Below, one piece after another: positions 1 to 64,000 of a stretch of 64,000 bases of DNA (the first letter of the stretch is position 1; each line of letters starts with the position of its first letter). Made by a program: the position numbers and the translations under genes. Source of the stretch: an uncultured Luminiphilus sp. (GTDB lineage: Bacteria > Pseudomonadota > Gammaproteobacteria > Pseudomonadales > Halieaceae); contig CALSVI010000014.1 of assembly GCA_943840615.1 (NCBI GenBank), forward strand, positions 1 through 64,000, given 5' to 3'. The notes beneath the pieces were generated by a model. The model had not been told where the DNA came from. It saw nothing but the letters and a program-made list of their open reading frames with translations, and ran no database searches.

Positions 1-47
1 CTGTAGTCGTAGAGCGCAAGCTCAGCGTGTTGTGTCGTACCACTCAT
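1..47 (-). CDS. Start of an unidentified protein, cut by the window edge
   Basis: An ATG sits two bases after the stop of the isochorismatase-family gene on the same strand and opens a frame reading MSGTTQHAELALYDY up to the window edge. The tight spacing suggests it is the next gene of the same transcript. Fifteen residues are too few to assign a family. Confidence 0.5.
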   Translation of the reverse strand, partial: MSGTTQHAELALYDY

Positions 48-49
48 GC

Positions 50-715
50 TCAACCCTGTTGCGAGAGCCAGTCGAGCACCTCACCCACACCCAGCACATC
101 GGCATATTTGATCGACAAATCTGTCAGATTCGCAAAATGGTAGCTCTCGTGCTTATCCGCCACACACTCTTCGGGCACAATCGTACGGTAACCCCGCGAC
201 AACGAATCCACGGCCGTAGCGCGAATACAGCCACTGGTAGAACCCCCGGTCATGATCAGGGTATCCACCTGATGCCAGACACAGAGCGACTGCAGCGCGG
301 TCTCGAAAAATGCCGAGGGCATTTTTTTGCAGTAGATGACATCGCGCTGCTGATCAATGTCGAGTCGATCATCGAACTCGGCGCGCGTGGAGCCAAACTT
401 AATATTCTGAAGCGAATCCGGTGTGTCGGTGCGTGTTCCCCACACACCGCAGTCCTCTCCTGAGTCCATAAAGGCAACATGGGTCCAGACCACGGGCCAA
501 TCAAGCGCACGGAATGCTCCAGCCAGCTGATTCACATGACTGAGCTGGTCAGGATCAGTCTCGTAAGCGGTTTTGAAGAGGTCGGTTCGGGTATACGCCT
601 TTTGCAGGTCAATATTGACAAGGATCGCCTTCTTACCGAAGCCAAAGCGGGCACGGCTGGGGTTGTCCTTAATTTGCTGGTAGATCTGCCGCGCAGTGAG
701 GTCGCTGGTTTCCAT
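50..715 (-). CDS. Isochorismatase-family cysteine hydrolase (N-carbamoylsarcosine amidase-like)
   Basis: 221 residues, the usual length for the isochorismatase-like hydrolase superfamily. The catalytic triad is visible: Asp36 in VNIDLQKAY, Lys at 130/131 in the CKKMPSAF stretch, and the nucleophile Cys163 in GGSTSGCIRATAVD, which closely matches the N-carbamoylsarcosine amidase signature. The start at 715 is chosen over a longer open frame to 1015 because an AGGA ribosome site lies just upstream and the extra 100 residues overlap the divergent gene. Members hydrolyse amide or carbamoyl C-N bonds, probably in the cytoplasm; the substrate here is not readable. It probably forms a transcript with the partial gene downstream. 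Confidence 0.85.
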   Translation of the reverse strand: METSDLTARQIYQQIKDNPSRARFGFGKKAILVNIDLQKAYTRTDLFKTAYETDPDQLSHVNQLAGAFRALDWPVVWTHVAFMDSGEDCGVWGTRTDTPDSLQNIKFGSTRAEFDDRLDIDQQRDVIYCKKMPSAFFETALQSLCVWHQVDTLIMTGGSTSGCIRATAVDSLSRGYRTIVPEECVADKHESYHFANLTDLSIKYADVLGVGEVLDWLSQQG

Positions 716-748
716 TGTTATTCCTGTTTTTCCGAAGCGCGAACCGTC

Positions 749-768
749 ATGATATAAAAACATATCAT
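749..768. promoter_or_regulatory. Inverted repeat between divergent genes, possible operator
   Basis: ATGATAT, a six-base spacer and ATATCAT form a perfect seven-base inverted repeat in the 111-base gap between the isochorismatase-type gene and the divergent gene at 827. Its position suits a regulator controlling both genes. The half-site with two further bases (ATATCATTA) recurs at 7600-7608 in front of the TBDR. No regulator gene lies next to it, so this is only a candidate. Confidence 0.35.
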
Positions 769-826
769 TAATACATAGCGGGATCTGGCAACCCAGATCA
801 AGCCAAGACAATCCACAGAGGGCTGC

Positions 827-1555
827 ATGGGACACAAGCTTATCCGAGGTGTGATCGAGTACACCAGCCGTAAATCCGAGCGCGAGGGCGAAGTCCGCGG
901 GCGAGAGGTATTTACCCTGAGCTGCCAGCCAGATGGCACCGATGTCCTGCTCGCTCACTGCGAAATTGACGACGCGCCCAAAGTCACACGAGATGTGTGC
1001 CTGGCTCTCCGGCACGCCGACTCCAGCCCTATCGATTGTTCAGTGCGGCTCTCTGTTGGAGGCCGTTTCGAAGGCTCGGGCTGGATGCGCTTTGCTAACG
1101 GTTACGCAGAGTGCGAGACCTTCAACGTGCGCGATGGTCGAATCAGCCAGGAACTGGAAACAGACGGTCAGGTAGGGTGGCTACAGAGCCATCCGATTGT
1201 GGGGGATGCTCTTCTCATGCGGCTTTACCCGCTGGCTCAGGGCCCCGGGGTTCACGCGCTGAAAAACATCTTCCTCACATCGCCCGATCATCGCGGCGCG
1301 ACAGGGCCTTTCTTCTTCGTGACGGCCTTTGATCTCGTCTATCTTGGAGAGGAAGAGATCGAAGTCGCTGCTGGCCGCTTCAACGCCCGGCACTTTCAGG
1401 TAGCGGGCACCGCAGGCAACCTTCCGGAAGAGCATCCACCCTACGACGTGTGGTGCACGGCCGACGATGACTACCTGCTACTAAAAGCCAGCGCAGAGGG
1501 TTATATGCAAACGCACTATGAGCTGACTGAAATATCGATCGAGGAAACACCCTGA
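827..1555 (+). CDS. Conserved protein of unknown function (DUF3108/DUF6134-like fold suspected)
   Basis: 242 residues with no signal peptide or membrane segment. The sequence alternates short beta-type segments with conserved-looking stretches such as EEIEVAAGRFNARHFQV and a C-terminal YDVWCTADDDYLLLKAS. These resemble beta-barrel proteins of the DUF3108/DUF6134 kind, but I cannot confirm the family. The ATG at 827 has a GAGG site eight bases upstream. Only one base separates its stop from a possible GTG start of the VOC gene that follows, so it opens a plus-strand series running through the VOC, membrane, MFS and SDR genes. It may bind a hydrophobic ligand related to that pathway, but this is a guess. 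Confidence 0.7.
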   Translation: MGHKLIRGVIEYTSRKSEREGEVRGREVFTLSCQPDGTDVLLAHCEIDDAPKVTRDVCLALRHADSSPIDCSVRLSVGGRFEGSGWMRFANGYAECETFNVRDGRISQELETDGQVGWLQSHPIVGDALLMRLYPLAQGPGVHALKNIFLTSPDHRGATGPFFFVTAFDLVYLGEEEIEVAAGRFNARHFQVAGTAGNLPEEHPPYDVWCTADDDYLLLKASAEGYMQTHYELTEISIEETP

Positions 1556-1577
1556 TGTGGTTGGGTGGCTGAAAGCT

Positions 1578-2420
1578 ATGATCGAGACGGTGACATTACG
1601 CGTGCCCTCACTCCCCTTAGCGGTTGCCGCTTACCATGCGTTGGGGTATCGGAATGCCGAATACGGAGAATGTGATGCTGCTCGAGTCGCGCTTTCAGAT
1701 CCGACGCTTCAAGGCTGTCCCCAGCACACTATCCTGATGTCCGAGGCGCCACTACAAACACTGACACTCGTCGAATGGGACGGCGCCATTGCCACACCGT
1801 TTTCCGCGCCGGGTTGGTCAGCGATGGAGGTGCTGGTGATGAATCTCGATGCACTGTACGCAGAGCTGCCTGAAGGCTTCACCGTGCTGAACCCGCCGGC
1901 AGCGTTATCGCTCTCAGACGCCATTCGCGCAATGCAGGTTACGGGTCCTGCGGGCGAGCTGATTTATTTCACCGAGATCTCGGGGGAGGTGCCAGGGTTT
2001 GATCTTCCCATTGCCAGTCGACAAATAAACCACTGCTTCGTGATGGTCAATGCGGTCACTAATATCGCTCGGTCTATCGAATTTTATGCCCGCTTACTGG
2101 CGTGCCCCGCACCCGAGCCGACGCCAGCCCGGGTCTCGATCCTGTCGCGTACTCACGGGCTAGACGAGGACCATCGTCACGACATCGCACCCATTGCGCT
2201 TGGATCGGGACAGCTCTTCGAACTGGACCAGTGGGTTGATCACTGTGTTACCGAAGCCGCGCCGCTGCCCTGTGGATGGCATTCGCTGGCACTGCGCCGC
2301 AGCGGTCCGCCACCCGCCAGCATTGTTGTCAATCATCGGCATATCGACAATCGGCTTGCCTGCTACGAGATCCATCCCCCTGACGGCGAGCGCATCGATT
2401 GGTTATGCGCCGCCGCATGA
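1578..2420 (+). CDS. VOC-superfamily (glyoxalase/dioxygenase fold) protein
   Basis: 280 residues arranged as two similar halves, the second starting near INHCFVMVNAVTNIARSIEF, which is the typical opening strand-helix unit of a vicinal-oxygen-chelate module. Two VOC modules in one chain is a common layout for dioxygenase and glyoxalase relatives. Metal ligands are not obvious: the first module lacks the usual His near its start and the second keeps His in INHC. It may therefore be a binding protein rather than an enzyme. The ATG at 1578 is preferred, but a GTG at 1557, one base after the previous stop, is also possible. Confidence 0.7.
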   Translation: MIETVTLRVPSLPLAVAAYHALGYRNAEYGECDAARVALSDPTLQGCPQHTILMSEAPLQTLTLVEWDGAIATPFSAPGWSAMEVLVMNLDALYAELPEGFTVLNPPAALSLSDAIRAMQVTGPAGELIYFTEISGEVPGFDLPIASRQINHCFVMVNAVTNIARSIEFYARLLACPAPEPTPARVSILSRTHGLDEDHRHDIAPIALGSGQLFELDQWVDHCVTEAAPLPCGWHSLALRRSGPPPASIVVNHRHIDNRLACYEIHPPDGERIDWLCAAA

Positions 2421-2459
2421 CAACACGCTTTCACTATCCCACCTGACTGAGAGGCATCC

Positions 2460-3110
2460 ATGTATACCGTTTTGCTTTATATCCACGTTCTGGCACTGGT
2501 CTATTGGCTCGGTGGTGACCTCGGCACCTATCTATCCAGCCGACATGTATTGCGCAGCGACCTCGGCGTCGAGTCGCGACAAACCGCCTTCAAAATTCTG
2601 ATGGAGTGCGACATGGGGCCGCGGTTGGCCATGCCCATCATTCTCGGCTCTGGCTGTCATCTGGCCACCCTGCTCTGGCCTACATTGCTCCCCGGTGAAA
2701 CCGCGCTGGTCGGCTGGCTGGTGGTGGCGATCTGGGTGGGTTTGGTCGCCGCCATTCACAGCCCGATAGGTCACCGGATGCCATCCTTAGCACAGTGGGA
2801 TCTGCGGCTGCGCTTTGCGGTGGTGTTCACACTGCTCGCGGCCGGCACCTATGGATTCTCATTGGGATTACCCGGCTGGGTTGCCCTCAAAGTCCTGATC
2901 TTTGCCGTGCTGGTGGCATGTGGTATCGCGGTGCGCTTTGGGCTTAAACCCTTCGCACTCGCCTACGTACAGATGATTAATGAGGGTGCCAGCGAGGCAG
3001 GCAACACTGCCATGATCACCCATATGGGCGTCGTGCGTCGCTATGTCTGGATCATCTGGCTGGGGCTCTTTGTGAACGCAGCACTGGGACTGCGGGTCAT
3101 CACTTTCTAA
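2460..3110 (+). CDS. Integral membrane protein, paralogue of the 9166 gene
   Basis: 216 residues, almost entirely hydrophobic, with about five to six membrane helices. Helix 1 contains IHVLALVYWLGGDLG, a His-Trp-Gly-Asp pattern reminiscent of HemJ, CopD and DUF2269 membrane proteins, where such a His can bind haem. It aligns along its length with the protein at 9166: both have the helix-1 His, (F/Y)W(V/L)G-D-G, an RQT after helix 1, a Pro-Arg or Arg-Ser pair and SGC-LA. An AGAGG site precedes the ATG. It sits between the VOC and MFS genes. A function cannot be named; a membrane redox or carrier role fits the conserved His and Asp. Confidence 0.75.
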   Translation: MYTVLLYIHVLALVYWLGGDLGTYLSSRHVLRSDLGVESRQTAFKILMECDMGPRLAMPIILGSGCHLATLLWPTLLPGETALVGWLVVAIWVGLVAAIHSPIGHRMPSLAQWDLRLRFAVVFTLLAAGTYGFSLGLPGWVALKVLIFAVLVACGIAVRFGLKPFALAYVQMINEGASEAGNTAMITHMGVVRRYVWIIWLGLFVNAALGLRVITF

Positions 3111-3122
3111 GGGGCCGACCCC

Positions 3123-4310
3123 GTGGCCGCCTCTTCTCTGACCGTCTCGCGCTGGCTACTGGCTGCCATCAGCAGCCTGTCACCCTTTGGCATATCAATC
3201 ATGGTGCCACTGGTGCCCATGTTGAGCATGTCCATGGCACACAGTGTCAGCGAACTGCAGTATCTGTTTTCGATCTATGTGATTGGGCTTGCCGTGAGCC
3301 AGCCTATCTTTGGCCTCATCACTGACCGAATCGGCAGACGCACGGTTTTATTGTCTGGGTTCGGGGTATTTGTCTTCTCGAGCATCTTGCTCATGTTTGC
3401 CGATACGCTAGCCATGATGATCCTGCTCCGCTTTCTGCAGGCTGTAGGGGTCGGCGTTGGCACTGTGGTGGCTCGCGGCATTATCCGCGACCACTTGCCC
3501 CCGAATGAGGCCCTGAAGGCATTTGCGCTGCTCACCGCCGCAATGGGTTTTACACCCGTGATCGCGCCCGTCGTCGGTGGGTTTCTAGCTCCCCTGTTCG
3601 GGCTGAAATCGGTCTTCTTATTGCTCGCTATATTAGGTGCGGGTCTGCTACTGCTCTGTTTTCACTCGATCCCCAGCGACACAGCACCAGACTCTGCTGC
3701 CCGCCAAAACGCGTCGATCAAAGGCTACTTGTCTGTGCTCCGCTCCAGAGCCTTCTGGGGCCATACGGGCGCTTTTGGGTTTCTGCAGGGCATGGTATTT
3801 ACACTGATGGCCTCGGGCAGCGTGTTATTTCAGGAGCAGTTTGGCCTGTCTATCACACGTTTCAGTTTGGTATGGGGTGGCTCTGCACTGATCTACGTGC
3901 TGGGATCGTTTCTGTTGAGCCGACTCTCAGCATTGGGCAGTCCGCGGTGGCAACACGCCGCAGCAATCGGAATGCTGTTGGTTTCGCTCTGCACCGCTAC
4001 GCTCATTTTGTGGCAGGGTCTGACATTCGCATTGGTGGTGGTGCCACTGTTCAGTTCGATGTTGCTCTCTGGCATCCTGACACCGACCACGATGTATGGC
4101 GCCGTTAACGCTGTTCCACTGTGGAGCGGCAGCGCAGCCGGGCTGTCGAGCTCCGTAGGCATGACCATGGCCGGACTTTTTTCTTGGCTGGGAGCTGCCG
4201 CCTATGAAGCTGATCCGGCCTTAATCATGCTGTGCTTTGGAGGAGCAGGGTGTGGCTTCGTCGCCTGTTGGTGGGTAGCGCACCACAATACGCCATCACC
4301 CGCTCTATAA
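3123..4310 (+). CDS. MFS exporter, Bcr/CflA drug-resistance type
   Basis: 395 residues with twelve predicted membrane helices. The loop between helices 2 and 3 carries the MFS motif A as GLITDRIGRRTVL, and helix 5 has GFTPVIAPVVGG, the motif C of drug:H+ antiporters. Length and motifs fit the Bcr/CflA group, which exports small toxic molecules using the proton gradient. The start is GTG at 3123, twelve bases after the preceding stop. With the upstream VOC and membrane proteins it may export a product or by-product of this cluster. Confidence 0.88.
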   Translation: MAASSLTVSRWLLAAISSLSPFGISIMVPLVPMLSMSMAHSVSELQYLFSIYVIGLAVSQPIFGLITDRIGRRTVLLSGFGVFVFSSILLMFADTLAMMILLRFLQAVGVGVGTVVARGIIRDHLPPNEALKAFALLTAAMGFTPVIAPVVGGFLAPLFGLKSVFLLLAILGAGLLLLCFHSIPSDTAPDSAARQNASIKGYLSVLRSRAFWGHTGAFGFLQGMVFTLMASGSVLFQEQFGLSITRFSLVWGGSALIYVLGSFLLSRLSALGSPRWQHAAAIGMLLVSLCTATLILWQGLTFALVVVPLFSSMLLSGILTPTTMYGAVNAVPLWSGSAAGLSSSVGMTMAGLFSWLGAAAYEADPALIMLCFGGAGCGFVACWWVAHHNTPSPAL

Positions 4311-4383
4311 GCTGGCAAGGGCCCTCATCACTCATATCGATCACCTCAGGGGATAGGTCGGCAACTCACGAAAGGAAATTGTC

Positions 4384-5196
4384 ATGGCAGAGCAGAAAGT
4401 TGCAGTGTGCACAGGTTCAGGCAGACACGGTGGATTGGGAGAAGCCATTCTCAGCCGGCTGGGCCAGGAGGGATACCGCCTCGTGGTCACCGATATCGAC
4501 GGTTCGGGCGAGCACCACCTCGCCAATCCAACCGAAATGGATTCGGTGGCCCAAGCACTCCGTGACCAAGGTGCCGAGGTTTTATGTGTGCCTTGTGATG
4601 TGCGCTCCGCTGCATCGGTAACGCACCTATTTGATACGGTCATGCAAACCTTCGGACGCGTGGACGCACTGGTGAACAACGCAGGAATTGGCTTTGTGAT
4701 GAAGCACACCCGCGATGTGGCGCCGCAGGAGTGGCAGTTGGTGATCGACGTGACCTTGAGCGGGGTCTTTCTCTGCACACAAGCGGCCGCCCAACACATG
4801 GAAGCGAGCGGACGCGGTGGGCGCATTATCAATATTGCCAGTCAGGCGGCGAAATCGGGCTTTCCACACATGGCGCCTTATTGCGCGGCAAAGCATGGAG
4901 TCATCGGCCTGACACGAACTGCCGCCATCGACTATGGCGCCGCCGGCATCACAGTCAATGCCATCTGTCCAAACCATGTCACCACCGGATTAGGGAGTGC
5001 GCAAAACGCCTATTTCTCGGCATTTAAGGGCATGACGGAGGATGCGTATCTTGAGGAAATGGCGACGCGTATTCCGATGCAGCGAATTGGCCAGGCCAGT
5101 GACACCGCAGCAATGTGCGCTTTTCTGGTATCGGACGATGCCAGCTTCATCACTGGAGAAGCGATCAATGTCAGTGGTGGTGAGGAGATGCACTAG
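4384..5196 (+). CDS. Short-chain dehydrogenase/reductase (SDR)
   Basis: 270 residues. The cofactor motif is TGSGRHGGLGEA (from residue 10), two residues longer than the classical TGxxxGxG. NNAG follows at 98-101, the catalytic Ser153 is in NIASQAAK, and Tyr166 and Lys170 are in YCAAK. The C-terminal GEAINVSGGEEMH is typical of classical SDRs that act on 3-hydroxy or 3-oxo compounds. A strong AAGGAA site precedes the ATG. It is the last gene of the plus-strand series and ends before a clear terminator. It is probably a cytoplasmic NAD(P)-dependent alcohol/ketone oxidoreductase; substrate unknown. Confidence 0.88.
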   Translation: MAEQKVAVCTGSGRHGGLGEAILSRLGQEGYRLVVTDIDGSGEHHLANPTEMDSVAQALRDQGAEVLCVPCDVRSAASVTHLFDTVMQTFGRVDALVNNAGIGFVMKHTRDVAPQEWQLVIDVTLSGVFLCTQAAAQHMEASGRGGRIINIASQAAKSGFPHMAPYCAAKHGVIGLTRTAAIDYGAAGITVNAICPNHVTTGLGSAQNAYFSAFKGMTEDAYLEEMATRIPMQRIGQASDTAAMCAFLVSDDASFITGEAINVSGGEEMH

Positions 5197-5302
5197 GCCT
5201 CAGTTTCCTTCTGCCACATCCCGCTATCAGTCGCGGCCAGCGCTGTCGATACAGGCCGACAATCTGCGGTCCAGAACGACCTCTCTCGCCTTTAGACCAC
5301 GC

Positions 5303-5342
5303 AAAAAAAACCCCGCTCGAGTCACACTCGCCGGGGTTTTTT
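5303..5342. terminator. Bidirectional intrinsic terminator
   Basis: A-run, AACCCCG stem, loop, CGGGGTT stem and T-run between the convergent SDR and TBDR genes. The A and T tracts on both sides make it able to end transcription from either direction. Confidence 0.85.
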
Positions 5343-5374
5343 AGTGGCCACGGCTTGGCGCCGCTTTAAGCCAA

Positions 5375-7529
5375 TCAACCGCCGAAGCGATACTTCAGCG
5401 TCGCCAGATACGTCATCGGCAAGTTGAGGTAGCTCGTGAACAAGAAAGACTGTGTATACGCCTTATCCCCACAGTTCTTGCACTCTAAATTGAGCTCCCA
5501 TTGTGAATCCGCAGTCGACAGCTTCACTCCCGCGTTAATTAAAGTCACTGAATCATTGTAGCCTTGGTTTCGCGTTGCCGAGTACTGGGCGCCGATATAA
5601 CGCGCCATCACATTTGGCGTCACCGTCAAAGACCCAATACTGAAGTCGGCTGAGGTCCCAAGGGTATAAGTTTGATGTGGGCTTCGCTTGGGATCAGCGA
5701 TATTACAGCTGGCGTCGTAGGCTGCCAGCGAACTATTAGGAGCGACACATCCCCCCGGTAAATCTCGATATTCGGCACTTTGCCAACCCAGCGCGGCAAA
5801 GATCTGCCAGTTATCGGTCGGCAGCGCAGTAATTTCCGCTTCAATACCCGGTACTTCCAAGCCACCTGCATTAGTTGTGAGGAACTGGCCGTCTGGCGTC
5901 GCAGCGGTAGTTTGCAAATCCTCAAGATCAGAATAAAACGCCGTTACGTTGGTTCTGAGTCGACCATCCATCCAGTCTGCGCGCATACCCAATTCGTAAG
6001 ACCAGATGGTCTCAGGTGCGAAAGCCTGCAGTGCAGCAGAGCTCGACCCACGTGCGTTCCAACCACCGGACTTAAAGCCATTAGTAGCGGATGCATACAT
6101 CATCAGGTTATCGGTGAATTTGTGCGCGTAAGCAATGCGCGGGGTGATCTCTTGCTCGTTCTGCTCAAGCGGTATACCCGCAGCCACCATCCCAGCCGAG
6201 TTCACGGTCCCTTGGAAATCGACGGTTTTCTCTTCGTCAGTGTAGCGAGCACCTAAGGTTAATGTGCCATTCTCGCCTATTTGGAAATCGGCTTGCGCAT
6301 ACACGGCGAAACTCTCAGTGGTATTACTGAGGATACGATCGGCGATCGGAAAATAACCCTGAGAGGGAGCCGGAGCAAACCCTAAGAAAAAGAGATCGAG
6401 GTAGTCAACGAAGTCCACTTCGTTGTCCTCATCCATGTAGTAGACACCCGTTTGCAGAAAGCCTCTGCCGTCCATTATGTCGCCAGACCACTTTAGCTCT
6501 GCCGAGAACATGTCGTGTTCGCCCTGATTATCGATTACGAAAAAATCGGGCAGAAAATCTGCGCTAAAGGGGAAGTTGAGGAGAAAATCCTGTTCGATAG
6601 AGCGAGCGCCAACAATCAGATTTGCGGTGCCACCCATGGCATCCCAGCCTAGGTTCGATGTGATGTTCAGGGTCTCCACCTCGTTACCATAATCGGACAT
6701 GCCGCCGCCCGGCAGCCCCGCGCCCAATCCTGAGAACGAATACCGAGTATCTCCATCAAGGCCACTATGAATGTTTGCCACTTCTGATTTACCGCCATCT
6801 ACCGCGATATCCCAAGTCATGGAGTCAGAGATGAGCCAGCGCAATGCCGCTCGAACACCCGTTAAATCGGCCTCGTTATAATCCTTGCCATCGGTTCGGT
6901 TCTCCAAATACCCATCATCATCAACGTAATAAGCGGAGAATTTAGTCAGCACGTTATCGCTGAGGGGGAGATCGATACTACCTCGGAGCAGCGTCTTTCC
7001 GAATCGGCCCGCACCGGCCTCAACATAACCCTGCATCGTGTCCGAGGGCTTCTTCATGACGACACTGATCGCCCCGCCGGTGGTGTTACGGCCGTACAGC
7101 GTGCCCTGCGGACCTCGCAGTACCTCAATACGCTCCACATCGAACAGCGCTACGTTGTTGACGTTTTGTCGTGTGATATAGACATCATCGACGTACGTTC
7201 CCACGGGTGGGTCAAAAGTCGAAATGGATTCATCATTACCCTGCGCTCGCAGGTAGTACATATTGGCGGTACCCAAACCGGTGTTGTTGCCACCAAACAT
7301 GTTGGGAACGACGTTGATCAAGATCCAGCGTGTCGTCAATCTGTAACTTGTCGATCATGTCTTCGTTATAGGCGCTCACCGCGATGGGCACGTCCTGCAC
7401 AGACGCCTCGCGGCGCTCGGCGGTGACTAGCACTTCCTCTAATTGGGCAAAGGCCCCAGTTGGCAACGTCGCCGCAACAGCTGCCGAGAGTACGGCGGGC
7501 AGAAAGACTTTGTGACTGGTCATTTTCAT
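5375..7529 (-). CDS. TonB-dependent receptor, frameshifted near residue 69
   Basis: The reconstructed protein is about 715 residues. The N-terminal part (7529 to about 7325) has a signal peptide ending in TGAFA, then QLEEVLVTAERREASVQDVP, the usual TonB box and plug start. The frame then shifts by one base around 7320-7325 and continues with LINVVPNMFGGNNTG, plug motif VEVLRGPQGTLYGRNTTGG (here with IEVL) and the outer-membrane barrel, ending in FGG. The plug is therefore split over two frames but every family segment is present. The ATG at 7529 has a GGGGA site. TBDRs take up siderophores, vitamins, glycans or oligomers; the ligand is unknown. I think sequence error is more likely than a true pseudogene. 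Confidence 0.85.
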
Positions 7530-7599
7530 CAATTGGGTCCCCACTAACGCTTATTTTCACGACACCCTAAACAAAGTGCCTACGAATCGCCTTATCCGT

Positions 7600-7610
7600 A
7601 TATCATTATA
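7600..7610 (-). promoter_or_regulatory. Candidate -10 box and shared half-site before the TBDR
   Basis: On the minus strand TATAAT lies at 7610-7605, about 75 bases before the TBDR start. No good -35 box stands 17 bases further up. The overlapping ATATCATTA matches part of the inverted repeat at 749-768, so the same regulator might act at both places. Confidence 0.3.
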
Positions 7611-7696
7611 GCTATGGGTCAATCAAGGAGGCGCCAGCGGAATGCCGCCGCGCGTCCTGCTTGACACAGGGACAGCGACCACAACTGAGGCTAACA

Positions 7697-8872
7697 ATGG
7701 CTGGACTGCAACACGCTTTGGCACTCAATAAAGATTTGATCAGCGCGCGCGCGAGCGCTTTACCTCCTCAATGCGCGCATGGGTATTGACCGATCTCGCT
7801 GGGCAAATGCAGACCGATTACGCTACCGCCAGTGAATTGGCCGGCATCACGCACGACACCGGGGAAGCGGTCCATCAGTTTCTGAAAGATCGTGGACTCT
7901 TTCAAGTGGTATTCCAGTTTGCGGTGCGCAACGCAGGAGCTGGTGTGGCAATCGGTGCTGCGCGCTATCGAGAGTGATCCGACCTCGGTGGCGAACATTC
8001 AGTGCGAGACTCCCGCTGCCACGGTGGCTCCCTTACGTTAGATCCCGCTATTAGCCTGCCAGACTACGCCGGCATGATGGACGTGCACTTGATGCCGGGC
8101 AGCTATCAAGGAACCGAGTGCGGGCGCCGAGGCTGGCGTGGTGTATGACAACGGGTTAGATGTCTTTTCGTTCGGCGTTATGGGCGAGAATCTGGATGAT
8201 ATCGGCCACTCGATGGCGAATTTCACACGACTCAGGTGGCCGGATCTCGATCCGCAGCTGATTGTGGATGTGGGGTGCACCATTGGCCACAACACCGTGC
8301 CCTGGAAGCAAGCCTTCCCGTCAGCCGAGGTGCACGGCCTGGATGCGGCGTCCCCGTGTTTGCAATATGGCCACGCTCGCGCCGAGGCGATGGGTGTGCC
8401 CATTCAGTTCAAACAAGCGCTATGCGACGCGCTGCCTTATGACGACAACAGCGTGGATGTGGTGTTCTCGTCCATGTTCCTGCACGAGCTGCCGACTCCA
8501 CAGATCAAGGCTTTCTTTGATGAAGCTCACCGCGTGCTCAAGCCGGGCGGGGTGCTGATCAATATGGAACTGCCGCCGAATGATGTGCTGGGCGCGTACG
8601 ACGCCTTTTATCTGGACTGGGACTGCTTCTATAACAACGAGCCGTTCTACAAGGATTTTCGCGACCTGAGCTACCCCAAGCTCTGCACGGATGCCGGTTT
8701 CTTGGCCGCAGACTTCTTTCAGGCCACGATGCCGCGCTACACCTATGTCAGCGAAGCCGAGTTTACTGAGGCATCGGGCGCCGATGCCACGTTTGACGCA
8801 GACACGGGCCGCCTCTCCGATACCATCACCTGGTACGCCTTTGGCGCCCAAAAAAGTGGCGCCGCGACATGA
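7697..8872 (+). CDS. Class I SAM-dependent methyltransferase with a multiply frameshifted N-terminal part
   Basis: The last 244 codons (from about 8138) are intact and show the SAM-binding motif I as IVDVGCTIGHNT, then HGLDAA, and VLKPGGVLINME, all typical of class I methyltransferases. Upstream, coding-looking protein continues in changing frames back to an ATG at 7697 with a GAGG site: MAGLQHALALNKDL, then MRAWVLTDLAGQ from 7771, QELVWQSVLRAIESDP near 7935, TLDPAISLPDYAG near 8035 and AGAEAGVVYDNG near 8120. At least four shifts are needed (about 7770, 7925, 8033, 8110). The whole reads as one protein of about 390 residues with an N-terminal helical domain. The methyl acceptor is unknown. 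Either sequence errors or a decaying 5' half would explain it. Confidence 0.75.
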
Positions 8873-9151
8873 GCGATAAAAAGAGCGGTGAAGGCGGGCC
8901 GGCCGGCCTTTTTCTCTGATCCGGAGATTGATCGCCTTCTGGCCATTATTGTCCGGCTGATGACCGAGCACTCCGTATTAAACGAGCGGGTTAAAACACT
9001 GGAAGCATTACTGATCGATTCCGGCGCGATCACCCGAGAAACATTGGAGGCGTTTGAACCCAGCGAGGAGCAGGATGCCGAGTGGGGTCAGGAACGGTTT
9101 CAGCTCATCAAAGATGTGCTGGAATCGGGCGCGAACATCACAAAACAATAA
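8869..9151 (+). CDS. Small conserved protein of unknown function
   Basis: About 90 residues, acidic, mostly helical, with a stretch RLLAIIVRLMTEHSVLNERV that could form a coiled coil. Two starts are possible. An ATG at 8869 overlaps the methyltransferase stop (ATGA), but its frame must shift by one base at the GGG of 8896-8898 to reach the conserved part. A GTG at 8888 is in frame without any shift. The overlap with the methyltransferase and the following membrane-protein gene at 9166 imply one transcript. No family is recognised. Confidence 0.6.
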
Positions 9152-9165
9152 GAAGGAGAAAGGCC

Positions 9166-9813
9166 ATGGACGCTTTCTGGCTCTATCTACACATTTTGCT
9201 GTTGGTTTTCTGGGTGGGTACCGACGTCGGCGTATTTATTGCGGCCAAATGGTCGGAACGTTCGGCGCTCAGCATTGAGACACGCCAAACCGTGCTGCAA
9301 CTGGGTATGGTGCTGGATCGCCTGCCGCGTTCTGCCCTGACCTTGATCATTCCATCAGGTTGCCAGCTGGCTGTGACCAGTGGCTGGCTGAATCTCTCTG
9401 GCGCCATGCTCGGGGGAATGTGGCTTTTTGCGGCGATCTGGCTGGCGATCCTCTGGCGGGGATTTCTGTCCACCGACCCCAAAACCCAGGAGCAGTCAGC
9501 CAAAATTAACTGGCTGTTAAATCTTGTGCTGGCCTTGGTGGTCAGTGCCGCGGGGGTTTACTCACTGACTCTGGGTGATATGCCGGACTGGCTGGCACTC
9601 AAAATCCTTGCCGTAGGGGCGATCTTTTGCGCCGGCGTATTGCTCGACCTGCTATTCAAACCTGCCGTCGATCTGTTTATGGCGCTGGCAGCGACGCCGG
9701 ACGACATGGAGCTCAATGCCGCCTACTCTCGAGCGCTGTCGCCCGTCTACATTGCCGTGCTCGCGATTTACGCTTTTGCATTGATCGCTGCGGCGCTGGG
9801 GGTCTTCAAGTGA
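9166..9813 (+). CDS. Integral membrane protein, paralogue of the 2460 gene
   Basis: 215 residues with about six hydrophobic helices. The start at 9166 (MDAFWLYLHILLLVFW) is chosen because AGGAG lies eight bases before it; a longer frame from 9082 overlaps the small gene upstream. It shares with the 2460 protein the helix-1 His and Gly-Asp pair (LHILLLVFWVGTDVG), RQT, a conserved PSGC-LA and a KILAVGAIFCAGV-like fifth helix. Helix 1 recalls HemJ/CopD/DUF2269 proteins. The function is unknown. Its stop overlaps the GTG start of the next gene. Confidence 0.75.
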   Translation: MDAFWLYLHILLLVFWVGTDVGVFIAAKWSERSALSIETRQTVLQLGMVLDRLPRSALTLIIPSGCQLAVTSGWLNLSGAMLGGMWLFAAIWLAILWRGFLSTDPKTQEQSAKINWLLNLVLALVVSAAGVYSLTLGDMPDWLALKILAVGAIFCAGVLLDLLFKPAVDLFMALAATPDDMELNAAYSRALSPVYIAVLAIYAFALIAAALGVFK

Positions 9814-10322
9814 AGCGATTAGCCCGCGTCCACACCAGCAAAGGCATCAAGACCCACATACGTTGCCTGCTGTTGATGTGTTGCCTCGTGCGTCATTCGT
9901 TCTCATGGGCTGATTTCGAAACCGAAATTGCGGCCGAGGGCGGCAAGTGGGCAAACTATTACGAGCAGGAAGATCTGGAGGGCCTCATGACCCTCTATGT
10001 AGACGACGCCATTGTTGCGCTCCATGGGCAGCCCGCACTGTTCGGGATCGATGCGATCAGGGAATACTTTTCAACCCGCATCGGCAAAGCAGAGTCGATT
10101 TTCGAGCTGGACTATGAGCTAAGGGAAACCCACGGTGATATTGCTTACATCATCAGCAAGTACTGGCTGAAGGCGACCGACAAAAGCAGTGGTGAAGTCT
10201 ATCTGGACGCCGGCCGGTCGCTGCTAGTCTATAAGCGGCATAACGGCCAGTGGAAGATCGCCGCTGACATTGATCAGGCCACCCCCGACGTGACCTGGCC
10301 CGCACCTTCAGGCCTCAATTGA
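9810..10322 (+). CDS. Secreted NTF2-like (SnoaL/DUF4440-type) protein
   Basis: 170 residues. The N-terminus is basic then hydrophobic (IRCLLLMCCLVRHSFSWA), a likely signal peptide, so the mature protein would be periplasmic. The rest follows the NTF2/SnoaL pattern: WANYYEQEDLEGLMTLYVDDA, a middle GIDAIREYFSTRI and a C-terminal WKIAADIDQ strand. This cone fold binds small ligands or acts as isomerase or hydrolase. The GTG at 9810 overlaps the previous TGA, implying translational coupling; a later start within the hydrophobic segment cannot be excluded. Confidence 0.75.
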   Translation: MKRLARVHTSKGIKTHIRCLLLMCCLVRHSFSWADFETEIAAEGGKWANYYEQEDLEGLMTLYVDDAIVALHGQPALFGIDAIREYFSTRIGKAESIFELDYELRETHGDIAYIISKYWLKATDKSSGEVYLDAGRSLLVYKRHNGQWKIAADIDQATPDVTWPAPSGLN

Positions 10323-10388
10323 GCTAGTAGCCATTTTCCTTCGATCGCCAATGCGATGCAGGTCCGCAAAAAGCCGGAGCACGCCCCA

Positions 10389-11429
10389 ATGACAGCTCCA
10401 CTGATGCAAAAGCAATGGCGCCTAGCGGCACGACCGGATGGCATCCCTGATCGGTCACACTTTGAGCTGGCCGAGGTGCCGATCCCCGATTTAGCGGCGG
10501 GAAAAGCCGTCGTCAAAACGCTGTATTTGGGCGTGGCGCCCGTGATGTTGCGTTACATGCGGAACGAGACCGAGTTCGAGTCACCGATGGCGCTGGGTGC
10601 TGTCATGGCAGGACGTGGGGTGGCGCAGGTAGTGGAGAGTGACTGTGACGACCTGCCCGTTGGCGCCATCGTGCAGGCCCGACTGGGCTGGCAGGAATAT
10701 GCCCTCATCGATACGTCGCATCGCCCGGCACCTTTTCTGCTGCCAACAGACTTGCCGCTCTCTCACGGTATTGGCGCAGTCTCACTATCGGGCATCACTG
10801 CACTGGTCGGCGTGCGCGATATCGGCCTGGTAAAAACGACAGATCGTATTCTTGTTTCGGGCGCCGCAGGCGGCGTTGGCAGCCATGTGGCCGACATTGC
10901 GAAAGCGCTCGGCGCTCGAGAGGTCGTGGGTATTGCCGGCGGGCCAGAGAAGTGCCGCAGGCTTCAGGCTGATATGCGCTACGACCGTGTCATTGACTAT
11001 AAAAATGAGAACATGGACCAGGCCCTCGATTCGGCCTTTCCCGATGGCATTGATCTGTACTTTGACAACGTGGGCGGTCCGCTATTGGATAATGTACTGG
11101 CGCGATTGAGACGCCGAGCACGCATCGTGATCTGTGGCTCAATCTCTGAATATTTGGTTGAAAAAGACGATAAGCACCGCTTTGCAAACCTGCAAAACCT
11201 GGGGCGGCAGGATGCCAAAATGGAAGGCTTCTTCGTATTTGATTACGAGCACCTCTATCCCGAGTGCATCGATACCCTAGAGGGGTGGGTCCGCAATGGC
11301 TTACTCAATCCCATAGAGGATATCTCTGTCGGTATTGAAACGATGCCGGACGCCCTAGCCGATCTTTACCTCGGCAATAATGTGGGCGTCAGGATGGTGC
11401 ACGTCGGAGAGCCAAACCCTCATCCTTAA
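10389..11429 (+). CDS. NADP-dependent medium-chain reductase (zinc-free MDR, alkenal/enone reductase type)
   Basis: 346 residues from the ATG at 10389; an in-frame ATG at 10356 is an alternative. It has the leukotriene B4 dehydrogenase/CurA architecture: an N-terminal GroES-like part, an early WRLAARPDGIP, and the nucleotide site VSGAAGGVGSHVADIAK. YFDNVGGPLLD and ICGSISEY follow as in this family. There is no Cys-rich structural zinc lobe. Such enzymes reduce the C=C bond of enones or enals with NADPH. It closes the plus-strand set and is followed by a strong terminator. Confidence 0.88.
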   Translation: MTAPLMQKQWRLAARPDGIPDRSHFELAEVPIPDLAAGKAVVKTLYLGVAPVMLRYMRNETEFESPMALGAVMAGRGVAQVVESDCDDLPVGAIVQARLGWQEYALIDTSHRPAPFLLPTDLPLSHGIGAVSLSGITALVGVRDIGLVKTTDRILVSGAAGGVGSHVADIAKALGAREVVGIAGGPEKCRRLQADMRYDRVIDYKNENMDQALDSAFPDGIDLYFDNVGGPLLDNVLARLRRRARIVICGSISEYLVEKDDKHRFANLQNLGRQDAKMEGFFVFDYEHLYPECIDTLEGWVRNGLLNPIEDISVGIETMPDALADLYLGNNVGVRMVHVGEPNPHP

Positions 11430-11530
11430 CACTTGCCTTACCCGACCTGACAGGCAGCCAGTGCCCCGTCATCGGTCGGCCCACCTATGTCTTCACTCCA
11501 AAACGTTTTCAACTCCGGGAAAGTGACATG

Positions 11531-11566
11531 AAAAAAAAGGGCGCCGTAAGGCGCCCTTTTTTATTT
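11531..11566. terminator. Bidirectional intrinsic terminator
   Basis: A-run, GGGCGCC, GTAA loop, GGCGCCC and T-run between the convergent reductase and TBDR genes. The perfect seven-pair GC stem flanked by A and T tracts works in both directions. Confidence 0.9.
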
Positions 11567-11576
11567 TTTCGCTAAC

Positions 11577-14045
11577 TCAGAATTTAATCTGGATTTCCGC
11601 ACCGAAGTAACGGGGTCGGTTGGGGGTACCAAAGGACCAGCTACCTGGCGCATAAACCGGCGTCGAATCAGTAGCAGACGTCGCCACGTTGTTACCACCC
11701 ACATCCAAGAAGGACATCAGATACGTCTCATCTGTCAGGTTCTTACCGAACAGCGAGATCGTAAAGTTTTCTGTCTCCCAGTTGATAGAGGCATCCAACA
11801 GCCCGAACGCATCCACTTTGGACGGGTTGTCGACGTATCCTGCACCACCCAATGCGGCAGGAATCGTCTTGTCGCCGCCGTCAGCACTGGCAGAAATGTA
11901 GTAATCATCCTTCCAAGTGTAGTTGACGGTAGCCACAAACCAGTGACCTTCAGCCATTTGACGCTCAAATACCATTCCCAAGCCTGCGGTCATATCCGGT
12001 GCACGTCGTAAAGAGACACCGCTCAAGTCGACCGTTCCGGTTGCACTCGAGGTCAGGAAGTCGTCATAAGATGCATCAAGCAGACCAATGTTACCGCGAA
12101 GCGAGAGGCCCTCGGTGAGGACCCAAGTGAAATCCATTTCGAGTCCTTCCATCGTCGCACTTGACGCGTTCTGGACAACCGTCAGAGTGGCCTGACCATC
12201 TTCACCCGGTTTAACAATATCTTCCTGCTTGTCTTCATACTTCACCGTGAAGGCTGCAAGGTTCAGCTGGAAGCGGTTATCAAACATCGTGAACTTGGCG
12301 CCCGCTTCCCAGCTCTTCACTGATTCGGGGTCGTAAGGTCCCGTATTGTCCGGAGCCGATGCACGACCGTTGAAGCCGCCTGAGCGGAAACCCTCAGAGT
12401 AAGTTACGTAGGCCATACCGGAATCAAAGGAATATTGGGCACCCACCCTTGGCGTGAAATCGTCAAAGGAAGCGCTACCATCGAATGAATCATCGTAGAC
12501 CGAGGAAGCCCATGAGGGGCAGTTTTCACCCCAGGATCCCGCTGCCAACGTTCCACCAACCAAAAATGGATAGGGGTCCAGCGTCTTATCGTAGCCGGCC
12601 ACATCGGTGTAGGCCACAGATCCTGCAGGTAGCCCCAGAAGTGTCTGCAAGGGATTAACCGGATACCCAGACACGGTCATGCATGCATTTTTTTCCTCAT
12701 CCAACCAACGACCACCGACACTCACCATCAATTGCTCAGTGAGGTCCCAGTCTACCTGCCCGAATACTGCGGTTGTCTCTACGGTCTGGCTGTATAGCGG
12801 AGATGCGGTGTAGTTCACTGCGTACCGGTCAGCGATAGAAATGTTACCGGAGTCTTTACCGGCCCCTCCCATCAATGGGTTAACAATGTTGAACAACGCT
12901 GTATTTTGCTGGAGCGTGTAATCACCATCCCAATAAAACACACCAACTGTGGAGCGGAGGCTATCGCTCCAGTCTGATTCCAGTCTCAGCTCGTAACTCG
13001 TTTGGTTCTCCTCCGTCGGTCGGTCGGTCCAGAACAAGTCAGCAGCAACGCCGTCAAACTCTTGGCGTGCTAACTCGTCTGTCTCGCGATCACCAAACAC
13101 GAATGCCAGCTTTTGGTTGTCCGTAATCTGCCAATTGGCATGAATAGTAATAGCGTCCGTGCGGAGCGCTGCATACTGCTCCTGAGACGTATAGGTCGTA
13201 TACAGCTCGTCGGAGGTCTTGCCTACGGCGCCGAGACCAAAACCACCAAATGCCTCACCGGCTGTCGTGAGAGACACCACAGGCCGCGTCGGCGTTTCGT
13301 CGTCAATGCGGTCGTAAATGATGCGGAAATCGAAGTTATCGGTGGGCGCAAAGAGCGCGTCGATCGACATCATCGTAAGATCGTTTTCACCGTCGGTCGT
13401 GCCGCGAGTGGGGTTATCAATATACTCACCCCCCTGAATGCTGGAGGCGGAGAGCTTCACCGAGAGCCCACCCATCTCAGGCAGATTGATCAAACCTTTT
13501 AAATCAGTCTGGTTATCCTGAGCGAAGGTTCCTATTAATTTTCCGCCCCACTCACCCGTAGGCTTAGAACGAATCACGTGCACCAGGCCACCAATCGTAT
13601 TGCGGCCAAACAGTGTTCCCTGTGGACCGCGCAACACTTCGACGCGCTCAGCATCCCACACATTGAGCAACGCACCCGTTGTCGTTGCGAGGTAGACACC
13701 GTCCTGATAGATCGCTACCGCTGGGTCAAAACTCTTCTCCACCTCCGCATGCTGCATGCCGCGGATCGACACACCGACCGTGCCGTTACCCAAAATCGGG
13801 TTAATCACTAAGTTAGGAGACATTCCAGTGATCTCATCAATCGTCCGAGAGAACGTTTTCTGGATCATATTGGCGTCCATGGCAGACATGGAGATTGCCA
13901 CATCCTGCATGTTTTCTTCGCGCTTTTGGGCGGTAACCACTACCTCTTCAATTTGCGCTGACGTTGTTCGCTGTGCGTTAGCTTGGCCTGAGACAGCCAT
14001 TGATACCGCAACAGCGAGTATTGATACGTTACGAATTGTGCTCAT
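11577..14045 (-). CDS. TonB-dependent receptor
   Basis: 822 residues. A signal peptide ends at GQANA, then QIEEVVVTAQKREENMQDVA gives the TonB box and plug start. The plug carries VEVLRGPQGTLFGRNTIGG and the protein ends in an aromatic strand (YFGAEIQIKF) as expected for outer-membrane barrel insertion. The start at 14045 follows a GAGGGA site, better placed than the ATG at 14057. It is the intact counterpart of the TBDR at 5375 and belongs to the same broad marine type with an IEEVVVTA box. The ligand is unknown. It lies in the same direction as the Lrp gene but 420 bases away. Confidence 0.92.
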   Translation of the reverse strand: MSTIRNVSILAVAVSMAVSGQANAQRTTSAQIEEVVVTAQKREENMQDVAISMSAMDANMIQKTFSRTIDEITGMSPNLVINPILGNGTVGVSIRGMQHAEVEKSFDPAVAIYQDGVYLATTTGALLNVWDAERVEVLRGPQGTLFGRNTIGGLVHVIRSKPTGEWGGKLIGTFAQDNQTDLKGLINLPEMGGLSVKLSASSIQGGEYIDNPTRGTTDGENDLTMMSIDALFAPTDNFDFRIIYDRIDDETPTRPVVSLTTAGEAFGGFGLGAVGKTSDELYTTYTSQEQYAALRTDAITIHANWQITDNQKLAFVFGDRETDELARQEFDGVAADLFWTDRPTEENQTSYELRLESDWSDSLRSTVGVFYWDGDYTLQQNTALFNIVNPLMGGAGKDSGNISIADRYAVNYTASPLYSQTVETTAVFGQVDWDLTEQLMVSVGGRWLDEEKNACMTVSGYPVNPLQTLLGLPAGSVAYTDVAGYDKTLDPYPFLVGGTLAAGSWGENCPSWASSVYDDSFDGSASFDDFTPRVGAQYSFDSGMAYVTYSEGFRSGGFNGRASAPDNTGPYDPESVKSWEAGAKFTMFDNRFQLNLAAFTVKYEDKQEDIVKPGEDGQATLTVVQNASSATMEGLEMDFTWVLTEGLSLRGNIGLLDASYDDFLTSSATGTVDLSGVSLRRAPDMTAGLGMVFERQMAEGHWFVATVNYTWKDDYYISASADGGDKTIPAALGGAGYVDNPSKVDAFGLLDASINWETENFTISLFGKNLTDETYLMSFLDVGGNNVATSATDSTPVYAPGSWSFGTPNRPRYFGAEIQIKF

Positions 14046-14464
14046 GGGATCCCTCATTGATTATCAATTATTGTATGGCTGTACCTTTCAAGCGCTGATC
14101 GGCCACCGAAAATCGCCGTCAACGCTAAATTTAGCTCCATGTCCGGACAAAGATTACCAGAGTATTTGTAAACTTCACCCCCTAGGCAGCAAAAAGGAGG
14201 CATAAAAAAATTCACCTTGCATCGTAACGGTAACTGCTATTGATAGGGATTAGTAGGCGTTTACGGGATAACATTTGAGTAATATTCAACTTACCGCATG
14301 ACGAAAATGCACCCTGCAGCCGAGCTACAACAACAGTGAAACCCACCGCTTCTGTCGAGGCCTAGCCCCACGATCTGATAGTCGCGTGCTTAACACGGGA
14401 AGCTGGTACACCCCTGTCTTAATGACGTGAGCCTCAGTCTTCTCTCATGTGGTTTGAAAGGTGT
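14046..14464. other. Intergenic region with TBDR leader and one small palindrome
   Basis: 419 bases without a convincing gene. Just before the TBDR start, ATTGAT-T-ATCAAT (14056-14068) forms a perfect palindrome that could be an operator or leader hairpin. I see no terminator after the Lrp gene and no RNA gene here. Confidence 0.4.
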
Positions 14465-14937
14465 TCACTCTGACTCGGCAACCAGCGGCAACTCTGTGGT
14501 GTTCTTGATTTCTGTGACCGCAATATGAGAATGCAGTTCGCGTATCGCGTCTGAGGCAGAGAGCGTATTGCGCACAAAGTCCTCATAGTGGCGGATGTCA
14601 CGACAGACAATTTTGAGCATGTAGTCCCAGATTCCCGCCATGGTGTAGCACTCCACTACCTCTGGATAACTCTCAACTGTGCGCTCGAAGGCCAGCAAAT
14701 TCTGTTTGCCGATCTGATTCAGATTGACGGTGGCGAATACCACCACCTCCAGACCCAGCTTTTGTCGGTCAAGCAACGCCACCCGACGCCTGATCAGCCC
14801 CGACTCCTCAATTTATTGACTCGGCGCCAGCAGGGTGATTGCGAGAGATTTACCTTCGCTGCGAGATCTGAGGTAGAGATATCCGCATCATGCTGCAGTG
14901 CAGCAAGGATCTTCATGTCGGATTTTTGCATTTTCAT
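14465..14937 (-). CDS. Lrp/AsnC-family regulator with a one-base frameshift
   Basis: The protein is about 157 residues when joined. The 5' part (14937 to about 14810) encodes the helix-turn-helix: MQKSDMKILAALQHDADIST, then LAAKVNLSQSPCWRRVNKL, the classic Lrp recognition helix. The frame then loses one base near 14806-14812 and continues as SGLIRRRVALLDRQKLGLEV, followed by the RAM/effector domain with VVECYTMAGIWDYMLKI. Lrp proteins sense amino acids. This one is divergent from the indolepyruvate oxidoreductase gene, so control of aromatic or branched amino-acid oxidation is likely, though this rests on context only. Confidence 0.85.
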
Positions 14938-15072
14938 AGCATTATTATCTCTTTAAATTAATTTTAAAGAATAATTATTCCCTTTTTAAGCGCTCGGCGC
15001 CATAAATAGCATACGAATACCCGCCTCGGTGAGCCACACTGACGCGATATTGGAGCAGATCAAGGGAAGCTC

Positions 15073-18000
15073 ATGGGACAAGCCAAAGGTCCTTTATTGC
15101 GCAAAGTCTCTCTGGATGACAAATACGCCCTCGACCAAACTCGTGCCTATATGACAGGCGTTGAAGCACTGGTGAGGCTGCCAATGCTGCAGCACCAGCG
15201 CGACGCCGCCCGAGGGCTCAATACCGCAGGCTTTGTGTCCGGGTACCGGGGCAGCCCGCTGGGCGGCGTTGACCAAGCCATGTGGAAGGCAAAACCCCAC
15301 CTGGAACGGCATCACATTCATTTTCAGCCGGGAATCAATGAGGATCTGGCAGCAACCGCTGTCTGGGGTAGCCAACAGAACGATGTGTTCCCTGGCGCCC
15401 TCTACGACGGGGTATTTGGTCTTTGGTATGGCAAAGGCCCGGGCGTTGATCGCAGCATGGATGTGCTCAAACATGCCAACGCGTATGGCACTAGCCGGTA
15501 TGGTGGCGTGCTTGCAGTGGCGGGTGACGACCACGCCTGCAAGTCGTCTACCTTGCCGCACCAATCGGAGCACATGTTCGTCGGCGCTTCTATTCCGGTA
15601 TTGGCGCCGGCTAATGTGCAAGAGGTGCTGGATCTTGGCATATACGGCTGGGAACTCTCTCGATACTGCGGCTGCTGGGTGGGATTTAAAGCCATTACCG
15701 AGAATATGGACTCTGCGATATCGGCCGATATCGATCCGACCAGAGTCTCCATCACCATTCCGGATGCTTTCGAACTCCCGCCTGACGGGGTGCATGGGCG
15801 ATGGCCCGACAACCCGCTCGATCAGGAAAGACGGCTGAACAAATTCAAAATTTATGCCGCGCGAGAGTTTGCACGCGCTAATCAACTGAATCGTGTGGTC
15901 CTCGACAGCCCCCATCCGCGGCTCGGAATTGTGACCTCGGGAAAAGCGTATCTGGACGTTATGCAGGCCCTCGAGGACATGGGCATCGATGCTGCGCTCG
16001 CAGCCTCTGTTGGCATCCGCGTTTTCAAGGTGGCGATGCCCTGGCCGTTAGAGCCGGAAACGCTTCATCAATTTGCAGAGGGTCTGGAAGAAATACTCGT
16101 GGTTGAAGAAAAGCGGTCAATTATCGAAGACCAGCTGACTTCGCAGCTCTACAACTACCCGGTCACCGCGCGACCCGTTGTGGTAGGAGAGTTCGACGAG
16201 CAAGGCGCTGATCTGGTCCCGAATACCGGTGAGCTGACGCCGGCAATCGTCGCGCTGGCAATTGCCAGTCGATTACGGCGCTTTTTCACCAGCGAAGATC
16301 TCGAGTCACGCATCGCCTGGATCGAACAGAAGGAACGCTCGCTTGCTAACACGCAGTCGCATACGGCGCGTGCACCCCACTTTTGCTCCGGTTGTCCCCA
16401 CAACACCTCCACCAAAGTGCCAGAGGGCAGCCACGCGATGGGCGGTATCGGCTGCCACTACATGGCGACGTGGATGCCGGACCGCAGCACCCAAACCTTC
16501 ACCCAAATGGGAGGAGAAGGGATCACTTGGCTGGGGCAGGCGCCTTTTACCAGCAACGAGCATGTGTTCCAGAATCTGGGGGATGGCACCTATTTTCACT
16601 CGGGCGTGCTCGCCATCCGCGCCGCGTTGGCGGCAGACGTCAACATCACCTATAAAATTTTGCTGAACGACGCGGTCGCCATGACGGGAGGCCAGCCGAT
16701 CGACGGTCAATTATCGGTAAACAGTCTGGTACAGCAAATGAGCGGGGAGGGCGTTAAACGGATCGCTCTGGTCTCAGACCAACCTGATGTGTACCGCAAC
16801 CGGTTTCAGCAGATTGAAGGCTTCAGCCTGCATCATCGTGACGAGCTCGACGCTGTGCAGCGAACGCTCCGGGACTATCGAGGCTGCTCCGTGCTGATCT
16901 ATCAACAGCCCTGCGCGGCGGAAAAAAGGCGCAAGCGTAAGAAACTGCCGCTACAGCAGTCTGCGCGCCGTGTCGTGATTAATGATGAAGTGTGTGAGGG
17001 CTGCGGCGACTGCAGCGTGCAGTCAAACTGCCTATCGGTGCTGCCCAAGAATACGGCTCTTGGAAGGAAGAGGCAGATTAACCAATCTGCCTGCAATCTC
17101 GATTACAGCTGTGTCAAAGGATTTTGCCCGAGCTTTGTATCGGTCTTAAACGCCACGCTTAAAGCTCCGGATAGCGCTGCCAACGCCCTTCCCGTTTTCG
17201 ACCCTCTGCCTGCCGTGAAGCTGCCCGAATTATCTCAACCGTGGAACATCGTGGTATCGGGGGTCGGAGGCACCGGTGTACTCACCGTAACCGCTTTAAT
17301 CGCAATGGCCGCGCACATTGAGGGGAAAGGCTGCGCGACGCTGAACCAAACAGGGTCTGGCGCAAAAGTTTGGCGCAGTCGTGAGCCACGTTCGGGTCGC
17401 AGAAGATCAGTCCAGCATCAAGGCTGTGCGGGTACCCGCAGGGGAAGCCGACCTGCTCATCGGGTGCGACCTTGTCGTGAGCACCGGTTACGACACCATG
17501 GGCAAGACAGCCGATAACCGCACCCACGCCATTATCAACGATGCGGAGCAGCCGACGGCAGCCTTTATCCATGACCCTGATGCAGAGCTGCCAACCGCAG
17601 CCATGCGCCAACACATTCAGCAACAGTGTGGCAGCGACAGCGTCACCTTTGTAGACGCCACTCAAATTGCGCTGCAGGTGCTGGGCGACTCCCTCTACCT
17701 GAACCTTTTTCTGCTGGGCGTTGCACACCAGCAAGGCAAGGTGCCTGTGACTGCCGAGGCGCTGAATGAGGCAATCAACCTCAATGGTGTGGAGGCTGCC
17801 AGTAACCAGCGAGCGTTCCTAATGGGGCGCCGCTTTGCAGTCTGGCCCGAAAAAGTCTTGGCTTTAATGCCTGACGCGTCGGCTCCCATAACCGCTCAAG
17901 CTGACGAGCCACTTGAACTCGATGCCCTGATCACTGAGCGATCACAACGGCTCGTCGCTTACCAGTCCCAGCGGTTCGCACAGGAGTATCAGCAGCAAGT

Positions 18001-18572
18001 GAACATCATCAGGCGGCAGGATCCGATTGCAAACCAACCAGACTCGGTAACCCGAGCGGTGGCAGAACAGCTGTATCGGCTCATGGCGATCAAAGATGAA
18101 TACGAAGTCGCCCGGCTGTTCACCAGCGAAGCGTTCCGGGCACAGCTAGATGATCAGTTTGAGCCCGGTTACCGACTTCATTTTCATTTGGCGCCACCCA
18201 TTTTCAGCAAAATCGACAGCCTCACAGGGCGGAGTCAAAAACGGGTTTTTGGCGGATGGATGCTGAGCGCCTTCCGGTTGATCAAGTCATTGCGCTGGCT
18301 TCGCAACACGCCGCTGGATATTTTTAGTCTCACGGCTGAACGTCGCTCGGCCAAGGACCGACCTGAGTGCTTACCGGGAAGATCTTGTGGTTATTGCACA
18401 GAGCCTGGGTACCTGTCGCTATGACGATGCGCTGGCGCTGGCGGGATTACCCGAAAAACTCAGAGGTTACGGGCCGGTCCGTGAAACAGCGCGCGCGGTG
18501 CTAACGCCGCAACGCTTGACGCTGCGTGCAAAGTTAGACTCCCTGCAAGCAGTGCAAATAGCTTCAGCGTAA
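15073..18572 (+). CDS. Indolepyruvate:ferredoxin oxidoreductase, alpha-gamma fusion, two frameshifts
   Basis: The reconstructed protein is about 1165 residues, the length of the fused aerobic-type enzyme. Domains in order are an N-terminal pyrimidine-type domain (GFVSGYRGSPLGGVD), a TPP-binding part (ARAPHFCSGCPHNTSTK, MGGEGITWLGQ), a ferredoxin-like Cys cluster (CEGCGDCSVQSNC) and the gamma domain (VSGVGGTGVLTVTALIA). The frame shifts at the GGG of 17353-17355, where TGLAQKFGAVVSHVRVA is restored by removing one G. It shifts again near 18355, restoring YREDLVVIAQSLG. The reaction is oxidative decarboxylation of aryl-pyruvates, from transaminated aromatic or branched amino acids, to acyl-CoA with ferredoxin reduction. 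Both lesions look like sequence errors. Confidence 0.88.
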
Positions 18573-18613
18573 ACCCGCCCTATTGCGATAATCAGATCCA
18601 CTGGCCCGCCGGC

Positions 18614-20983
18614 CTAGCGAATCTCAATGATCTGGAAGTCCTGAGCCGCGGTGCGCCAATCCAGCAAAATATCGTAAACCTGACCATCCATGACGACGTC
18701 TTGCAACGAGATCTGGCTGTCTGATACCGCACATTGCGCACCAGATAGCTCCACCTCGTCGTCCGCGCCAAAGAACGGTTTATGAAACCGGGTCACCGTA
18801 AACGTCGAGCTGCTCTCTATAAACTCATCACTCTGGTTATAGGCCCGAGCGGTGATGGTGTGCTCTCCCGGCGTCATGTTGTTGTAATTCCAGGCCAGAG
18901 AAAAACCCGAACTCGACGCATTGGCAATGTCCGGAAAGATATTACCGACGTCACCCCGCGCACCGCCGTACGGCGCATCAAACGCGTAAGCACCATCGAA
19001 CCAGATCTCAATTCGATCGATCCCCGCACTCGCTACGGACCAGCCGCGCAAATTGCCGATACCCGAATACACGCTGCCTGCAACCGGCTCCTCAAGCGCG
19101 AGACGCAAGGTATCCCCGGGCGCAAGTGAGAGCTCAAAATGGGGCTCCAACAAGCAATCTGCCGTTACCTGCTCCAGCAGAAAAGCGTTGCCCTGCAAAC
19201 TACCCCCACACGAGCTTTCGACATTTATTAGCTGATAACCATTCGTCGGCGTAAAATTGACGGTCAGCGACTCTCCGGTTTTCACCAGCCGGGTAGTGTG
19301 CCCGGCGGCGGCACCTTGACTGGTTGTGGTGGTTCTCACCTCAGCATAAGTGCCCGCATAGTCGTCATCCCACAAGAGATGCAGTGATTCGATCAGCTTG
19401 TCAGAGGTAGGGTCGTAGTAGGTGATCCATGACTCTCTGTAATCGGTGCCAAAAGGACTCTCCTCGCCTAGCGCTTTGCAGCCAGGCTGCACAAAATAAC
19501 CTGCTCCCAGAGCGAGCTCTCCCGGATCATAGGTCGACGTCAATGTTTCTCCCGTTGACGTCAGCACTGATAGGGCTCGAACATCGATGGTGTGGGGTGA
19601 TTGATTCTCGATTGCGTGCCCAGTGCGATATCCGTCGCCGCCCTCATCGAGCTCGCACGCTTTGTCGATGATGCGAAAATCGTTAATCAGCTCACTCGCT
19701 AGCGCCGCACTTTCGTAGCCGGCAACCATGAAGCGTGTTTGAGTAAAACCGCGGGCATTGTCTGCCGACTCAGGGTCGCCCGCCGCTACGCCACAAGCCT
19801 GCCCGCCACAGCTCTCTAATCTGGGGTTTGAGAACACTGCGCTCTCGGGCTCGTTGCCGTAGCTCATAATGGTGTGGAAAGTGCCTTCACGATAATGGCC
19901 AAAGCTATATGGATAGGCCTGCACCTCGTCTTCCTCAGCAATACGGCGCTCATGAGTTGAGCCCAGTACATGGCCGATCTCGTGAGCCGTGGTGGTATCA
20001 GGGCAGTAAGTGTTGCCGGGGGCCTTGTCGATCGGTAGCCACTGCACTGCAGCCACATAAGCGGCTCGATAGGGGGCACCATCCTGAACGCCGACAAATG
20101 CTATCCCGCAGGCGTCGTCTTCCTCGGGAATATTTTCTCGCAGCGCCACCACCAGATCCGCGGCATAGAAGCTGCGGTCGCTCTCGATATCCGCAAAAGG
20201 CCCCTCGGCATCAAACATCTGATCGAGCACGTCTTCCTGCAGCAAGGCCGGATCAATCTCCAGGGGCTTAACGGCCACCACATTGGCTTGAAGGGAGATC
20301 TGACTATCAACCATTGCCTGGTTGGTAATCTCGGTCACCAGATCAGCAATCGCCTCAGGAGTCTCCATACCAGCCTCGTGATAAAACAGCAGATCCACCG
20401 TTGCCGTACCGGAAGCGAACACGGGGTAATGAATGCTCTCCTCAGAGAGATCCTTAAGCACGGTTCGCTTCATTCGCTTGGCGTCGAGCTTGAGGTCAGT
20501 GGAGCGTTCACCTTTATCTAAGCGCGGGAGTTGCGCAGCCCCCGCATCAGCAGGTCGCGCCAGATACGGATCGGCAAAATGCCAGACAATTTCCCCCGCC
20601 TCCTGAACCAATCGGTAGACCCTGCCGCCATCACGCAGTGAGCCCTGCAGCCGGCCGTCGGAGGTGACCACCATCGTCAACCTGGCACCCGCTTCGTTCA
20701 GCCCCCGGATCACCTTATTGCCATGATTTGACCTGGTCGCTGCTTCGACCCGGAACTCATAATCTTCACCAAACTCAGAGCGCAGGCTGAGCCTGTCGCC
20801 CGCGCGCGCATTGAGTTGCTTGGCTGAAGTAATCCGTTGTGGCAGTCGATCCGCCTGCGTGAGCTGCAGTGTCAATCTGTCACCCGCAGAGAAGGCAGGA
20901 ACATCCAGCACCAGCAGCGCTATCAAAACAAGAAGGCGCGTCAATCCGCCTAGCGGGCCTGGGTTAAGAGGAGAAAAATCCAT
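18614..20983 (-). CDS. Secreted zinc metalloprotease (metzincin, reprolysin-like) with C-terminal Ig-like part
   Basis: 789 residues with a signal peptide (LVLIALLVLDVPAFS). The catalytic motif HEIGHVLGSTH (about 334-344) is the metzincin HExxHxxGxxH zinc site, preceded by a propeptide-like region of about 190 residues and TATVDLLFYHEAGMET, typical of M12B-like bacterial proteases. A Cys-bearing middle region follows, then a region near 660-760 that looks Ig-like (MTPGEHTITARAYNQSDEFIESSSTF), a fold used for binding outside the catalytic domain. It is probably secreted or surface-bound and degrades proteins. The ATG at 20983 has a GAGG site. A TTG at 20989 is the longer alternative. Confidence 0.85.
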   Translation of the reverse strand: MDFSPLNPGPLGGLTRLLVLIALLVLDVPAFSAGDRLTLQLTQADRLPQRITSAKQLNARAGDRLSLRSEFGEDYEFRVEAATRSNHGNKVIRGLNEAGARLTMVVTSDGRLQGSLRDGGRVYRLVQEAGEIVWHFADPYLARPADAGAAQLPRLDKGERSTDLKLDAKRMKRTVLKDLSEESIHYPVFASGTATVDLLFYHEAGMETPEAIADLVTEITNQAMVDSQISLQANVVAVKPLEIDPALLQEDVLDQMFDAEGPFADIESDRSFYAADLVVALRENIPEEDDACGIAFVGVQDGAPYRAAYVAAVQWLPIDKAPGNTYCPDTTTAHEIGHVLGSTHERRIAEEDEVQAYPYSFGHYREGTFHTIMSYGNEPESAVFSNPRLESCGGQACGVAAGDPESADNARGFTQTRFMVAGYESAALASELINDFRIIDKACELDEGGDGYRTGHAIENQSPHTIDVRALSVLTSTGETLTSTYDPGELALGAGYFVQPGCKALGEESPFGTDYRESWITYYDPTSDKLIESLHLLWDDDYAGTYAEVRTTTTSQGAAAGHTTRLVKTGESLTVNFTPTNGYQLINVESSCGGSLQGNAFLLEQVTADCLLEPHFELSLAPGDTLRLALEEPVAGSVYSGIGNLRGWSVASAGIDRIEIWFDGAYAFDAPYGGARGDVGNIFPDIANASSSGFSLAWNYNNMTPGEHTITARAYNQSDEFIESSSTFTVTRFHKPFFGADDEVELSGAQCAVSDSQISLQDVVMDGQVYDILLDWRTAAQDFQIIEIR

Positions 20984-21056
20984 TTTCAAAAACCTCTGAT
21001 CTGCTTTGTTAAAAAGGGGTATAACACTCCCTCAGTGCGGTTTGAAGGATAGCGCC

Positions 21057-21467
21057 ATGGTATTCGAACCTACTCTATACGCGATTTATGACGCGGACGG
21101 TTCCGTTTTGGGCGAACTGCGCTACGTCAGAGACAAGTGCATCGGCAAAGCGGTGTGTGCGCTATGCGATCTGACACATGGTTGGAACCCACTGGGAAGA
21201 TCGGCCTGGAGACAACGAAACGGGGTTGCCGCGTCCCTCATTTGGCTGCATCGCGACGAGCTCCCCGAGCATGCATTACCGTTAGTGAGCGGGCATTTGC
21301 CCTGCATCGCCGTGGACCGTGACGGTGACTTGGATATTCTGGTCTCTCGCGAGGCCTTACAAGGCTGTGAGGGTGATTTCACGGTATTCGAGCACCTTTT
21401 AGAACAGAAGGTGCGGGAGCTAACGTCCCCTACTGCGGCCGCAACGGAGACCGGGATAAGCGATTAA
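21057..21467 (+). CDS. Conserved hypothetical protein with a CxxC motif
   Basis: 136 residues. It starts with TLYAIYDADGSVLGELRYV and has CALCDLTHGWNP, a CxxC with a nearby His that could bind a metal or be redox active. No signal peptide or membrane helix is seen. The ATG at 21057 is preferred since AAGGA lies nine bases upstream; a frame from 21006 adds unlike sequence. The stop overlaps that of the convergent 2OG oxygenase gene by four bases (TTAA). I do not recognise the family. Confidence 0.65.
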   Translation: MVFEPTLYAIYDADGSVLGELRYVRDKCIGKAVCALCDLTHGWNPLGRSAWRQRNGVAASLIWLHRDELPEHALPLVSGHLPCIAVDRDGDLDILVSREALQGCEGDFTVFEHLLEQKVRELTSPTAAATETGISD

Positions 21468-22057
21468 TTCGCGGTGTGTCCGCTGCGCTCCGCCGTGATG
21501 AAGTCAATCCAACCGGTAAAAATCATTTTTTTATGGCTTGGCGATACTACGCCACGATGCATATGCGTCATATCGCTGGGCCACAGGATGACATCCCCTT
21601 TGATGCATTGAGTGGTGATGCCTTGATGAGGAAATTCTGTGCCTCCATCTGGCGTATCGGTGAGATATAACATCCACACCAACGCTCTATGGCAATACTC
21701 GAGCCGGTCTCGCTCACAATGAATGGCTGGATAGCCGCCTCCAATCGGGTAAGCCTGGATATTCGACCATTCCGAAAATCCAAGTGGGCCTAAGCCATTG
21801 CCACCTGCCTCGTAATAGAATTTATCGACATAATTTTTGACGAACCCCGTCAGCAGTTCAAAGAACGGGTCAACTTGGCCATAAAGGCGAATGGGAACAC
21901 TCAAATCGACAGAGTCCTTCATCGACTTATCGACCCGAGGCTTTTCACCTAAACGACCGGGCTGAGCCAACTGCCTGTTGTCCTCAAAGAACGTGACGAT
22001 GCGTTCACAGACCTCGTGATCGACTCTGTAAGTTTCAATAAAGCTGCGTGGGGGCAT
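21464..22057 (-). CDS. 2-oxoglutarate/Fe(II) oxygenase, prolyl-hydroxylase-like
   Basis: 197 residues. The C-terminal half shows a double-stranded beta-helix pattern: YPAIHCERDRL holds the first metal ligands (His with Glu two residues on, so HxE where HxD is usual), then MLYLTDTPDGGTEF. After KGDVILWPSDMTHMHRGVV, the distal His, comes a Lys in PSHKKMIF that could bind 2-oxoglutarate. Members hydroxylate prolyl or other C-H positions; the substrate is unknown. The gene is convergent with the CxxC protein. Its start is in a plausible place but has no strong ribosome site. Confidence 0.75.
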   Translation of the reverse strand: MPPRSFIETYRVDHEVCERIVTFFEDNRQLAQPGRLGEKPRVDKSMKDSVDLSVPIRLYGQVDPFFELLTGFVKNYVDKFYYEAGGNGLGPLGFSEWSNIQAYPIGGGYPAIHCERDRLEYCHRALVWMLYLTDTPDGGTEFPHQGITTQCIKGDVILWPSDMTHMHRGVVSPSHKKMIFTGWIDFITAERSGHTAN

Positions 22058-22151
22058 GAGCTTGTCTGTCTAAAGAAGAAATCCCATCATATCGATTTGA
22101 GACCTGAAAGTGAGAAGGGTCGCAGTGCTGCCGACCCTCGCTCGCGCATCC

Positions 22152-22544
22152 TCACTCAAACATTTTCATAAACGTGTCCATATCAAACTGATTGCCGTAG
22201 AGCATGGAACTGTTCAAGGCAACATCCGCGGCAATCGCAACCGCTGTTTTAATCTCTTCTTCCGTGGCCCCGGCTGCCCGCGCGAACGCGGCATGCGCAG
22301 GGATGCAATACACGCACTTCATGGCAACTGAAGCCGAGATCGCGGCCAGCTGCGCGTGCTTTAGCGGGATCGCACCGTTAAAAACATTCTTTTCGACCGC
22401 GGCGTAGTAGGCCTCAGCCGCCGCCTGTTGGGACTCCGGATGCAACAGCACAAACGGGTTCGCGGTTTTGACGTCGCGCATCTGATCATCGGCTATCGTT
22501 AACGAACTCATTAGCAACGCATATAGCACCAAGAAAAATCTCAT
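22152..22544 (-). CDS. Secreted carboxymuconolactone-decarboxylase/AhpD-like protein
   Basis: 130 residues with an N-terminal signal peptide (MRFFLVLYALLMSSLTIA). The core has KCVYCIPAHAAFARAAG, the CxxC-plus-His active site of AhpD-type alkylhydroperoxidases. Most AhpD proteins are cytoplasmic, so secretion to the periplasm is unusual. The gene lies downstream of a secreted NIPSNAP-like protein on the same strand but after a terminator-like hairpin. A redox or peroxide-removing role is inferred from the motif only. Confidence 0.8.
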   Translation of the reverse strand: MRFFLVLYALLMSSLTIADDQMRDVKTANPFVLLHPESQQAAAEAYYAAVEKNVFNGAIPLKHAQLAAISASVAMKCVYCIPAHAAFARAAGATEEEIKTAVAIAADVALNSSMLYGNQFDMDTFMKMFE

Positions 22545-22577
22545 CGAGCTGCTCCTTTTTCACTATTTTTGAAAACA

Positions 22578-22597
22578 CACGCCCCGAACGGGGCGTG
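22578..22597 (-). terminator. Intrinsic terminator after the 22613 gene
   Basis: CACGCCCC, GAAC loop and GGGGCGTG form an eight-pair stem. On the minus strand it is followed by a short T stretch, fitting the end of the gene at 22613. Confidence 0.7.
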
Positions 22598-22612
22598 AGC
22601 AATAAATAAACT

Positions 22613-23317
22613 TCAACGATCGGTGTAATAGAGGGGCTCGCCCTGAATAGAACCGACAGGAGTAGCTGAACCTGCAGAGGCCGCCTGCAAGAAACGGAAT
22701 TCCTCGCTGGCAGAAATTCTGTCTCCAAAGTCCGCCATAGCGGCCCAGTCGTCAAAGGACATCACGTAATGCACTTTGCCGTTGCCACCCACGCCCTCCT
22801 GATAAATGTTGACCTTGGCGCCCATCGCGGTGTGCATTTTGGCTGCCTGAGTAAACGCCGCGTAGACTGCCGCCGCTTTGCCGGCGCCGGGCTGCCAAAC
22901 ATAGACGCGGTAGGGGCCATCTTCAGCAAAGTCCGCAGCGCGAACTCCGTCGTCCCAGTTTAGTGCTTCCATGGACCACAGCAGCGTACCCGTGGGCGAC
23001 TGGGATGCTTGAGCCCAGAAAGCCTGCCACTCTTCATTAGAATTGGTCTCCTTGGTTTTGGCCCAAGCCTCACCCGAATCCCAACGCAGCACATAATCAA
23101 AAGTGGGGTAGCCTGCGCTCCCTACGTCCATGCGGAAAACACCCACGGTCGCCCCATACTTTTCATGAATTTTGGCGGCGGCCATCATGCCCTGTACCAA
23201 GCCCTCGGGAGAGGTAGAGTTGGCCTGCCAGCGAAACACTTCGAGCCGTTCGGCAGATGCCAGACTGGCGAAGCCAGCAAGACAACACACTGCGACCCAG
23301 CGGATAATTGCGTTCAT
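22613..23317 (-). CDS. Secreted protein with two NIPSNAP/dimeric alpha-beta-barrel-like halves
   Basis: 234 residues with a signal peptide (VAVCCLAGFASLASA). The mature part appears duplicated: LEVFRWQANSTSPEGLVQGM with GATVGVFRMDVG, then YRVYVWQPGAGKAAAVYAAF with GAKVNIYQEGVG, each followed by a Tyr/Val strand and a WA-rich helix. That repeat fits two ferredoxin-like (ABM/NIPSNAP) units. No catalytic motif is seen. The ligand and role are unknown. Confidence 0.65.
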   Translation of the reverse strand: MNAIIRWVAVCCLAGFASLASAERLEVFRWQANSTSPEGLVQGMMAAAKIHEKYGATVGVFRMDVGSAGYPTFDYVLRWDSGEAWAKTKETNSNEEWQAFWAQASQSPTGTLLWSMEALNWDDGVRAADFAEDGPYRVYVWQPGAGKAAAVYAAFTQAAKMHTAMGAKVNIYQEGVGGNGKVHYVMSFDDWAAMADFGDRISASEEFRFLQAASAGSATPVGSIQGEPLYYTDR

Positions 23318-23544
23318 ATCGAGTCTCCTAATTAATGTTTAACAACCAGCTCTATTCTTGCTTTTCTTATTCAGAACCGACAGCTCAATGTATCACTTTT
23401 AAGAAAGAAGTCGGGTCACTATCAAAAACGAATGCAGGAGATACCGAACAGACTGGGATCGCCCACATCGGGGCACCCGTCCATGTGTTGAAAGCACGCT
23501 ACTCGGCGAGTCGGCTTTTAGAGGAGCCAGGGCGCCGAGCCGTT

Positions 23545-24390
23545 TTAGAACAATTGCTTGACCGGCACACCACTCTCTACAAGGTAGGGCTCGAGCGCGC
23601 GGTATAACCTACGGTAACGAAAAAAAGGCACCTTAGGGTAGAGATGGTGAATGGCGTGGTAGTTCTGGTAAACCCACACCAGCGTCAGCAAGGTATCGAG
23701 ACCCGATCTAGCCTGATAGACCGTTGTCGTCTTCATCCGCTCTTGCTCGGTGTGCGGGTGATGCACTGACCACGCAAACAGGGTAACCAGTACGGCATTA
23801 CCGATGAGCTGCCCAAGCAGCAGCGTTATTAACGCAACGCCCAAGTTGGCGCACAATAGCAATATGAGTAGCCGCGACAGGATAATCGCTGCGAATTCGC
23901 GGCGCATAGCCACCTTCTCTGCGTCGGTGAAGTGTTCAAAAGACGCCGCAAATATCCACTCCTTCGGCACAGCTTTGAGCCATACCGCGGCCAATCCTGC
24001 GATCGTGTTAGCCGAATACGGCATGTCCGGGTCTTCGTCGGGATGGTTGGTCGAGCGGTGATGCTTCAAATGGGACCGCCGATGCGCCGTGAAAGAGATG
24101 CCCACAACATGCGCGGCCACGTAGCCGACCCACTCGTTGATCCACCGCCGCTCCAAACTCATCCCGGTGACCGCACCGTGGACTGCGTCATGAATGGGGG
24201 TATAGGTGGCATAGGTACATAAACTGATTCCGGCCAGCGCCCACCAAGAAAAGGTGGGCTCGGTGATCAGATGCCAGATGCAGGCGGCATAGACAGTCAC
24301 GCAACCCACCAGCAGCAAAAGGGTGGGCCAAGCAAACCCGCCGATATGGCGGATGACGACCTGCTGGACTTCCTCCTCGTTGCTGACCAT
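23545..24390 (-). CDS. Membrane fatty-acid desaturase/hydroxylase-family protein
   Basis: 281 residues with four to six membrane helices and the three His boxes of the diiron desaturase/hydroxylase family: HDAVHG, HRRSHLKHHR and HYAIHHLYP. The start at 24390 gives a normal short N-terminal tail before helix 1. Such enzymes insert a double bond or hydroxyl in fatty acids or carotenoids using O2 and an electron donor. The chain is short, and HRRSHLKHH with PDEDPD recalls beta-carotene hydroxylase relatives, so the substrate is open. The divergent GNAT gene begins about 250 bases away. Confidence 0.85.
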   Translation of the reverse strand: MVSNEEEVQQVVIRHIGGFAWPTLLLLVGCVTVYAACIWHLITEPTFSWWALAGISLCTYATYTPIHDAVHGAVTGMSLERRWINEWVGYVAAHVVGISFTAHRRSHLKHHRSTNHPDEDPDMPYSANTIAGLAAVWLKAVPKEWIFAASFEHFTDAEKVAMRREFAAIILSRLLILLLCANLGVALITLLLGQLIGNAVLVTLFAWSVHHPHTEQERMKTTTVYQARSGLDTLLTLVWVYQNYHAIHHLYPKVPFFRYRRLYRALEPYLVESGVPVKQLF

Positions 24391-24642
24391 AAGAACTTTT
24401 CTCGCACGCTGTAAACGACCCTAACGGTCGCTTGGTTTGGTAAGGGTAGCGCTAGATGCACCCCGAATCGTCGGAAATTAGTGCAAAAGATGACACCGTC
24501 AGCCCCGTGTCACTTTTTGCTGAATCAACCAGGTCGCAGCCACGCTGGCCACACCCCTGGGTGCCCCGGATTGAGTTTGCGCTTTTGCAATCATCGATAA
24601 ACCGCGTAGATTGGTCCTTTCGCTTCTTAAGGGCTGTTCAAG

Positions 24643-25101
24643 ATGCACCCTGATACAACCATTCGCCTTGCCAATATTCTCGATCTGGAGGGGCTCGGGG
24701 GACTGTTCGACCAGTATCGGCAATTCTACGACTGCGCATCTGACCTCGATAAGGCGCGAGGCTGGCTAGAAGAGAATCTAGAAGCCGGCCGTTCCACGAT
24801 CTTTGTTGCCGATAACGGTGCTCTCCTGACCGGCTTTACCCAGCTTTATCCCGCCCTGTGCTCCGTAGATCTGGTCGAGTATTTCGTGCTCTACGATCTT
24901 TATGTCAGCGAGTCAGCGAGGCGGCAGGGCATTGCACGCAGGCTGATGAATGCAGCCAGCGACTGGGCCAAGGCCCAAGGCGCTGCACGGCTGGATCTGG
25001 AAACCGCGCGGGACAACATAGCCGGACAGGCTTTATATCAGAGCCTGGGCTATGAACTCGACGAAGTCTTTCTAAAATTCAGTCTAGACTTGAACGACTA
25101 G
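24643..25101 (+). CDS. GNAT-family N-acetyltransferase
   Basis: 152 residues, typical for a single-domain GNAT. The acetyl-CoA binding segment is SARRQGIARRLM (R-x-x-G-x-A), preceded by VLYDLYVSES and followed by RLDLETARDNIAGQALYQSLGY, the conserved C-terminal strand-helix. The acceptor amine cannot be told. The stop lies 26 bases from that of the convergent GGDEF gene. Confidence 0.9.
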   Translation: MHPDTTIRLANILDLEGLGGLFDQYRQFYDCASDLDKARGWLEENLEAGRSTIFVADNGALLTGFTQLYPALCSVDLVEYFVLYDLYVSESARRQGIARRLMNAASDWAKAQGAARLDLETARDNIAGQALYQSLGYELDEVFLKFSLDLND

Positions 25102-25127
25102 GCGCTAGACTGGCCGTGACAGATCCG

Positions 25128-26243
25128 CTAAACCGTGACGACGGTATTGCGGCCCGAGTTTTTAGCCGCATACAGCCCCTCATCCGCGCGCTTCAGGATA
25201 CGATCGAGGCTTTGCCCCGTTTCACTATGGGCCACACCAATACTAATAGTGGTCGCCAAAATCTCTTGGGTGTCCCGTTCAATCATGTGCCGCAGAGACT
25301 CCGCGATCGAAGACGCCTCGTCACGGGTCACACTCTCTACGATCACCACAAATTCCTCCCCGCCCCAGCGCGCGACGATATCCTGAACCCTCATACGCCC
25401 TTTGAGAATATCGGCTATTTTCTGAAGAATCAGGTCACCGGTATCGTGACCGTGCGTATCGTTGATCAACTTAAAGTGATCGATATCGATCATCATGACC
25501 GCGTAACGCCGCTGTCCCGTCGCAAACAGATTCAACCTTCGTTCCGCAACGCGCCTATTTGCAATGCCGGTCAAGGTGTCTGTGTTGGCAGCCCTTCGCA
25601 GCCGCTCCACGCGTTCGACCGTTTCGCGCAGTTCGTCGCGCTCACGCACCCAGATACCCAGCAACCAGGAGAATAATCCGTAGACGGATAAGACCAGCGG
25701 GCCAATCCGCCAGTCATTGAGATAGGCAACGGCAAGTGCCTCACGGCTACTGCCCAGAAAAGCGACCAAGCCCATCATCAGCCCGGTGGCAGCGCCAATG
25801 TACAAGCTGAGACGACCCCACAAAAGGGTTGTAATGATGACCAATACAGGAGTGTAGAGAAGCCCGATCATCACCCCAATTATGGCGTCGGCGGGCTCCG
25901 CCAATAACCATGCCGCCGACCATCTCGCGACAACGAGTAGCAAAATAGCCACCGAAATACCGCGGTGCCAGGCTAGGTCCATTTTGGGCCATGCGATGAG
26001 CAACACTGAGAACACGGCAAACCAGCCGCCGGCAAGCCAGTTGGAGAGCGGCGTGCCGTACCCCAGCAACGCCGATACCACGACCGCACCCGCTAACGTC
26101 CAGGCAAAAATCATGAGCACGCGGAGCATGCGCGAGGCTGACCGCTGGTCCACCTCTGCAGCGCTAAATGCCTTACCCCCCTCACCCGGAATGCCATATT
26201 CCGTGGGTAACGCGAGCAACTGAGTGGTTGTCTCCTGACTCAT
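25128..26243 (-). CDS. Membrane-anchored diguanylate cyclase (GGDEF)
   Basis: 371 residues. The first half has about six hydrophobic helices and the second half is a GGDEF domain with an intact active site WGGEEFVV. DTLTGIANRR and DIDHFKLINDTHGHDTGD are the standard nucleotide- and metal-binding stretches. It should make cyclic di-GMP at the membrane in response to an unknown cue; no RxxD inhibitory site is apparent. The ATG at 26243 lies just before the domain start, while a longer open frame upstream overlaps the acyl-CoA dehydrogenase gene. Confidence 0.9.
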   Translation of the reverse strand: MSQETTTQLLALPTEYGIPGEGGKAFSAAEVDQRSASRMLRVLMIFAWTLAGAVVVSALLGYGTPLSNWLAGGWFAVFSVLLIAWPKMDLAWHRGISVAILLLVVARWSAAWLLAEPADAIIGVMIGLLYTPVLVIITTLLWGRLSLYIGAATGLMMGLVAFLGSSREALAVAYLNDWRIGPLVLSVYGLFSWLLGIWVRERDELRETVERVERLRRAANTDTLTGIANRRVAERRLNLFATGQRRYAVMMIDIDHFKLINDTHGHDTGDLILQKIADILKGRMRVQDIVARWGGEEFVVIVESVTRDEASSIAESLRHMIERDTQEILATTISIGVAHSETGQSLDRILKRADEGLYAAKNSGRNTVVTV

Positions 26244-26289
26244 GGGGTGAGTGTGCGCGTCCCTTCGCCGTTCCTCAACCGGAGCTCGG

Positions 26290-27495
26290 CTACCCCGTCG
26301 GCACCTCGTTAAAGGGAATGCCTTTGTCCAGCCGGGGTTCCTGAGGCAAACCCAACACCCGCTCGGCGATAATGTTGGCCATGATTTCGTCGGTACCACC
26401 CGCAATACGCAGCCCGGGAGCGCCCATATAGGCTCGCTGTATGATGCCCGCCTTCGTCGCGAGCGCCTCGTCGGCAATCGCGCCACTGGCACCTAAAAGA
26501 TCCATCAGATACGACGACATCGCCTGCATTTTCGGCGCACCAACCAGCTTGCCAATGGAGTTCTCGGGGCCCGGTAAGGCACCGCGCGACAATGCAGTCA
26601 ACGAGCGGTAGCCGGTATATTTCAAACCCGACTCTTGCACATACCAATTGGCAATTTTAGTGCGCACTGCAGCATCCTCCAGCGCCGGATGGCCGTCGAT
26701 CTCGACCTCCTGTGCAACCGACAGTGCCAGCGACACATCCATCTGCCCGAAACTGCTGCCAATCGCCGCACGCTCGTTCATCAGCGTCGTGAGTGACACC
26801 TGCCAACCCTGACCGACCTCGCCAAGTCGCTGACTGTCTGACACCCTCACGTCAGTGAAATAGACCTCGTTAAAATCCGAGTCGCCGGTCAGCTGCTTGA
26901 TCGGCTTAATCTCAACGCCGGGCGCTTTCATATCGACGTAGAAATAACTCAGGCCTTTGTGCTTCGCCACAGTTGGATCTGTACGAACCACAACGACACC
27001 ATAGTCGGAGTAATGCGCACCCGAGGTCCATATTTTCTGGCCATTGATCACCCAGTCTTCGCCGTCTCGCTCAGCGCGCGTCCGGAGTGCGGCGAGATCT
27101 GAACCCCCCGCCGGCTCTGAAAACAACTGACACCAGACTTCCTCTCCACTCGCCAACGGCGGCAGATAACGCGCTTTGTCCTCATCGCTCGCCCAAGCCA
27201 TCAGGGTCGGGCCAATCATCCCTTGTCCAATCAAAAAGAAGGAGGCGGGAAGATCGTAGCGGGACTCTTCCTGACGCCAGATGACCTCCTCAATCGGCGA
27301 CGCACCCCGACCACCAAACTCCGGCGCCCAGCCAATACAGGCCCAGCCTGCATCGTATTTACACTTTTGCCACTGCTTGGCTTGCTCAAGGGGCGACAGC
27401 GCTCGAAATGCCTCGTCAGTCGGTGCGTTCTCGGCAAGCCAAGCTGCCGCTTCCTCTCGAAAACGCGCTTCTTCAGATGTGTCGTTAAAGTCCAT
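26290..27495 (-). CDS. Acyl-CoA dehydrogenase, likely partner of the 27508 gene
   Basis: 401 residues, full length for the family, with QLFSEPAGGSDLAAL, KIWTSGAHYSDYG and the C-terminal AGGTDEIMANIIAERVLG. These contact FAD and shape the active site. It is 12 bases from the second acyl-CoA dehydrogenase on the same strand. Size and sequence resemble the larger subunit of heteromeric FadE pairs known from steroid and branched-acid breakdown. It would oxidise an acyl-CoA at C2-C3 in the cytoplasm. The substrate is unknown. Confidence 0.88.
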   Translation of the reverse strand: MDFNDTSEEARFREEAAAWLAENAPTDEAFRALSPLEQAKQWQKCKYDAGWACIGWAPEFGGRGASPIEEVIWRQEESRYDLPASFFLIGQGMIGPTLMAWASDEDKARYLPPLASGEEVWCQLFSEPAGGSDLAALRTRAERDGEDWVINGQKIWTSGAHYSDYGVVVVRTDPTVAKHKGLSYFYVDMKAPGVEIKPIKQLTGDSDFNEVYFTDVRVSDSQRLGEVGQGWQVSLTTLMNERAAIGSSFGQMDVSLALSVAQEVEIDGHPALEDAAVRTKIANWYVQESGLKYTGYRSLTALSRGALPGPENSIGKLVGAPKMQAMSSYLMDLLGASGAIADEALATKAGIIQRAYMGAPGLRIAGGTDEIMANIIAERVLGLPQEPRLDKGIPFNEVPTG

Positions 27496-27507
27496 TTTGC
27501 TTCTCCT

Positions 27508-28623
27508 TCACGCAGCCACGGTCTGTTCGGTCAAAGCCGATACCAGCCGGTCCTGCCATACAGCCTCACTACCAATCGCCAAGCTCAGCAATTTCGCGCG
27601 CCGATAATAAAAGTGACAGTCAAATTCCCAAGTAAAACCCATACCACCATGGGTTTGAATATTCTCCTCGGCTGCATAAGTCGACGCCTGAATGGCCGCA
27701 ACCCTGGCGGTGGCCGCTGCCAGCGGCAATTCATCGCTCCCTTCCGCCAAGGCCCAGACGCCGTAATAGGCATTACTGCGGGCCAGCGTGTTCTTGACGT
27801 ACATATTGGCCAGCTTGTGCTTGATCGCCTGATAAGACCCGATCGCCCGGCCAAAGGCAAAACGCTGTAGGGCGTAATCTCGCGCCTGAATGAGCGCAGA
27901 CTCAGCCACTCCCAATTGCTCCCATGCAAACAGTACGGCAGCGCCGTCTATTACCCGCTCCCAATCTGCCGGATCCACGGGCGCATCCCCCAATGCCTGA
28001 GCAGCCGCCCGATCAAAAGTGACCGCGCTATGCCCTCGGCTGGTGTCGAAGGTCAGCACCGGCGAAATGGAAACACCCTCCTGCTTCAGAGGCACCAAAC
28101 ACGCTTCAAGTCCTTGATCCGAGCGCGCCAGCACCACTGCCACATCAGCCACTGAAGCATCCGCCACCGGCACTTTGTGACCTGTAATTTGGGAATCCAT
28201 GCGCCGGGTTTCGAGCTGATCCAGTACCAATCGCCCCGCACGTTCCGCCATTGCGACGGTGGCCACGCATTCGCCGCTGGCGAGTTTCGGCAGCCACTCA
28301 GACTTTTGGCTCTCGTTACCGAAGTGACGAATCGCCTCGCTGGCAAGGTATAGGGAGCTGCTAAAAGGGAGAGGCGCCGCACTGCGACCCATTTCTTCAG
28401 CAATGATGGCAAGTTCATAATAGCTCAGGCCCAAACCACCATAGGCCTCGGGAATCACCGTTGCGGTCCACCCCATTTCCGCAACCTTCTTCCACAAACT
28501 GGCATCCCAGTCTTCATTGCTATCCAGCACGGCTCTGACAACCGATGTCGAGCAATGCTCCGTCAAAAATCCACGAGCCTGCTCGCGCAGCAGCTGCTGC
28601 TCTTCAGAAAACTCAAAATTCAT
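27508..28623 (-). CDS. Acyl-CoA dehydrogenase, smaller partner
   Basis: 371 residues. The start at 28623 (MNFEFSEEQQLLREQA) gives the usual N-terminus; an open frame to 28905 overlaps the COQ4 gene. It has the C-terminal QTHGGMGFTWEFDCHFYYRR, in which the Glu of WEFD is the likely catalytic base, as in small FadE subunits (GxGxTWE). The N-terminal half is less conserved, with no strong FAD-contact TSG motif. With the 26290 protein it may form a two-subunit dehydrogenase. Confidence 0.85.
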   Translation of the reverse strand: MNFEFSEEQQLLREQARGFLTEHCSTSVVRAVLDSNEDWDASLWKKVAEMGWTATVIPEAYGGLGLSYYELAIIAEEMGRSAAPLPFSSSLYLASEAIRHFGNESQKSEWLPKLASGECVATVAMAERAGRLVLDQLETRRMDSQITGHKVPVADASVADVAVVLARSDQGLEACLVPLKQEGVSISPVLTFDTSRGHSAVTFDRAAAQALGDAPVDPADWERVIDGAAVLFAWEQLGVAESALIQARDYALQRFAFGRAIGSYQAIKHKLANMYVKNTLARSNAYYGVWALAEGSDELPLAAATARVAAIQASTYAAEENIQTHGGMGFTWEFDCHFYYRRAKLLSLAIGSEAVWQDRLVSALTEQTVAA

Positions 28624-28676
28624 GGTGATGGCCTGGTCAAAGAATCCGTCGTAGGGTAGCAGAAGTACCCAGTGCC

Positions 28677-29459
28677 TTACGTCGCAAAAAGCAACTGCGG
28701 TGCCTGTTCGCAGAGCCTCAGATATCGAGCCGGTGGCGCAAAGCCCATCTCTTCTCGCACAGCGTGAAGCGGCTGCGCTAGCTTCTCTTCCCATTCGATC
28801 TCGGCCATCCATACTGCACCCCGAGCAATGCCCGCACCTTCGTCGATCAGTTGCCTCACATCGAATTGGGGCACCTCGCGTAAATACTTCCACTTGGCGA
28901 TCCAAATAATGAAGTTGATACCCCGGTTAGGGGTTTGGGTGGTCATAAACGAGAGCAGACCGATCTCACCCACCGGATCCCGGCCATAGCCAGTCATCAC
29001 ATGCTGTAGATCGTGGATATCTCGCAAGCGGTCTGCCAGCCACATCTCATCATTCGAAAGCCCGTGATAAATCTCCTCGCGCGAGGCGGTCTCACTGGAA
29101 GCAATCAAGCCATCCGCGGAGAGGTTTTCAGCATGAACAAAATCATAGTAGGCACGGCCCACGCTACCTGCTGGCAAACTCAGCAACCAGGCCCGGTCAT
29201 TGAGCTTGTCCACGATATCCGGCTTTTGAGCGAGCAGTTCGCGGCCGCGATCGATGGTCCGCAGTCGTCTCACCGCCGCGCCGAGGCTATCGCCTTTTAA
29301 CGCTTCGATAATGTGGAAGACCTGAGAGGTATCGTCCGGATTTTTCAGCAGCTCGCGCATGGCACGCCAAGCGGCGATTGGCTTAATCTGGTTTCGTAGC
29401 CAAATCGTTTTCAGGCGTTTGATGTCTTTCTTCATCGTGGCACGGATTGATATTGGCAT
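28677..29459 (-). CDS. COQ4-family protein
   Basis: 260 residues. The central HDLQHVMTGYGRDPVGE is the HDxxH-x11-E metal motif of COQ4, and FMTTQTPNRGINFIIW follows. In eukaryotes COQ4 takes part in ubiquinone synthesis (oxidative decarboxylation at ring C1); bacterial members are usually stand-alone with poorly defined roles. The gene lies upstream of the acyl-CoA dehydrogenase pair, 53 bases away. The ATG at 29459 or at 29435 (MKKDIKRLK) could be the start. Confidence 0.85.
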   Translation of the reverse strand: MPISIRATMKKDIKRLKTIWLRNQIKPIAAWRAMRELLKNPDDTSQVFHIIEALKGDSLGAAVRRLRTIDRGRELLAQKPDIVDKLNDRAWLLSLPAGSVGRAYYDFVHAENLSADGLIASSETASREEIYHGLSNDEMWLADRLRDIHDLQHVMTGYGRDPVGEIGLLSFMTTQTPNRGINFIIWIAKWKYLREVPQFDVRQLIDEGAGIARGAVWMAEIEWEEKLAQPLHAVREEMGFAPPARYLRLCEQAPQLLFAT

Positions 29460-29516
29460 GGTTTGTAAGCAGCGCCCCTCGCTGACCAGGATGCTACGGC
29501 CAGCGCGACCCGACCG

Positions 29517-30851
29517 TCAGGCGACCACCACATACAGAATAGCGGCCACCGTAGCCCCCAATAGCGCATAGGGCAACTGGGTCAGGGCATGTTCATGCGT
29601 TCGACACCCCGCACCCTGCGCTGAAAGCATGGTCGAGTCTGAATAAAAGCAGGCGTGGGAGCCAAAACCACTGGCCGAGAACAGCGCCCCCATCACCAGC
29701 GGGATACTGACATCAAATGTTTGCGCTAACGGCAAAGCAATCGGCATGGTGATCGCGATCACGCCCCAGTTGGAGCCCGTCGTGAAGGCCAACACTGACA
29801 CCGTTAAGAACACGACAACCGGCAGCAGCGCTGCAGTCATGAACGGTGACACGGCGTCGATGACATAGGGCGTCAGTCCCAGTCGATCATTGGCTTCAAC
29901 AAACACAAAGAGTGTCAGTAGCATCGCCAAGACCGGCACCATCGACTTAATGCCGTCCATGCAGGTATCCAATAGTTCTCCCAGTGGCATCACCCGCCAT
30001 AACGCGTAATACACTAGCGTGATCAGGATGCCCGCGATCACGCCCCGCAACAGGTCAATACTCGGAAAGACGGTAAAAAACACCATCGCGATCATGGGAA
30101 AGAAAAATACGCTCATCCCGCCACGCGCTGTCTCTTCAACCGCCAGCGCATCGTCTTCAAAGACACCCAGATCACCCGTCGTCTCTGCCCGCTCCTCTGC
30201 GCGGCGCATCGCGCCCACCAGTGGAATGACGCCCGTGGCCACCAGCGGCACGATCAGGATTGCCGCCATGGGGTAAAACAAATAGGGGATAGACTCGATA
30301 AAGAACGAAAGGCCCTGCCCCTCGGGCGCCGCGCCATTTTGTTCCAGCAGACTCGCAAAGTAAGCACCCCAGCTCGACAGGGGAATCAGCAGACACAGCG
30401 GCGCCGCCGTCGAATCCACCACGTAGGCCAGCATGGCGCGAGAGGTACGAAAGCGGTCTGTTACCGCCTTCATGGTCGCGCCCACGGTCAATGAGTTCAG
30501 ATAATCATCCAGAAAGATCACCAATCCAAGACCCCAGGTAGCGAGGAGCCCACCTCGCTTGGTCTCGATACGGCGCATTAATGCCCTGCCAAAAGCATGG
30601 GAGCCTCCTCCCTTGACGAGCAGCCCAATAAAACCGCCGTACAAACCGCACACGAGCAAAACCCAGGCCACATCCTCGCTCATCAACGTAGCCAGCGTGA
30701 CTTGCGCCATCGCATCTAGAAAGCCGGCTCCCTCCATGATAAAAAAAGCGAATAATGCGCCCGCCAGCACCGACTCAAGCGTGCGGCGGCTCCAGATTGC
30801 CAACGCCAAAACCAACAGCGTGGGGAGTAGTGTGACGAAACCGTAATCCAT
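29517..30851 (-). CDS. NhaC-family Na+/H+ antiporter
   Basis: 444 residues with about eleven to twelve hydrophobic helices. FLDDYLNSLTVGATMK holds the Asp pair characteristic of NhaC-type Na+/H+ antiporters, and FTTGSNWGVIAITMPIA, a further family motif, is near the C-terminus. Such proteins export Na+ using the proton gradient, as expected in marine cells; amino-acid or lactate-linked exchange is possible for relatives. It is divergent from the HAD-PlsC gene. Confidence 0.88.
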   Translation of the reverse strand: MDYGFVTLLPTLLVLALAIWSRRTLESVLAGALFAFFIMEGAGFLDAMAQVTLATLMSEDVAWVLLVCGLYGGFIGLLVKGGGSHAFGRALMRRIETKRGGLLATWGLGLVIFLDDYLNSLTVGATMKAVTDRFRTSRAMLAYVVDSTAAPLCLLIPLSSWGAYFASLLEQNGAAPEGQGLSFFIESIPYLFYPMAAILIVPLVATGVIPLVGAMRRAEERAETTGDLGVFEDDALAVEETARGGMSVFFFPMIAMVFFTVFPSIDLLRGVIAGILITLVYYALWRVMPLGELLDTCMDGIKSMVPVLAMLLTLFVFVEANDRLGLTPYVIDAVSPFMTAALLPVVVFLTVSVLAFTTGSNWGVIAITMPIALPLAQTFDVSIPLVMGALFSASGFGSHACFYSDSTMLSAQGAGCRTHEHALTQLPYALLGATVAAILYVVVA

Positions 30852-31023
30852 CGTGCGGCGGACCTCTTTCCACTCATCGAGGGGGCGCCCTCGGACTCAA
30901 AAAAATGCCTCAAAAGCCGCGCTCAGAGGCCCAGGTTGTGGGGTTTTTACGCTTGGAGGTGTCACCGGCGGGCGTGTAAGGTGTGACGTTCCGTTGACTA
31001 GAATACGCGAAGTCGAGTTTGTC

Positions 31024-32679
31024 GTGCCACTTTCCACGCTTTTAGAGAATATTGCGTCTGCCGAACAAGGCCCCAAGACCTGTGCGGTATTCGACTTTGA
31101 CGGGACCATCATCTCGGGCTACTCGGCGACTGCTTTTTTAAAAGATCAAATTGCCCGAGGCGAAATTTCTCCGGCTGACCTGGTCCAACTGACGCAGGCC
31201 GCGACGCGCTTTGGGTTAGGATCACTGGGCTTCTCCGCACTCATGACCGTTCACGCCCAATATTTGGCCGGACGTTCCGAGTCCGAATACATTGCCAACA
31301 GCGAGCGTCTGTTCCGCAGGGCCATCGCCAAACTGATTTATCCCGAGGCGCGGCAACTCATTGAGGCACACCGGGCGGCGGGTCATAGTATTGCCATCAT
31401 CAGCTCAGCCACGCCGTATCAAGTGATGCCCGCAGCAAAAGATCTTGGGATTGAAGACGTCTACGCCACGGATCTTGAGGTCGTCGATGGGCAATTTACC
31501 GGGGGCGTGATCAAGCCGACTTGCTTTGGTGTCGGCAAGGTCGACGCAGCGCAACGGTTTGCAGAAAAACAAGACAGCAGCCTGGGAAATTGTTTTTTCT
31601 ATAGCGACAGCACAGACGATATCGAGCTGTTAGAGGCGGCGAGCCGACCCGTGGTACTGAACGGCAGTCGCGAACTTCGTGTGATCGCGCGTGAAAAAGG
31701 CTGGTCAATCGCCGATTTCTCGAGCCGCGGTAACGCGTCGACCAGTCAGGTCGTTCGCTCTCTGGCCGCCACCGGCTCTCTGGTGGGAAGTTTTATAATG
31801 GGTTTACCACTGTATGCCTTAAGCGGGTCCTCCCGGGACTCCGTCAACTTTTCAATTTCGTTATTTGCCGATACCGCCAGTGCTTTGATCGGTCTTGATC
31901 TGGATGTCAGAGGGCGCGAGCACCTTTGGAAACGCCGCCCCGCTATTTTTATGTTCAATCATCAAAGCAACGCGGACATGCTAATTATGGCCAGCCTGGT
32001 GAGACGGGACATCGTTGGCGTGGGAAAACGCGAGCTCAAGAATTTGCCTGTCATTGGCCCCCTCATGGGCGCTTCCGGCGTTGTCTTTATTGACCGCAGT
32101 GATCGCAAAGCAGCGATTGAGACGATGAAACCACTCGTGCATGCGATGCAGGAAGAGGGGAAAAGTCTTGTGATTGCTCCCGAGGGAACGCGTGCTCCCA
32201 CTCGCAAGTTAGGCGCCTTCAAAAAAGGCGGCTTTCACGTTGCCATTCAGTCGGGCATCCCGATTGTGCCGGTGGTCATTCACAACTCCGGCGATATCTC
32301 GCCAAAAGGGGACCGGATCTTTCGCAGTGGCACAGTGCAGGTAGACGTCTTGCCGGCCATGGACACCACCAGCTGGTCTATCGAGACCATCGACGAACAC
32401 ATTGCAGCAGTGCGCAATCTATTTCTGCACACCCTAGGGCAACCCGAGCTCACCGTGGCAGAGACAACCGCATTGCGGCGCGACACCCCAGATGATCTTA
32501 AACCCGAGGTCCGTGGGCAACGCAAAAACGCTGCTCAGCCGCAATCGGCTGCGGAATCCTCAGAAAATCGCGCCAATCTGCGCGGGCGTGCTCGCGGCCG
32601 GCGCGCCAACGCTAAGCGTGCGCCGTCGACTAATCCACAAAATGGTGTCGACCACGAGGCTCCGGCCACGAGGCACTGA
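31024..32679 (+). CDS. HAD-IB phosphatase fused to a PlsC-type acyltransferase
   Basis: 551 residues from the GTG at 31024. The first 210 or so form a HAD-IB hydrolase (AVFDFDGTI around residue 24, SDSTDDIELL later), like SerB. The rest is a 1-acylglycerol-3-phosphate acyltransferase with NHQSNADML (HX4D, about 312) and APEGTR (about 387). The last 70 residues are Arg/Ala-rich and look disordered. It probably acylates lysophosphatidic acid while the HAD part removes a phosphate from an unknown substrate. The open frame runs back to an ATG at 30853, but the added residues are basic and unlike the family, so GTG is chosen. It directly precedes plsB. Confidence 0.85.
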   Translation: MPLSTLLENIASAEQGPKTCAVFDFDGTIISGYSATAFLKDQIARGEISPADLVQLTQAATRFGLGSLGFSALMTVHAQYLAGRSESEYIANSERLFRRAIAKLIYPEARQLIEAHRAAGHSIAIISSATPYQVMPAAKDLGIEDVYATDLEVVDGQFTGGVIKPTCFGVGKVDAAQRFAEKQDSSLGNCFFYSDSTDDIELLEAASRPVVLNGSRELRVIAREKGWSIADFSSRGNASTSQVVRSLAATGSLVGSFIMGLPLYALSGSSRDSVNFSISLFADTASALIGLDLDVRGREHLWKRRPAIFMFNHQSNADMLIMASLVRRDIVGVGKRELKNLPVIGPLMGASGVVFIDRSDRKAAIETMKPLVHAMQEEGKSLVIAPEGTRAPTRKLGAFKKGGFHVAIQSGIPIVPVVIHNSGDISPKGDRIFRSGTVQVDVLPAMDTTSWSIETIDEHIAAVRNLFLHTLGQPELTVAETTALRRDTPDDLKPEVRGQRKNAAQPQSAAESSENRANLRGRARGRRANAKRAPSTNPQNGVDHEAPATRH

Positions 32680-35037
32680 GTGGAGATAGCTGCCTCGTTG
32701 CAGGCTCAGCTCGTCAACAACCCCTGGCCACATAACGCTGCCAAGGTCATTTTTTTGCTCGATACCGCGCAACGCTTCGAGCGACAATTGCTCCAACAGT
32801 GGATTGCGCAGCACAACGACCACAACGTTGACAACGCTATCGTGACGCTCGACCTACGAGATGACCGTAAGACCCCCAACGTTGAGACACTGACTCAAGC
32901 ACTAGAGCTGCACCCGCAGTCAATCGTGGCGCCGCTCCGAATATCCTGGCTTCAAGCCGAGCGGGCGCCTGACGCCGGGCCGCGACTGCGTGACGTATTA
33001 CGTGGCAAGGAGCGCAGACCACCGGGCTGGCTCGCTGATCGCGTGGCTCGCCTGAATCCTGAGCGCCTCCATCTCACCATCGGAGAGCCCGGATCGACCG
33101 CGGAGCTTGCTCAGCGTTTTGTAAACAAAACCGGGCTCTCCCCTTTGGCTCAACCCGAAGACTTTGCGGTCTTTGTAGTACGGCAGGCGGCGGTGGTGCT
33201 CGATATTGCCGAACGCCAACTGATCGGCGGTCGCTATAAAGTGCCGCGCTACGTGCGCCAAAGCATTCGCAGCAATCGCACTTTCAAGGCGGGTCTGCTG
33301 GCCATCGCGAACGATACCGAGCAACCCTCCAAAGCCGTCAGGGCAGAAGCCGGCGAGTACCTGCGGGAAATGATCTCGATTCCCACACGTTTTTGGCTCG
33401 ATGTGTGGGCCAAGCTCTGCGCGATCTGCTTGGGGCTCGGATACGACAAAGCGCTGGAGTATGACCCCGCCGACGTAGAGCGCATTCGCGGTATTGTTCG
33501 CCAGTATCCGTCAGCGTTGCTGTGGACACACAAAACGTATATCGATGGCTTCGTAGTGCCGAAGATTCTTTTCGACAATGACTTTCCAATGCCGCATTTT
33601 TTTGGCGGCGCCAATTTAAATATTCCGATTCTTGGGTTCTTCCTGAGGCGAGCAGGCGGTATTTTTATCCGCCGCAGTTTTCAAGATAACGAGGTGTATA
33701 AACTGAGCCTCAAGCAGTACATCGGTTATCTGATGGAGAAACGTTTTCCGATGACGTGGTCCTTTGAAGGTACGCGCTCGCGGCTGGGCAAACTCATGCC
33801 CCCGAAGTATGGATTACTGAAGTACGTCCTGGAGGGCGCCCACCACGCCGACTCGAGAGACATTCATATCATTCCCGTCTCCGTTTCCTACGACTTGGTG
33901 CGCGATGCGGAGGAGTACGCCCGGGAACAGTCAGGGATGCCAAAAGCGCCTGAATCCGTGGGCTGGATGGTGCGCTATCTCAAGAGTCTTGCTCGCCCGA
34001 TGGGCCGGATACACGTCGATTTTGGTGAGCCGGTGCGACTCGCTTCAGCACCAGATCCGGACGATGAACTGGCGATTTCAAAAATTGCGTTCCAGGTGGC
34101 GGTAGAGGCAAATCGTGTCACCCCGGCGACTTTCCCAGCGGTGGTATCGACTGCCTTGTTGGGTGCATTTCCGCGGGCCTTAACCGAACCGGAAATTATT
34201 CGGGAAGTGTCGGTGATAACCGAGTGGGCGACGACGAGAGAGGTCAGATTATCTCCGGACTTCAATCTGAACTTTGCAGAAGATATGGCCGGCTTACTGG
34301 AGAACATGATCAAGGAGGGCATCATCACCCGCTTCGAGGGCGGCCCTGAGACAGTGTATGGAATCGCCGAGGGGCAAGCGCCGATTGCCAGTTTCTATCG
34401 CAATACTATTGTTCACTTTTTTCTGACCCGCGCCGTCGCAGAGTTAGCGCTACTGTCGGTCAGTGAGCGCACCGATGAGGGCGACACTCTGGAGCAGTTC
34501 TGGGGCGAGGTTCGGGAACTTCGCGACCTGTTCAAGTTTGAATTCTTCTACCCCGATACACAGATATTCGAGGGCCAGATCGATGCCGAATTGAGCCGCG
34601 ACGAACCCAATTGGCAAGCGCTACTCGCCGATGGCTCTGACAATGCTCGATTAATCATGAATCGCCTATCGCCGAAACTGGGCCACGTAGCCCTGACCAT
34701 TTTCGCTGAGGCCTATAGCCTCGGCACTGACATTCTGATGCGCTACCCGAATGAAGAGGCCATGGATGAGGAGGCCTTCATCGACCGGTGCATGAGCTAC
34801 GGCAAGCAGGCATACTTGCAACGCCGAATCAGTAGCGAGGCCTCGATTGGAAAGTTGCTCTTTGCCAACGCGTGGAAAATGTTGACGAGTCGTGGGCTGG
34901 TCGAGTCTCAGCAGGGTCTAGCCGACCAGGCGGAGGCGCTGAATCGCCTGATCAGACGGCTCGAGGTTATCAGAGCACTCAGCATCGCCGATCGGGGCGC
35001 GAGTACGCTTCGGGATGTTGCCCGTGAAACCCTATAA
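32680..35037 (+). CDS. plsB: Glycerol-3-phosphate 1-O-acyltransferase PlsB
   Basis: 785 residues, the usual length for PlsB. The catalytic HKTYIDGF (HX4D) lies near residue 284 and AGGIFIRRSF, SFEGTRSRLGK and HIIPVSVSYD follow as in the family's motifs II-IV. It moves an acyl chain from acyl-ACP or acyl-CoA onto the sn-1 position of glycerol-3-phosphate at the inner membrane. The GTG start follows the previous stop directly and the end overlaps gpsA by 23 bases, so the three genes are coupled: supply, first and second acylation of glycerol-3-phosphate. Confidence 0.95.
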   Translation: MEIAASLQAQLVNNPWPHNAAKVIFLLDTAQRFERQLLQQWIAQHNDHNVDNAIVTLDLRDDRKTPNVETLTQALELHPQSIVAPLRISWLQAERAPDAGPRLRDVLRGKERRPPGWLADRVARLNPERLHLTIGEPGSTAELAQRFVNKTGLSPLAQPEDFAVFVVRQAAVVLDIAERQLIGGRYKVPRYVRQSIRSNRTFKAGLLAIANDTEQPSKAVRAEAGEYLREMISIPTRFWLDVWAKLCAICLGLGYDKALEYDPADVERIRGIVRQYPSALLWTHKTYIDGFVVPKILFDNDFPMPHFFGGANLNIPILGFFLRRAGGIFIRRSFQDNEVYKLSLKQYIGYLMEKRFPMTWSFEGTRSRLGKLMPPKYGLLKYVLEGAHHADSRDIHIIPVSVSYDLVRDAEEYAREQSGMPKAPESVGWMVRYLKSLARPMGRIHVDFGEPVRLASAPDPDDELAISKIAFQVAVEANRVTPATFPAVVSTALLGAFPRALTEPEIIREVSVITEWATTREVRLSPDFNLNFAEDMAGLLENMIKEGIITRFEGGPETVYGIAEGQAPIASFYRNTIVHFFLTRAVAELALLSVSERTDEGDTLEQFWGEVRELRDLFKFEFFYPDTQIFEGQIDAELSRDEPNWQALLADGSDNARLIMNRLSPKLGHVALTIFAEAYSLGTDILMRYPNEEAMDEEAFIDRCMSYGKQAYLQRRISSEASIGKLLFANAWKMLTSRGLVESQQGLADQAEALNRLIRRLEVIRALSIADRGASTLRDVARETL

Positions 35038-36028
35038 GATCGCCGTACTAGGCGGAGGCTCGTGGGGCACCACCACCGCTTCCGTGATCAGCCGTCAATG
35101 TCACGCCGTGCTGTGGGCGCGTGATCCGAAAATGGTCGAAGAGATTAATCAAGCGCACACCAATACCCGCTACTTGGGTGACGCTGCGCTACACCAAAAA
35201 CTGACCGCGTCAACGGACATTCAAGCCACGGTGCATCAAGCCGACGCGGTTTTGATCGCCGTGCCGAGCAGCCATTTTCGCGAAGTGCTAGCAAGCACGC
35301 TTCCTGATTTACCCCAGGGCATACCCGTTATCAGCTTAAGCAAAGGGCTCGAAAAGGGTAGCCGGATGCGGATGACTGAAATCATTCGCGACGTGGCGCC
35401 CGGGCGTATCCCGGGGGTCCTGACGGGTCCCAATCTCGCTCGCGAAATTGTCGCCGGGCAGGCCGCGGCCAGTGTTTTGGCGCTTGAGGAGCACAAGGCC
35501 GCGCTCGCGCTGCAACCTGTGCTGAATAGCGGCCTTTTCCGGGTCTACACCAATCAGGACGTGATTGGTTGCGAGCTTGGGGGCGTTCTGAAAAACATCA
35601 TCGCCATTGCAGTCGGCATGGGTGACGGCTTGGGAGCGGGCGATAATACCCGTGCCGCACTGATTACCCGCGGGCTGGCCGAAATGAGCCGACTGGGCGT
35701 TGCTCTAGGGGGTAAGGTCGAGACATTCTCGGGTCTCGCGGGCATGGGGGACATGATCGCCACCTGCACCAGCCCACAAAGTCGGAACCGGCATGTGGGT
35801 ATGGAGCTGGCGAAAGGCCTTTCTATCGAGCACATCATCGACCGCATGCATATGGTCGCAGAGGGTGTGAAAAGCGCGCCAACGGTAATCGAGCTGGCCA
35901 ACGAAAAGAATATCAGCTTGCCGATCAGTGAGGACGTCTACCGCGTGATCACCGGAGAATCGAATGCCCGCGGGGTATATCGCGGCTTGCTCCGTGTCAC
36001 GGCGGGCGCGGAGTCGGAGCCCGGCTGA
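35015..36028 (+). CDS. gpsA: NAD(P)-dependent glycerol-3-phosphate dehydrogenase GpsA
   Basis: 337 residues. The N-terminal Rossmann motif is AVLGGGSWGTT, and GPNLAREIVAGQ and ELGGVLKNIIAIAVGM contain the substrate-binding and catalytic Lys regions. It reduces dihydroxyacetone phosphate to sn-glycerol-3-phosphate, the substrate of the upstream plsB. The ATG at 35015 lies inside the end of plsB, with a GTG at 35024 as an alternative. A strong hairpin sits at its stop codon. Confidence 0.95.
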   Translation: MLPVKPYKIAVLGGGSWGTTTASVISRQCHAVLWARDPKMVEEINQAHTNTRYLGDAALHQKLTASTDIQATVHQADAVLIAVPSSHFREVLASTLPDLPQGIPVISLSKGLEKGSRMRMTEIIRDVAPGRIPGVLTGPNLAREIVAGQAAASVLALEEHKAALALQPVLNSGLFRVYTNQDVIGCELGGVLKNIIAIAVGMGDGLGAGDNTRAALITRGLAEMSRLGVALGGKVETFSGLAGMGDMIATCTSPQSRNRHVGMELAKGLSIEHIIDRMHMVAEGVKSAPTVIELANEKNISLPISEDVYRVITGESNARGVYRGLLRVTAGAESEPG

Positions 36029-36055
36029 AGCTTGTGTGACGCACTCACACAAGCT
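36029..36055 (+). terminator. Perfect 11-pair hairpin at the gpsA stop
   Basis: AGCTTGTGTGA, a CGCAC loop and TCACACAAGCT begin immediately after the TGA. There is no T tract, so it may protect the 3' end or work with Rho, not as a standard intrinsic terminator. Confidence 0.5.
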
Positions 36056-36133
36056 GATTGTGAGAAATGCCATGGCGGGGAGGGCCGGTTTTGACTAGTC
36101 TTTTTTTGGTTGAGAAGACAAAAGGTTCCGGTT

Positions 36134-36970
36134 ATGTATGAGTCTGGAGTACGACGGTTTCTGCAGCGCCTGACGACTGCCTTAGTGCTGGTCGCCATCA
36201 CCGGATGTGCAACCAGCCCGACCGGTCGGAGCCAGTTCATTTTAATTTCTCCGGACGCGGCAATCATCGAGTCTGAGGCGGCGTATTTGGATACCGTGCG
36301 GCAGCTCGATGATGAAGACAAGCTGGTAAACGATCCATTGACCGTAGCGCGAGTGGCCAGAATCACCGGTCGGCTTGTGTCCGCGGCGATTACCGAGTTT
36401 CCGGAGAGTGCAGACTGGAAGTGGAGCGTCGCCATTGTGGATGACCCGGAAACGGTCAATGCCTGGTGCATGGCAGGCGGTCGCATGGCCGTCTACACAG
36501 GGTTATTCGATCAGCTCGAGCTGACCGACGACGAATTTGCCCAAATTATGGGCCATGAAATTTCTCATGCGCTTGCCAACCACACGGCCGAGCGGATGTC
36601 TCGCGCCATGGCGACTACGCTGGGTATTGCTGTGATCGGTGCCGCCTCGGATAACAGTGGCGCTGCCATGGCAGGCACGGCCCTCGTCGCCAACTTAGCG
36701 CTGACGCTGCCTAACAGTCGTGAAGCCGAAAACGAGGCCGATATCATGGGCATGGTGCTGGCAACCGAGGCGGGCTTTGATCCCGAGGCCGCGGTAACGC
36801 TGTGGCAGAAAATGGGGGATCTCAATGACGAGCGACCCGCCGAGTTTTTAAGCACACACCCGGCACCGGAAAATCGGCAGGCGGCGCTCAACGGCATGAT
36901 TCCGGAGATGCTGAAAGTGAACCCGAGCCGCACTAAGTCACCCATTCATCCGGTGACCGTGGTGCGGTAA
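36134..36970 (+). CDS. M48-family metalloprotease lipoprotein
   Basis: 278 residues with a lipoprotein signal (VLVAITGC, lipidated Cys25). The zinc site HEISHALANH begins near residue 140, and the third ligand is expected in NSREAENEADIMG. FLSTHPAPENRQAAL is the conserved end of the domain. It resembles BepA/LoiP-type periplasmic peptidases, which degrade or fold outer-membrane proteins. The start at 36134 is chosen since the longer frame from 36110 adds unrelated residues before the signal. Confidence 0.9.
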   Translation: MYESGVRRFLQRLTTALVLVAITGCATSPTGRSQFILISPDAAIIESEAAYLDTVRQLDDEDKLVNDPLTVARVARITGRLVSAAITEFPESADWKWSVAIVDDPETVNAWCMAGGRMAVYTGLFDQLELTDDEFAQIMGHEISHALANHTAERMSRAMATTLGIAVIGAASDNSGAAMAGTALVANLALTLPNSREAENEADIMGMVLATEAGFDPEAAVTLWQKMGDLNDERPAEFLSTHPAPENRQAALNGMIPEMLKVNPSRTKSPIHPVTVVR

Positions 36971-36979
36971 TGCCCCCCG

Positions 36980-38959
36980 CTAGTCGCGCACGGTATGCAA
37001 AAAATGCAGGTGGTCCTCGTACTGGCTAAGAATGTCAACGATGACCTGCTCTTCAGACCACCCCATAACATCGTAATCCTGCCCACCTTCCGCAAGGTGC
37101 ACTTCAGCGCGGGAAAAGCTGCCTGCAGACTCAGCATCCGAGCGTTCTTTTTTGGCGATCGATTCATCGGGTAAAGAGTGACTCCGCTCGCAGACGGCAT
37201 ATACAAAATCGACTTCATCTCCGTGATAAACCTCAAGCCGAGCACCCTGATCGGTATCGTTTGACACCACGGCATCAACACCATGGCCTGACAACTCGGA
37301 GACAAAGGTTTGCATGGCCGGCAACACGGTGTTTTTCTGAAACGCACGCACCGCCGAGTCAGCCGGGTATTCAAAGAGATTATTCAGGCGGGCTCTCCAT
37401 TCCTGAGCCTGCGCCGCTGGCGGCGGCGGGGTCGATACCGCCTGGCGTTTTGCGCCATCAACGGAGATCGCCTTTGCAAACCCCCAAAAAGCACCCAGCA
37501 ACGCGATTGAAAAAGGCAGCGCACTGGCGATCGTTGCGGCTTGAAGCGCTTGTAAACCGCCTCCCAAAAGCAGCACCGAAGCGGTCACTGCGATGACCAG
37601 CGTCCAGATAGAACGCTGTAAGGCGGGCGTGTCGTCACGGCCCCGCGCACTCAACATATTGAGCACCATCGCGCCGCTGTCTGCAGAGGTCACGAAGAAA
37701 ATGACGATCATGCCGAGACAGATCATGCTCAGAAGCTCTGTCGCCGGTAAAAACTCCAAAAACCGGAACAACCCCACGGCCGGATTATCAAGGATCGCCT
37801 CGCCCAGTTCCGAAACCCCTTGATTCAGAATCAGCTCAATGCCGCTTCCGCCCAACACTCCCAACCACAGACAAACAAACAGCGTCGGTACGACAGTTAC
37901 GCCAATTAAAAACTCTCTGATGGTCCGGCCTCTGGAAATTCGGGCAACAAAAATTCCGACAAAGGGTGTCCAGCTGATCCACCAGCCCCAATAGAAAATC
38001 GTCCAGCTTCCCAACCAGTCATTGGGCGCATAAACGTAGAGATCAAAAGTTCTTGGGACGACGCTCGCGATGTAGCCGCCAAAATTCTGCAACGTTCCCG
38101 ATAGCAAAAGGGCTGTTGGCCCGGCCAACAGGATCAGCAGCAATAGTGACACTGCCAACACCGTATTGATTTCAGAAAGCCGCTTAATACCCGAATCGAG
38201 GCCCATAATGACCGAGACAGTCGCGACCGCCATGGTGGCAAAGATCAATATCACTTGTATCCATACTTCGATGGCGACACCAAACAGGTAATTGAGCCCC
38301 GTGTTGATCTGCAAAACACCCAGGCCCAAGCTCACCGAGATACCACAGGTCGTGCAAATGACTGCGAAGACATCCACAGACGCACCAAGAGGCCCGTGGA
38401 TACGATCACCGATGAGGGGATAAAAGGCTGAGCGCAACGTGAGCGGTAAATCATGGCGATAAGAGAAATACGCCAACACCATCGCCACTGCAGCGTAGGT
38501 TGCCCAGGCGTTAAAGCCCCAATGCAAATAGGTCAGCTGCAGGCCATCTGCCGCAGCGGCCATGTCGCCACCCTCGCCTACAGGCGGAGCCAAAAAATGC
38601 ATTACCGGCTCGGCAACGCCGTAAAACAAGAGCCCGACTCCCACTCCCGCGGCGAATAGCATGGAAAACCATGACAAAAAGCCGTAATCCGGCTCCGAAT
38701 GATCGGGACCTAACTTGATGTCGCCGTAGCGTGACACCGCCAAAACCAGCACCATCACGGCGATCACAGCGATCACCAGCACGTAGAACCAGCTGGCTGA
38801 TCTGACAATAGCGGCCTGCAAGGCGGCAAAAGTGGCAGCGCCATCGCCGGGCATCGCAACGACCGCAGTGACGCCTACGGCCAATAAAGTGAGGGCTGGA
38901 TAAAATACAGCGGGATCGATCGAAAATTCTCGGCGCGGGGAGGTCGACATAAGGCTCAT
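36980..38959 (-). CDS. BCCT-family transporter (betaine/choline/carnitine type)
   Basis: 659 residues with twelve membrane helices. The substrate region in helix 8 reads FYWGWWISWTPFVGIFVARISRGRT in the sequence, with the family's Trp cluster; MLFAAGVGVGLLFYGVAEP is the glycine-rich helix 3 motif. A cytoplasmic tail of about 170 residues follows the last helix, as in BetT-type osmosensing members. It likely imports a trimethylammonium compound with Na+ or H+. It is divergent from the TBDR at 39157. Confidence 0.93.
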   Translation of the reverse strand: MSLMSTSPRREFSIDPAVFYPALTLLAVGVTAVVAMPGDGAATFAALQAAIVRSASWFYVLVIAVIAVMVLVLAVSRYGDIKLGPDHSEPDYGFLSWFSMLFAAGVGVGLLFYGVAEPVMHFLAPPVGEGGDMAAAADGLQLTYLHWGFNAWATYAAVAMVLAYFSYRHDLPLTLRSAFYPLIGDRIHGPLGASVDVFAVICTTCGISVSLGLGVLQINTGLNYLFGVAIEVWIQVILIFATMAVATVSVIMGLDSGIKRLSEINTVLAVSLLLLILLAGPTALLLSGTLQNFGGYIASVVPRTFDLYVYAPNDWLGSWTIFYWGWWISWTPFVGIFVARISRGRTIREFLIGVTVVPTLFVCLWLGVLGGSGIELILNQGVSELGEAILDNPAVGLFRFLEFLPATELLSMICLGMIVIFFVTSADSGAMVLNMLSARGRDDTPALQRSIWTLVIAVTASVLLLGGGLQALQAATIASALPFSIALLGAFWGFAKAISVDGAKRQAVSTPPPPAAQAQEWRARLNNLFEYPADSAVRAFQKNTVLPAMQTFVSELSGHGVDAVVSNDTDQGARLEVYHGDEVDFVYAVCERSHSLPDESIAKKERSDAESAGSFSRAEVHLAEGGQDYDVMGWSEEQVIVDILSQYEDHLHFLHTVRD

Positions 38960-39045
38960 TATCGGGTTGTCTCGGGGGAGTTTACCCGATAAGCCCTTTC
39001 ATGCTCGGTTAAGCGCTGCTATCCACCCCAAAAAGGGGGCCAAAA

Positions 39046-39064
39046 GGCTTGTTTCGAACAAGCC
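39046..39064. promoter_or_regulatory. Palindrome between the BCCT and TBDR genes
   Basis: GGCTTGTT, TCG spacer and AACAAGCC form a perfect eight-base inverted repeat in the 197-base divergent gap. On the minus strand it is followed by TTTT, so it might be a leader terminator ahead of the BCCT gene; it could equally be an operator. Confidence 0.4.
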
Positions 39065-39156
39065 AGTAGTTTGCAGGTATCGAAGGAAATATCGTAAACT
39101 TCCAGTAACTGTCGAAGAATAACGACTTTTTCTGCCAATCAAAAAAGGGAATCAGT

Positions 39157-41805
39157 ATGTCTCATCCCCATCGTTTCCAACGCACACCGTTGGCCGCAGC
39201 GCTTGGTGTCGCACTTTTGCCGCTGGTAGCCAGCCCAGTTCACGCACAGCTCGAAGAAGTAGTTGTGACCGCCACTAAGCAAGAAGCCAGTTTGCAGGAC
39301 GTCCCGCTTGCGGTCTCAGCGCTCACCGAGGAGTCACTGAACCAGCGTGGCGTGTCTAACTTTTCTGACTACCTGATCGAACTGCCCAATGTTTCGGCAG
39401 GTGGCGCGGGTCCAGGCCAGAGCACCATGTATATTCGTGGCGTAGCTTCGACCACCCCTAACCTGACCACCTCAGGCGTTGCGGGTCTGAGTCCCAACGT
39501 GGCGCTCTACCTAGACGAGCAGCCCATGGCACAGCCCGGCCGTAACCTAGACATTTACATTACCGACATCAACCGTGTTGAGGTCCTCGCGGGTCCGCAG
39601 GGCACGCTGTTTGGTGCGAGTTCACAGGCGGGCGTGGTGCGTTTGATCACGAACAAGCCTGACCCCTCTGGGTTCTACGGTCGCGTTCAAGCTGGCGCGT
39701 CGACCATGAAAGACGGCGAAGCCAACTACAACATTAACGCCATGTTGAACATTCCGCTGAGCGATAACTTTGCCATCCGCGGTGTGGTCTACACCGACGA
39801 GAAGGGTGGCTACATCGATAACGTGGCAGGCACGCGTACAGCGGCAGAAAGTGCGCGTTTCCGGCCTGGTAGCACGATCCGTTCAAACGGGACCGAAGTT
39901 GGGTTCAGAGGTGGTTTCCAACAAGGTGCAGATCTGAGCAACGTTAATTTCCTCGAAGCGAATAACAGCGCAATGGTCGAGGACGACTTCAACGACACCA
40001 CCTACAGTGGCGGCCGCATTGCAGCCCAGTGGGACATCAATGACAACTGGCGCATCAGCGCGGGCGCCATGGCCCAGAAGATCGAGAGTGATGGCACCTT
40101 CTACACTGACCCTAACCTCAGCGACGACTACCAGATCCAGCGGTTTGAGAAGGAGTTTGTCGAGGACGAATACACCAACGTGCATTGGACCATCGAAGGC
40201 CGCATTGGCGCTCTCGAAGTTCTTTACACCGGTGCGTTCACCGAACGCGAAACTGACCAGCGTACCGATTACTCGGACTATCTGTTTATCGGTCAGTACA
40301 TTCCCTATTACATTTGCGATTACTACGTCTCTTACACGTCGTTCGCTCCAGACAACCTGCCCACAGGTACCTGCCAGGCACCTAATCTGTTCACGACGAA
40401 TAAGGTCGACAGTGAATTCACTAGTCACGAAATTCGCTTCAGCACCGATCAGGAGAAGCGTTTTCGCGTCACTGCTGGTGGCTTCTTCAGCGAAATGGAG
40501 CTGAGCGAAATAGTCGACTTCTCATACCCCGGCAACAAATTTGTCGACGCTTGGGGTGGCGGCTACAACGGCACCGGCTTCGGGTTCCCCGAAAATTACA
40601 ACTACCCCTATGACGGTCAAGGCGGCTACAAGGTAGGCAACGGCCCCTACCCCAGAGACACAATCTTCCGAAACGATATCTTGCGCACCGATGATCGGAT
40701 GGGTGTCTTTGGTGAGGTCACCTTCGATCTGACAGATAGCTTGTCGATTACGGGTGGCTTGCGCTGGTTTGAGTACGAAGCGGACCTAGCCGGCAGCGCC
40801 AACGGCTCCTTCTACAACATGTCTGGAACGGACTACAACAAGTTCGGTACCAACATTAACGACCTGTACGATGGAGACCAGTCCATCCGCTGGACCTATT
40901 CCGGGTTCTTCCCCTACGAGGCCAGCCCGGTGTACTCACCAAGCAATCTGCCTTCAGAAGATGATCCCAACTACCAGCGGATCGTCAACAGCATCTACGC
41001 ACCTGAGAAGGCTGAAGATGACGGCGTAATTGGTAAGGTTACTCTCTCTTGGCGTCCCAACGATGATCACTTGTGGTACGTCACATGGTCGGAAGGCTTC
41101 CGAACTGGGCTACTGAACCGTCCTGGCGGCGCCTATCAGGAAGCCAACGACTACACCGTGCCGTTCGAGGTGCTGTCGGATGAATTGATCAATATGGAGC
41201 TGGGCTGGAAGCTAGACATGCTTGGCAACACCCTGCGCTTCAATGGAGCCATTTTCTTCCTAGACATTTCGGATTTGCAGACCACGATCTTCGACACGAG
41301 CATTGTTAACCTGTTCTTCTCAGATAACGCTGCCGATGCGGAAGTGACTGGTATCGAAGGTGACATCACTTGGGCGCCCACAAACAATTTGACTATGGGC
41401 GCGGCGTTCTCGTTCCTCGATACCGAAATCACAGATACGCTGACTCCCTCGACTGACGTGAAGAAAGGCCTCGAGCTAGCCTACGCGCCAGAGTTCCAGG
41501 GCAACGTTTGGGCTCGGTATGAGTGGACTATGGGCAATGGCTGGACAGCGCACGTGATGCCCAGCATCAGTCACTCTGGGAGCTCTTACAGCGATATCAT
41601 TACCATTAACCGGATGGATGTACCCAGCTGGACAATGGCTAATGTCACCGCAGGGGTAACCGCGGACAAATGGATGATCGAAGCCTTCGTTACTAACCTC
41701 ACCGATGAGCAAGTGGTGACTGGCGCCAACTACGTGAACGACCGTGAACGTCTGGCAATGGCACCACCCACTACCCTCGGCGTTCGGGTCTCCTTCGACT
41801 TCTGA
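39157..41805 (+). CDS. TonB-dependent receptor
   Basis: 882 residues. The signal peptide ends at SPVHA, then QLEEVVVTATKQEASLQDVP gives the TonB box, followed by plug motif VEVLAGPQGTLFGASSQAG (with Ala in place of Arg) and a barrel ending in GVRVSFDF. ALRFNGAIFFLDISDLQ-like strands and Tyr/Asp-rich loops are standard. AAGGGA precedes the ATG. The ligand is unknown. It shares no operon with the BCCT gene, which reads the other way, and is followed by a terminator. Confidence 0.92.
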   Translation: MSHPHRFQRTPLAAALGVALLPLVASPVHAQLEEVVVTATKQEASLQDVPLAVSALTEESLNQRGVSNFSDYLIELPNVSAGGAGPGQSTMYIRGVASTTPNLTTSGVAGLSPNVALYLDEQPMAQPGRNLDIYITDINRVEVLAGPQGTLFGASSQAGVVRLITNKPDPSGFYGRVQAGASTMKDGEANYNINAMLNIPLSDNFAIRGVVYTDEKGGYIDNVAGTRTAAESARFRPGSTIRSNGTEVGFRGGFQQGADLSNVNFLEANNSAMVEDDFNDTTYSGGRIAAQWDINDNWRISAGAMAQKIESDGTFYTDPNLSDDYQIQRFEKEFVEDEYTNVHWTIEGRIGALEVLYTGAFTERETDQRTDYSDYLFIGQYIPYYICDYYVSYTSFAPDNLPTGTCQAPNLFTTNKVDSEFTSHEIRFSTDQEKRFRVTAGGFFSEMELSEIVDFSYPGNKFVDAWGGGYNGTGFGFPENYNYPYDGQGGYKVGNGPYPRDTIFRNDILRTDDRMGVFGEVTFDLTDSLSITGGLRWFEYEADLAGSANGSFYNMSGTDYNKFGTNINDLYDGDQSIRWTYSGFFPYEASPVYSPSNLPSEDDPNYQRIVNSIYAPEKAEDDGVIGKVTLSWRPNDDHLWYVTWSEGFRTGLLNRPGGAYQEANDYTVPFEVLSDELINMELGWKLDMLGNTLRFNGAIFFLDISDLQTTIFDTSIVNLFFSDNAADAEVTGIEGDITWAPTNNLTMGAAFSFLDTEITDTLTPSTDVKKGLELAYAPEFQGNVWARYEWTMGNGWTAHVMPSISHSGSSYSDIITINRMDVPSWTMANVTAGVTADKWMIEAFVTNLTDEQVVTGANYVNDRERLAMAPPTTLGVRVSFDF

Positions 41806-41831
41806 TAATTTGTCGTTAGAGACACCTCTTG

Positions 41832-41857
41832 AAAAAGTGCCCCAATCGGGGCACTTT
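41832..41857 (+). terminator. Intrinsic terminator after the TBDR
   Basis: A-run, GTGCCCC, AATC loop, GGGGCAC and T-run, 27 bases after the TBDR stop and before the sulfotransferase start. Confidence 0.9.
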
Positions 41858-41895
41858 TTTTGTCTGTCCACTTTGTCGCAATGTGATACGCAACC

Positions 41896-43884
41896 ATGAC
41901 TGCATCTTCCTCCAGTAATGCCTCGGACGCGCTCGGGCCCGTGCAGCAGCTACTTCAACAGGGGGAGGTCACAGCGGCACTCGAAACGCTTGATCGCCTT
42001 CCAGAGGGGGCTCAAAAATCCGTCATGGGCCAATATATGCGCGGCGTGAGTTTGCGACTGCTACGCGACTTTACCAACGCAGAAACAGTGCTACGCGAGC
42101 TGGTTAATGAGAATCCATCCTACGGCAGAGCATTTCAGGAGCTCGGGCACCTTTACCGAGATGCCAATATGGTCACCGAGGCACTTAATGCCTACGCCAC
42201 TGCCTGCCATTTGAATCCGGGTCTCAAAGCCAGTTGGGTTGCGCAGAGTGACTTACTGGGACGAAACTCGCCGGAACGCGTGGCGCAAATCAATCAAAGA
42301 GTGCAGTGGTTGGAGGCCTTGCCGCCGAATCTGCTGGCCAGCTGGGATCTCCTGCATGAAGGCAAGCTCCACAAAGCCGAGCAACTTTGTCGGCAGTTCA
42401 TGCAGCAAAATCCGCAGCATATCGACGGCATGCGCGTGCTGGCCGAAATCGCCGCCCGCCATGGCGTATTGGAGGATGCTGAATTTCTTCTCGAGAGCGC
42501 TATTGAGTTCGAACCTGCCCACCGCCAGGCGCGGATCGATTACGTCCAAATTCTAAGCAAGCGGCAACGCTTTCAGCGCGCAGTAGATGAAGCCAGCACA
42601 CTTTTGGAACAAGCGCCGGATAATCCCCAACTGCAGTCGCTCTTTGCCATTCAATGCATGCAGCTTGGAGATTACGAGTCAGCGCTCGAGCTGTTCGACA
42701 AGATCCTTAGCCGCGTGCCCAGCGATCCGGTCACAAATGTGTCGAAAGGCCATGCGCTGAAGACAGGAGGGCGGTCAGAAGAAGCTATCACCGCCTATCG
42801 TGCTGCCCTGAAATCACAGCCCTTCTACTGCGACGCCTGGTATTCGCTAGCTAATCTTAAGGTTTACCAGTTTGACGACGAGGAGCTGTCATCGATGCAG
42901 GCGCTAGACGAAAACCCACATTTGGGGGGCCAGGATCGCGTGTATTTGCAGTTCGCTCTGGGTAAGGCGTTTGAGGATCGGAAGGATTATCAACAGTCCT
43001 TTCACCATTACGCCAAAGGCAACGCAATCAAGAAGGCGCAACTGCAATACAAGGCAGAAGGCACCACTCAGGAGTGCGAGGATCAAATCGCCGCGTGTAC
43101 GCGTCAGATTTTCGATCGTGAAACTGGCCACGCAGCACCTGATCCCCTCTTTATTCTTGGGCTGCCACGAGCGGGCTCGACCTTGCTTGAGCAGATTCTC
43201 TCGTCGCATAGCATGGTGGACGGCACGCTGGAGCTGCCCAATGTACTGTCGATCAGCGGCAAACTGCGCCGACTAGGTCAGCGAGAGGGCAATCAAAAAT
43301 ATCCGTTTAACCTGGCAGAGCTGTCTGCGGAACAGCTTGCAACGCTTGGGGAAGAGTACATCCGCGACACGCAAGTGCACCGGATGGGCGCTCCCTTCTT
43401 TATCGACAAGATGCCGAACAACTTTCGCCACATTGGTCTCATCAAGCTCATGCTGCCCAATGCCAAGGTGATCGATGCGCGCCGGGATCCTATGTCCTGC
43501 TGTTTCTCAGGTTTCAAGCAGCTATTTGCCGAAGGGCAAATGTTCAGCTACGACCAGGAAGACATTGCTCAGTACTACCTAGATTATGTGCGATTGATGG
43601 ACCATTGGGATAACGTTATCCCGGGCTACGTGCTGCGCGTGCAGCATGAGGATGTGGTCGCTGACCTTGAGACGGAAGTACGTCGGATGCTCGACTTCTG
43701 CGGGCTACCATTTGAGGAGGCCTGCCTGGAGTTCCATAAAACTGAGCGCAATGTGCGAACGCCATCATCGGAACAAGTACGTCAACCGATTTTCTCCACT
43801 GCGCTGGAGCAGTGGAAGCACTATGAGCCGTGGCTGGGACCACTAAAAGCACGGCTGGGACCAAGCTGGATCGCTCAGGACTGA
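41896..43884 (+). CDS. TPR-repeat protein with C-terminal sulfotransferase domain
   Basis: 662 residues. About 400 residues of tetratricopeptide repeats come first (for example FQELGHLYRDANMVTEALNA and DAWYSLANLKVYQFDDEE) and a sulfotransferase domain follows, with the 5' phosphosulfate loop ILGLPRAGSTLLEQIL near residue 421 and DARRDPMSCCFSGF later. Such proteins, related to tyrosylprotein sulfotransferases, move sulfate from PAPS to a protein or small acceptor, the repeats holding the partner. The gene follows a TBDR but behind a terminator. The acceptor is unknown. Confidence 0.9.
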   Translation: MTASSSSNASDALGPVQQLLQQGEVTAALETLDRLPEGAQKSVMGQYMRGVSLRLLRDFTNAETVLRELVNENPSYGRAFQELGHLYRDANMVTEALNAYATACHLNPGLKASWVAQSDLLGRNSPERVAQINQRVQWLEALPPNLLASWDLLHEGKLHKAEQLCRQFMQQNPQHIDGMRVLAEIAARHGVLEDAEFLLESAIEFEPAHRQARIDYVQILSKRQRFQRAVDEASTLLEQAPDNPQLQSLFAIQCMQLGDYESALELFDKILSRVPSDPVTNVSKGHALKTGGRSEEAITAYRAALKSQPFYCDAWYSLANLKVYQFDDEELSSMQALDENPHLGGQDRVYLQFALGKAFEDRKDYQQSFHHYAKGNAIKKAQLQYKAEGTTQECEDQIAACTRQIFDRETGHAAPDPLFILGLPRAGSTLLEQILSSHSMVDGTLELPNVLSISGKLRRLGQREGNQKYPFNLAELSAEQLATLGEEYIRDTQVHRMGAPFFIDKMPNNFRHIGLIKLMLPNAKVIDARRDPMSCCFSGFKQLFAEGQMFSYDQEDIAQYYLDYVRLMDHWDNVIPGYVLRVQHEDVVADLETEVRRMLDFCGLPFEEACLEFHKTERNVRTPSSEQVRQPIFSTALEQWKHYEPWLGPLKARLGPSWIAQD

Positions 43885-43899
43885 TCTGGCGTACTCAGG

Positions 43900-44798
43900 T
43901 TATTGGGCTTTGACCCATTCCAGAATAGAAGAGAAATCCCGTGGTCCGTTGCCCTCACCCTGATGAGCTGAATAAGCCGCCATGGCCTGCTTGCCCATCT
44001 GATTATCAACCCCGCAACTTTCCGCCACCTCGCAGGCCAAGCCCAGATCCTTAACCATTAAATCCACCATGAAACCAGGCTGATAGTTGTTGCTGGAAGG
44101 AGTGCCTTCCATTACATCGGGCCAAGGGTTGTAGACCTGTAACGACCAGTTATTGCCTGAACTCGCCTTCATGATCTCTGATAGTACCGCCGGATCCAGC
44201 CCGTGGGCGTGACCCATGGCCAGTGCCTCCGAAGTGCCGATCATATGGACTGCCAGCAAGCATATTGTTGGCTGCCTTGGCTACCTGACCCGCACCGGCT
44301 GGGCCAGCATGGAAGATTTTTTCCGCGCCCCCCATGCCTTCAAGAATCGGCTTCGCGCGCGCGAAAGACTCCGTGCTGCCACCGCACATAAAAGCGAGGG
44401 TGCCCGCCGCCGCCGCGGCCACGCCACCTGATACAGGGGTATCCATAAAATCGATGCCGAGCTCCGCTGCGGCCTCACCGACTCGGCGGGCGGTGGCAGC
44501 ATCGATGGTGCTGGCGTCCAGAATCAGTGTGTCGCTCGACACCTTGGCCAGCAAACCGTCCTCACCAAGAAACGTACCCGCCACATGCTTGCCTGCAGGC
44601 AGCATGCTGATGATGACATCAGCTCCCTGAGCCGCCTCAGCCGCAGACGCGGCAATGGACGCACCCTCAGCGGCAACCGCCGCACAAGCCGCTTCGACCA
44701 AATCGAATACCGTGAGGGAATGGCCCGCAGCAAGCAGGTTCTTGGCCATTGGCCCGCCCATATTGCCCAGACCCAGAAACGCGATCGTCGGCCATCAT
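43900..44798 (-). CDS. mmsB: 3-hydroxyisobutyrate dehydrogenase, two frameshifts
   Basis: About 298 residues when joined. IAFLGLGNMGGPMAKNLL is the N-terminal Rossmann motif, DTPVSGGVAAAAAGTL the substrate region, and AGQVAKAANNML holds the catalytic Lys. The frame shifts near 44784-44795, where the ATG at 44798 must shift one base to reach IAFLG, and near 44259, where LLAVHMIGTSEALAMG is restored by removing one T (minus strand). It oxidises 3-hydroxyisobutyrate to methylmalonate semialdehyde with NAD+. It follows the hydrolase gene with its ATG directly after that stop and completes the valine operon. The symbol is assigned by role. Confidence 0.88.
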
Positions 44799-45906
44799 TT
44801 ACTCCGGTAATCCGAGTGCCGGCATATTGCCGGCGCCGTGAAAGAAGGTGTCAACCACCTCAGCAGGCACTGATGCAAGGTCTGCATAAGTCCACGAGGG
44901 AGAGCGGTCTTTATCCACTCAGCAATGCCCGACACCCTCTGCGAACTCGGGATGCCGCATAATGTTGCAACCCAGCACGAGCTCCGACTCAAAGACCGCT
45001 TCTAAGCTGGCCTCCCGCGTTTGGTTTAACTGACGGAAAATCCAGGTCGCCGCCAAGGGCGAGCCATGGGCAAAGCCATCCTGCGCCTTGACCAGCCATT
45101 TATCTTCGCCCTGCCAGTTCCTCACGCGATCATGAATGATGGCGAGATCATCGCCCGCCATCCACTCGTTGATGGTATCGATGTGGGGCTCAATCTGCGC
45201 ATCGGGCGGCTCTATGCTCGCCGTCATGCCAGCGAGTAACGAACCGACCAGCTCATGGTTAGTGCGCCGCATCACCAGACCACGCCTGCGCGGTCAAGCC
45301 GCCGAGCAAGTCAGCCCTTTGAACATTGCCGAGGAAGTGAGTACCCAGCCCGCAGTACAGCGCATCACTAGCATTAATATGAGAGGACGTGAGTGCCAAA
45401 AAGCGGCCGACCTGGCCTGGCATACGATTCAGGAACCAACTACCCCCTACGTCAGGAAACAACGCAATCGTGATCTCAGGCATACCAATGCGGGTCCGCT
45501 CACTGACTACGCGATAGCGACACCCCGCGAGAATACCGAGCCCTCCGCCCATCACCACGCCGTGACCCCAGCAAATCAAGGGCTTGGTATAAGTATGCAG
45601 CAAGTAGTTCATCCGGTACTCGCGGGCAAAAAACTGCTCGGCGTACTCACAGGGGCCACCTGGCGTTTCGACGCAAGAATTACGAAGGGCCTGTACATCG
45701 CCACCCGCACAAAATGCCTTCTCGCCTGCACCATCGATGACCACGGCCACCACATTGGCGTCGTCAGCCCACGCCTCGAGACGGTCAGTGATCACGTCTA
45801 CCATTTCGCGGGTCAGCGAGTTCAGCGTTTTCTCGACATTAAGCGTCAGCTGCCCAATCACCCGGTCTCCCGCCGGGTGCTCGGTCACCAGCACACTAGC
45901 CGTCAT
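44799..45906 (-). CDS. 3-hydroxyisobutyryl-CoA hydrolase, frameshifted
   Basis: About 370 residues when joined. The N-terminal crotonase part has AFCAGGDVQAL, GHGVVMGGGLGI and PEITIALFPDVGGSWFL; the C-terminal part, typical of the hydrolase rather than hydratases, has TNHELVGSLLAG and MRHPEFAEGV. The frame shifts near 45263-45270 and at least once more near 44914-44932. The true end then reads DKDRSPSWTYADLASVPAEV and finishes at the TAA of 44799-44801. It releases CoA from 3-hydroxyisobutyryl-CoA. The ATG at 45906 overlaps the hydratase stop (ATGA). Confidence 0.88.
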
Positions 45907-46691
45907 TGATTTTTCCAATCAGGTTCGCGCTTCTCGAGGAACGCGTTAGTGCCCTCGTGCTGATCTTGCGTTGAGAACAACGACACGAACTCATCACGCT
46001 CTGCGACCAGCCCATCAGCAATAGCAATATTGCGTGCAGAGTGAATCAACCGCTTACAGGCCGCTATGGATGAAGGCGACTGATTGCCGACCTTGGCTGC
46101 CAACGCAGTCGCCGCCGCCAGCGACTCACCGGTGGGCACCACTTCCTCCACGAGTCCGAGCGTCAATGCCTGCTGCGCGCCGATGCGCTCTCCACACAAG
46201 ATCATTCGCTTGGCCCAGCCTTCTCCCACCAATTGGGTCAGTCGTTGCGTACCGCCTGCACACGGCAAAAGGCCCACCCGCGCTTCGGGCAGTGCCAGGG
46301 CGGCCTGCTCTTCGGCAATACGGATATCGCAGGCCAACGCCACTTCCAAGCCACCACCCATCGCAAACCCATTAATCGCGGCAATCGACACGCCGCGAAA
46401 ATCAGCGAGCGTTTCAAACGCGTCGCCAAAGGCCTCGCCCACTGCGCGCGCCACGTCGGCATCACTCGAGGCAAACTGATTCAAATCTGCGCCCGCGGAG
46501 AAAAATTTCTCGCCCGCGCCGGTAAAAACCAACGCATAAACGGCTGGATCTGCATTCAACGCCTCAACCACGGCCTTAAGCGCCGGCAAGCTCTCGCGGT
46601 CCCAGGTATTAGCGGAAGGATTATCGATGATGACCGTCGCAATGTTGCCGTCGATCGAGACTTTGATTTTTTCAGATGGGCTGATACTCAT
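45903..46691 (-). CDS. Enoyl-CoA hydratase (valine-pathway position)
   Basis: 262 residues, normal for a crotonase. The oxyanion-hole and active-site segments are FSAGADLNQF, IAAINGFAMGGGLEVALACD and LPEARVGLLPCAGGTQRL, with the two expected Glu positions (EVALACD and PEARVG). It adds water to the 2-enoyl-CoA, here most likely methacrylyl-CoA. It overlaps the genes on both sides by ATGA, giving tight coupling in the valine operon. Confidence 0.9.
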   Translation of the reverse strand: MSISPSEKIKVSIDGNIATVIIDNPSANTWDRESLPALKAVVEALNADPAVYALVFTGAGEKFFSAGADLNQFASSDADVARAVGEAFGDAFETLADFRGVSIAAINGFAMGGGLEVALACDIRIAEEQAALALPEARVGLLPCAGGTQRLTQLVGEGWAKRMILCGERIGAQQALTLGLVEEVVPTGESLAAATALAAKVGNQSPSSIAACKRLIHSARNIAIADGLVAERDEFVSLFSTQDQHEGTNAFLEKREPDWKNQ

Positions 46692-47848
46692 TGAATTACC
46701 TCCAGAGCGCCGTCCATCAGCAATTTACGGCCAACGATAACGCGCATAATTTCATTCGTGCCTTCGAGAATTTGATGTACCCGCGTATCACGCACGTAGC
46801 GCTCCATCGGATACTCCTTAATGTAGCCATAACCACCCAGCAACTGCAGAGCATCATTGCAGACCGTAAAGCCCACATCCGTAGCAAAGCGCTTGGCCAT
46901 CGCGCAATACGTGGTGGCCTGCGGATCCTGGTTATCTAACTTGCTGGCAGCCAGCCGGATCATTTGTCGTGCGGCAACCAACTCGGTCAGCATATCTGCC
47001 AGCTTGAACTGGGTGTTTTGGAAGTCAGCAATCGGGGTATCAAACTGTTTACGCTCCTGCACATAAGCGGCGGCGTCCTGAATCGCTTTCTGCGCGGTTC
47101 CCACGGAACAGGTGGCAATATTAATGCGCCCCCCATCAAGACCCTCCATGGCGATGGCGAAGCCCTGACCCTCCTCACCGAGACGCTGCGACACGGGCAC
47201 CCGAACATTGTCGAAGGTAATCATGCGGGTAGGCTGCGCGTTCCAGCCCATCTTGTGCTCTTTTTTACCGTACTGAACGCCCTCGGCATCCGCCGGAATC
47301 ATCAACGCCGTAATACCTTTCGGCCCGACATCACCCGTACGGGTCATCACAACCAGCACCTCAGTCTCACCCGCACCAGAAATAAACACCTTACTTCCGT
47401 TGACTAGGTAGGCGTCTCCTTCGAGCTTTGCGCTGGTGCGTAAACTGCCGGCATCTGATCCCGCTCCGGGTTCGGTCAGGCAGTAGGACGCCAGTTTTTC
47501 ACCCATCACCAAATCGGGGCACCACTCATCGACGATGGCCTGCTGGCAGTACTTGCCGATCATGGCAGTCGCCATATTGTGGATAGTAAGAAATGCCGCC
47601 GTCGTTGTGCAGCCCTTCGCGAGCTCTTCCACGATAAGGCTGGCGTCCAGTCTTCCCATGCCCAACCCTCCGGCAGCCTCGGGCGTATACATACCCATGA
47701 AGCCCAATTCACCGGCAGCGCGCAGCGCTTCTTTGGCAAACACAGAATCAGCATCCCATTGAGCTGCATGCGGGGCCAGCTCGTTCTCCGAGAATGCTTT
47801 GGCACTGGCGATGTACGCCTGCTGATCGTCGTTCAGTTCAAAATCCAC
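46688..47848 (-). CDS. Acyl-CoA dehydrogenase, probable isobutyryl-CoA dehydrogenase
   Basis: 386 residues. CLTEPGAGSDAGSLRT and KVFISGAGETEVLVVM are the FAD/substrate motifs, and the C-terminal VHQILEGTNEIMRVIVGRKLL contains the catalytic Glu of the short-chain group. First gene of the operon; its partners (hydratase, hydroxyisobutyryl-CoA hydrolase, hydroxyisobutyrate dehydrogenase) suggest isobutyryl-CoA to methacrylyl-CoA as its reaction. The methylmalonate-semialdehyde dehydrogenase expected next is not in the window. Confidence 0.9.
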   Translation of the reverse strand: MDFELNDDQQAYIASAKAFSENELAPHAAQWDADSVFAKEALRAAGELGFMGMYTPEAAGGLGMGRLDASLIVEELAKGCTTTAAFLTIHNMATAMIGKYCQQAIVDEWCPDLVMGEKLASYCLTEPGAGSDAGSLRTSAKLEGDAYLVNGSKVFISGAGETEVLVVMTRTGDVGPKGITALMIPADAEGVQYGKKEHKMGWNAQPTRMITFDNVRVPVSQRLGEEGQGFAIAMEGLDGGRINIATCSVGTAQKAIQDAAAYVQERKQFDTPIADFQNTQFKLADMLTELVAARQMIRLAASKLDNQDPQATTYCAMAKRFATDVGFTVCNDALQLLGGYGYIKEYPMERYVRDTRVHQILEGTNEIMRVIVGRKLLMDGALEVIQ

Positions 47849-48062
47849 TCTGGGTTCTCCACTACTGCGTTGCCCACGCCAGTACTCCGCTAGCCCGCCA
47901 GTATAAACCGATTCGGCTCACGCCCACCTTCCGAGCGCCCAATTAGAATCGATTACAAGGCGCATCAATACTACGTTTTAAGGGCGTACTTCGCTGGCAG
48001 TCTGTCGTCACGCAGTTTACCCTGTTGTCTCGATTTTTTTGATGGTTGGGGGAAGCACAGCA

Positions 48063-49472
48063 ATGTCTCAGGACAATGGTGACGCCAAGGCATTTATTGC
48101 CGATCTTGTGGCGCGGTCACGTGCCGCACAGAAGCAGATTGAATACTATTCTCAGGAGCAGGTGGATGCGCTGATTCGCGCCATGGTCTGGTCTGTGGCG
48201 AGGCCCGGTGTGGCAGAAGAGATCGCCCAATTCACCGTCGATGAGACCCAGCTGGGGAACTACGACGGCAAGTTCCTGAAAATACAACGTAAAACCCGCG
48301 CCACGCTGCTCGATATTATCCACGACAAGTCAGTCGGCGTGATTGAGGAATACCCTGAGCGGAACATTCGTGTGCTCGCCAAGCCGCTGGGTGTGATCGG
48401 CGCACTGGCGCCATCGACCAACCCGGAGGCGACGCCCGTTATTAAGGGCATCCATGCGGTGAAGGGCAGAAACTCCATCATCGTCGCGCCGCACCCTAGA
48501 GCGAAACTCACTAACAAAAAAATCTGTGACCTCATGCGCGCCGCGCTCAAAAAAATGGGCGCGCCGGAAGATTTGGTGATTGGCATTGAAACGCCGAGCC
48601 TGGAGTCAACAAACGAGCTCATGCGCCAGTGCGACTTGGTACTCGCCACCGGCGGGGGCGCCATGGTCAGCGCCGCCTATTCGAGTGGGACCCCCGCGCT
48701 GGGCGTCGGTGTGGGTAATGCCGTTATTACCGTTGACGACACTGCAGATCTTGACGCGGCAGCAGAAAAAATCCGCCTGTCGAAAACGCTGGATCTGGCG
48801 GCCTCCTGCTCCTCTGATAATTCCGTTGTGTTGCTCGATGGTATTTACGAGCCCATGCTCGAAAAACTGAAAGCGCAAGGTGGTTATCTTTGTAACGAGG
48901 AGGAAAAAACTGCACTGCGCAATACGCTGTGGGATGAGGAGCTCCATCTGAATACGGCCATCGTCGCGCAGCCGCCAGAAAAAATTGCCCAAATGGCTGG
49001 CTTAAATATCCCTGAAGAGACCCAGTTTTTTATTGTGCCAGAGGCCGGTTGGGGCCCCGAGCATCCGTTTTCGGGAGAGAAGCTCTCGGTCATTATGGCG
49101 CTCTACCGCGCCCGAGATATCGACCACGCCATCGAGCTCACCCAGAACATTCAGGCCTATCAAGGTCAGGGCCACAGCTGCGGTATTTACTCAGGAAGCG
49201 ACGAAAATATCATGAAGCTCGCGGAGAATACCTACACCTCGCGGGTGATGGTCAATCAACCACAGTCGGCCTCTAATAGCGGCAACGTCTGGAATGGCAT
49301 GCGCCAGACATTCTCGTTGGGATGTGGTTCATGGGGTGGCAACGGCACCAATAACAACATCACCTGGCGAGACCTGATCAACGAAACCTGGGTCTCAATG
49401 CCGCTGGCCGAGCATAAAGTGATCCCCTCGGACGAAGAGCTGTTTGGAAACGTGATTGCCCAACTGGGATGA
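48063..49472 (+). CDS. CoA-acylating aldehyde dehydrogenase
   Basis: 469 residues. It belongs to the acylating ALDH group: GVIGALAPSTNPEATP and LAASCSSDNSVVLL, the latter with the catalytic Cys, are close to acetaldehyde and sulfoacetaldehyde dehydrogenases. It turns an aldehyde into acyl-CoA with NAD(P)+. The start at 48063 is preferred as GGGGGAAGC lies before it; the open frame to 48039 has only a TTG. It begins the plus-strand series with P450, AhpD-like and PQQ genes. If the downstream acetoin-type E1/E2 makes acetaldehyde, this enzyme could turn it into acetyl-CoA; that link is inferred. Confidence 0.88.
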   Translation: MSQDNGDAKAFIADLVARSRAAQKQIEYYSQEQVDALIRAMVWSVARPGVAEEIAQFTVDETQLGNYDGKFLKIQRKTRATLLDIIHDKSVGVIEEYPERNIRVLAKPLGVIGALAPSTNPEATPVIKGIHAVKGRNSIIVAPHPRAKLTNKKICDLMRAALKKMGAPEDLVIGIETPSLESTNELMRQCDLVLATGGGAMVSAAYSSGTPALGVGVGNAVITVDDTADLDAAAEKIRLSKTLDLAASCSSDNSVVLLDGIYEPMLEKLKAQGGYLCNEEEKTALRNTLWDEELHLNTAIVAQPPEKIAQMAGLNIPEETQFFIVPEAGWGPEHPFSGEKLSVIMALYRARDIDHAIELTQNIQAYQGQGHSCGIYSGSDENIMKLAENTYTSRVMVNQPQSASNSGNVWNGMRQTFSLGCGSWGGNGTNNNITWRDLINETWVSMPLAEHKVIPSDEELFGNVIAQLG

Positions 49473-49510
49473 GGTGAGCCGATGCCAGAACAAGGCCCGC
49501 GGATAACCGG

Positions 49511-50755
49511 GTGACTGATTCCGACACTCCGGATTTGATGGACCCTGAAGTCCAGCAGTGTCCTTATGAATTCTATAAGGCACTGCGCGCGTCTGCGCCG
49601 CTTTACCAAATGCCCTCGACAGGCTTTCACCTGGTCAGCAGCTATCAGCTCGCTCGCGAGGTGATCCGTGCTCCGGATCAGTACCTCAGCAGCGTGAGCC
49701 CGATGGCCCTCGCCGATGACGGCGTCCCTCAGGAGATACTCGAGATTTATGAGGCTAATGGCTGGGTGCCGCTGGCCTCCTGCTCCACGTCGGACCCTCC
49801 GCAGCATACCCGAGTCCGCGGTTTTCTCGAGAAACTCTTTACCGCAGAGAGAGTGAGGGCTGTCACGCCGACTATCGACGCCATTGCGGAGTCGTTGCTG
49901 GATGAATTGGCGGGCAAGCCGCAAGTAGAGTTCATTCAAGACTTTGCTCACCCACTGCCGATGATGGTCATCGCAGATCTTCTGGGTGTGCCACGCTCAG
50001 ATATCGGACAATTCGCAATCTGGTCTGACGCCATTGTCGAGCCCTTCAGCATGATGGCCTCCAAGGAGAGGCGGATTGAATGTGCCCGTCTGGTGGTCGA
50101 GATGCAGGCCTACTTTGCGGAAATGGTGGCGGAGCGCCAGAAGAACCCTCGGGATGACCTGATTAGCGAGGCCATTTCCTATCGGGACCAAGAAGGTAAT
50201 TCCTTCACCATGCAGGAACTGATGACCATCATCACTATTGACCTGCTGGCCTCGGGCAACGAGACCACGACCGCAGCGATTGGTTCGGGTATGAAGTTGC
50301 TGATTGAGGATAACGATGCGTTGCAAGAAGTCACCGCAGACCCTGATCTAATACCTGCACTTGCCGAGGAAATTCTGCGGCTGGAATCACCGGCGCAGGG
50401 AATGTTCCGGCGCTGCGCGAAGCCCAGCGATCTGAGCGGTACGGGGCTGCGAGAGGGTGACCTGCTCAATATTCGCTTTGGTGCAGCAAATCGGGACGAG
50501 CGGCAGTTCCCGGACCCCGACCGGATCGACCTTCATCGTGCTAAACCCGGCAGCCATCTGGCCTTTGGAATGGGCAGGCATGTCTGCGTAGGTGCCGCTC
50601 TGGCGCGCCAAGAGATCATTAGCGCTTTTCGCGCAGTGACGCGTCGTTATGGTGAGTTCCAGCTGGTGCCAGAGCATCCTGCGCCGACTTATCAGCCGAG
50701 CCTCTTCGGACGCAACTTACTCTCGCTGCATATCGGCTGGAAAACGAGAGCATAA
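49511..50755 (+). CDS. Cytochrome P450
   Basis: 414 residues, the usual soluble bacterial length. The I-helix has LLASGNETTTAAIG (with Asn-Glu-Thr-Thr around the O2 site), the K-helix EEILRLESP gives ExxR, and the haem loop is HLAFGMGRHVCVGAALAR with Cys near 359. It needs a ferredoxin and reductase, absent here. The start is GTG at 49511, 38 bases after the aldehyde dehydrogenase stop. It likely hydroxylates the substrate of this cluster; its subfamily cannot be fixed by eye. Confidence 0.93.
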   Translation: MTDSDTPDLMDPEVQQCPYEFYKALRASAPLYQMPSTGFHLVSSYQLAREVIRAPDQYLSSVSPMALADDGVPQEILEIYEANGWVPLASCSTSDPPQHTRVRGFLEKLFTAERVRAVTPTIDAIAESLLDELAGKPQVEFIQDFAHPLPMMVIADLLGVPRSDIGQFAIWSDAIVEPFSMMASKERRIECARLVVEMQAYFAEMVAERQKNPRDDLISEAISYRDQEGNSFTMQELMTIITIDLLASGNETTTAAIGSGMKLLIEDNDALQEVTADPDLIPALAEEILRLESPAQGMFRRCAKPSDLSGTGLREGDLLNIRFGAANRDERQFPDPDRIDLHRAKPGSHLAFGMGRHVCVGAALARQEIISAFRAVTRRYGEFQLVPEHPAPTYQPSLFGRNLLSLHIGWKTRA

Positions 50756-50834
50756 GTAGCGACGTCGCCCCTCGCGCTCTAGAATAAGAGCGAATGCCGA
50801 CGTACCCGTAAAATATTCGAATAAAGGAAGATCC

Positions 50835-51431
50835 ATGAGCCGCATTAGCTTTGTGCCCACCTCTGAATGGCCTGACGACCTCCGAACCTTTGTCGCCGCC
50901 GACAGCGCCACTGAACTCGAATTAGGTATCACACGCATGCTCGCTCACGCGCCTGACTTGGCCATGGGACCCATCAGTTTCGGGGCAGCCATGGTGAAAA
51001 ACCGAACACTTCCTGAACGCTTGATTGAGCTCCTGCGACTGCGCGTTGCTTTCCACAACCAATGCCGAAGTTGCATGGCGATTCGTTACCGCGCCGCCAG
51101 TGCAGATGTCAGTGAATCGGATGTTTGTAGCCTTGAGCAGCCGCGGGAAGCAGAGACACTGGATGACCGCGAGCGACTCGCCGTTGAACTGGGCGATCGC
51201 TTCGCCTGTGACCATTTATCGATCGACGAAGCATTTTTCGACTCGCTGAAGGCCCTTTTTTCTGAGGCCGAAGTAATGGAACTGCTCATGCATTGCGCCT
51301 TGTATGTGGGCGTGGGTCGACTAGCCGCCGTGCTGGATATGACGGAAGAGCTTCCGCAAGGCTTTGATCTGCCTTTTAGCGCTGATCACAGTGTGTCACC
51401 CACATCGGGCGAACCCGTGGTGGTCAGGTGA
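50835..51431 (+). CDS. Carboxymuconolactone-decarboxylase/AhpD-like protein
   Basis: 198 residues, cytoplasmic. The core helix has RLRVAFHNQCRSCMAIRYR, the CxxC active site of the AhpD group, preceded by ELLRLR. AGGAAGATCC precedes the ATG. Its stop overlaps the GTG of the PQQ gene by the sequence GTGA. In such clusters AhpD-like proteins often accompany oxidative pathways and may deal with peroxides or reactive products. The reaction is not proven. Confidence 0.85.
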   Translation: MSRISFVPTSEWPDDLRTFVAADSATELELGITRMLAHAPDLAMGPISFGAAMVKNRTLPERLIELLRLRVAFHNQCRSCMAIRYRAASADVSESDVCSLEQPREAETLDDRERLAVELGDRFACDHLSIDEAFFDSLKALFSEAEVMELLMHCALYVGVGRLAAVLDMTEELPQGFDLPFSADHSVSPTSGEPVVVR

Positions 51432-53524
51432 GCCGACTTATGAAACAACGCACTCGCGCGCCTGGCGCTTCAAGCGAGTCGAACGGAATGTTCATTGTGG
51501 TACCGACACGATGCCGAAACCCCCACCACCTCGTTTGGGCTCTGTTGAGCCTCTTCTGGATGCCGGTGCCAATCACAGCGGAACCTCATCACGCATGGTC
51601 GTTACCAGGTGGCGACGCCGGGGGTGGACACTTCAGTCAGGCCACCCAGATCACGCCAGAGAATGTGAGTGAACTGGAGATCGCTTGGACCCATCGCTCA
51701 GGTGATTTTCGACAGGGCGAAAACTTTATTGGCGGCCTGACTGGAGAAGCCCCGCTCCAGTCCTCGTGGCAAGCAACACCCGTTTTGATCGATGACCATC
51801 TGTACCTTTGCACGCCCTTCAATCGCATTCTCGCGATTCATGCCGAGACGGGCGCTGAGCGGTGGTCCTACGCCCCTGACATTGATCTAGAGGGTTTTCC
51901 TATGCCCCGGTGCCGCGGCGTCACACAATGGACTGATACCCGGTTGCCCGAAGGCGAACCCTGTCACCGCGTGGTCATCGCTCCGTTGATGGACGCTCGT
52001 GTCGTCGGCTTGGATGCCGATAGCGGCGAAGTCTGCCCTTTTGGCAATGCGCACGAGCTCGACCTCAGTGAGGGCCTTGGCCCTTATGAGACCGGCTTCT
52101 ATATGCTCAACACGCCGCCAGCGATCACCGGAAACACCCTCATCACGGGGGGATCTGTCGCAGACAATATTACGACCACTGTACCGAGCGGTGTTATCCG
52201 CGCCTATGATCTAAGCAACGGAAAGCTGCTGTGGGCATGGGAACCCGTCATCGCCGTGACCGAATCCGGCAAAGCGGCTTCTGAAGCAGGAGACAATCCT
52301 GCCAATGCGCCACTCAATGCCGATACGCCGCGCTATCAGCAGGGTACGACCAACTCCTGGTCCTATCTGTCAGTCGACCCGGAACTGGGTCTCGTCTATG
52401 TCCCGACGGGTAACACTTCGCCGGATTATTATGGGGGGCATCGGGGCAATCTTGATCACTACTCCAGCTCGGTCGTCGCGCTATCGATTGAGACCGGCGA
52501 TGTCGTCTGGCACTTCCAAACGGTGCACCACGACATCTGGGATTTTGATGTGCCCTCGCAACCAACGCTCTTTGAAACCGATATCGACGGACGAGCGGTT
52601 AAAGGTTTGGCGCAGACCACCAAACAGGGTTACGTATTTTTGCTTGATCGGCAGACCGGCGAACCCCTTTTTCCGGTGGAGGAAGTGCCCATGCCTCAAG
52701 GCGCGGTGCCCGGAGATTACACCGCGCCCACTCAGCCGGTGCCGGTCAAACCCCGCTCACTGCTGGATCTTCCCGGCGAGCGTGACCCCATTTGGGGACT
52801 CGTACCCTGGGATAAATGGGCCTGTAAGGATACCCTTTCCTCTTTGCGCTACGAGGGTCCCTTCACGCCCCCAGCACTGGAGGGCGCGCTCCATATGCCC
52901 AGCGCATTTGGAGGTCAGAACTGGGGTGGACCGGCCATTGATCCGGGCCGCCACAAACTGGTCGTCAATACGCTCCACATGGGTACGATAGTGCAGCTGA
53001 TCCCCCGTGATCAATGTGATGGCGAAGGCCCTGAGCCAGTCGCCGACGGCCCCTTTTTGCTTGAGCCTTCCGAGGGCACCCCTTATTGCAACCGACGCTG
53101 GTTGGGATTTGTCTCACCGCTAGGGGTCCCCTGCACACCGCCGCCCTGGGGCACACTAGCCGGCATTGATCTGCGAACCGGCAACGTCGATTGGCAGGTG
53201 CCTCTTGGGACCACGCGCGATATGGCTCCCTGGCCGTTCTGGTACATCCAGGGCTCTCCGAATTTAGGCGGCCCTGTCAGCACGGCCAGCGGTCTGACTT
53301 TTATCGGCGCCACCACGGATCACTTCCTCAGAGCCTTTGATACCGACACGGGGGAGGAGCTCTGGAAAGGCCGTTTGCCTACCTCAGGGCACGGGCTGCC
53401 CATCACCTATCAACTCACTGAGGAAGGCCCACAATATGTCGTGATTGCAGCGGGCGGCCACGCCGCGATGGGAACGCCACCCGGCGATTACCTGATCGCC
53501 TTCAGGCTACCGGAAGACTCTTGA
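51428..53524 (+). CDS. PQQ-dependent dehydrogenase (soluble/periplasmic, glucose-dehydrogenase-like)
   Basis: 698 residues with an N-terminal hydrophobic stretch (VWALLSLFWMPVPITA), a probable signal peptide. The mature part starts HHAWSLPGGDAGGGHFSQ and carries the eight-bladed propeller Trp-docking repeats, for example GDVVWHFQTVHHDIWDFDV and GQNWGGPAIDP. No cytochrome c motif and no N-terminal membrane helices are seen, so it is the quinoprotein type, possibly on the outer side of the inner membrane. It oxidises an alcohol or sugar and passes electrons on. The start is GTG at 51428 overlapping the previous stop; an ATG at 51488 is also possible. Confidence 0.85.
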   Translation: MSRLMKQRTRAPGASSESNGMFIVVPTRCRNPHHLVWALLSLFWMPVPITAEPHHAWSLPGGDAGGGHFSQATQITPENVSELEIAWTHRSGDFRQGENFIGGLTGEAPLQSSWQATPVLIDDHLYLCTPFNRILAIHAETGAERWSYAPDIDLEGFPMPRCRGVTQWTDTRLPEGEPCHRVVIAPLMDARVVGLDADSGEVCPFGNAHELDLSEGLGPYETGFYMLNTPPAITGNTLITGGSVADNITTTVPSGVIRAYDLSNGKLLWAWEPVIAVTESGKAASEAGDNPANAPLNADTPRYQQGTTNSWSYLSVDPELGLVYVPTGNTSPDYYGGHRGNLDHYSSSVVALSIETGDVVWHFQTVHHDIWDFDVPSQPTLFETDIDGRAVKGLAQTTKQGYVFLLDRQTGEPLFPVEEVPMPQGAVPGDYTAPTQPVPVKPRSLLDLPGERDPIWGLVPWDKWACKDTLSSLRYEGPFTPPALEGALHMPSAFGGQNWGGPAIDPGRHKLVVNTLHMGTIVQLIPRDQCDGEGPEPVADGPFLLEPSEGTPYCNRRWLGFVSPLGVPCTPPPWGTLAGIDLRTGNVDWQVPLGTTRDMAPWPFWYIQGSPNLGGPVSTASGLTFIGATTDHFLRAFDTDTGEELWKGRLPTSGHGLPITYQLTEEGPQYVVIAAGGHAAMGTPPGDYLIAFRLPEDS

Positions 53525-53547
53525 GAGAAACCGGATGACTACTGGGA

Positions 53548-54726
53548 TCAGGGGCTCTCGAGTTCAGCCACCACTGCTTTGAGAAAAGCCGCGGCCTGAG
53601 CGCCATTGACGACACGATGATCACTGCCCAGCGTCAGCGTTATCATTGACTGGGCCACCACCTCATCGGCTTCATTGAATGCCGGCACACGCCGCACGGT
53701 CCCTGCCGACAGCACCATGATTTGTGGCGGCGTCACCATCGCGGTGAACGCCGTGACGCTATGCATGCCCAAATTGCTAACAGTGATAGCAGCGGGCACG
53801 TGATCAGAGGCCGTCATCTGACCGGAACGCGCCCTGGTGATTAGCTCGCGCGAATGGCTCGCTAAGCTCTCGAGACCCACATCAGCCCTCGCTTGCACCA
53901 CCGGGGCCAGAACGATGTTGGCTTCGGTTGCGACAGCAACACCCACCGGCTGGTTCTCGACTGGCGTCAATTGCTCGCCATCGAAGGTCTGATTGAGTTC
54001 AGGATGCGACCGCAGCGCCTGCTGCACGGCGGCAATAATCAGATCGTTTATCGAAGCATCGCCCGGTAAAGTCGCTACAGCATTCCCGACATTCGCCTCC
54101 ATACTGACGTGATATAGCGGCACAGTAGACTGGGCATGGGTGAGCTTGCGCGCGACGGTCGCCTGCTGTGAAGACAGTGGCTGACCGCTTGAAGCGACCG
54201 CTGCCGCTGAGGGCACATCCGCAACGCCTCGTTCGATCGCAAGATCGACATCCGCTTTAACGATACGACCCCGAGGGCCGGTTCCGGTCACTCGCGCCGG
54301 ATCAATCCCCGCCGTCTCAAGCTTTCGGCGCAAGGCTGGCGCAATGCGTGCAGACCCGGCACTTCCCTCGCCAGCTGAACTGGCGTCAGTGGTCGCTGCA
54401 GGCGATTCGGCAGTAGGCTCGGACACTGCTCCGCTAGTCTGTGCGACGATAAACGCTTCGATGGCTGCATCTGTCACCGCCTCGGCGGCAATGACCCCTA
54501 TCAACTGACCCACAGGGAGCTCCTCACCCACCTCGGCCAACACGCGCACCAAAGTCCCGGAGCTACGCGCTTCAAAGCTGTTCACAATTTTATCGGTCTC
54601 GATATCAACGATTTCCTCACCAGCCTTGACCGCATCACCCGCAGCTTTGTGCCAGGCGACGATCGTGCCATGGGTCATCTCGATGCCCCATTTCGGAATC
54701 GTTACTGCATCCATTCCTTCACTCAT
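53548..54726 (-). CDS. Dihydrolipoamide acyltransferase (E2) of a 2-oxo acid/acetoin dehydrogenase
   Basis: 392 residues. The lipoyl domain has its Lys46 in DIETDKIVNSFE, then a linker rich in Ala/Ser/Thr, the subunit-binding domain (ARIAPALRRKLETAGIDP) and the catalytic domain. The active-site end reads SDHRVVNGAQAAAFL; the usual motif is HxxxDG and here Asp is replaced by Asn. The downstream E1 genes are of the acetoin-dehydrogenase kind, so this would be the AcoC-like subunit. It starts at the ATG at 54726 and overlaps the end of the quinohemoprotein gene. No E3 gene is in the window. Confidence 0.88.
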   Translation of the reverse strand: MSEGMDAVTIPKWGIEMTHGTIVAWHKAAGDAVKAGEEIVDIETDKIVNSFEARSSGTLVRVLAEVGEELPVGQLIGVIAAEAVTDAAIEAFIVAQTSGAVSEPTAESPAATTDASSAGEGSAGSARIAPALRRKLETAGIDPARVTGTGPRGRIVKADVDLAIERGVADVPSAAAVASSGQPLSSQQATVARKLTHAQSTVPLYHVSMEANVGNAVATLPGDASINDLIIAAVQQALRSHPELNQTFDGEQLTPVENQPVGVAVATEANIVLAPVVQARADVGLESLASHSRELITRARSGQMTASDHVPAAITVSNLGMHSVTAFTAMVTPPQIMVLSAGTVRRVPAFNEADEVVAQSMITLTLGSDHRVVNGAQAAAFLKAVVAELESP

Positions 54727-56657
54727 CCGCAACACTCTGTGCGAGATCAGCCGACGGCTGTAACGAGAAGACCATTAAGGCGTTTCCCGGCATACGCGCA
54801 CCAAACTGGTACCCCGAATTTACGAGCACGTGCCCCTTGTACAGCACGGGGCCATCAGACTCGATGGAGCCTCCCAATGCCGTATCGCCCGACACCGATT
54901 CGAATTCTCCAAAAGTATCGAATGACCAGACGACCTCTCCCGAGAGGCTGTCGTAAGCATTGAGGTTGCCGTCCAAGCTACCTGCAAATACCAGCTGATC
55001 AGTGCTGGTAATCGCGGCAGACATACCTTGATCACAGACTGGAATCGGCGACTTGCCGTCGCAGTCAGCCACACTGGGCGTGTACCAGCGCGCTGTCGCC
55101 AGAGGTCGGGTCCAACGCATGGATGCCGGGAGAAATCGGCCCGGTGAAACGTCCGGTGATCGTCGTATCAGCAATAGGCACGAACAAAGAGTCGCCATTT
55201 GCTGACATACCCCAGTGGACTCCGCCAAGGAAGCCACCGCGACCGACTTTGTTATGCCACACAATCGCACCGCCCTTGTCTGGGTCGAGCGCGTAAACAT
55301 CACCACTCTTCTGGCCCACCAACAGGTAATCGCGCCCCTCGCCAGACCACAGGACTGTCGAGGCGCCGATATCCAGATCAGGGCCGTCCTCTTCCGGGCA
55401 GTTGGCCGCCTCGCCGATGAAGCACGCCATATTCCAGGCATCCCCGCCCAGCAGCTGCTTCGCCCACTGACGCTCGCCCGTGGCTAAAGAAAAAGCCAAT
55501 ACCGCGTCACTGGTATCCGCAGCAGGTGAGGTGTAGCCCTCCCCGGTACCGACATAGAGCACGCCGCGCTCGGCATCGATTGTTGGACTGTTCCAGACCG
55601 GCGCGCCGGCCGGCCCTTTACGGTCAGCACCGAAGGGATTCGTCTCACCCGTTTCCGCCGCGGGCTCGTCAATCACATGGGTCCGCCAATTCAACTCGCC
55701 TGACGCGGCATCCACGGAGACCACGCCGCCGCGGAAAGTGCAGCAGGCGTAGCCCGGATCGGCTGCGGTTGCCCACTCTGAAGAAGACAACGGTACATAG
55801 AGCGCGCCATCGTGGAGCTTTGGGGACCCAGTAATCGTTGCATCAGTATGATCGCCGACTGACGCGCGCCACACCAAGGAGCCGTCACTCGCATCAATGG
55901 CGTGAACCGTGGCGCTGAAATCACCCATATAGAGCACCGGATCGTCGCGGTCCGGCAACTGACCAAGCGATAGACTGCTACGAACCTCGGCGCCCGCTGA
56001 GTAAGTCCAGTGCGCGCAGCCTGAGTCGAGGTCGAGGGCATAAATTGTGCCCGACTGCGACCCGACAAATATTACGCCATCATGTACAAGGGGCTGTGAA
56101 CGTGCGCGGAGGGCTCCCGGGTAAGCAAACACCCACTTGAGCCCAAGCTGATCAACGTTGTTGCGGTCTAGTCCTGCTAATGCGCCATCGCTATGCCGGT
56201 GGTTTGCAGCATTGCCACCCCAACCTTGCATGGCTGCCGCGTCACTGTTGGCCAGTTCACCCAGTGGGTCAGCGCACGCCAGAATCGGTTTCGGCGGGGC
56301 CATGGCTTCTCCTGCCAAAAAGCCGGCCAGAACCTCTCGCTCAGTCGCCGACAAAGCCGAGGCCTGCGCCCGCATCACACCGTTATTCATGGCGTTCAAT
56401 ATGGTCTCGGCACCGATCGTCGAAAAAGTGATCATGTGCGGGGCACGCGGGACCTGCCCATCGTGGCAGGCAGCGCAGTGCGCTTGATACAGCCCCAGAC
56501 CATCGACCGATGCTTCTATCACGGTATCCGAGGGCATCGCCATACTTGAGGGCGCCGCATTCGCGAGCTGCATAAACACCACTGCCGCCAATATCGGGCC
56601 TATCCGGCACATCATATCCATTACTGTTGTCATTGCTTGTTCGCTTCTTTTTCTCAT
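54719..56657 (-). CDS. Cytochrome c/PQQ quinohemoprotein (polyvinyl-alcohol-dehydrogenase-like), frameshifted
   Basis: About 645 residues when joined. A signal peptide is followed by HCAACHDG (CxxCH, near 61-65), a single cytochrome c domain of about 100 residues, then PQQ-type propeller repeats such as GVIFVGSQSGTIYALDLDSG and ARWYTPSVADCDGKSPIPVCD. The cytochrome-first order resembles PVA dehydrogenase rather than the cytochrome-last alcohol dehydrogenases. The frame shifts near 55095-55101 (GG, minus strand). It should oxidise alcohols in the periplasm and pass electrons to its own haem. It sits inside the E1/E2 operon, two bases after E1 beta. Confidence 0.85.
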
Positions 56658-56658
56658 C

Positions 56659-57636
56659 TCAATAGGACAGCGTCTCTTCTACCGCGGCCATGACCCGCTC
56701 CACGCTGGGCACATATTCAGCCTCTAGACAGGGCGTCGCCGGCACCGGTGTATGCGGCGAGGTCACCCGTTTGACCGGCGCATCTAAAGTATCAAAGCCT
56801 TGCTCCACCGCCAGTCCTGCGATTTCCGACGCCATGCTGCAATAAGGATTCGACTCATCCACGACCACCAGGCGCCCGGTCTTGGCGAGGCTCTCAAGAA
56901 TAGTCGACTCATCGAGTGGTGAGAGGGTCCGCAAATCAATCACCTCGGCACTCACGCCTTTTTGTGCCAGCTGTGCAGCCGCCTGTTCAGCAATCACCGC
57001 AGTGCGGGACATCCCGACAATTGTAATATCGGACCCCTGCACCGCCGTTCTTGCCTGCCCAAAAGGTAGCAGATACTCGCCCTCAGGCACCTCGCACTCG
57101 TCCATATAGAGCGCTTTGTGCTCGCAGAAGATGACGGGATCATCATCACGGATTGCCGTCGTCAGCAGGCCCTTTGCATCGGCCGCATTGGCCGGCGTCA
57201 CCACCTTGATACCCGGAATGGCCGCCAGCAACGGGTACAAAATCTGCGAGTGCTGAGGGCCGGTGCCCGTGCCGGCACCGATCATCGTGCGAATCACCAC
57301 CGGTGTGCGCGCCTGCCCGCCAAACATATAACGGAACTTGGCAATCTGATTCAGGATCTGATCGAGACACACGCCCAGAAAATCGACGAACATGAGCTCT
57401 GCCACTGGGCGCAGGCCTGTTAAAGCAGCGCCACCCGCCGCGCCAACAATGGCAGACTCGGTGATCGGTGTGTCTATGACCCGGTGCACCCCGAATTTAG
57501 CGGGGAGCCCCTCAGTAATGCCGTAAACACCACCCTGATCACTGGCGACATCTTCACCCAGCACAATCACGCGCTCATCCCGCGCCATCTCCTGATGAAG
57601 GGTCTGGTTAATGGCCTCACGAATCGACATCTTCAT
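56659..57636 (-). CDS. E1 beta subunit (acetoin/2-oxo acid dehydrogenase type)
   Basis: 325 residues, normal for E1 beta. GEDVASDQGGVYGITEGL and RVIDTPITESAIVGAAGGAA are the conserved thiamine and interface regions, and VVTPANAADAKGLL and VFVDESNPYCS-like segments follow. It pairs with E1 alpha to make a TPP-dependent decarboxylase or acetoin-cleaving enzyme. The ATG overlaps the stop of E1 alpha (TAATG), so the two are coupled. The next gene, 2 bases on, is the quinohemoprotein and not E2, which is unusual. Confidence 0.92.
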   Translation of the reverse strand: MKMSIREAINQTLHQEMARDERVIVLGEDVASDQGGVYGITEGLPAKFGVHRVIDTPITESAIVGAAGGAALTGLRPVAELMFVDFLGVCLDQILNQIAKFRYMFGGQARTPVVIRTMIGAGTGTGPQHSQILYPLLAAIPGIKVVTPANAADAKGLLTTAIRDDDPVIFCEHKALYMDECEVPEGEYLLPFGQARTAVQGSDITIVGMSRTAVIAEQAAAQLAQKGVSAEVIDLRTLSPLDESTILESLAKTGRLVVVDESNPYCSMASEIAGLAVEQGFDTLDAPVKRVTSPHTPVPATPCLEAEYVPSVERVMAAVEETLSY

Positions 57637-58611
57637 TAGCGCAACCTCCCTTCGTAATGAATATAGACATCTGTATAGAGCTTATCCGGTGTCGGGTCGG
57701 CGGCTGCGTATGTCGTCTCGAAGCCACGGTCGATCTCGGCCAGGATAGCGGCGTCTATCTCGGCAATGGTCTCGGCACTCAGCGCTGCAGCACGCGAATC
57801 CGCCAGAAATCGCGGTATCGGATCGCTCACAGCGCGCTCCTGCGCCAGCTCGTCCTGATCTCGGTACGCCTGAGGATCGCCCTCGAAGTGGCCGTAGTAG
57901 CGGTTGCACACCGCTTCGATTGCCGTGGGGCCGCCACCCTCTCGGCCGCGCGTGATCGCGCGCTGGCACGCATCGTACATCGCAAAGAAGTCGCTGCCAT
58001 CCACTACCTCGGCTGGCATACCGAAAGGCGCCGGCGCGCTCCGCAATGCGGCCGTCTGGCTTCGGGCTTTTAGTAAATTCCGCGTAGCGATTATTTTCGT
58101 ACATAAAAATCATCGGTAACTGCAACACGACCGCAAGATTCAACGACTCAGCCACCGTGCCCTGATCGGATGCACCATCACCAATAAACGCCATGGAAAC
58201 GGCACCGTTACCCAATGTTTTAGCGGTTAGTGCAGCGCCCGCGGCGATCGGCGGACCGCCACCTACAATCGCGTTTGCACCCAACATGCCTTTGGACATG
58301 TCGGCAATGTGCATCGAGCCACCTTTACCGTTGCACAGTCCATCCTCTTTGCAGGCTAGCTCCAGCAGCATGGCCTCGATTTCACAGCCCTTAGCAATGC
58401 AGTGCCCATGCCCCCGATGCGTACTCGCAATGTAATCCTCATTGGTCATATCGAGGCAGGCCGCGACCGCGACCGCCTCTTGATTACGATAAATATGGAT
58501 AAAGCCGGGCAATTTACCCTGCTGATATTCGGAGCGCATCCGCTCTTCGAACTCTCGGATCGTTTTCATCAGCCGATAGGCATCGGCCAACTTTTCAGGT
58601 GATATGTCCAT
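57636..58611 (-). CDS. E1 alpha subunit (AcoA-like), one frameshift
   Basis: About 325 residues when joined. It starts MDISPEKLADAYRLMKTIRE and has the E1 alpha motifs CNGKGGSMHIADMSKGMLGA, FIGDGASDQGTVAESLNLA (TPP, GDG) and YENNRYAEFT, typical of acetoin-dehydrogenase AcoA. At the AAA of 58024-58026 one extra base shifts the frame; removing it joins RIAERAGAF to GMPAEVVDGSDFFAMYD. It ends at the TAA overlapping E1 beta. It is the first gene after the TBDR and a hairpin, and likely leads the operon. Confidence 0.9.
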
Positions 58612-58651
58612 GAGGTCTCCCCCGAAGGTGATTCAAAGACTGGTCAAAGAA

Positions 58652-58670
58652 AGGGCCCCAGAGGGGCCCT
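58652..58670 (-). terminator. Hairpin between the TBDR and the E1/E2 operon
   Basis: AGGGCCCC, AGA and GGGGCCCT form an eight-pair stem 22 bases after the TBDR stop. On the minus strand it is followed by a T-rich but interrupted tract, so ending of transcription may be partial and the operon may still be reached. Confidence 0.6.
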
Positions 58671-58691
58671 AAGAATACTGCCATGGATCGA

Positions 58692-61214
58692 TCAGAAACT
58701 GTATCCGACCTGGATACCGTATTCGCGCGGTGGTCCGAAGCGAGAGAAGTTCCACAACGTCGCAACCGGGTTAGCCGATACGCGATAACGTTCATCGGTG
58801 AGGTTCTTACCGTAGACCGAGACTTCAAAGCCCTGAGTGCCGGTATAAGTGATGTATCCATTTACCAGCGTTCTCTCCTCAAGCTGAGTATTACCCTTCT
58901 GCTTGATCACCGGATTGTCAGCGGTTCCACCCTGGAAATTAGCGGGGAACGAGCTAGTCTGAGCGCCGTCCTGATAGTGCATATTCACGTTGTAAGTGAG
59001 CATGGCACCACTGGTGAGATCCTGAAAGTAGCTCACACCCAAGCCGTAATTAAGTTCAGGTGAAAATGGCACTTCAAGGCCGCTCAGGTCAGGATTGAGT
59101 TGACCACCGGCACCCGATATACCAAGGTCGCCAGGGTTGATGCCCGGTCGGTAGTCATCATACTCATGATCCAACCATCCGAAGTTGCCGTCGATTCGCA
59201 TATTGTCCGTAACGGCCCACTGCATCTCAACTTCAACACCTTGCGCTGTGGATTCACCCACATTGACCGCCTGAGTCTCCTGGAAGTCGTTACCGGCCGC
59301 ATCCTTGATGGTCACAACGGTGTCACGCTGAAGGCTCTCATAGGTGGTGTTGAAGTAGGCCGCATTCAACCGCATAGTGCCGTCGAGCAGATCAGCCTTG
59401 AGACCAAACTCTATATTCTCGTTCTCCTCTGCATCGTAAGCCGCGCAAGAGCTCGGCGAGCCGCAGGTCTCGGAGAAACCACCCGCGACAAAGCCCGTCG
59501 CGAAGCTCGCATATGCCATCAAGTCATCAGTAAACTTATAATCGGCTACGACACGGAAGGTCGTCTTGGTCCACGTTTCTGAGTTCTTCTGGACGTTACC
59601 GAAGGCCGACTCCGGCAGCGGGTTGGTAAAGGGCCCCTGAGCCTGATCCAAGGTAATAAAGTTACTGACGGGATTCGCGGCGGTACCCAGGTTTTGGCGG
59701 ACGAAGTCCTTTTCGTCATGGGTATAGCGAAGGCCACCGGTCAGAGTCAGGCGATCAGTCACTTCAAACGACCCATCGGCGTAAGCAGCCCACGTTTTTC
59801 GGTCTTGGGTGGTGTACTGAATTTCAAAGGTATCCCGGTAAAAATCGGCACCCGCCAAGGGCAGGAAGAAACCGAGACTCGCAAAAACGTTGAATTCGAG
59901 ATCGTCCGTGTACGAAGCGGCACCCGCGACAAAGTTAAAGGGTCCGTCATACTGACTGGCGACTCGCAACTCCAGCTGGGTAGTGTCTCGGGTCGTATTC
60001 CGGCTCGCGTCATACAGCGACGTGTAGGCCTCACCGGTATAGGTGCTGGCCAGAATCTCGTCCTGATCGCGCATGCCGGTAATCGCTTTAACGATGTAGT
60101 TACCCAGATCAAATTCCATATTCAGGTAGATGCCATCGGCGTCTATCTGGTGCCCACTGTTCATGTCGATCAGCGAGTTTTGGGTGTAGCTTTGTCCCGT
60201 GATAAAGGGCTCGCTAATGCCCTGAGTCTGGTAACCCGGGAAGCCAATGAGGGGCCAGATATAGCCCTCTCCGTCTGGTGTGTCGTTCGCCGTGGCGGGC
60301 GTCTCAGAGTCGTCATCCACATATTCGAAGATGAGGTCTGCGGCCATCCAATCGTTGGGCTCCCACCGGAACTTCAGTTTGCCGGCGAGTACGTCTTTAC
60401 CGCCGATATTGCTGCCATCACCGGTCGTGGGGTAGGTGGAGCGAATGCTGTCAGTCGAAGGTGAGCTGGGATCACCCGTCACCTCGCTACAAGCAAAACA
60501 CAGTAGGTCACCGCCCATTGGCTTGGAATTGGTCCAGAAGCCGTCTGTATAGTCTCGAATCACTGATAGGCGCGCTGCCAAGGTGTCGCCCAAGGGTACG
60601 TTGATAGCGAACTTGAACTTTTCAATATCGCTATCATTACTGGTGTACTGACCGTAGTTTACTTCGAACTTACCGCCAAGCTCTCCACCCACTTCAGGTT
60701 TGATCGTGGTGAACGCAATCGCGCCGCCGGTTGTGTTCTTGCCAAACAACGTGCCCTGTGGACCACGGAAGATCTCGACCTGCTCGATATCGAATACTTC
60801 AACAAACTGGGACTGCACGTGGTTAAAGGCATAATCGTCGACCGTCAGGCCAACAGAGGGATCCTTGGTGACCAGAATCGAGATAAAGCCCGTGCCACGC
60901 ATGCCGCCGGCAATCGCGTTGAAACCATTCTGCGGTGTAAGCGTAACGTTAGGGGAGAGCTGCGCGAGCTCCGTGACGTCATTCTGGAAAGTCTTCTCCA
61001 ACTGTGCGGCTGTAATCGTGCTCACCGCAATCGGCAGGTCCTGCTGCTGCACATCACGTTTAGTGCCGGTCACGATGACTTCCTCTAATGAAGAAGCTGA
61101 GACCTCGTCATCGTCTTGAGCCAGCGCAGGCAGTGCCTGTGTACCGATGGCTACTGCAATCGAGAGAGCTATTTTTCGGGCAGGGAAACCCCGACTCTGA
61201 GAGTTTATCGTCAT
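58692..61214 (-). CDS. TonB-dependent receptor upstream of the E1/E2/quinohemoprotein operon
   Basis: 840 residues. The signal peptide ends at LPALA, then SSLEEVIVTGTKRDVQQQDLP gives the TonB box region, the plug has VEIFRGPQGTLFGKNTTGG and the barrel ends in EYGIQVGYSF. The sequence resembles the sucrose/oligomer-type marine TBDRs only in general outline. It reads directly into the E1 alpha operon 80 bases on, so its ligand is probably the operon's substrate. That is inferred from position. Confidence 0.93.
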   Translation of the reverse strand: MTINSQSRGFPARKIALSIAVAIGTQALPALAQDDDEVSASSLEEVIVTGTKRDVQQQDLPIAVSTITAAQLEKTFQNDVTELAQLSPNVTLTPQNGFNAIAGGMRGTGFISILVTKDPSVGLTVDDYAFNHVQSQFVEVFDIEQVEIFRGPQGTLFGKNTTGGAIAFTTIKPEVGGELGGKFEVNYGQYTSNDSDIEKFKFAINVPLGDTLAARLSVIRDYTDGFWTNSKPMGGDLLCFACSEVTGDPSSPSTDSIRSTYPTTGDGSNIGGKDVLAGKLKFRWEPNDWMAADLIFEYVDDDSETPATANDTPDGEGYIWPLIGFPGYQTQGISEPFITGQSYTQNSLIDMNSGHQIDADGIYLNMEFDLGNYIVKAITGMRDQDEILASTYTGEAYTSLYDASRNTTRDTTQLELRVASQYDGPFNFVAGAASYTDDLEFNVFASLGFFLPLAGADFYRDTFEIQYTTQDRKTWAAYADGSFEVTDRLTLTGGLRYTHDEKDFVRQNLGTAANPVSNFITLDQAQGPFTNPLPESAFGNVQKNSETWTKTTFRVVADYKFTDDLMAYASFATGFVAGGFSETCGSPSSCAAYDAEENENIEFGLKADLLDGTMRLNAAYFNTTYESLQRDTVVTIKDAAGNDFQETQAVNVGESTAQGVEVEMQWAVTDNMRIDGNFGWLDHEYDDYRPGINPGDLGISGAGGQLNPDLSGLEVPFSPELNYGLGVSYFQDLTSGAMLTYNVNMHYQDGAQTSSFPANFQGGTADNPVIKQKGNTQLEERTLVNGYITYTGTQGFEVSVYGKNLTDERYRVSANPVATLWNFSRFGPPREYGIQVGYSF

Positions 61215-61285
61215 GGCATATGTTCCTGTTGATTTTGTTTTAATTTATTCTGGATGCTTCAAGCTAACGGAAGACCTCTCCGTAG

Positions 61286-61304
61286 CTTGCTGAACACCAG
61301 CAAG
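61286..61304. promoter_or_regulatory. Inverted repeat before the TBDR
   Basis: CTTGCTG, a five-base spacer and CAGCAAG in the divergent gap between the TBDR (start 61214) and the peptidase gene (61401). Possible operator for either gene. Confidence 0.35.
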
Positions 61305-61349
61305 TTTCAGAATACTGTTAAAGTATTGTCCGTACAAGCACCAAAAAAT

Positions 61350-61380
61350 GCACTGCAAAAGCACTGCAAAAGCGCCAAAA
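61350..61380. repeat. Short tandem direct repeat in the divergent promoter region
   Basis: GCACTGCAAAA occurs twice in tandem (61350-61360, 61361-61371) and is followed by GCGCCAAAA, a degenerate third copy. The 11-base period, about one turn of DNA, fits adjacent protein-binding sites. Confidence 0.5.
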
Positions 61381-61400
61381 CTAGGCTGGAACTGGCAGAA

Positions 61401-62669
61401 ATGAATAGCTATCCCGAGAAAATCAAGCGCATCAGAACTCAATTGACCGTCGCGGGTGCCGCGGGTGCCGTGCTCAGCACGCAAGACAATGTTTTTTATG
61501 CCACGGGCTTCAGCTCGGTGATGGATGGATGGCAGCTGGCGGAACCTATTGCCGCCGTGTTTGTCCCTGCTGACACAGCATCGCCCGTGGTGCTCATCCT
61601 GCCCGAAGCGAGTGTCATCTCCCCCATTGTGTCCGAGCGAGGTGGACACCCCGTCTACTATGACCGCCTCGCGACCTTCGACATGCTGAATTTTTGTGAA
61701 ACCGCGCGCGCCGAAGATGCACACCTCGCGCTACCCGAGGATCTGCTGGCAGAGCTGGGTGAGGTAATGGAGCGGGTGGAGGGCGACTGTAGGCCCGACA
61801 TTATTCAGACAATCGCCGCATCACTCTCCCGTCACGTGGCCAAAAATAATCTGATTCTGTTTGATGATCTGCGGGTGGCTGCTCATGTCGAGACATTCAA
61901 TGGTCAATCAACAGGCGACGCCCTGGAGGCCATGTTCGCCGCTCGCGCCGTCAAGACCGAAGACGAGCTCGACACACTTCGAGAGAGTGGGCGCATTGCG
62001 GACGACATCATGGCTTACACCATTTCGCAACTGGGCATTGGCAAGAGCTGGAGCGAGGTGGAGAAGCAGGTCGCACATTTTATGATCGATCACGACGTAG
62101 ACCCCCTTCCGGGGAGCCCGATGCTGTTCGGTGGCGCCTATGATCTGGTCTTTCGACCTGACCTGTTCCGCACGCCGGTCAGCCTTCCCTTCAAAGGCGG
62201 CGAAATTGCCATTCTCGAAACCCAGGGGCGCTACAAAAATTTCTGGATAGACATCAATCGAACCGCCCACATCGGGCCCGCGACCCCCGCCTACCGACAT
62301 CAGTTCAACGCCGTCAGAGCAATCTTTGAGACGATCAGCGCGCGCCTCAAGCCCGGGGCCAATACTGCAGAGATCTGTGCCTTCCATGACATCCCCGCAG
62401 CGCAACGCCTCGACCCACCCGAAAAACTGCTGGTGGTGGCACATTCTGTTGGGCTGGTCCCGCTGGAGAGCCCCGTAAAGTACCCGGGAACTGGTTTGCA
62501 TGGCGCCAAAGAGGGGTTTGTGGTCGAGCCGGGCATGGTCATCAGTATCGACTGCCTCTATTTCGGCAGCAGACTGGGCCCTTCGCACATGGAAAACGTC
62601 TTTATCGTTAATGAGACAGGTGCAGAGCCGCTGTATCAATTTCCGTTGGATCTAGCGGAGACCGCCTGA
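61401..62669 (+). CDS. M24-family (creatinase/Xaa-Pro aminopeptidase-like) protein
   Basis: 422 residues with an N-terminal domain of about 170 residues (AGAAGAVLSTQDNVFYATGF) and a C-terminal pita-bread domain. The usual metal ligands look altered: ILETQGRYKNFWIDINRT replaces the common DxGxxxxGYxxDxxRT, VAHSVGLVPLESP keeps the His, and SHMENVFIV keeps a Glu. Loss of the first Asp is also seen in metal-free creatinase-type enzymes, so hydrolysis of a C-N bond other than a peptide is possible. The ATG at 61401 is chosen as the longer frame from 61254 runs through repeats. Confidence 0.85.
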   Translation: MNSYPEKIKRIRTQLTVAGAAGAVLSTQDNVFYATGFSSVMDGWQLAEPIAAVFVPADTASPVVLILPEASVISPIVSERGGHPVYYDRLATFDMLNFCETARAEDAHLALPEDLLAELGEVMERVEGDCRPDIIQTIAASLSRHVAKNNLILFDDLRVAAHVETFNGQSTGDALEAMFAARAVKTEDELDTLRESGRIADDIMAYTISQLGIGKSWSEVEKQVAHFMIDHDVDPLPGSPMLFGGAYDLVFRPDLFRTPVSLPFKGGEIAILETQGRYKNFWIDINRTAHIGPATPAYRHQFNAVRAIFETISARLKPGANTAEICAFHDIPAAQRLDPPEKLLVVAHSVGLVPLESPVKYPGTGLHGAKEGFVVEPGMVISIDCLYFGSRLGPSHMENVFIVNETGAEPLYQFPLDLAETA

Positions 62670-62683
62670 GACCACGAGCAGGT

Positions 62684-63607
62684 CTATCCCGCCAGACTCA
62701 GATGGTAGCCAAAGCGTGGGAACCACACCTGCGCCTCGAGCCCCGGCAAAGGCTCGACAGCCAAAACCGCTTGTTCACGATCCACCGCCAGCAGGCGTCC
62801 CGCCACGCTACCCCGATCAGCCGAGCCCGCAGACACCTGAACGGCATCTCCAAGCCATTCGCTCAAAGGCTCCTCAGCTGGAGTATCAGGCAACCGCCGC
62901 TTCTGACCACTCTTGATCGCGTCCCACGCCACCTCCATCGTCGCGTCCTCGCGGGTGCCGATACCTAAAGCCTCCACCCGTTGGTACCAGGCGACCAATG
63001 CGGGGAAAGCTTCCACGATCGGAACCAGATCAGGCAGCGCACTGTAGATCATCCACACCATGCCCCAAACATGAATGTCCGCACTGTCAGCCTGCGCCCC
63101 ACCTAAAAATAAACCGTTGAGCCCCAACTGCGCGTGAACGGCGCCAAGATAGGCGCGCAACTGACTGCAACGATCGGGGTCTCCTATCTCGAGGGTGTCA
63201 AAGTCGACGTCCGGAAAGACCTGCTTTCTATCAGCAAGAAAATCCGCATCCCACCTACTCTGGTAGGTCGCCAGCGCGGAATGCAGCAGCGGGACAAACA
63301 GGCGCTCACCCCATGCATAGAGCGCCGCATCAACCAAGGGGCCGCGCGCATTGATCAGCGGGCCGTCAGGCGCAGACTGGTCGATTGCCCTCGCGACCAT
63401 CCAATTATCAATAAAGACATCCGCTCCGATCTGCAACACCGGCGTACCCCGGTAACCGCCCGTGAGCTGCTCCACATCGGGCTTGGGCGCAATCATGGGC
63501 ATCTCAACGCTCAGCCATGACAGGCCTTTTAGGCCCATCATCTTCTGCGCCTTTTGTGAAAACGGCGAAATATCGTATTGATGCAGGATCAGGTTTGTCG
63601 TGGTCAT
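62684..63607 (-). CDS. Glutathione S-transferase-like protein
   Basis: 307 residues, longer than classical GSTs (about 210). The thioredoxin-like N-terminus has LHQYDISPFSQKAQKMMGLKG, with Ser in the SPFSQK position where a Cys or Ser acts, and GYRGTPVLQIGADVFIDNW (cis-Pro and substrate strand). The helical domain follows and about 90 extra residues are at the C-terminus. The ATG at 63607 has an AAGGAG site. The stop is 15 bases from the convergent peptidase gene. Confidence 0.85.
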   Translation of the reverse strand: MTTTNLILHQYDISPFSQKAQKMMGLKGLSWLSVEMPMIAPKPDVEQLTGGYRGTPVLQIGADVFIDNWMVARAIDQSAPDGPLINARGPLVDAALYAWGERLFVPLLHSALATYQSRWDADFLADRKQVFPDVDFDTLEIGDPDRCSQLRAYLGAVHAQLGLNGLFLGGAQADSADIHVWGMVWMIYSALPDLVPIVEAFPALVAWYQRVEALGIGTREDATMEVAWDAIKSGQKRRLPDTPAEEPLSEWLGDAVQVSAGSADRGSVAGRLLAVDREQAVLAVEPLPGLEAQVWFPRFGYHLSLAG

Positions 63608-63726
63608 AATGATGACTCCTTGCAATGCCGCCAAACCCTGACGCCGTCTGGTGTGATCGTCAAGGGTGCCGATAGGCTCCCGTAAAAAGTTTGAGTGTCT
63701 CGGGGCTGACCGGCTAAGCTTGGGCG

Positions 63727-64000
63727 ATGAATGCCTTAGCCGCTTTTTCCCAAGTCGTTAAAGATGCCACCTCTCAGCTGGGAGAATCTGACTTTGCGCA
63801 GGTAGTGAGCAATGGCATTCGAGAATTGATAGCAGCCGATGACACCTCGCTGATTCGCTACCTCGACGCAGGGCCGCCTGTGATCGAGTACACCTTGCCG
63901 ACGAAGCGGCGGGGAAAAACGATACTGGACCGCTACGTGAAAGGCCCTTTTTTGCTCGATCCCTTTTATCGCGCTGCTGAAGTAGAGGGGCGTTTTGGCG
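63727..64000 (+). CDS. N-terminal part of a probable LuxR-type regulator, cut by the window edge
   Basis: 91 residues are visible: MNALAAFSQVVKDATSQLG at the start and LIRYLDAGPPVIEYTLP, then KGPFLLDPFYRAA. The pattern resembles the sensor part of single-domain LuxR-family regulators of marine gammaproteobacteria, which have a C-terminal helix-turn-helix. That domain is outside the window, so the call is tentative. The gene is divergent from the GST-like gene. Confidence 0.5.
   Translation, partial: MNALAAFSQVVKDATSQLGESDFAQVVSNGIRELIAADDTSLIRYLDAGPPVIEYTLPTKRRGKTILDRYVKGPFLLDPFYRAAEVEGRFG

Follow-up and report, generated by a model that had tools for sequence, protein, structure and literature searches.

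We analysed a 64,000-nucleotide stretch of DNA (the window) from an uncultured Luminiphilus sp. of the Halieaceae, in which positions 53548-61214 of the minus strand carry, in order, genes for a TonB-dependent receptor (TBDR), E1alpha, E1beta, a quinohemoprotein (QHP) and E2, confirming the genes, strand and order of the original prediction. The TBDR (58692..61214; 840 aa; Pfam Plug and TonB_dep_Rec_b-barrel) is separated from E1alpha by a spacer in which a consensus scan placed a terminator-like hairpin (stem 58652..58670, minus strand). E1alpha is read in two frames that change near 58025, the first (58024..58611, about residues 1-196) matching E1_dh and, below its cut-off, TIGR03182, and the second covering about residues 196-324 (about 57636..58025). 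It overlaps by 1 base with E1beta (56659..57636; 325 aa), which matches Transket_pyr and Transketolase_C and scores over cut-off with NF006667. A gap of 1 base leads to QHP, whose first reading frame (55095..56657) holds a leader recognized by eye, a CxxCH cytochrome c and most of a propeller, and whose second (about 54719..55090) holds the last propeller part. QHP and E2 overlap by 8 bases with an ATG start or 17 with a GTG start, and domain matches give E2 (53548..54735) one lipoyl domain, an E3-binding domain and a catalytic domain.

Several flanking genes lie on the plus strand. An acylating aldehyde dehydrogenase-like protein (48039..49472) matches PF00171 and scores 514 bits with NF047625, below the cut-off of 600; a cytochrome P450 (49511..50755; PF00067) has bacterial P450s as its PDB matches; and a carboxymuconolactone-decarboxylase-family (CMD) protein (50835..51431; PF02627) has counterparts in several Luminiphilus loci. 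A second, glucose/quinate-like PQQ-type dehydrogenase (51428..53524; Pfam PQQ 696 bits; TIGR03074 659 bits, under cut-off), in which no cytochrome domain was matched, is a convergent neighbour in Luminiphilus loci. Beyond the TBDR are an M24 (creatinase/prolidase-fold) protein (61254..62669, plus strand; PF00557), to which homology in relatives begins near 61395, and a glutathione-S-transferase-like protein (GST; 62684..63634, minus strand; PF13417, PF13410 and PF00043). A gene that looks LuxR-type by eye starts at 63727 and runs off the end of the window. Across the loci, the P450, the second PQQ-type dehydrogenase and M24 recur, and cupin, CMD and GST genes are neighbours in many. No transporter was noticed in the general annotation of the locus.

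E1alpha and QHP had been taken as single open frames; here the gene calls needed revision, as each is split by a frameshift and relatives match each in two frames. Both genes are open in loci L065, L066, L068 and L069, encoding proteins of 324-336 aa and 626-645 aa. The first-frame piece of E1alpha in the window is 100% identical to intact L065, and the second frame of QHP matches residues 523-645 of the intact proteins of L069 and L065 at 98-100% identity. Because two relatives with 93-95% DNA identity to the window keep E1alpha and QHP open, we prefer sequence error as the likelier explanation over decay. We do not prefer a recent real loss of these frames, or the frameshifts as decay of the operon: two further window genes (43.9-45.9 kb) are also frameshifted and open in relatives, and L065 and L069 carry intact copies of E1alpha and QHP. 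In G032/L076, too, disruptions are seen, there in QHP and E2.

The arrangement is conserved well beyond the window. We refer to the E1alpha clade that holds the window as clade A and to its sister as clade B. Within clade A, the gene after E1beta is QHP at 20 of 21 assessable loci and the gene after QHP is E2 at 17 of 17; all 24 loci have a TBDR upstream of E1alpha, eight of them with an M24 gene in between. On these counts, the possibility that the order is found in no relative fails. QHP adjoins E1beta in 11/11 congeners that have the orthologue, as it does in a single genome from another family, and one locus (L074) lacks QHP while retaining TBDR, E1 and E2. In clade B, QHP lies near the E1 genes but on the opposite strand, and the partners at its 15 loci, several of which are truncated at contig ends, include a PQQ-type dehydrogenase (12), TBDR (11), M24 (10) and P450 (9). 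No E1 or E2 genes were found within the stretches examined around 24 loci with other QHPs, 17 of these stretches being only 3.5-4.5 kb long.

Phylogenies of the two proteins resemble each other. Clades A and B are recovered together in the E1alpha tree (SH-aLRT 99), which was built from tblastn segments of all 79 loci, and their QHPs form one clade (SH-aLRT 99) despite the different gene order of clade B. The QHP tree took only open frames of at least 380 aa scoring at least 250 bits, with near-identical rows removed, and includes 9 of the 11 clade B QHP loci; both are quick trees with SH-aLRT support only, and their likeness was judged without a congruence test. A second QHP on the L061 contig groups with QHPs outside the A+B clade. 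These patterns support co-inheritance of the QHP and E1 genes. The locus genes are under purifying selection in relatives: 11 of the 16 gene comparisons gave dN/dS values of 0.02-0.15, the other five being saturated and dS being near or above 2 in four of the 11. A chance arrangement is excluded because the locus is conserved across genera and two classes and dN/dS is low. To the original prediction the arrangement looked new, and our search of the open-licence literature for the arrangement and its host found no description of it.

The receptor gene behaves differently from the enzyme genes. By eye, all 12 TBDR-E1alpha spacers folded, from the window and 11 loci, show a hairpin and a T-rich tail; in the region taken as a whole, terminator-like sites number 10 against 6.5 in shuffles (sd 2.6), which is not clearly above expectation, and a scan of the window spacer found no promoter-like site. 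In L066, L068, L069 and L077, TBDR identity to the window is 32-57%, with the E1alpha piece at 96-97%. The comparison shows that a terminator-like hairpin sets the TBDR apart and that the TBDR is often exchanged separately from the enzymes. The upstream TBDR of the original prediction stands, but its import of a single substrate for the pathway is not established, because the hairpin separates the TBDR and TBDR identity falls while E1alpha stays constant. The 17 PDB matches to the window TBDR are siderophore, metallophore, heme and pesticin/colicin receptors. We do not favour a PQQ receptor, as none of these matches is PqqU or YncD and the TBDR also occurs where PQQ genes are present.

QHP scores over cut-off with Pfam PQQ and PQQ_2, and its cytochrome c domain reaches 26 bits with Cytochrome_CBB3, just under the cut-off of 27. 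A structure model of modest confidence (mean pLDDT 72, 7 sequences) predicts a PQQ-type beta-propeller fold, with the quinohemoprotein alcohol dehydrogenases 1kv9 and 1yiq as best Foldseek matches and BamB also among the matches. Type II quinohemoprotein alcohol dehydrogenases carry heme c on the same chain, at the C terminus, whereas the heme c domain of QHP is N-terminal. These enzymes (1kv9, 1yiq, 1kb0) are the best structural matches at about 20% identity, but their classical catalytic Asp is absent from the aligned position of QHP: QHP has Asn and Glu where 1kv9 has this Asp and the Ca2+-ligand Asn. A plasmid protein of Sphingopyxis sp. 113P3, which we take to be PVADH (polyvinyl-alcohol dehydrogenase), is 33% identical to QHP over 91% of the query, shares the layout in which heme c is N-terminal and the PQQ-type propeller comes after it, and likewise differs at the classical catalytic Asp position. 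TBDR genes lie near it, as at the window locus, but its 16-kb stretch has no annotated E1 or E2 genes, and its residues differ from those of QHP at the aligned Asn/Glu and Trp-Asn positions. We do not favour polyvinyl alcohol as the substrate, the match to the 113P3 protein being only 33%.

Three features are invariant in all seven aligned proteins, among them the 113P3 protein: the CxxCH heme c motif, a vicinal Cys pair (C305-C306 of L065), presumably the pair next to PQQ, and a GPD motif. The cofactor itself would often have to come from outside the cell, since 9 of the 13 genomes carrying the locus have no pqqC or pqqE over cut-off, three of them estimated 96-100% complete; the genome of the window (82% complete) likewise yielded neither above cut-off. 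These absences, taken with the substitutions where the classical catalytic Asp and Ca2+ ligand would sit, could mean that QHP no longer uses PQQ and serves in electron transfer or binding, its propeller being empty. We regard this as improbable, given the invariant Cys pair and GPD motif and given that PQQ import without synthesis is common in bacteria according to passages of PMC12124388, in which only 23% of PqqU-bearing bacteria are said to encode PQQ synthesis. A PqqU search of 58 genomes at E 1e-60, run without a positive control, gave no matches.

The genetic partner of QHP appears to be an E1 of the acetoin-type ThDP family. As the original prediction proposed, E1alpha is of the acetoin-dehydrogenase type: it is 52-55% identical to E1alpha of aco-type operons and lies near them in the tree, where the KlebAco and RhodoAco pair (support 98) falls outside a 48-row group (support 88) containing the window E1alpha, the rows including only these two aco references and no proven pyruvate E1alpha. 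Like aco operons, the locus has E1alpha, E1beta and E2 genes and an E2 with an N-terminal lipoyl domain. It differs in the QHP between E1beta and E2, in the upstream TBDR, in an E2 motif with NG rather than DG and in an E1alpha clade outside the two aco references. Both references have lpdA beside E2, whereas no E3 gene lies beside E2 in the window; the sole E3 over cut-off in the host genome is on contig 3, and an E3-like frame below cut-off lies on the locus contig at 80067-81374, about 19 kb away.

E1 could instead be an ordinary decarboxylating 2-oxo-acid dehydrogenase acting on a late intermediate, with QHP catalysing a separate early step and the operon shared for co-regulation only. Acetoin and pyruvate E1 are not told apart by family models (a pyruvate E1alpha equivalog, below cut-off, is the best NCBIfam match for window and Klebsiella E1alpha alike), and clade B has QHP and E1 on opposite strands. 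We nonetheless consider this rather unlikely, as E1alpha is far closer to the aco E1s than to the contig-6 paralogue of the host (34% identity). The substrates named in the original prediction are not specifically indicated: QHP resembles the 113P3 protein only distantly, and the neighbours are a P450, a PQQ-type dehydrogenase and M24. Acetoin or 2,3-butanediol is not favoured, E3 being absent beside E2. One aco-type reference operon adjoins 2,3-butanediol dehydrogenase and acetoin reductase genes, and an SDR near the HTCC2080 locus matches acetoin-reductase and butanediol-dehydrogenase models below their cut-offs.

The acyltransferase part of E2 looks altered or lost. All 14 full-length clade A E2s where the motif was found have DHRxxNG (DHRVVNG in the window), versus DHRxxDG in 13/13 E2s outside clade A and in the contig-17 E2 of the host. 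The E2 core of the locus scores 152-167 bits to PF00198 in three genomes, versus 234-297 bits for the remaining 14 E2 cores in the five genomes covered. In two PS1-clade MAGs, E2 is reduced to a lipoyl-only 101-aa protein (94% alike), and in G028 to a 165-aa protein with lipoyl and E3-binding domains. The proposed CoA activation by E1/E2 is therefore doubtful for the locus E2, with its motif changed and its core absent in three genomes. These changes would fit an E2 that is a lipoyl carrier rather than an acyltransferase, with acyl groups or electrons passing from E1 through the lipoyl domain to another E2 core or acceptor. Against this, the majority of clade A members retain a full-length E2, and the pairs compared show purifying selection on it; G028 is one MAG, 68% complete; and the Asp of the DHRxxDG motif is not known to be strictly essential in all E2s. 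We judge the carrier role unlikely.

Our leading reading, held tentatively and with somewhat less than even confidence, is that the locus is a catabolic module, probably for a hydrophobic organic compound, combining periplasmic oxidation by QHP with subsequent cytoplasmic cleavage by E1. The compound would cross the outer membrane via a TBDR and have a hydroxyl group oxidised by the periplasmic QHP, with the electrons travelling via the heme c of QHP itself into the respiratory chain. The resulting carbonyl compound would then enter the cytoplasm, where thiamine-dependent E1alpha/E1beta would cleave the C-C bond beside the carbonyl and load the acyl fragment onto the lipoyl domain of the operon's E2, with E3 encoded at another place in the genome. 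Any short aldehydes formed could pass to the nearby acylating aldehyde dehydrogenase. In this scheme we infer the substrate class, the direction of the pathway, PQQ as the cofactor, the E1 reaction and the exit of the acyl group from the lipoyl domain. With QHP periplasmic and E1 cytoplasmic, an inner-membrane step is required, which counts against the model. So do the frameshifts of the window, the disrupted genes of G032/L076, the absence of QHP from L074, the independently varying TBDR, the altered or missing E2 core, the residues at the two classical positions of QHP, the absent pqqC and pqqE, and the modest QHP model with BamB among its matches. A bolder version, which we put forward as speculation and think unlikely to hold in full, is that an acetoin-dehydrogenase-descended ThDP E1 and a lipoyl carrier, genetically wired to a periplasmic QHP, form a two-compartment oxidative C-C cleavage system not described before, passed between aquatic Gamma- and Alphaproteobacteria and often found in cells unable to make PQQ.

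The abstract of PMC10100682 describes the Halieaceae as abundant in coastal seawater, responsive to phytoplankton blooms and understudied in their ecophysiology; the terms PQQ, acetoin, P450, aromatic and alcohol dehydrogenase do not occur in passages of that paper. A locus conserved in aquatic bacteria hints at an undescribed degradation pathway. By linking a receptor in the outer membrane with a periplasmic heme dehydrogenase and a thiamine-dependent cleaving enzyme, it would mark one substrate class, which could be sought in HTCC2080 and Seongchinamella unica, both strain records with the locus and open genes. With its altered E2, the locus offers a test of whether an E1 of the 2-oxo-acid-dehydrogenase type can function when it has no acyltransferase of its own, and the missing synthesis genes predict dependence on PQQ from neighbours.

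The window carries genes for a TonB-dependent receptor (TBDR), E1alpha, E1beta, a quinohemoprotein (QHP; a cytochrome c/PQQ-propeller protein) and E2, in that order on the minus strand from 61214 to 53548, with 1 base between E1beta and QHP and an overlap between QHP and E2. The original prediction of a tight E1alpha-E1beta-QHP-E2 series behind a TBDR holds for gene content, order and strand, but E1alpha and QHP each span two reading frames in the window genome (19 contigs, estimated completeness 82%). Close relatives of the locus carry the titles Luminiphilus, Halieaceae or HTCC2080, and both genes are open in two of them, L065 (93.2% DNA identity to the window over 8.9 kb) and L069 (94.6% over 7.3 kb). 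Because two further genes of the window, at 43.9-45.9 kb, are also frameshifted, sequence error is the simpler reading. These two lie at 43903-45918 on the minus strand: an NAD-binding_2 (hydroxyisobutyrate-dehydrogenase-like) gene split over two frames and open in relatives, and a second split gene that is open in relatives and encodes an unassigned 372-aa protein there. Of 16 dN/dS comparisons between relatives, 5 were saturated; none of the 11 computable ones exceeded 0.15, and L065 and L069, which form the closest pair, gave 0.03-0.15. In genome G032 (locus L076), QHP and E2 are disrupted.

An E1alpha alignment served as query against the species genome collection and gave 79 loci from the best 80 of 466 relatives; we then built an E1alpha tree of 85 rows that places the window with 24 loci in a 25-row clade (clade A, support 100). 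The predicted gene order is kept in these relatives: among the matches listed, 20 of 21 assessable clade A loci have QHP 3' of E1beta and co-oriented with it, E2 follows QHP in all 17 whose contig continues, and a TBDR is upstream in 24/24 (16 directly, 8 with an M24 gene in between). The count of 20 takes in L060, whose partial QHP fell under an earlier score limit; contig ends before or within the QHP start removed L062, L073 and L077 from it, and L057, L060 and L070 were left out for E2 as their contigs end first. The sole assessable clade A locus without QHP among the matches listed, L074, has instead a 174-base gap whose first part resembles a QHP leader by eye but gave no QHP match by tblastn. 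Within 58 genomes (own, genus, order), a QHP orthologue of at least 55% identity adjoins E1beta in all 11 other congeners having one, as does a 52% QHP in one genome of another family. The arrangement is real and conserved, and one open-licence literature library yielded no description of it, in keeping with its suggested novelty. The E1-linked QHP type is patchy in the order, since 24 of 390 sampled genomes match it at E 1e-140 and only 6 with >50% identity.

Besides Luminiphilus, Seongchinamella unica and further gammaproteobacterial MAGs, clade A holds two MAGs under the titles PS1 clade and Rhodobiaceae. As NCBI taxonomy places the PS1 clade in Alphaproteobacteria, these occurrences suggest horizontal transfer of the locus between classes; alternatively, mis-binning may lie behind them. 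In several Luminiphilus loci a ChrR-type cupin gene sits between a PQQ-type dehydrogenase and E2 (L039:8335-8814, L040:7412-7957); it is missing from the window, L065 and L069, where the two are 23 bases apart. Five HTCC2080-type loci have a DUF3604 protein gene (L046:1869-3725) upstream, beside GST and SDR genes.

The TBDR proved less firmly tied to the operon than predicted: its upstream position is constant in clade A, but it is set off by a terminator-like hairpin 3' of it, seen by eye in 11 other folded spacers as well, and is exchanged independently of the enzymes, as L069, L066, L068 and L077 have TBDRs only 32%, 54%, 55% and 57% identical to that of the window, with an E1alpha piece at 96-97% there. 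Read-through from TBDR into E1alpha is possible, since the whole region is not enriched in terminator-like sites and the TBDR-E1alpha spacer yielded no promoter-like site before E1alpha. L066 is a mosaic relative to the window (E1beta 98%, QHP 77%, E2 69%, TBDR 54% identity), as if parts had been swapped by recombination. At 63727-63999 a gene start is cut by the window end; its relatives look LuxR-type by eye, making it a candidate regulator of the locus.

Two sister groups of E1alpha also occur near QHPs. Among the matches listed, clade B has 15 loci, mostly with gammaproteobacterial MAG titles plus Woeseiaceae and Steroidobacteraceae (a few look doubtful), and 11 of them have a QHP within 10 kb in opposite orientation; the remaining 4 sit on contigs that stop no more than 3.9 kb downstream of E1alpha. 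Of the 11 QHP matches lying closest to E1alpha, two are weak (39-40%; L087, L090). Neighbours in these 15 listed loci include a PQQ-type dehydrogenase (12), TBDR (11), M24 (10) and P450 (9). The host's second QHP (L145:5260-7203) lies near frames resembling P450 pieces by eye, so a QHP-P450 link may be more general. Ten of the 15 clade C loci listed have QHP downstream and co-oriented, and one has it in opposite orientation; no QHP was found in the other 4, two of which have 4-6 kb of downstream flank. Four records titled 'Klebsiella pneumoniae' (L101, L107, L111, L123) look mislabelled.

One QHP clade (support 99) unites clades A (23 rows, including a second QHP of L061 that falls outside it) and B (9 rows), apart from clade C and other QHPs. 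The 24 loci examined with such other QHPs, 17 of them just 3.5-4.5 kb long, showed neither E1 nor E2, and the remaining E1alpha relatives in the tree had no QHP >150 bits within available flanks. Over the whole E1alpha tree the QHP label requires 11 changes versus 26.8 in shuffles.

The window's E1alpha is similar to acetoin dehydrogenase, yet falls outside our two references; the E1alpha of L039 (genome G028) is 55% identical to that of a Klebsiella aco-type operon, 52% to a Rhodococcus E1alpha whose gene neighbours encode 2,3-butanediol dehydrogenase and an acetoin reductase, and 50% and 34% to the host's second and third E1. In the QHP a leader is recognisable by eye, CxxCH and a vicinal Cys pair are present, and the predicted model (pLDDT 72) best matches quinohemoprotein alcohol dehydrogenases. 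By alignment, its Asn and Glu occupy the positions of the classical catalytic Asp and the Ca2+-ligand Asn in one such structure, 1kv9. The QHP shares 33% identity with a Sphingopyxis 113P3 plasmid protein, presumably linked to PVA, and plasmids of Novosphingobium and Aromatoleum carry matches at 39-45%.

Most unusual in the locus is the altered E2. Among the matches listed, its catalytic motif reads DHRxxNG in all 14 clade A E2s where it was found, and in the window, and DHRxxDG in 13/13 E2s from elsewhere; the host's contig-17 E2 retains DG. PF00198 scores for the cluster's E2 core were 152-167 bits (3 genomes) versus 234-297 for 14 other cores (five genomes searched). The E2 of L039 is a 165-aa lipoyl and E3-binding protein, and in L075 and L078, from PS1-clade MAGs, the gene ends at a stop of its own after 101 aa and encodes a lipoyl domain alone. 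These two proteins are 94% alike; 9 of 61 genomes around that of L078 match the L078 protein, with the short frame (~105 aa) only in L075 and L078.

Among the 58 genomes, pqqE exceeded the cut-off in 15 and pqqC in 16, the same set plus G031, whose pqqE falls just under. Of 13 QHP-locus genomes, four have pqqC (G007, G009, G015, G033) and nine lack it over the cut-off (G000, G005, G020, G028, G032, G034, and G004, G024 and G044, which are 97%, 96% and 100% complete). Scavenging of PQQ without synthesis is known (PMC12124388).

Genes for alpha subunits of Rieske ring-hydroxylating oxygenases lie close to E1/QHP loci (L078:2864-4183, L094:8444-9874) and hint at aromatic or terpenoid substrates. 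A putative sequence in which QHP would act first and E1 later is plausible, and we expect a specialist to find the arrangement interesting rather than shocking.
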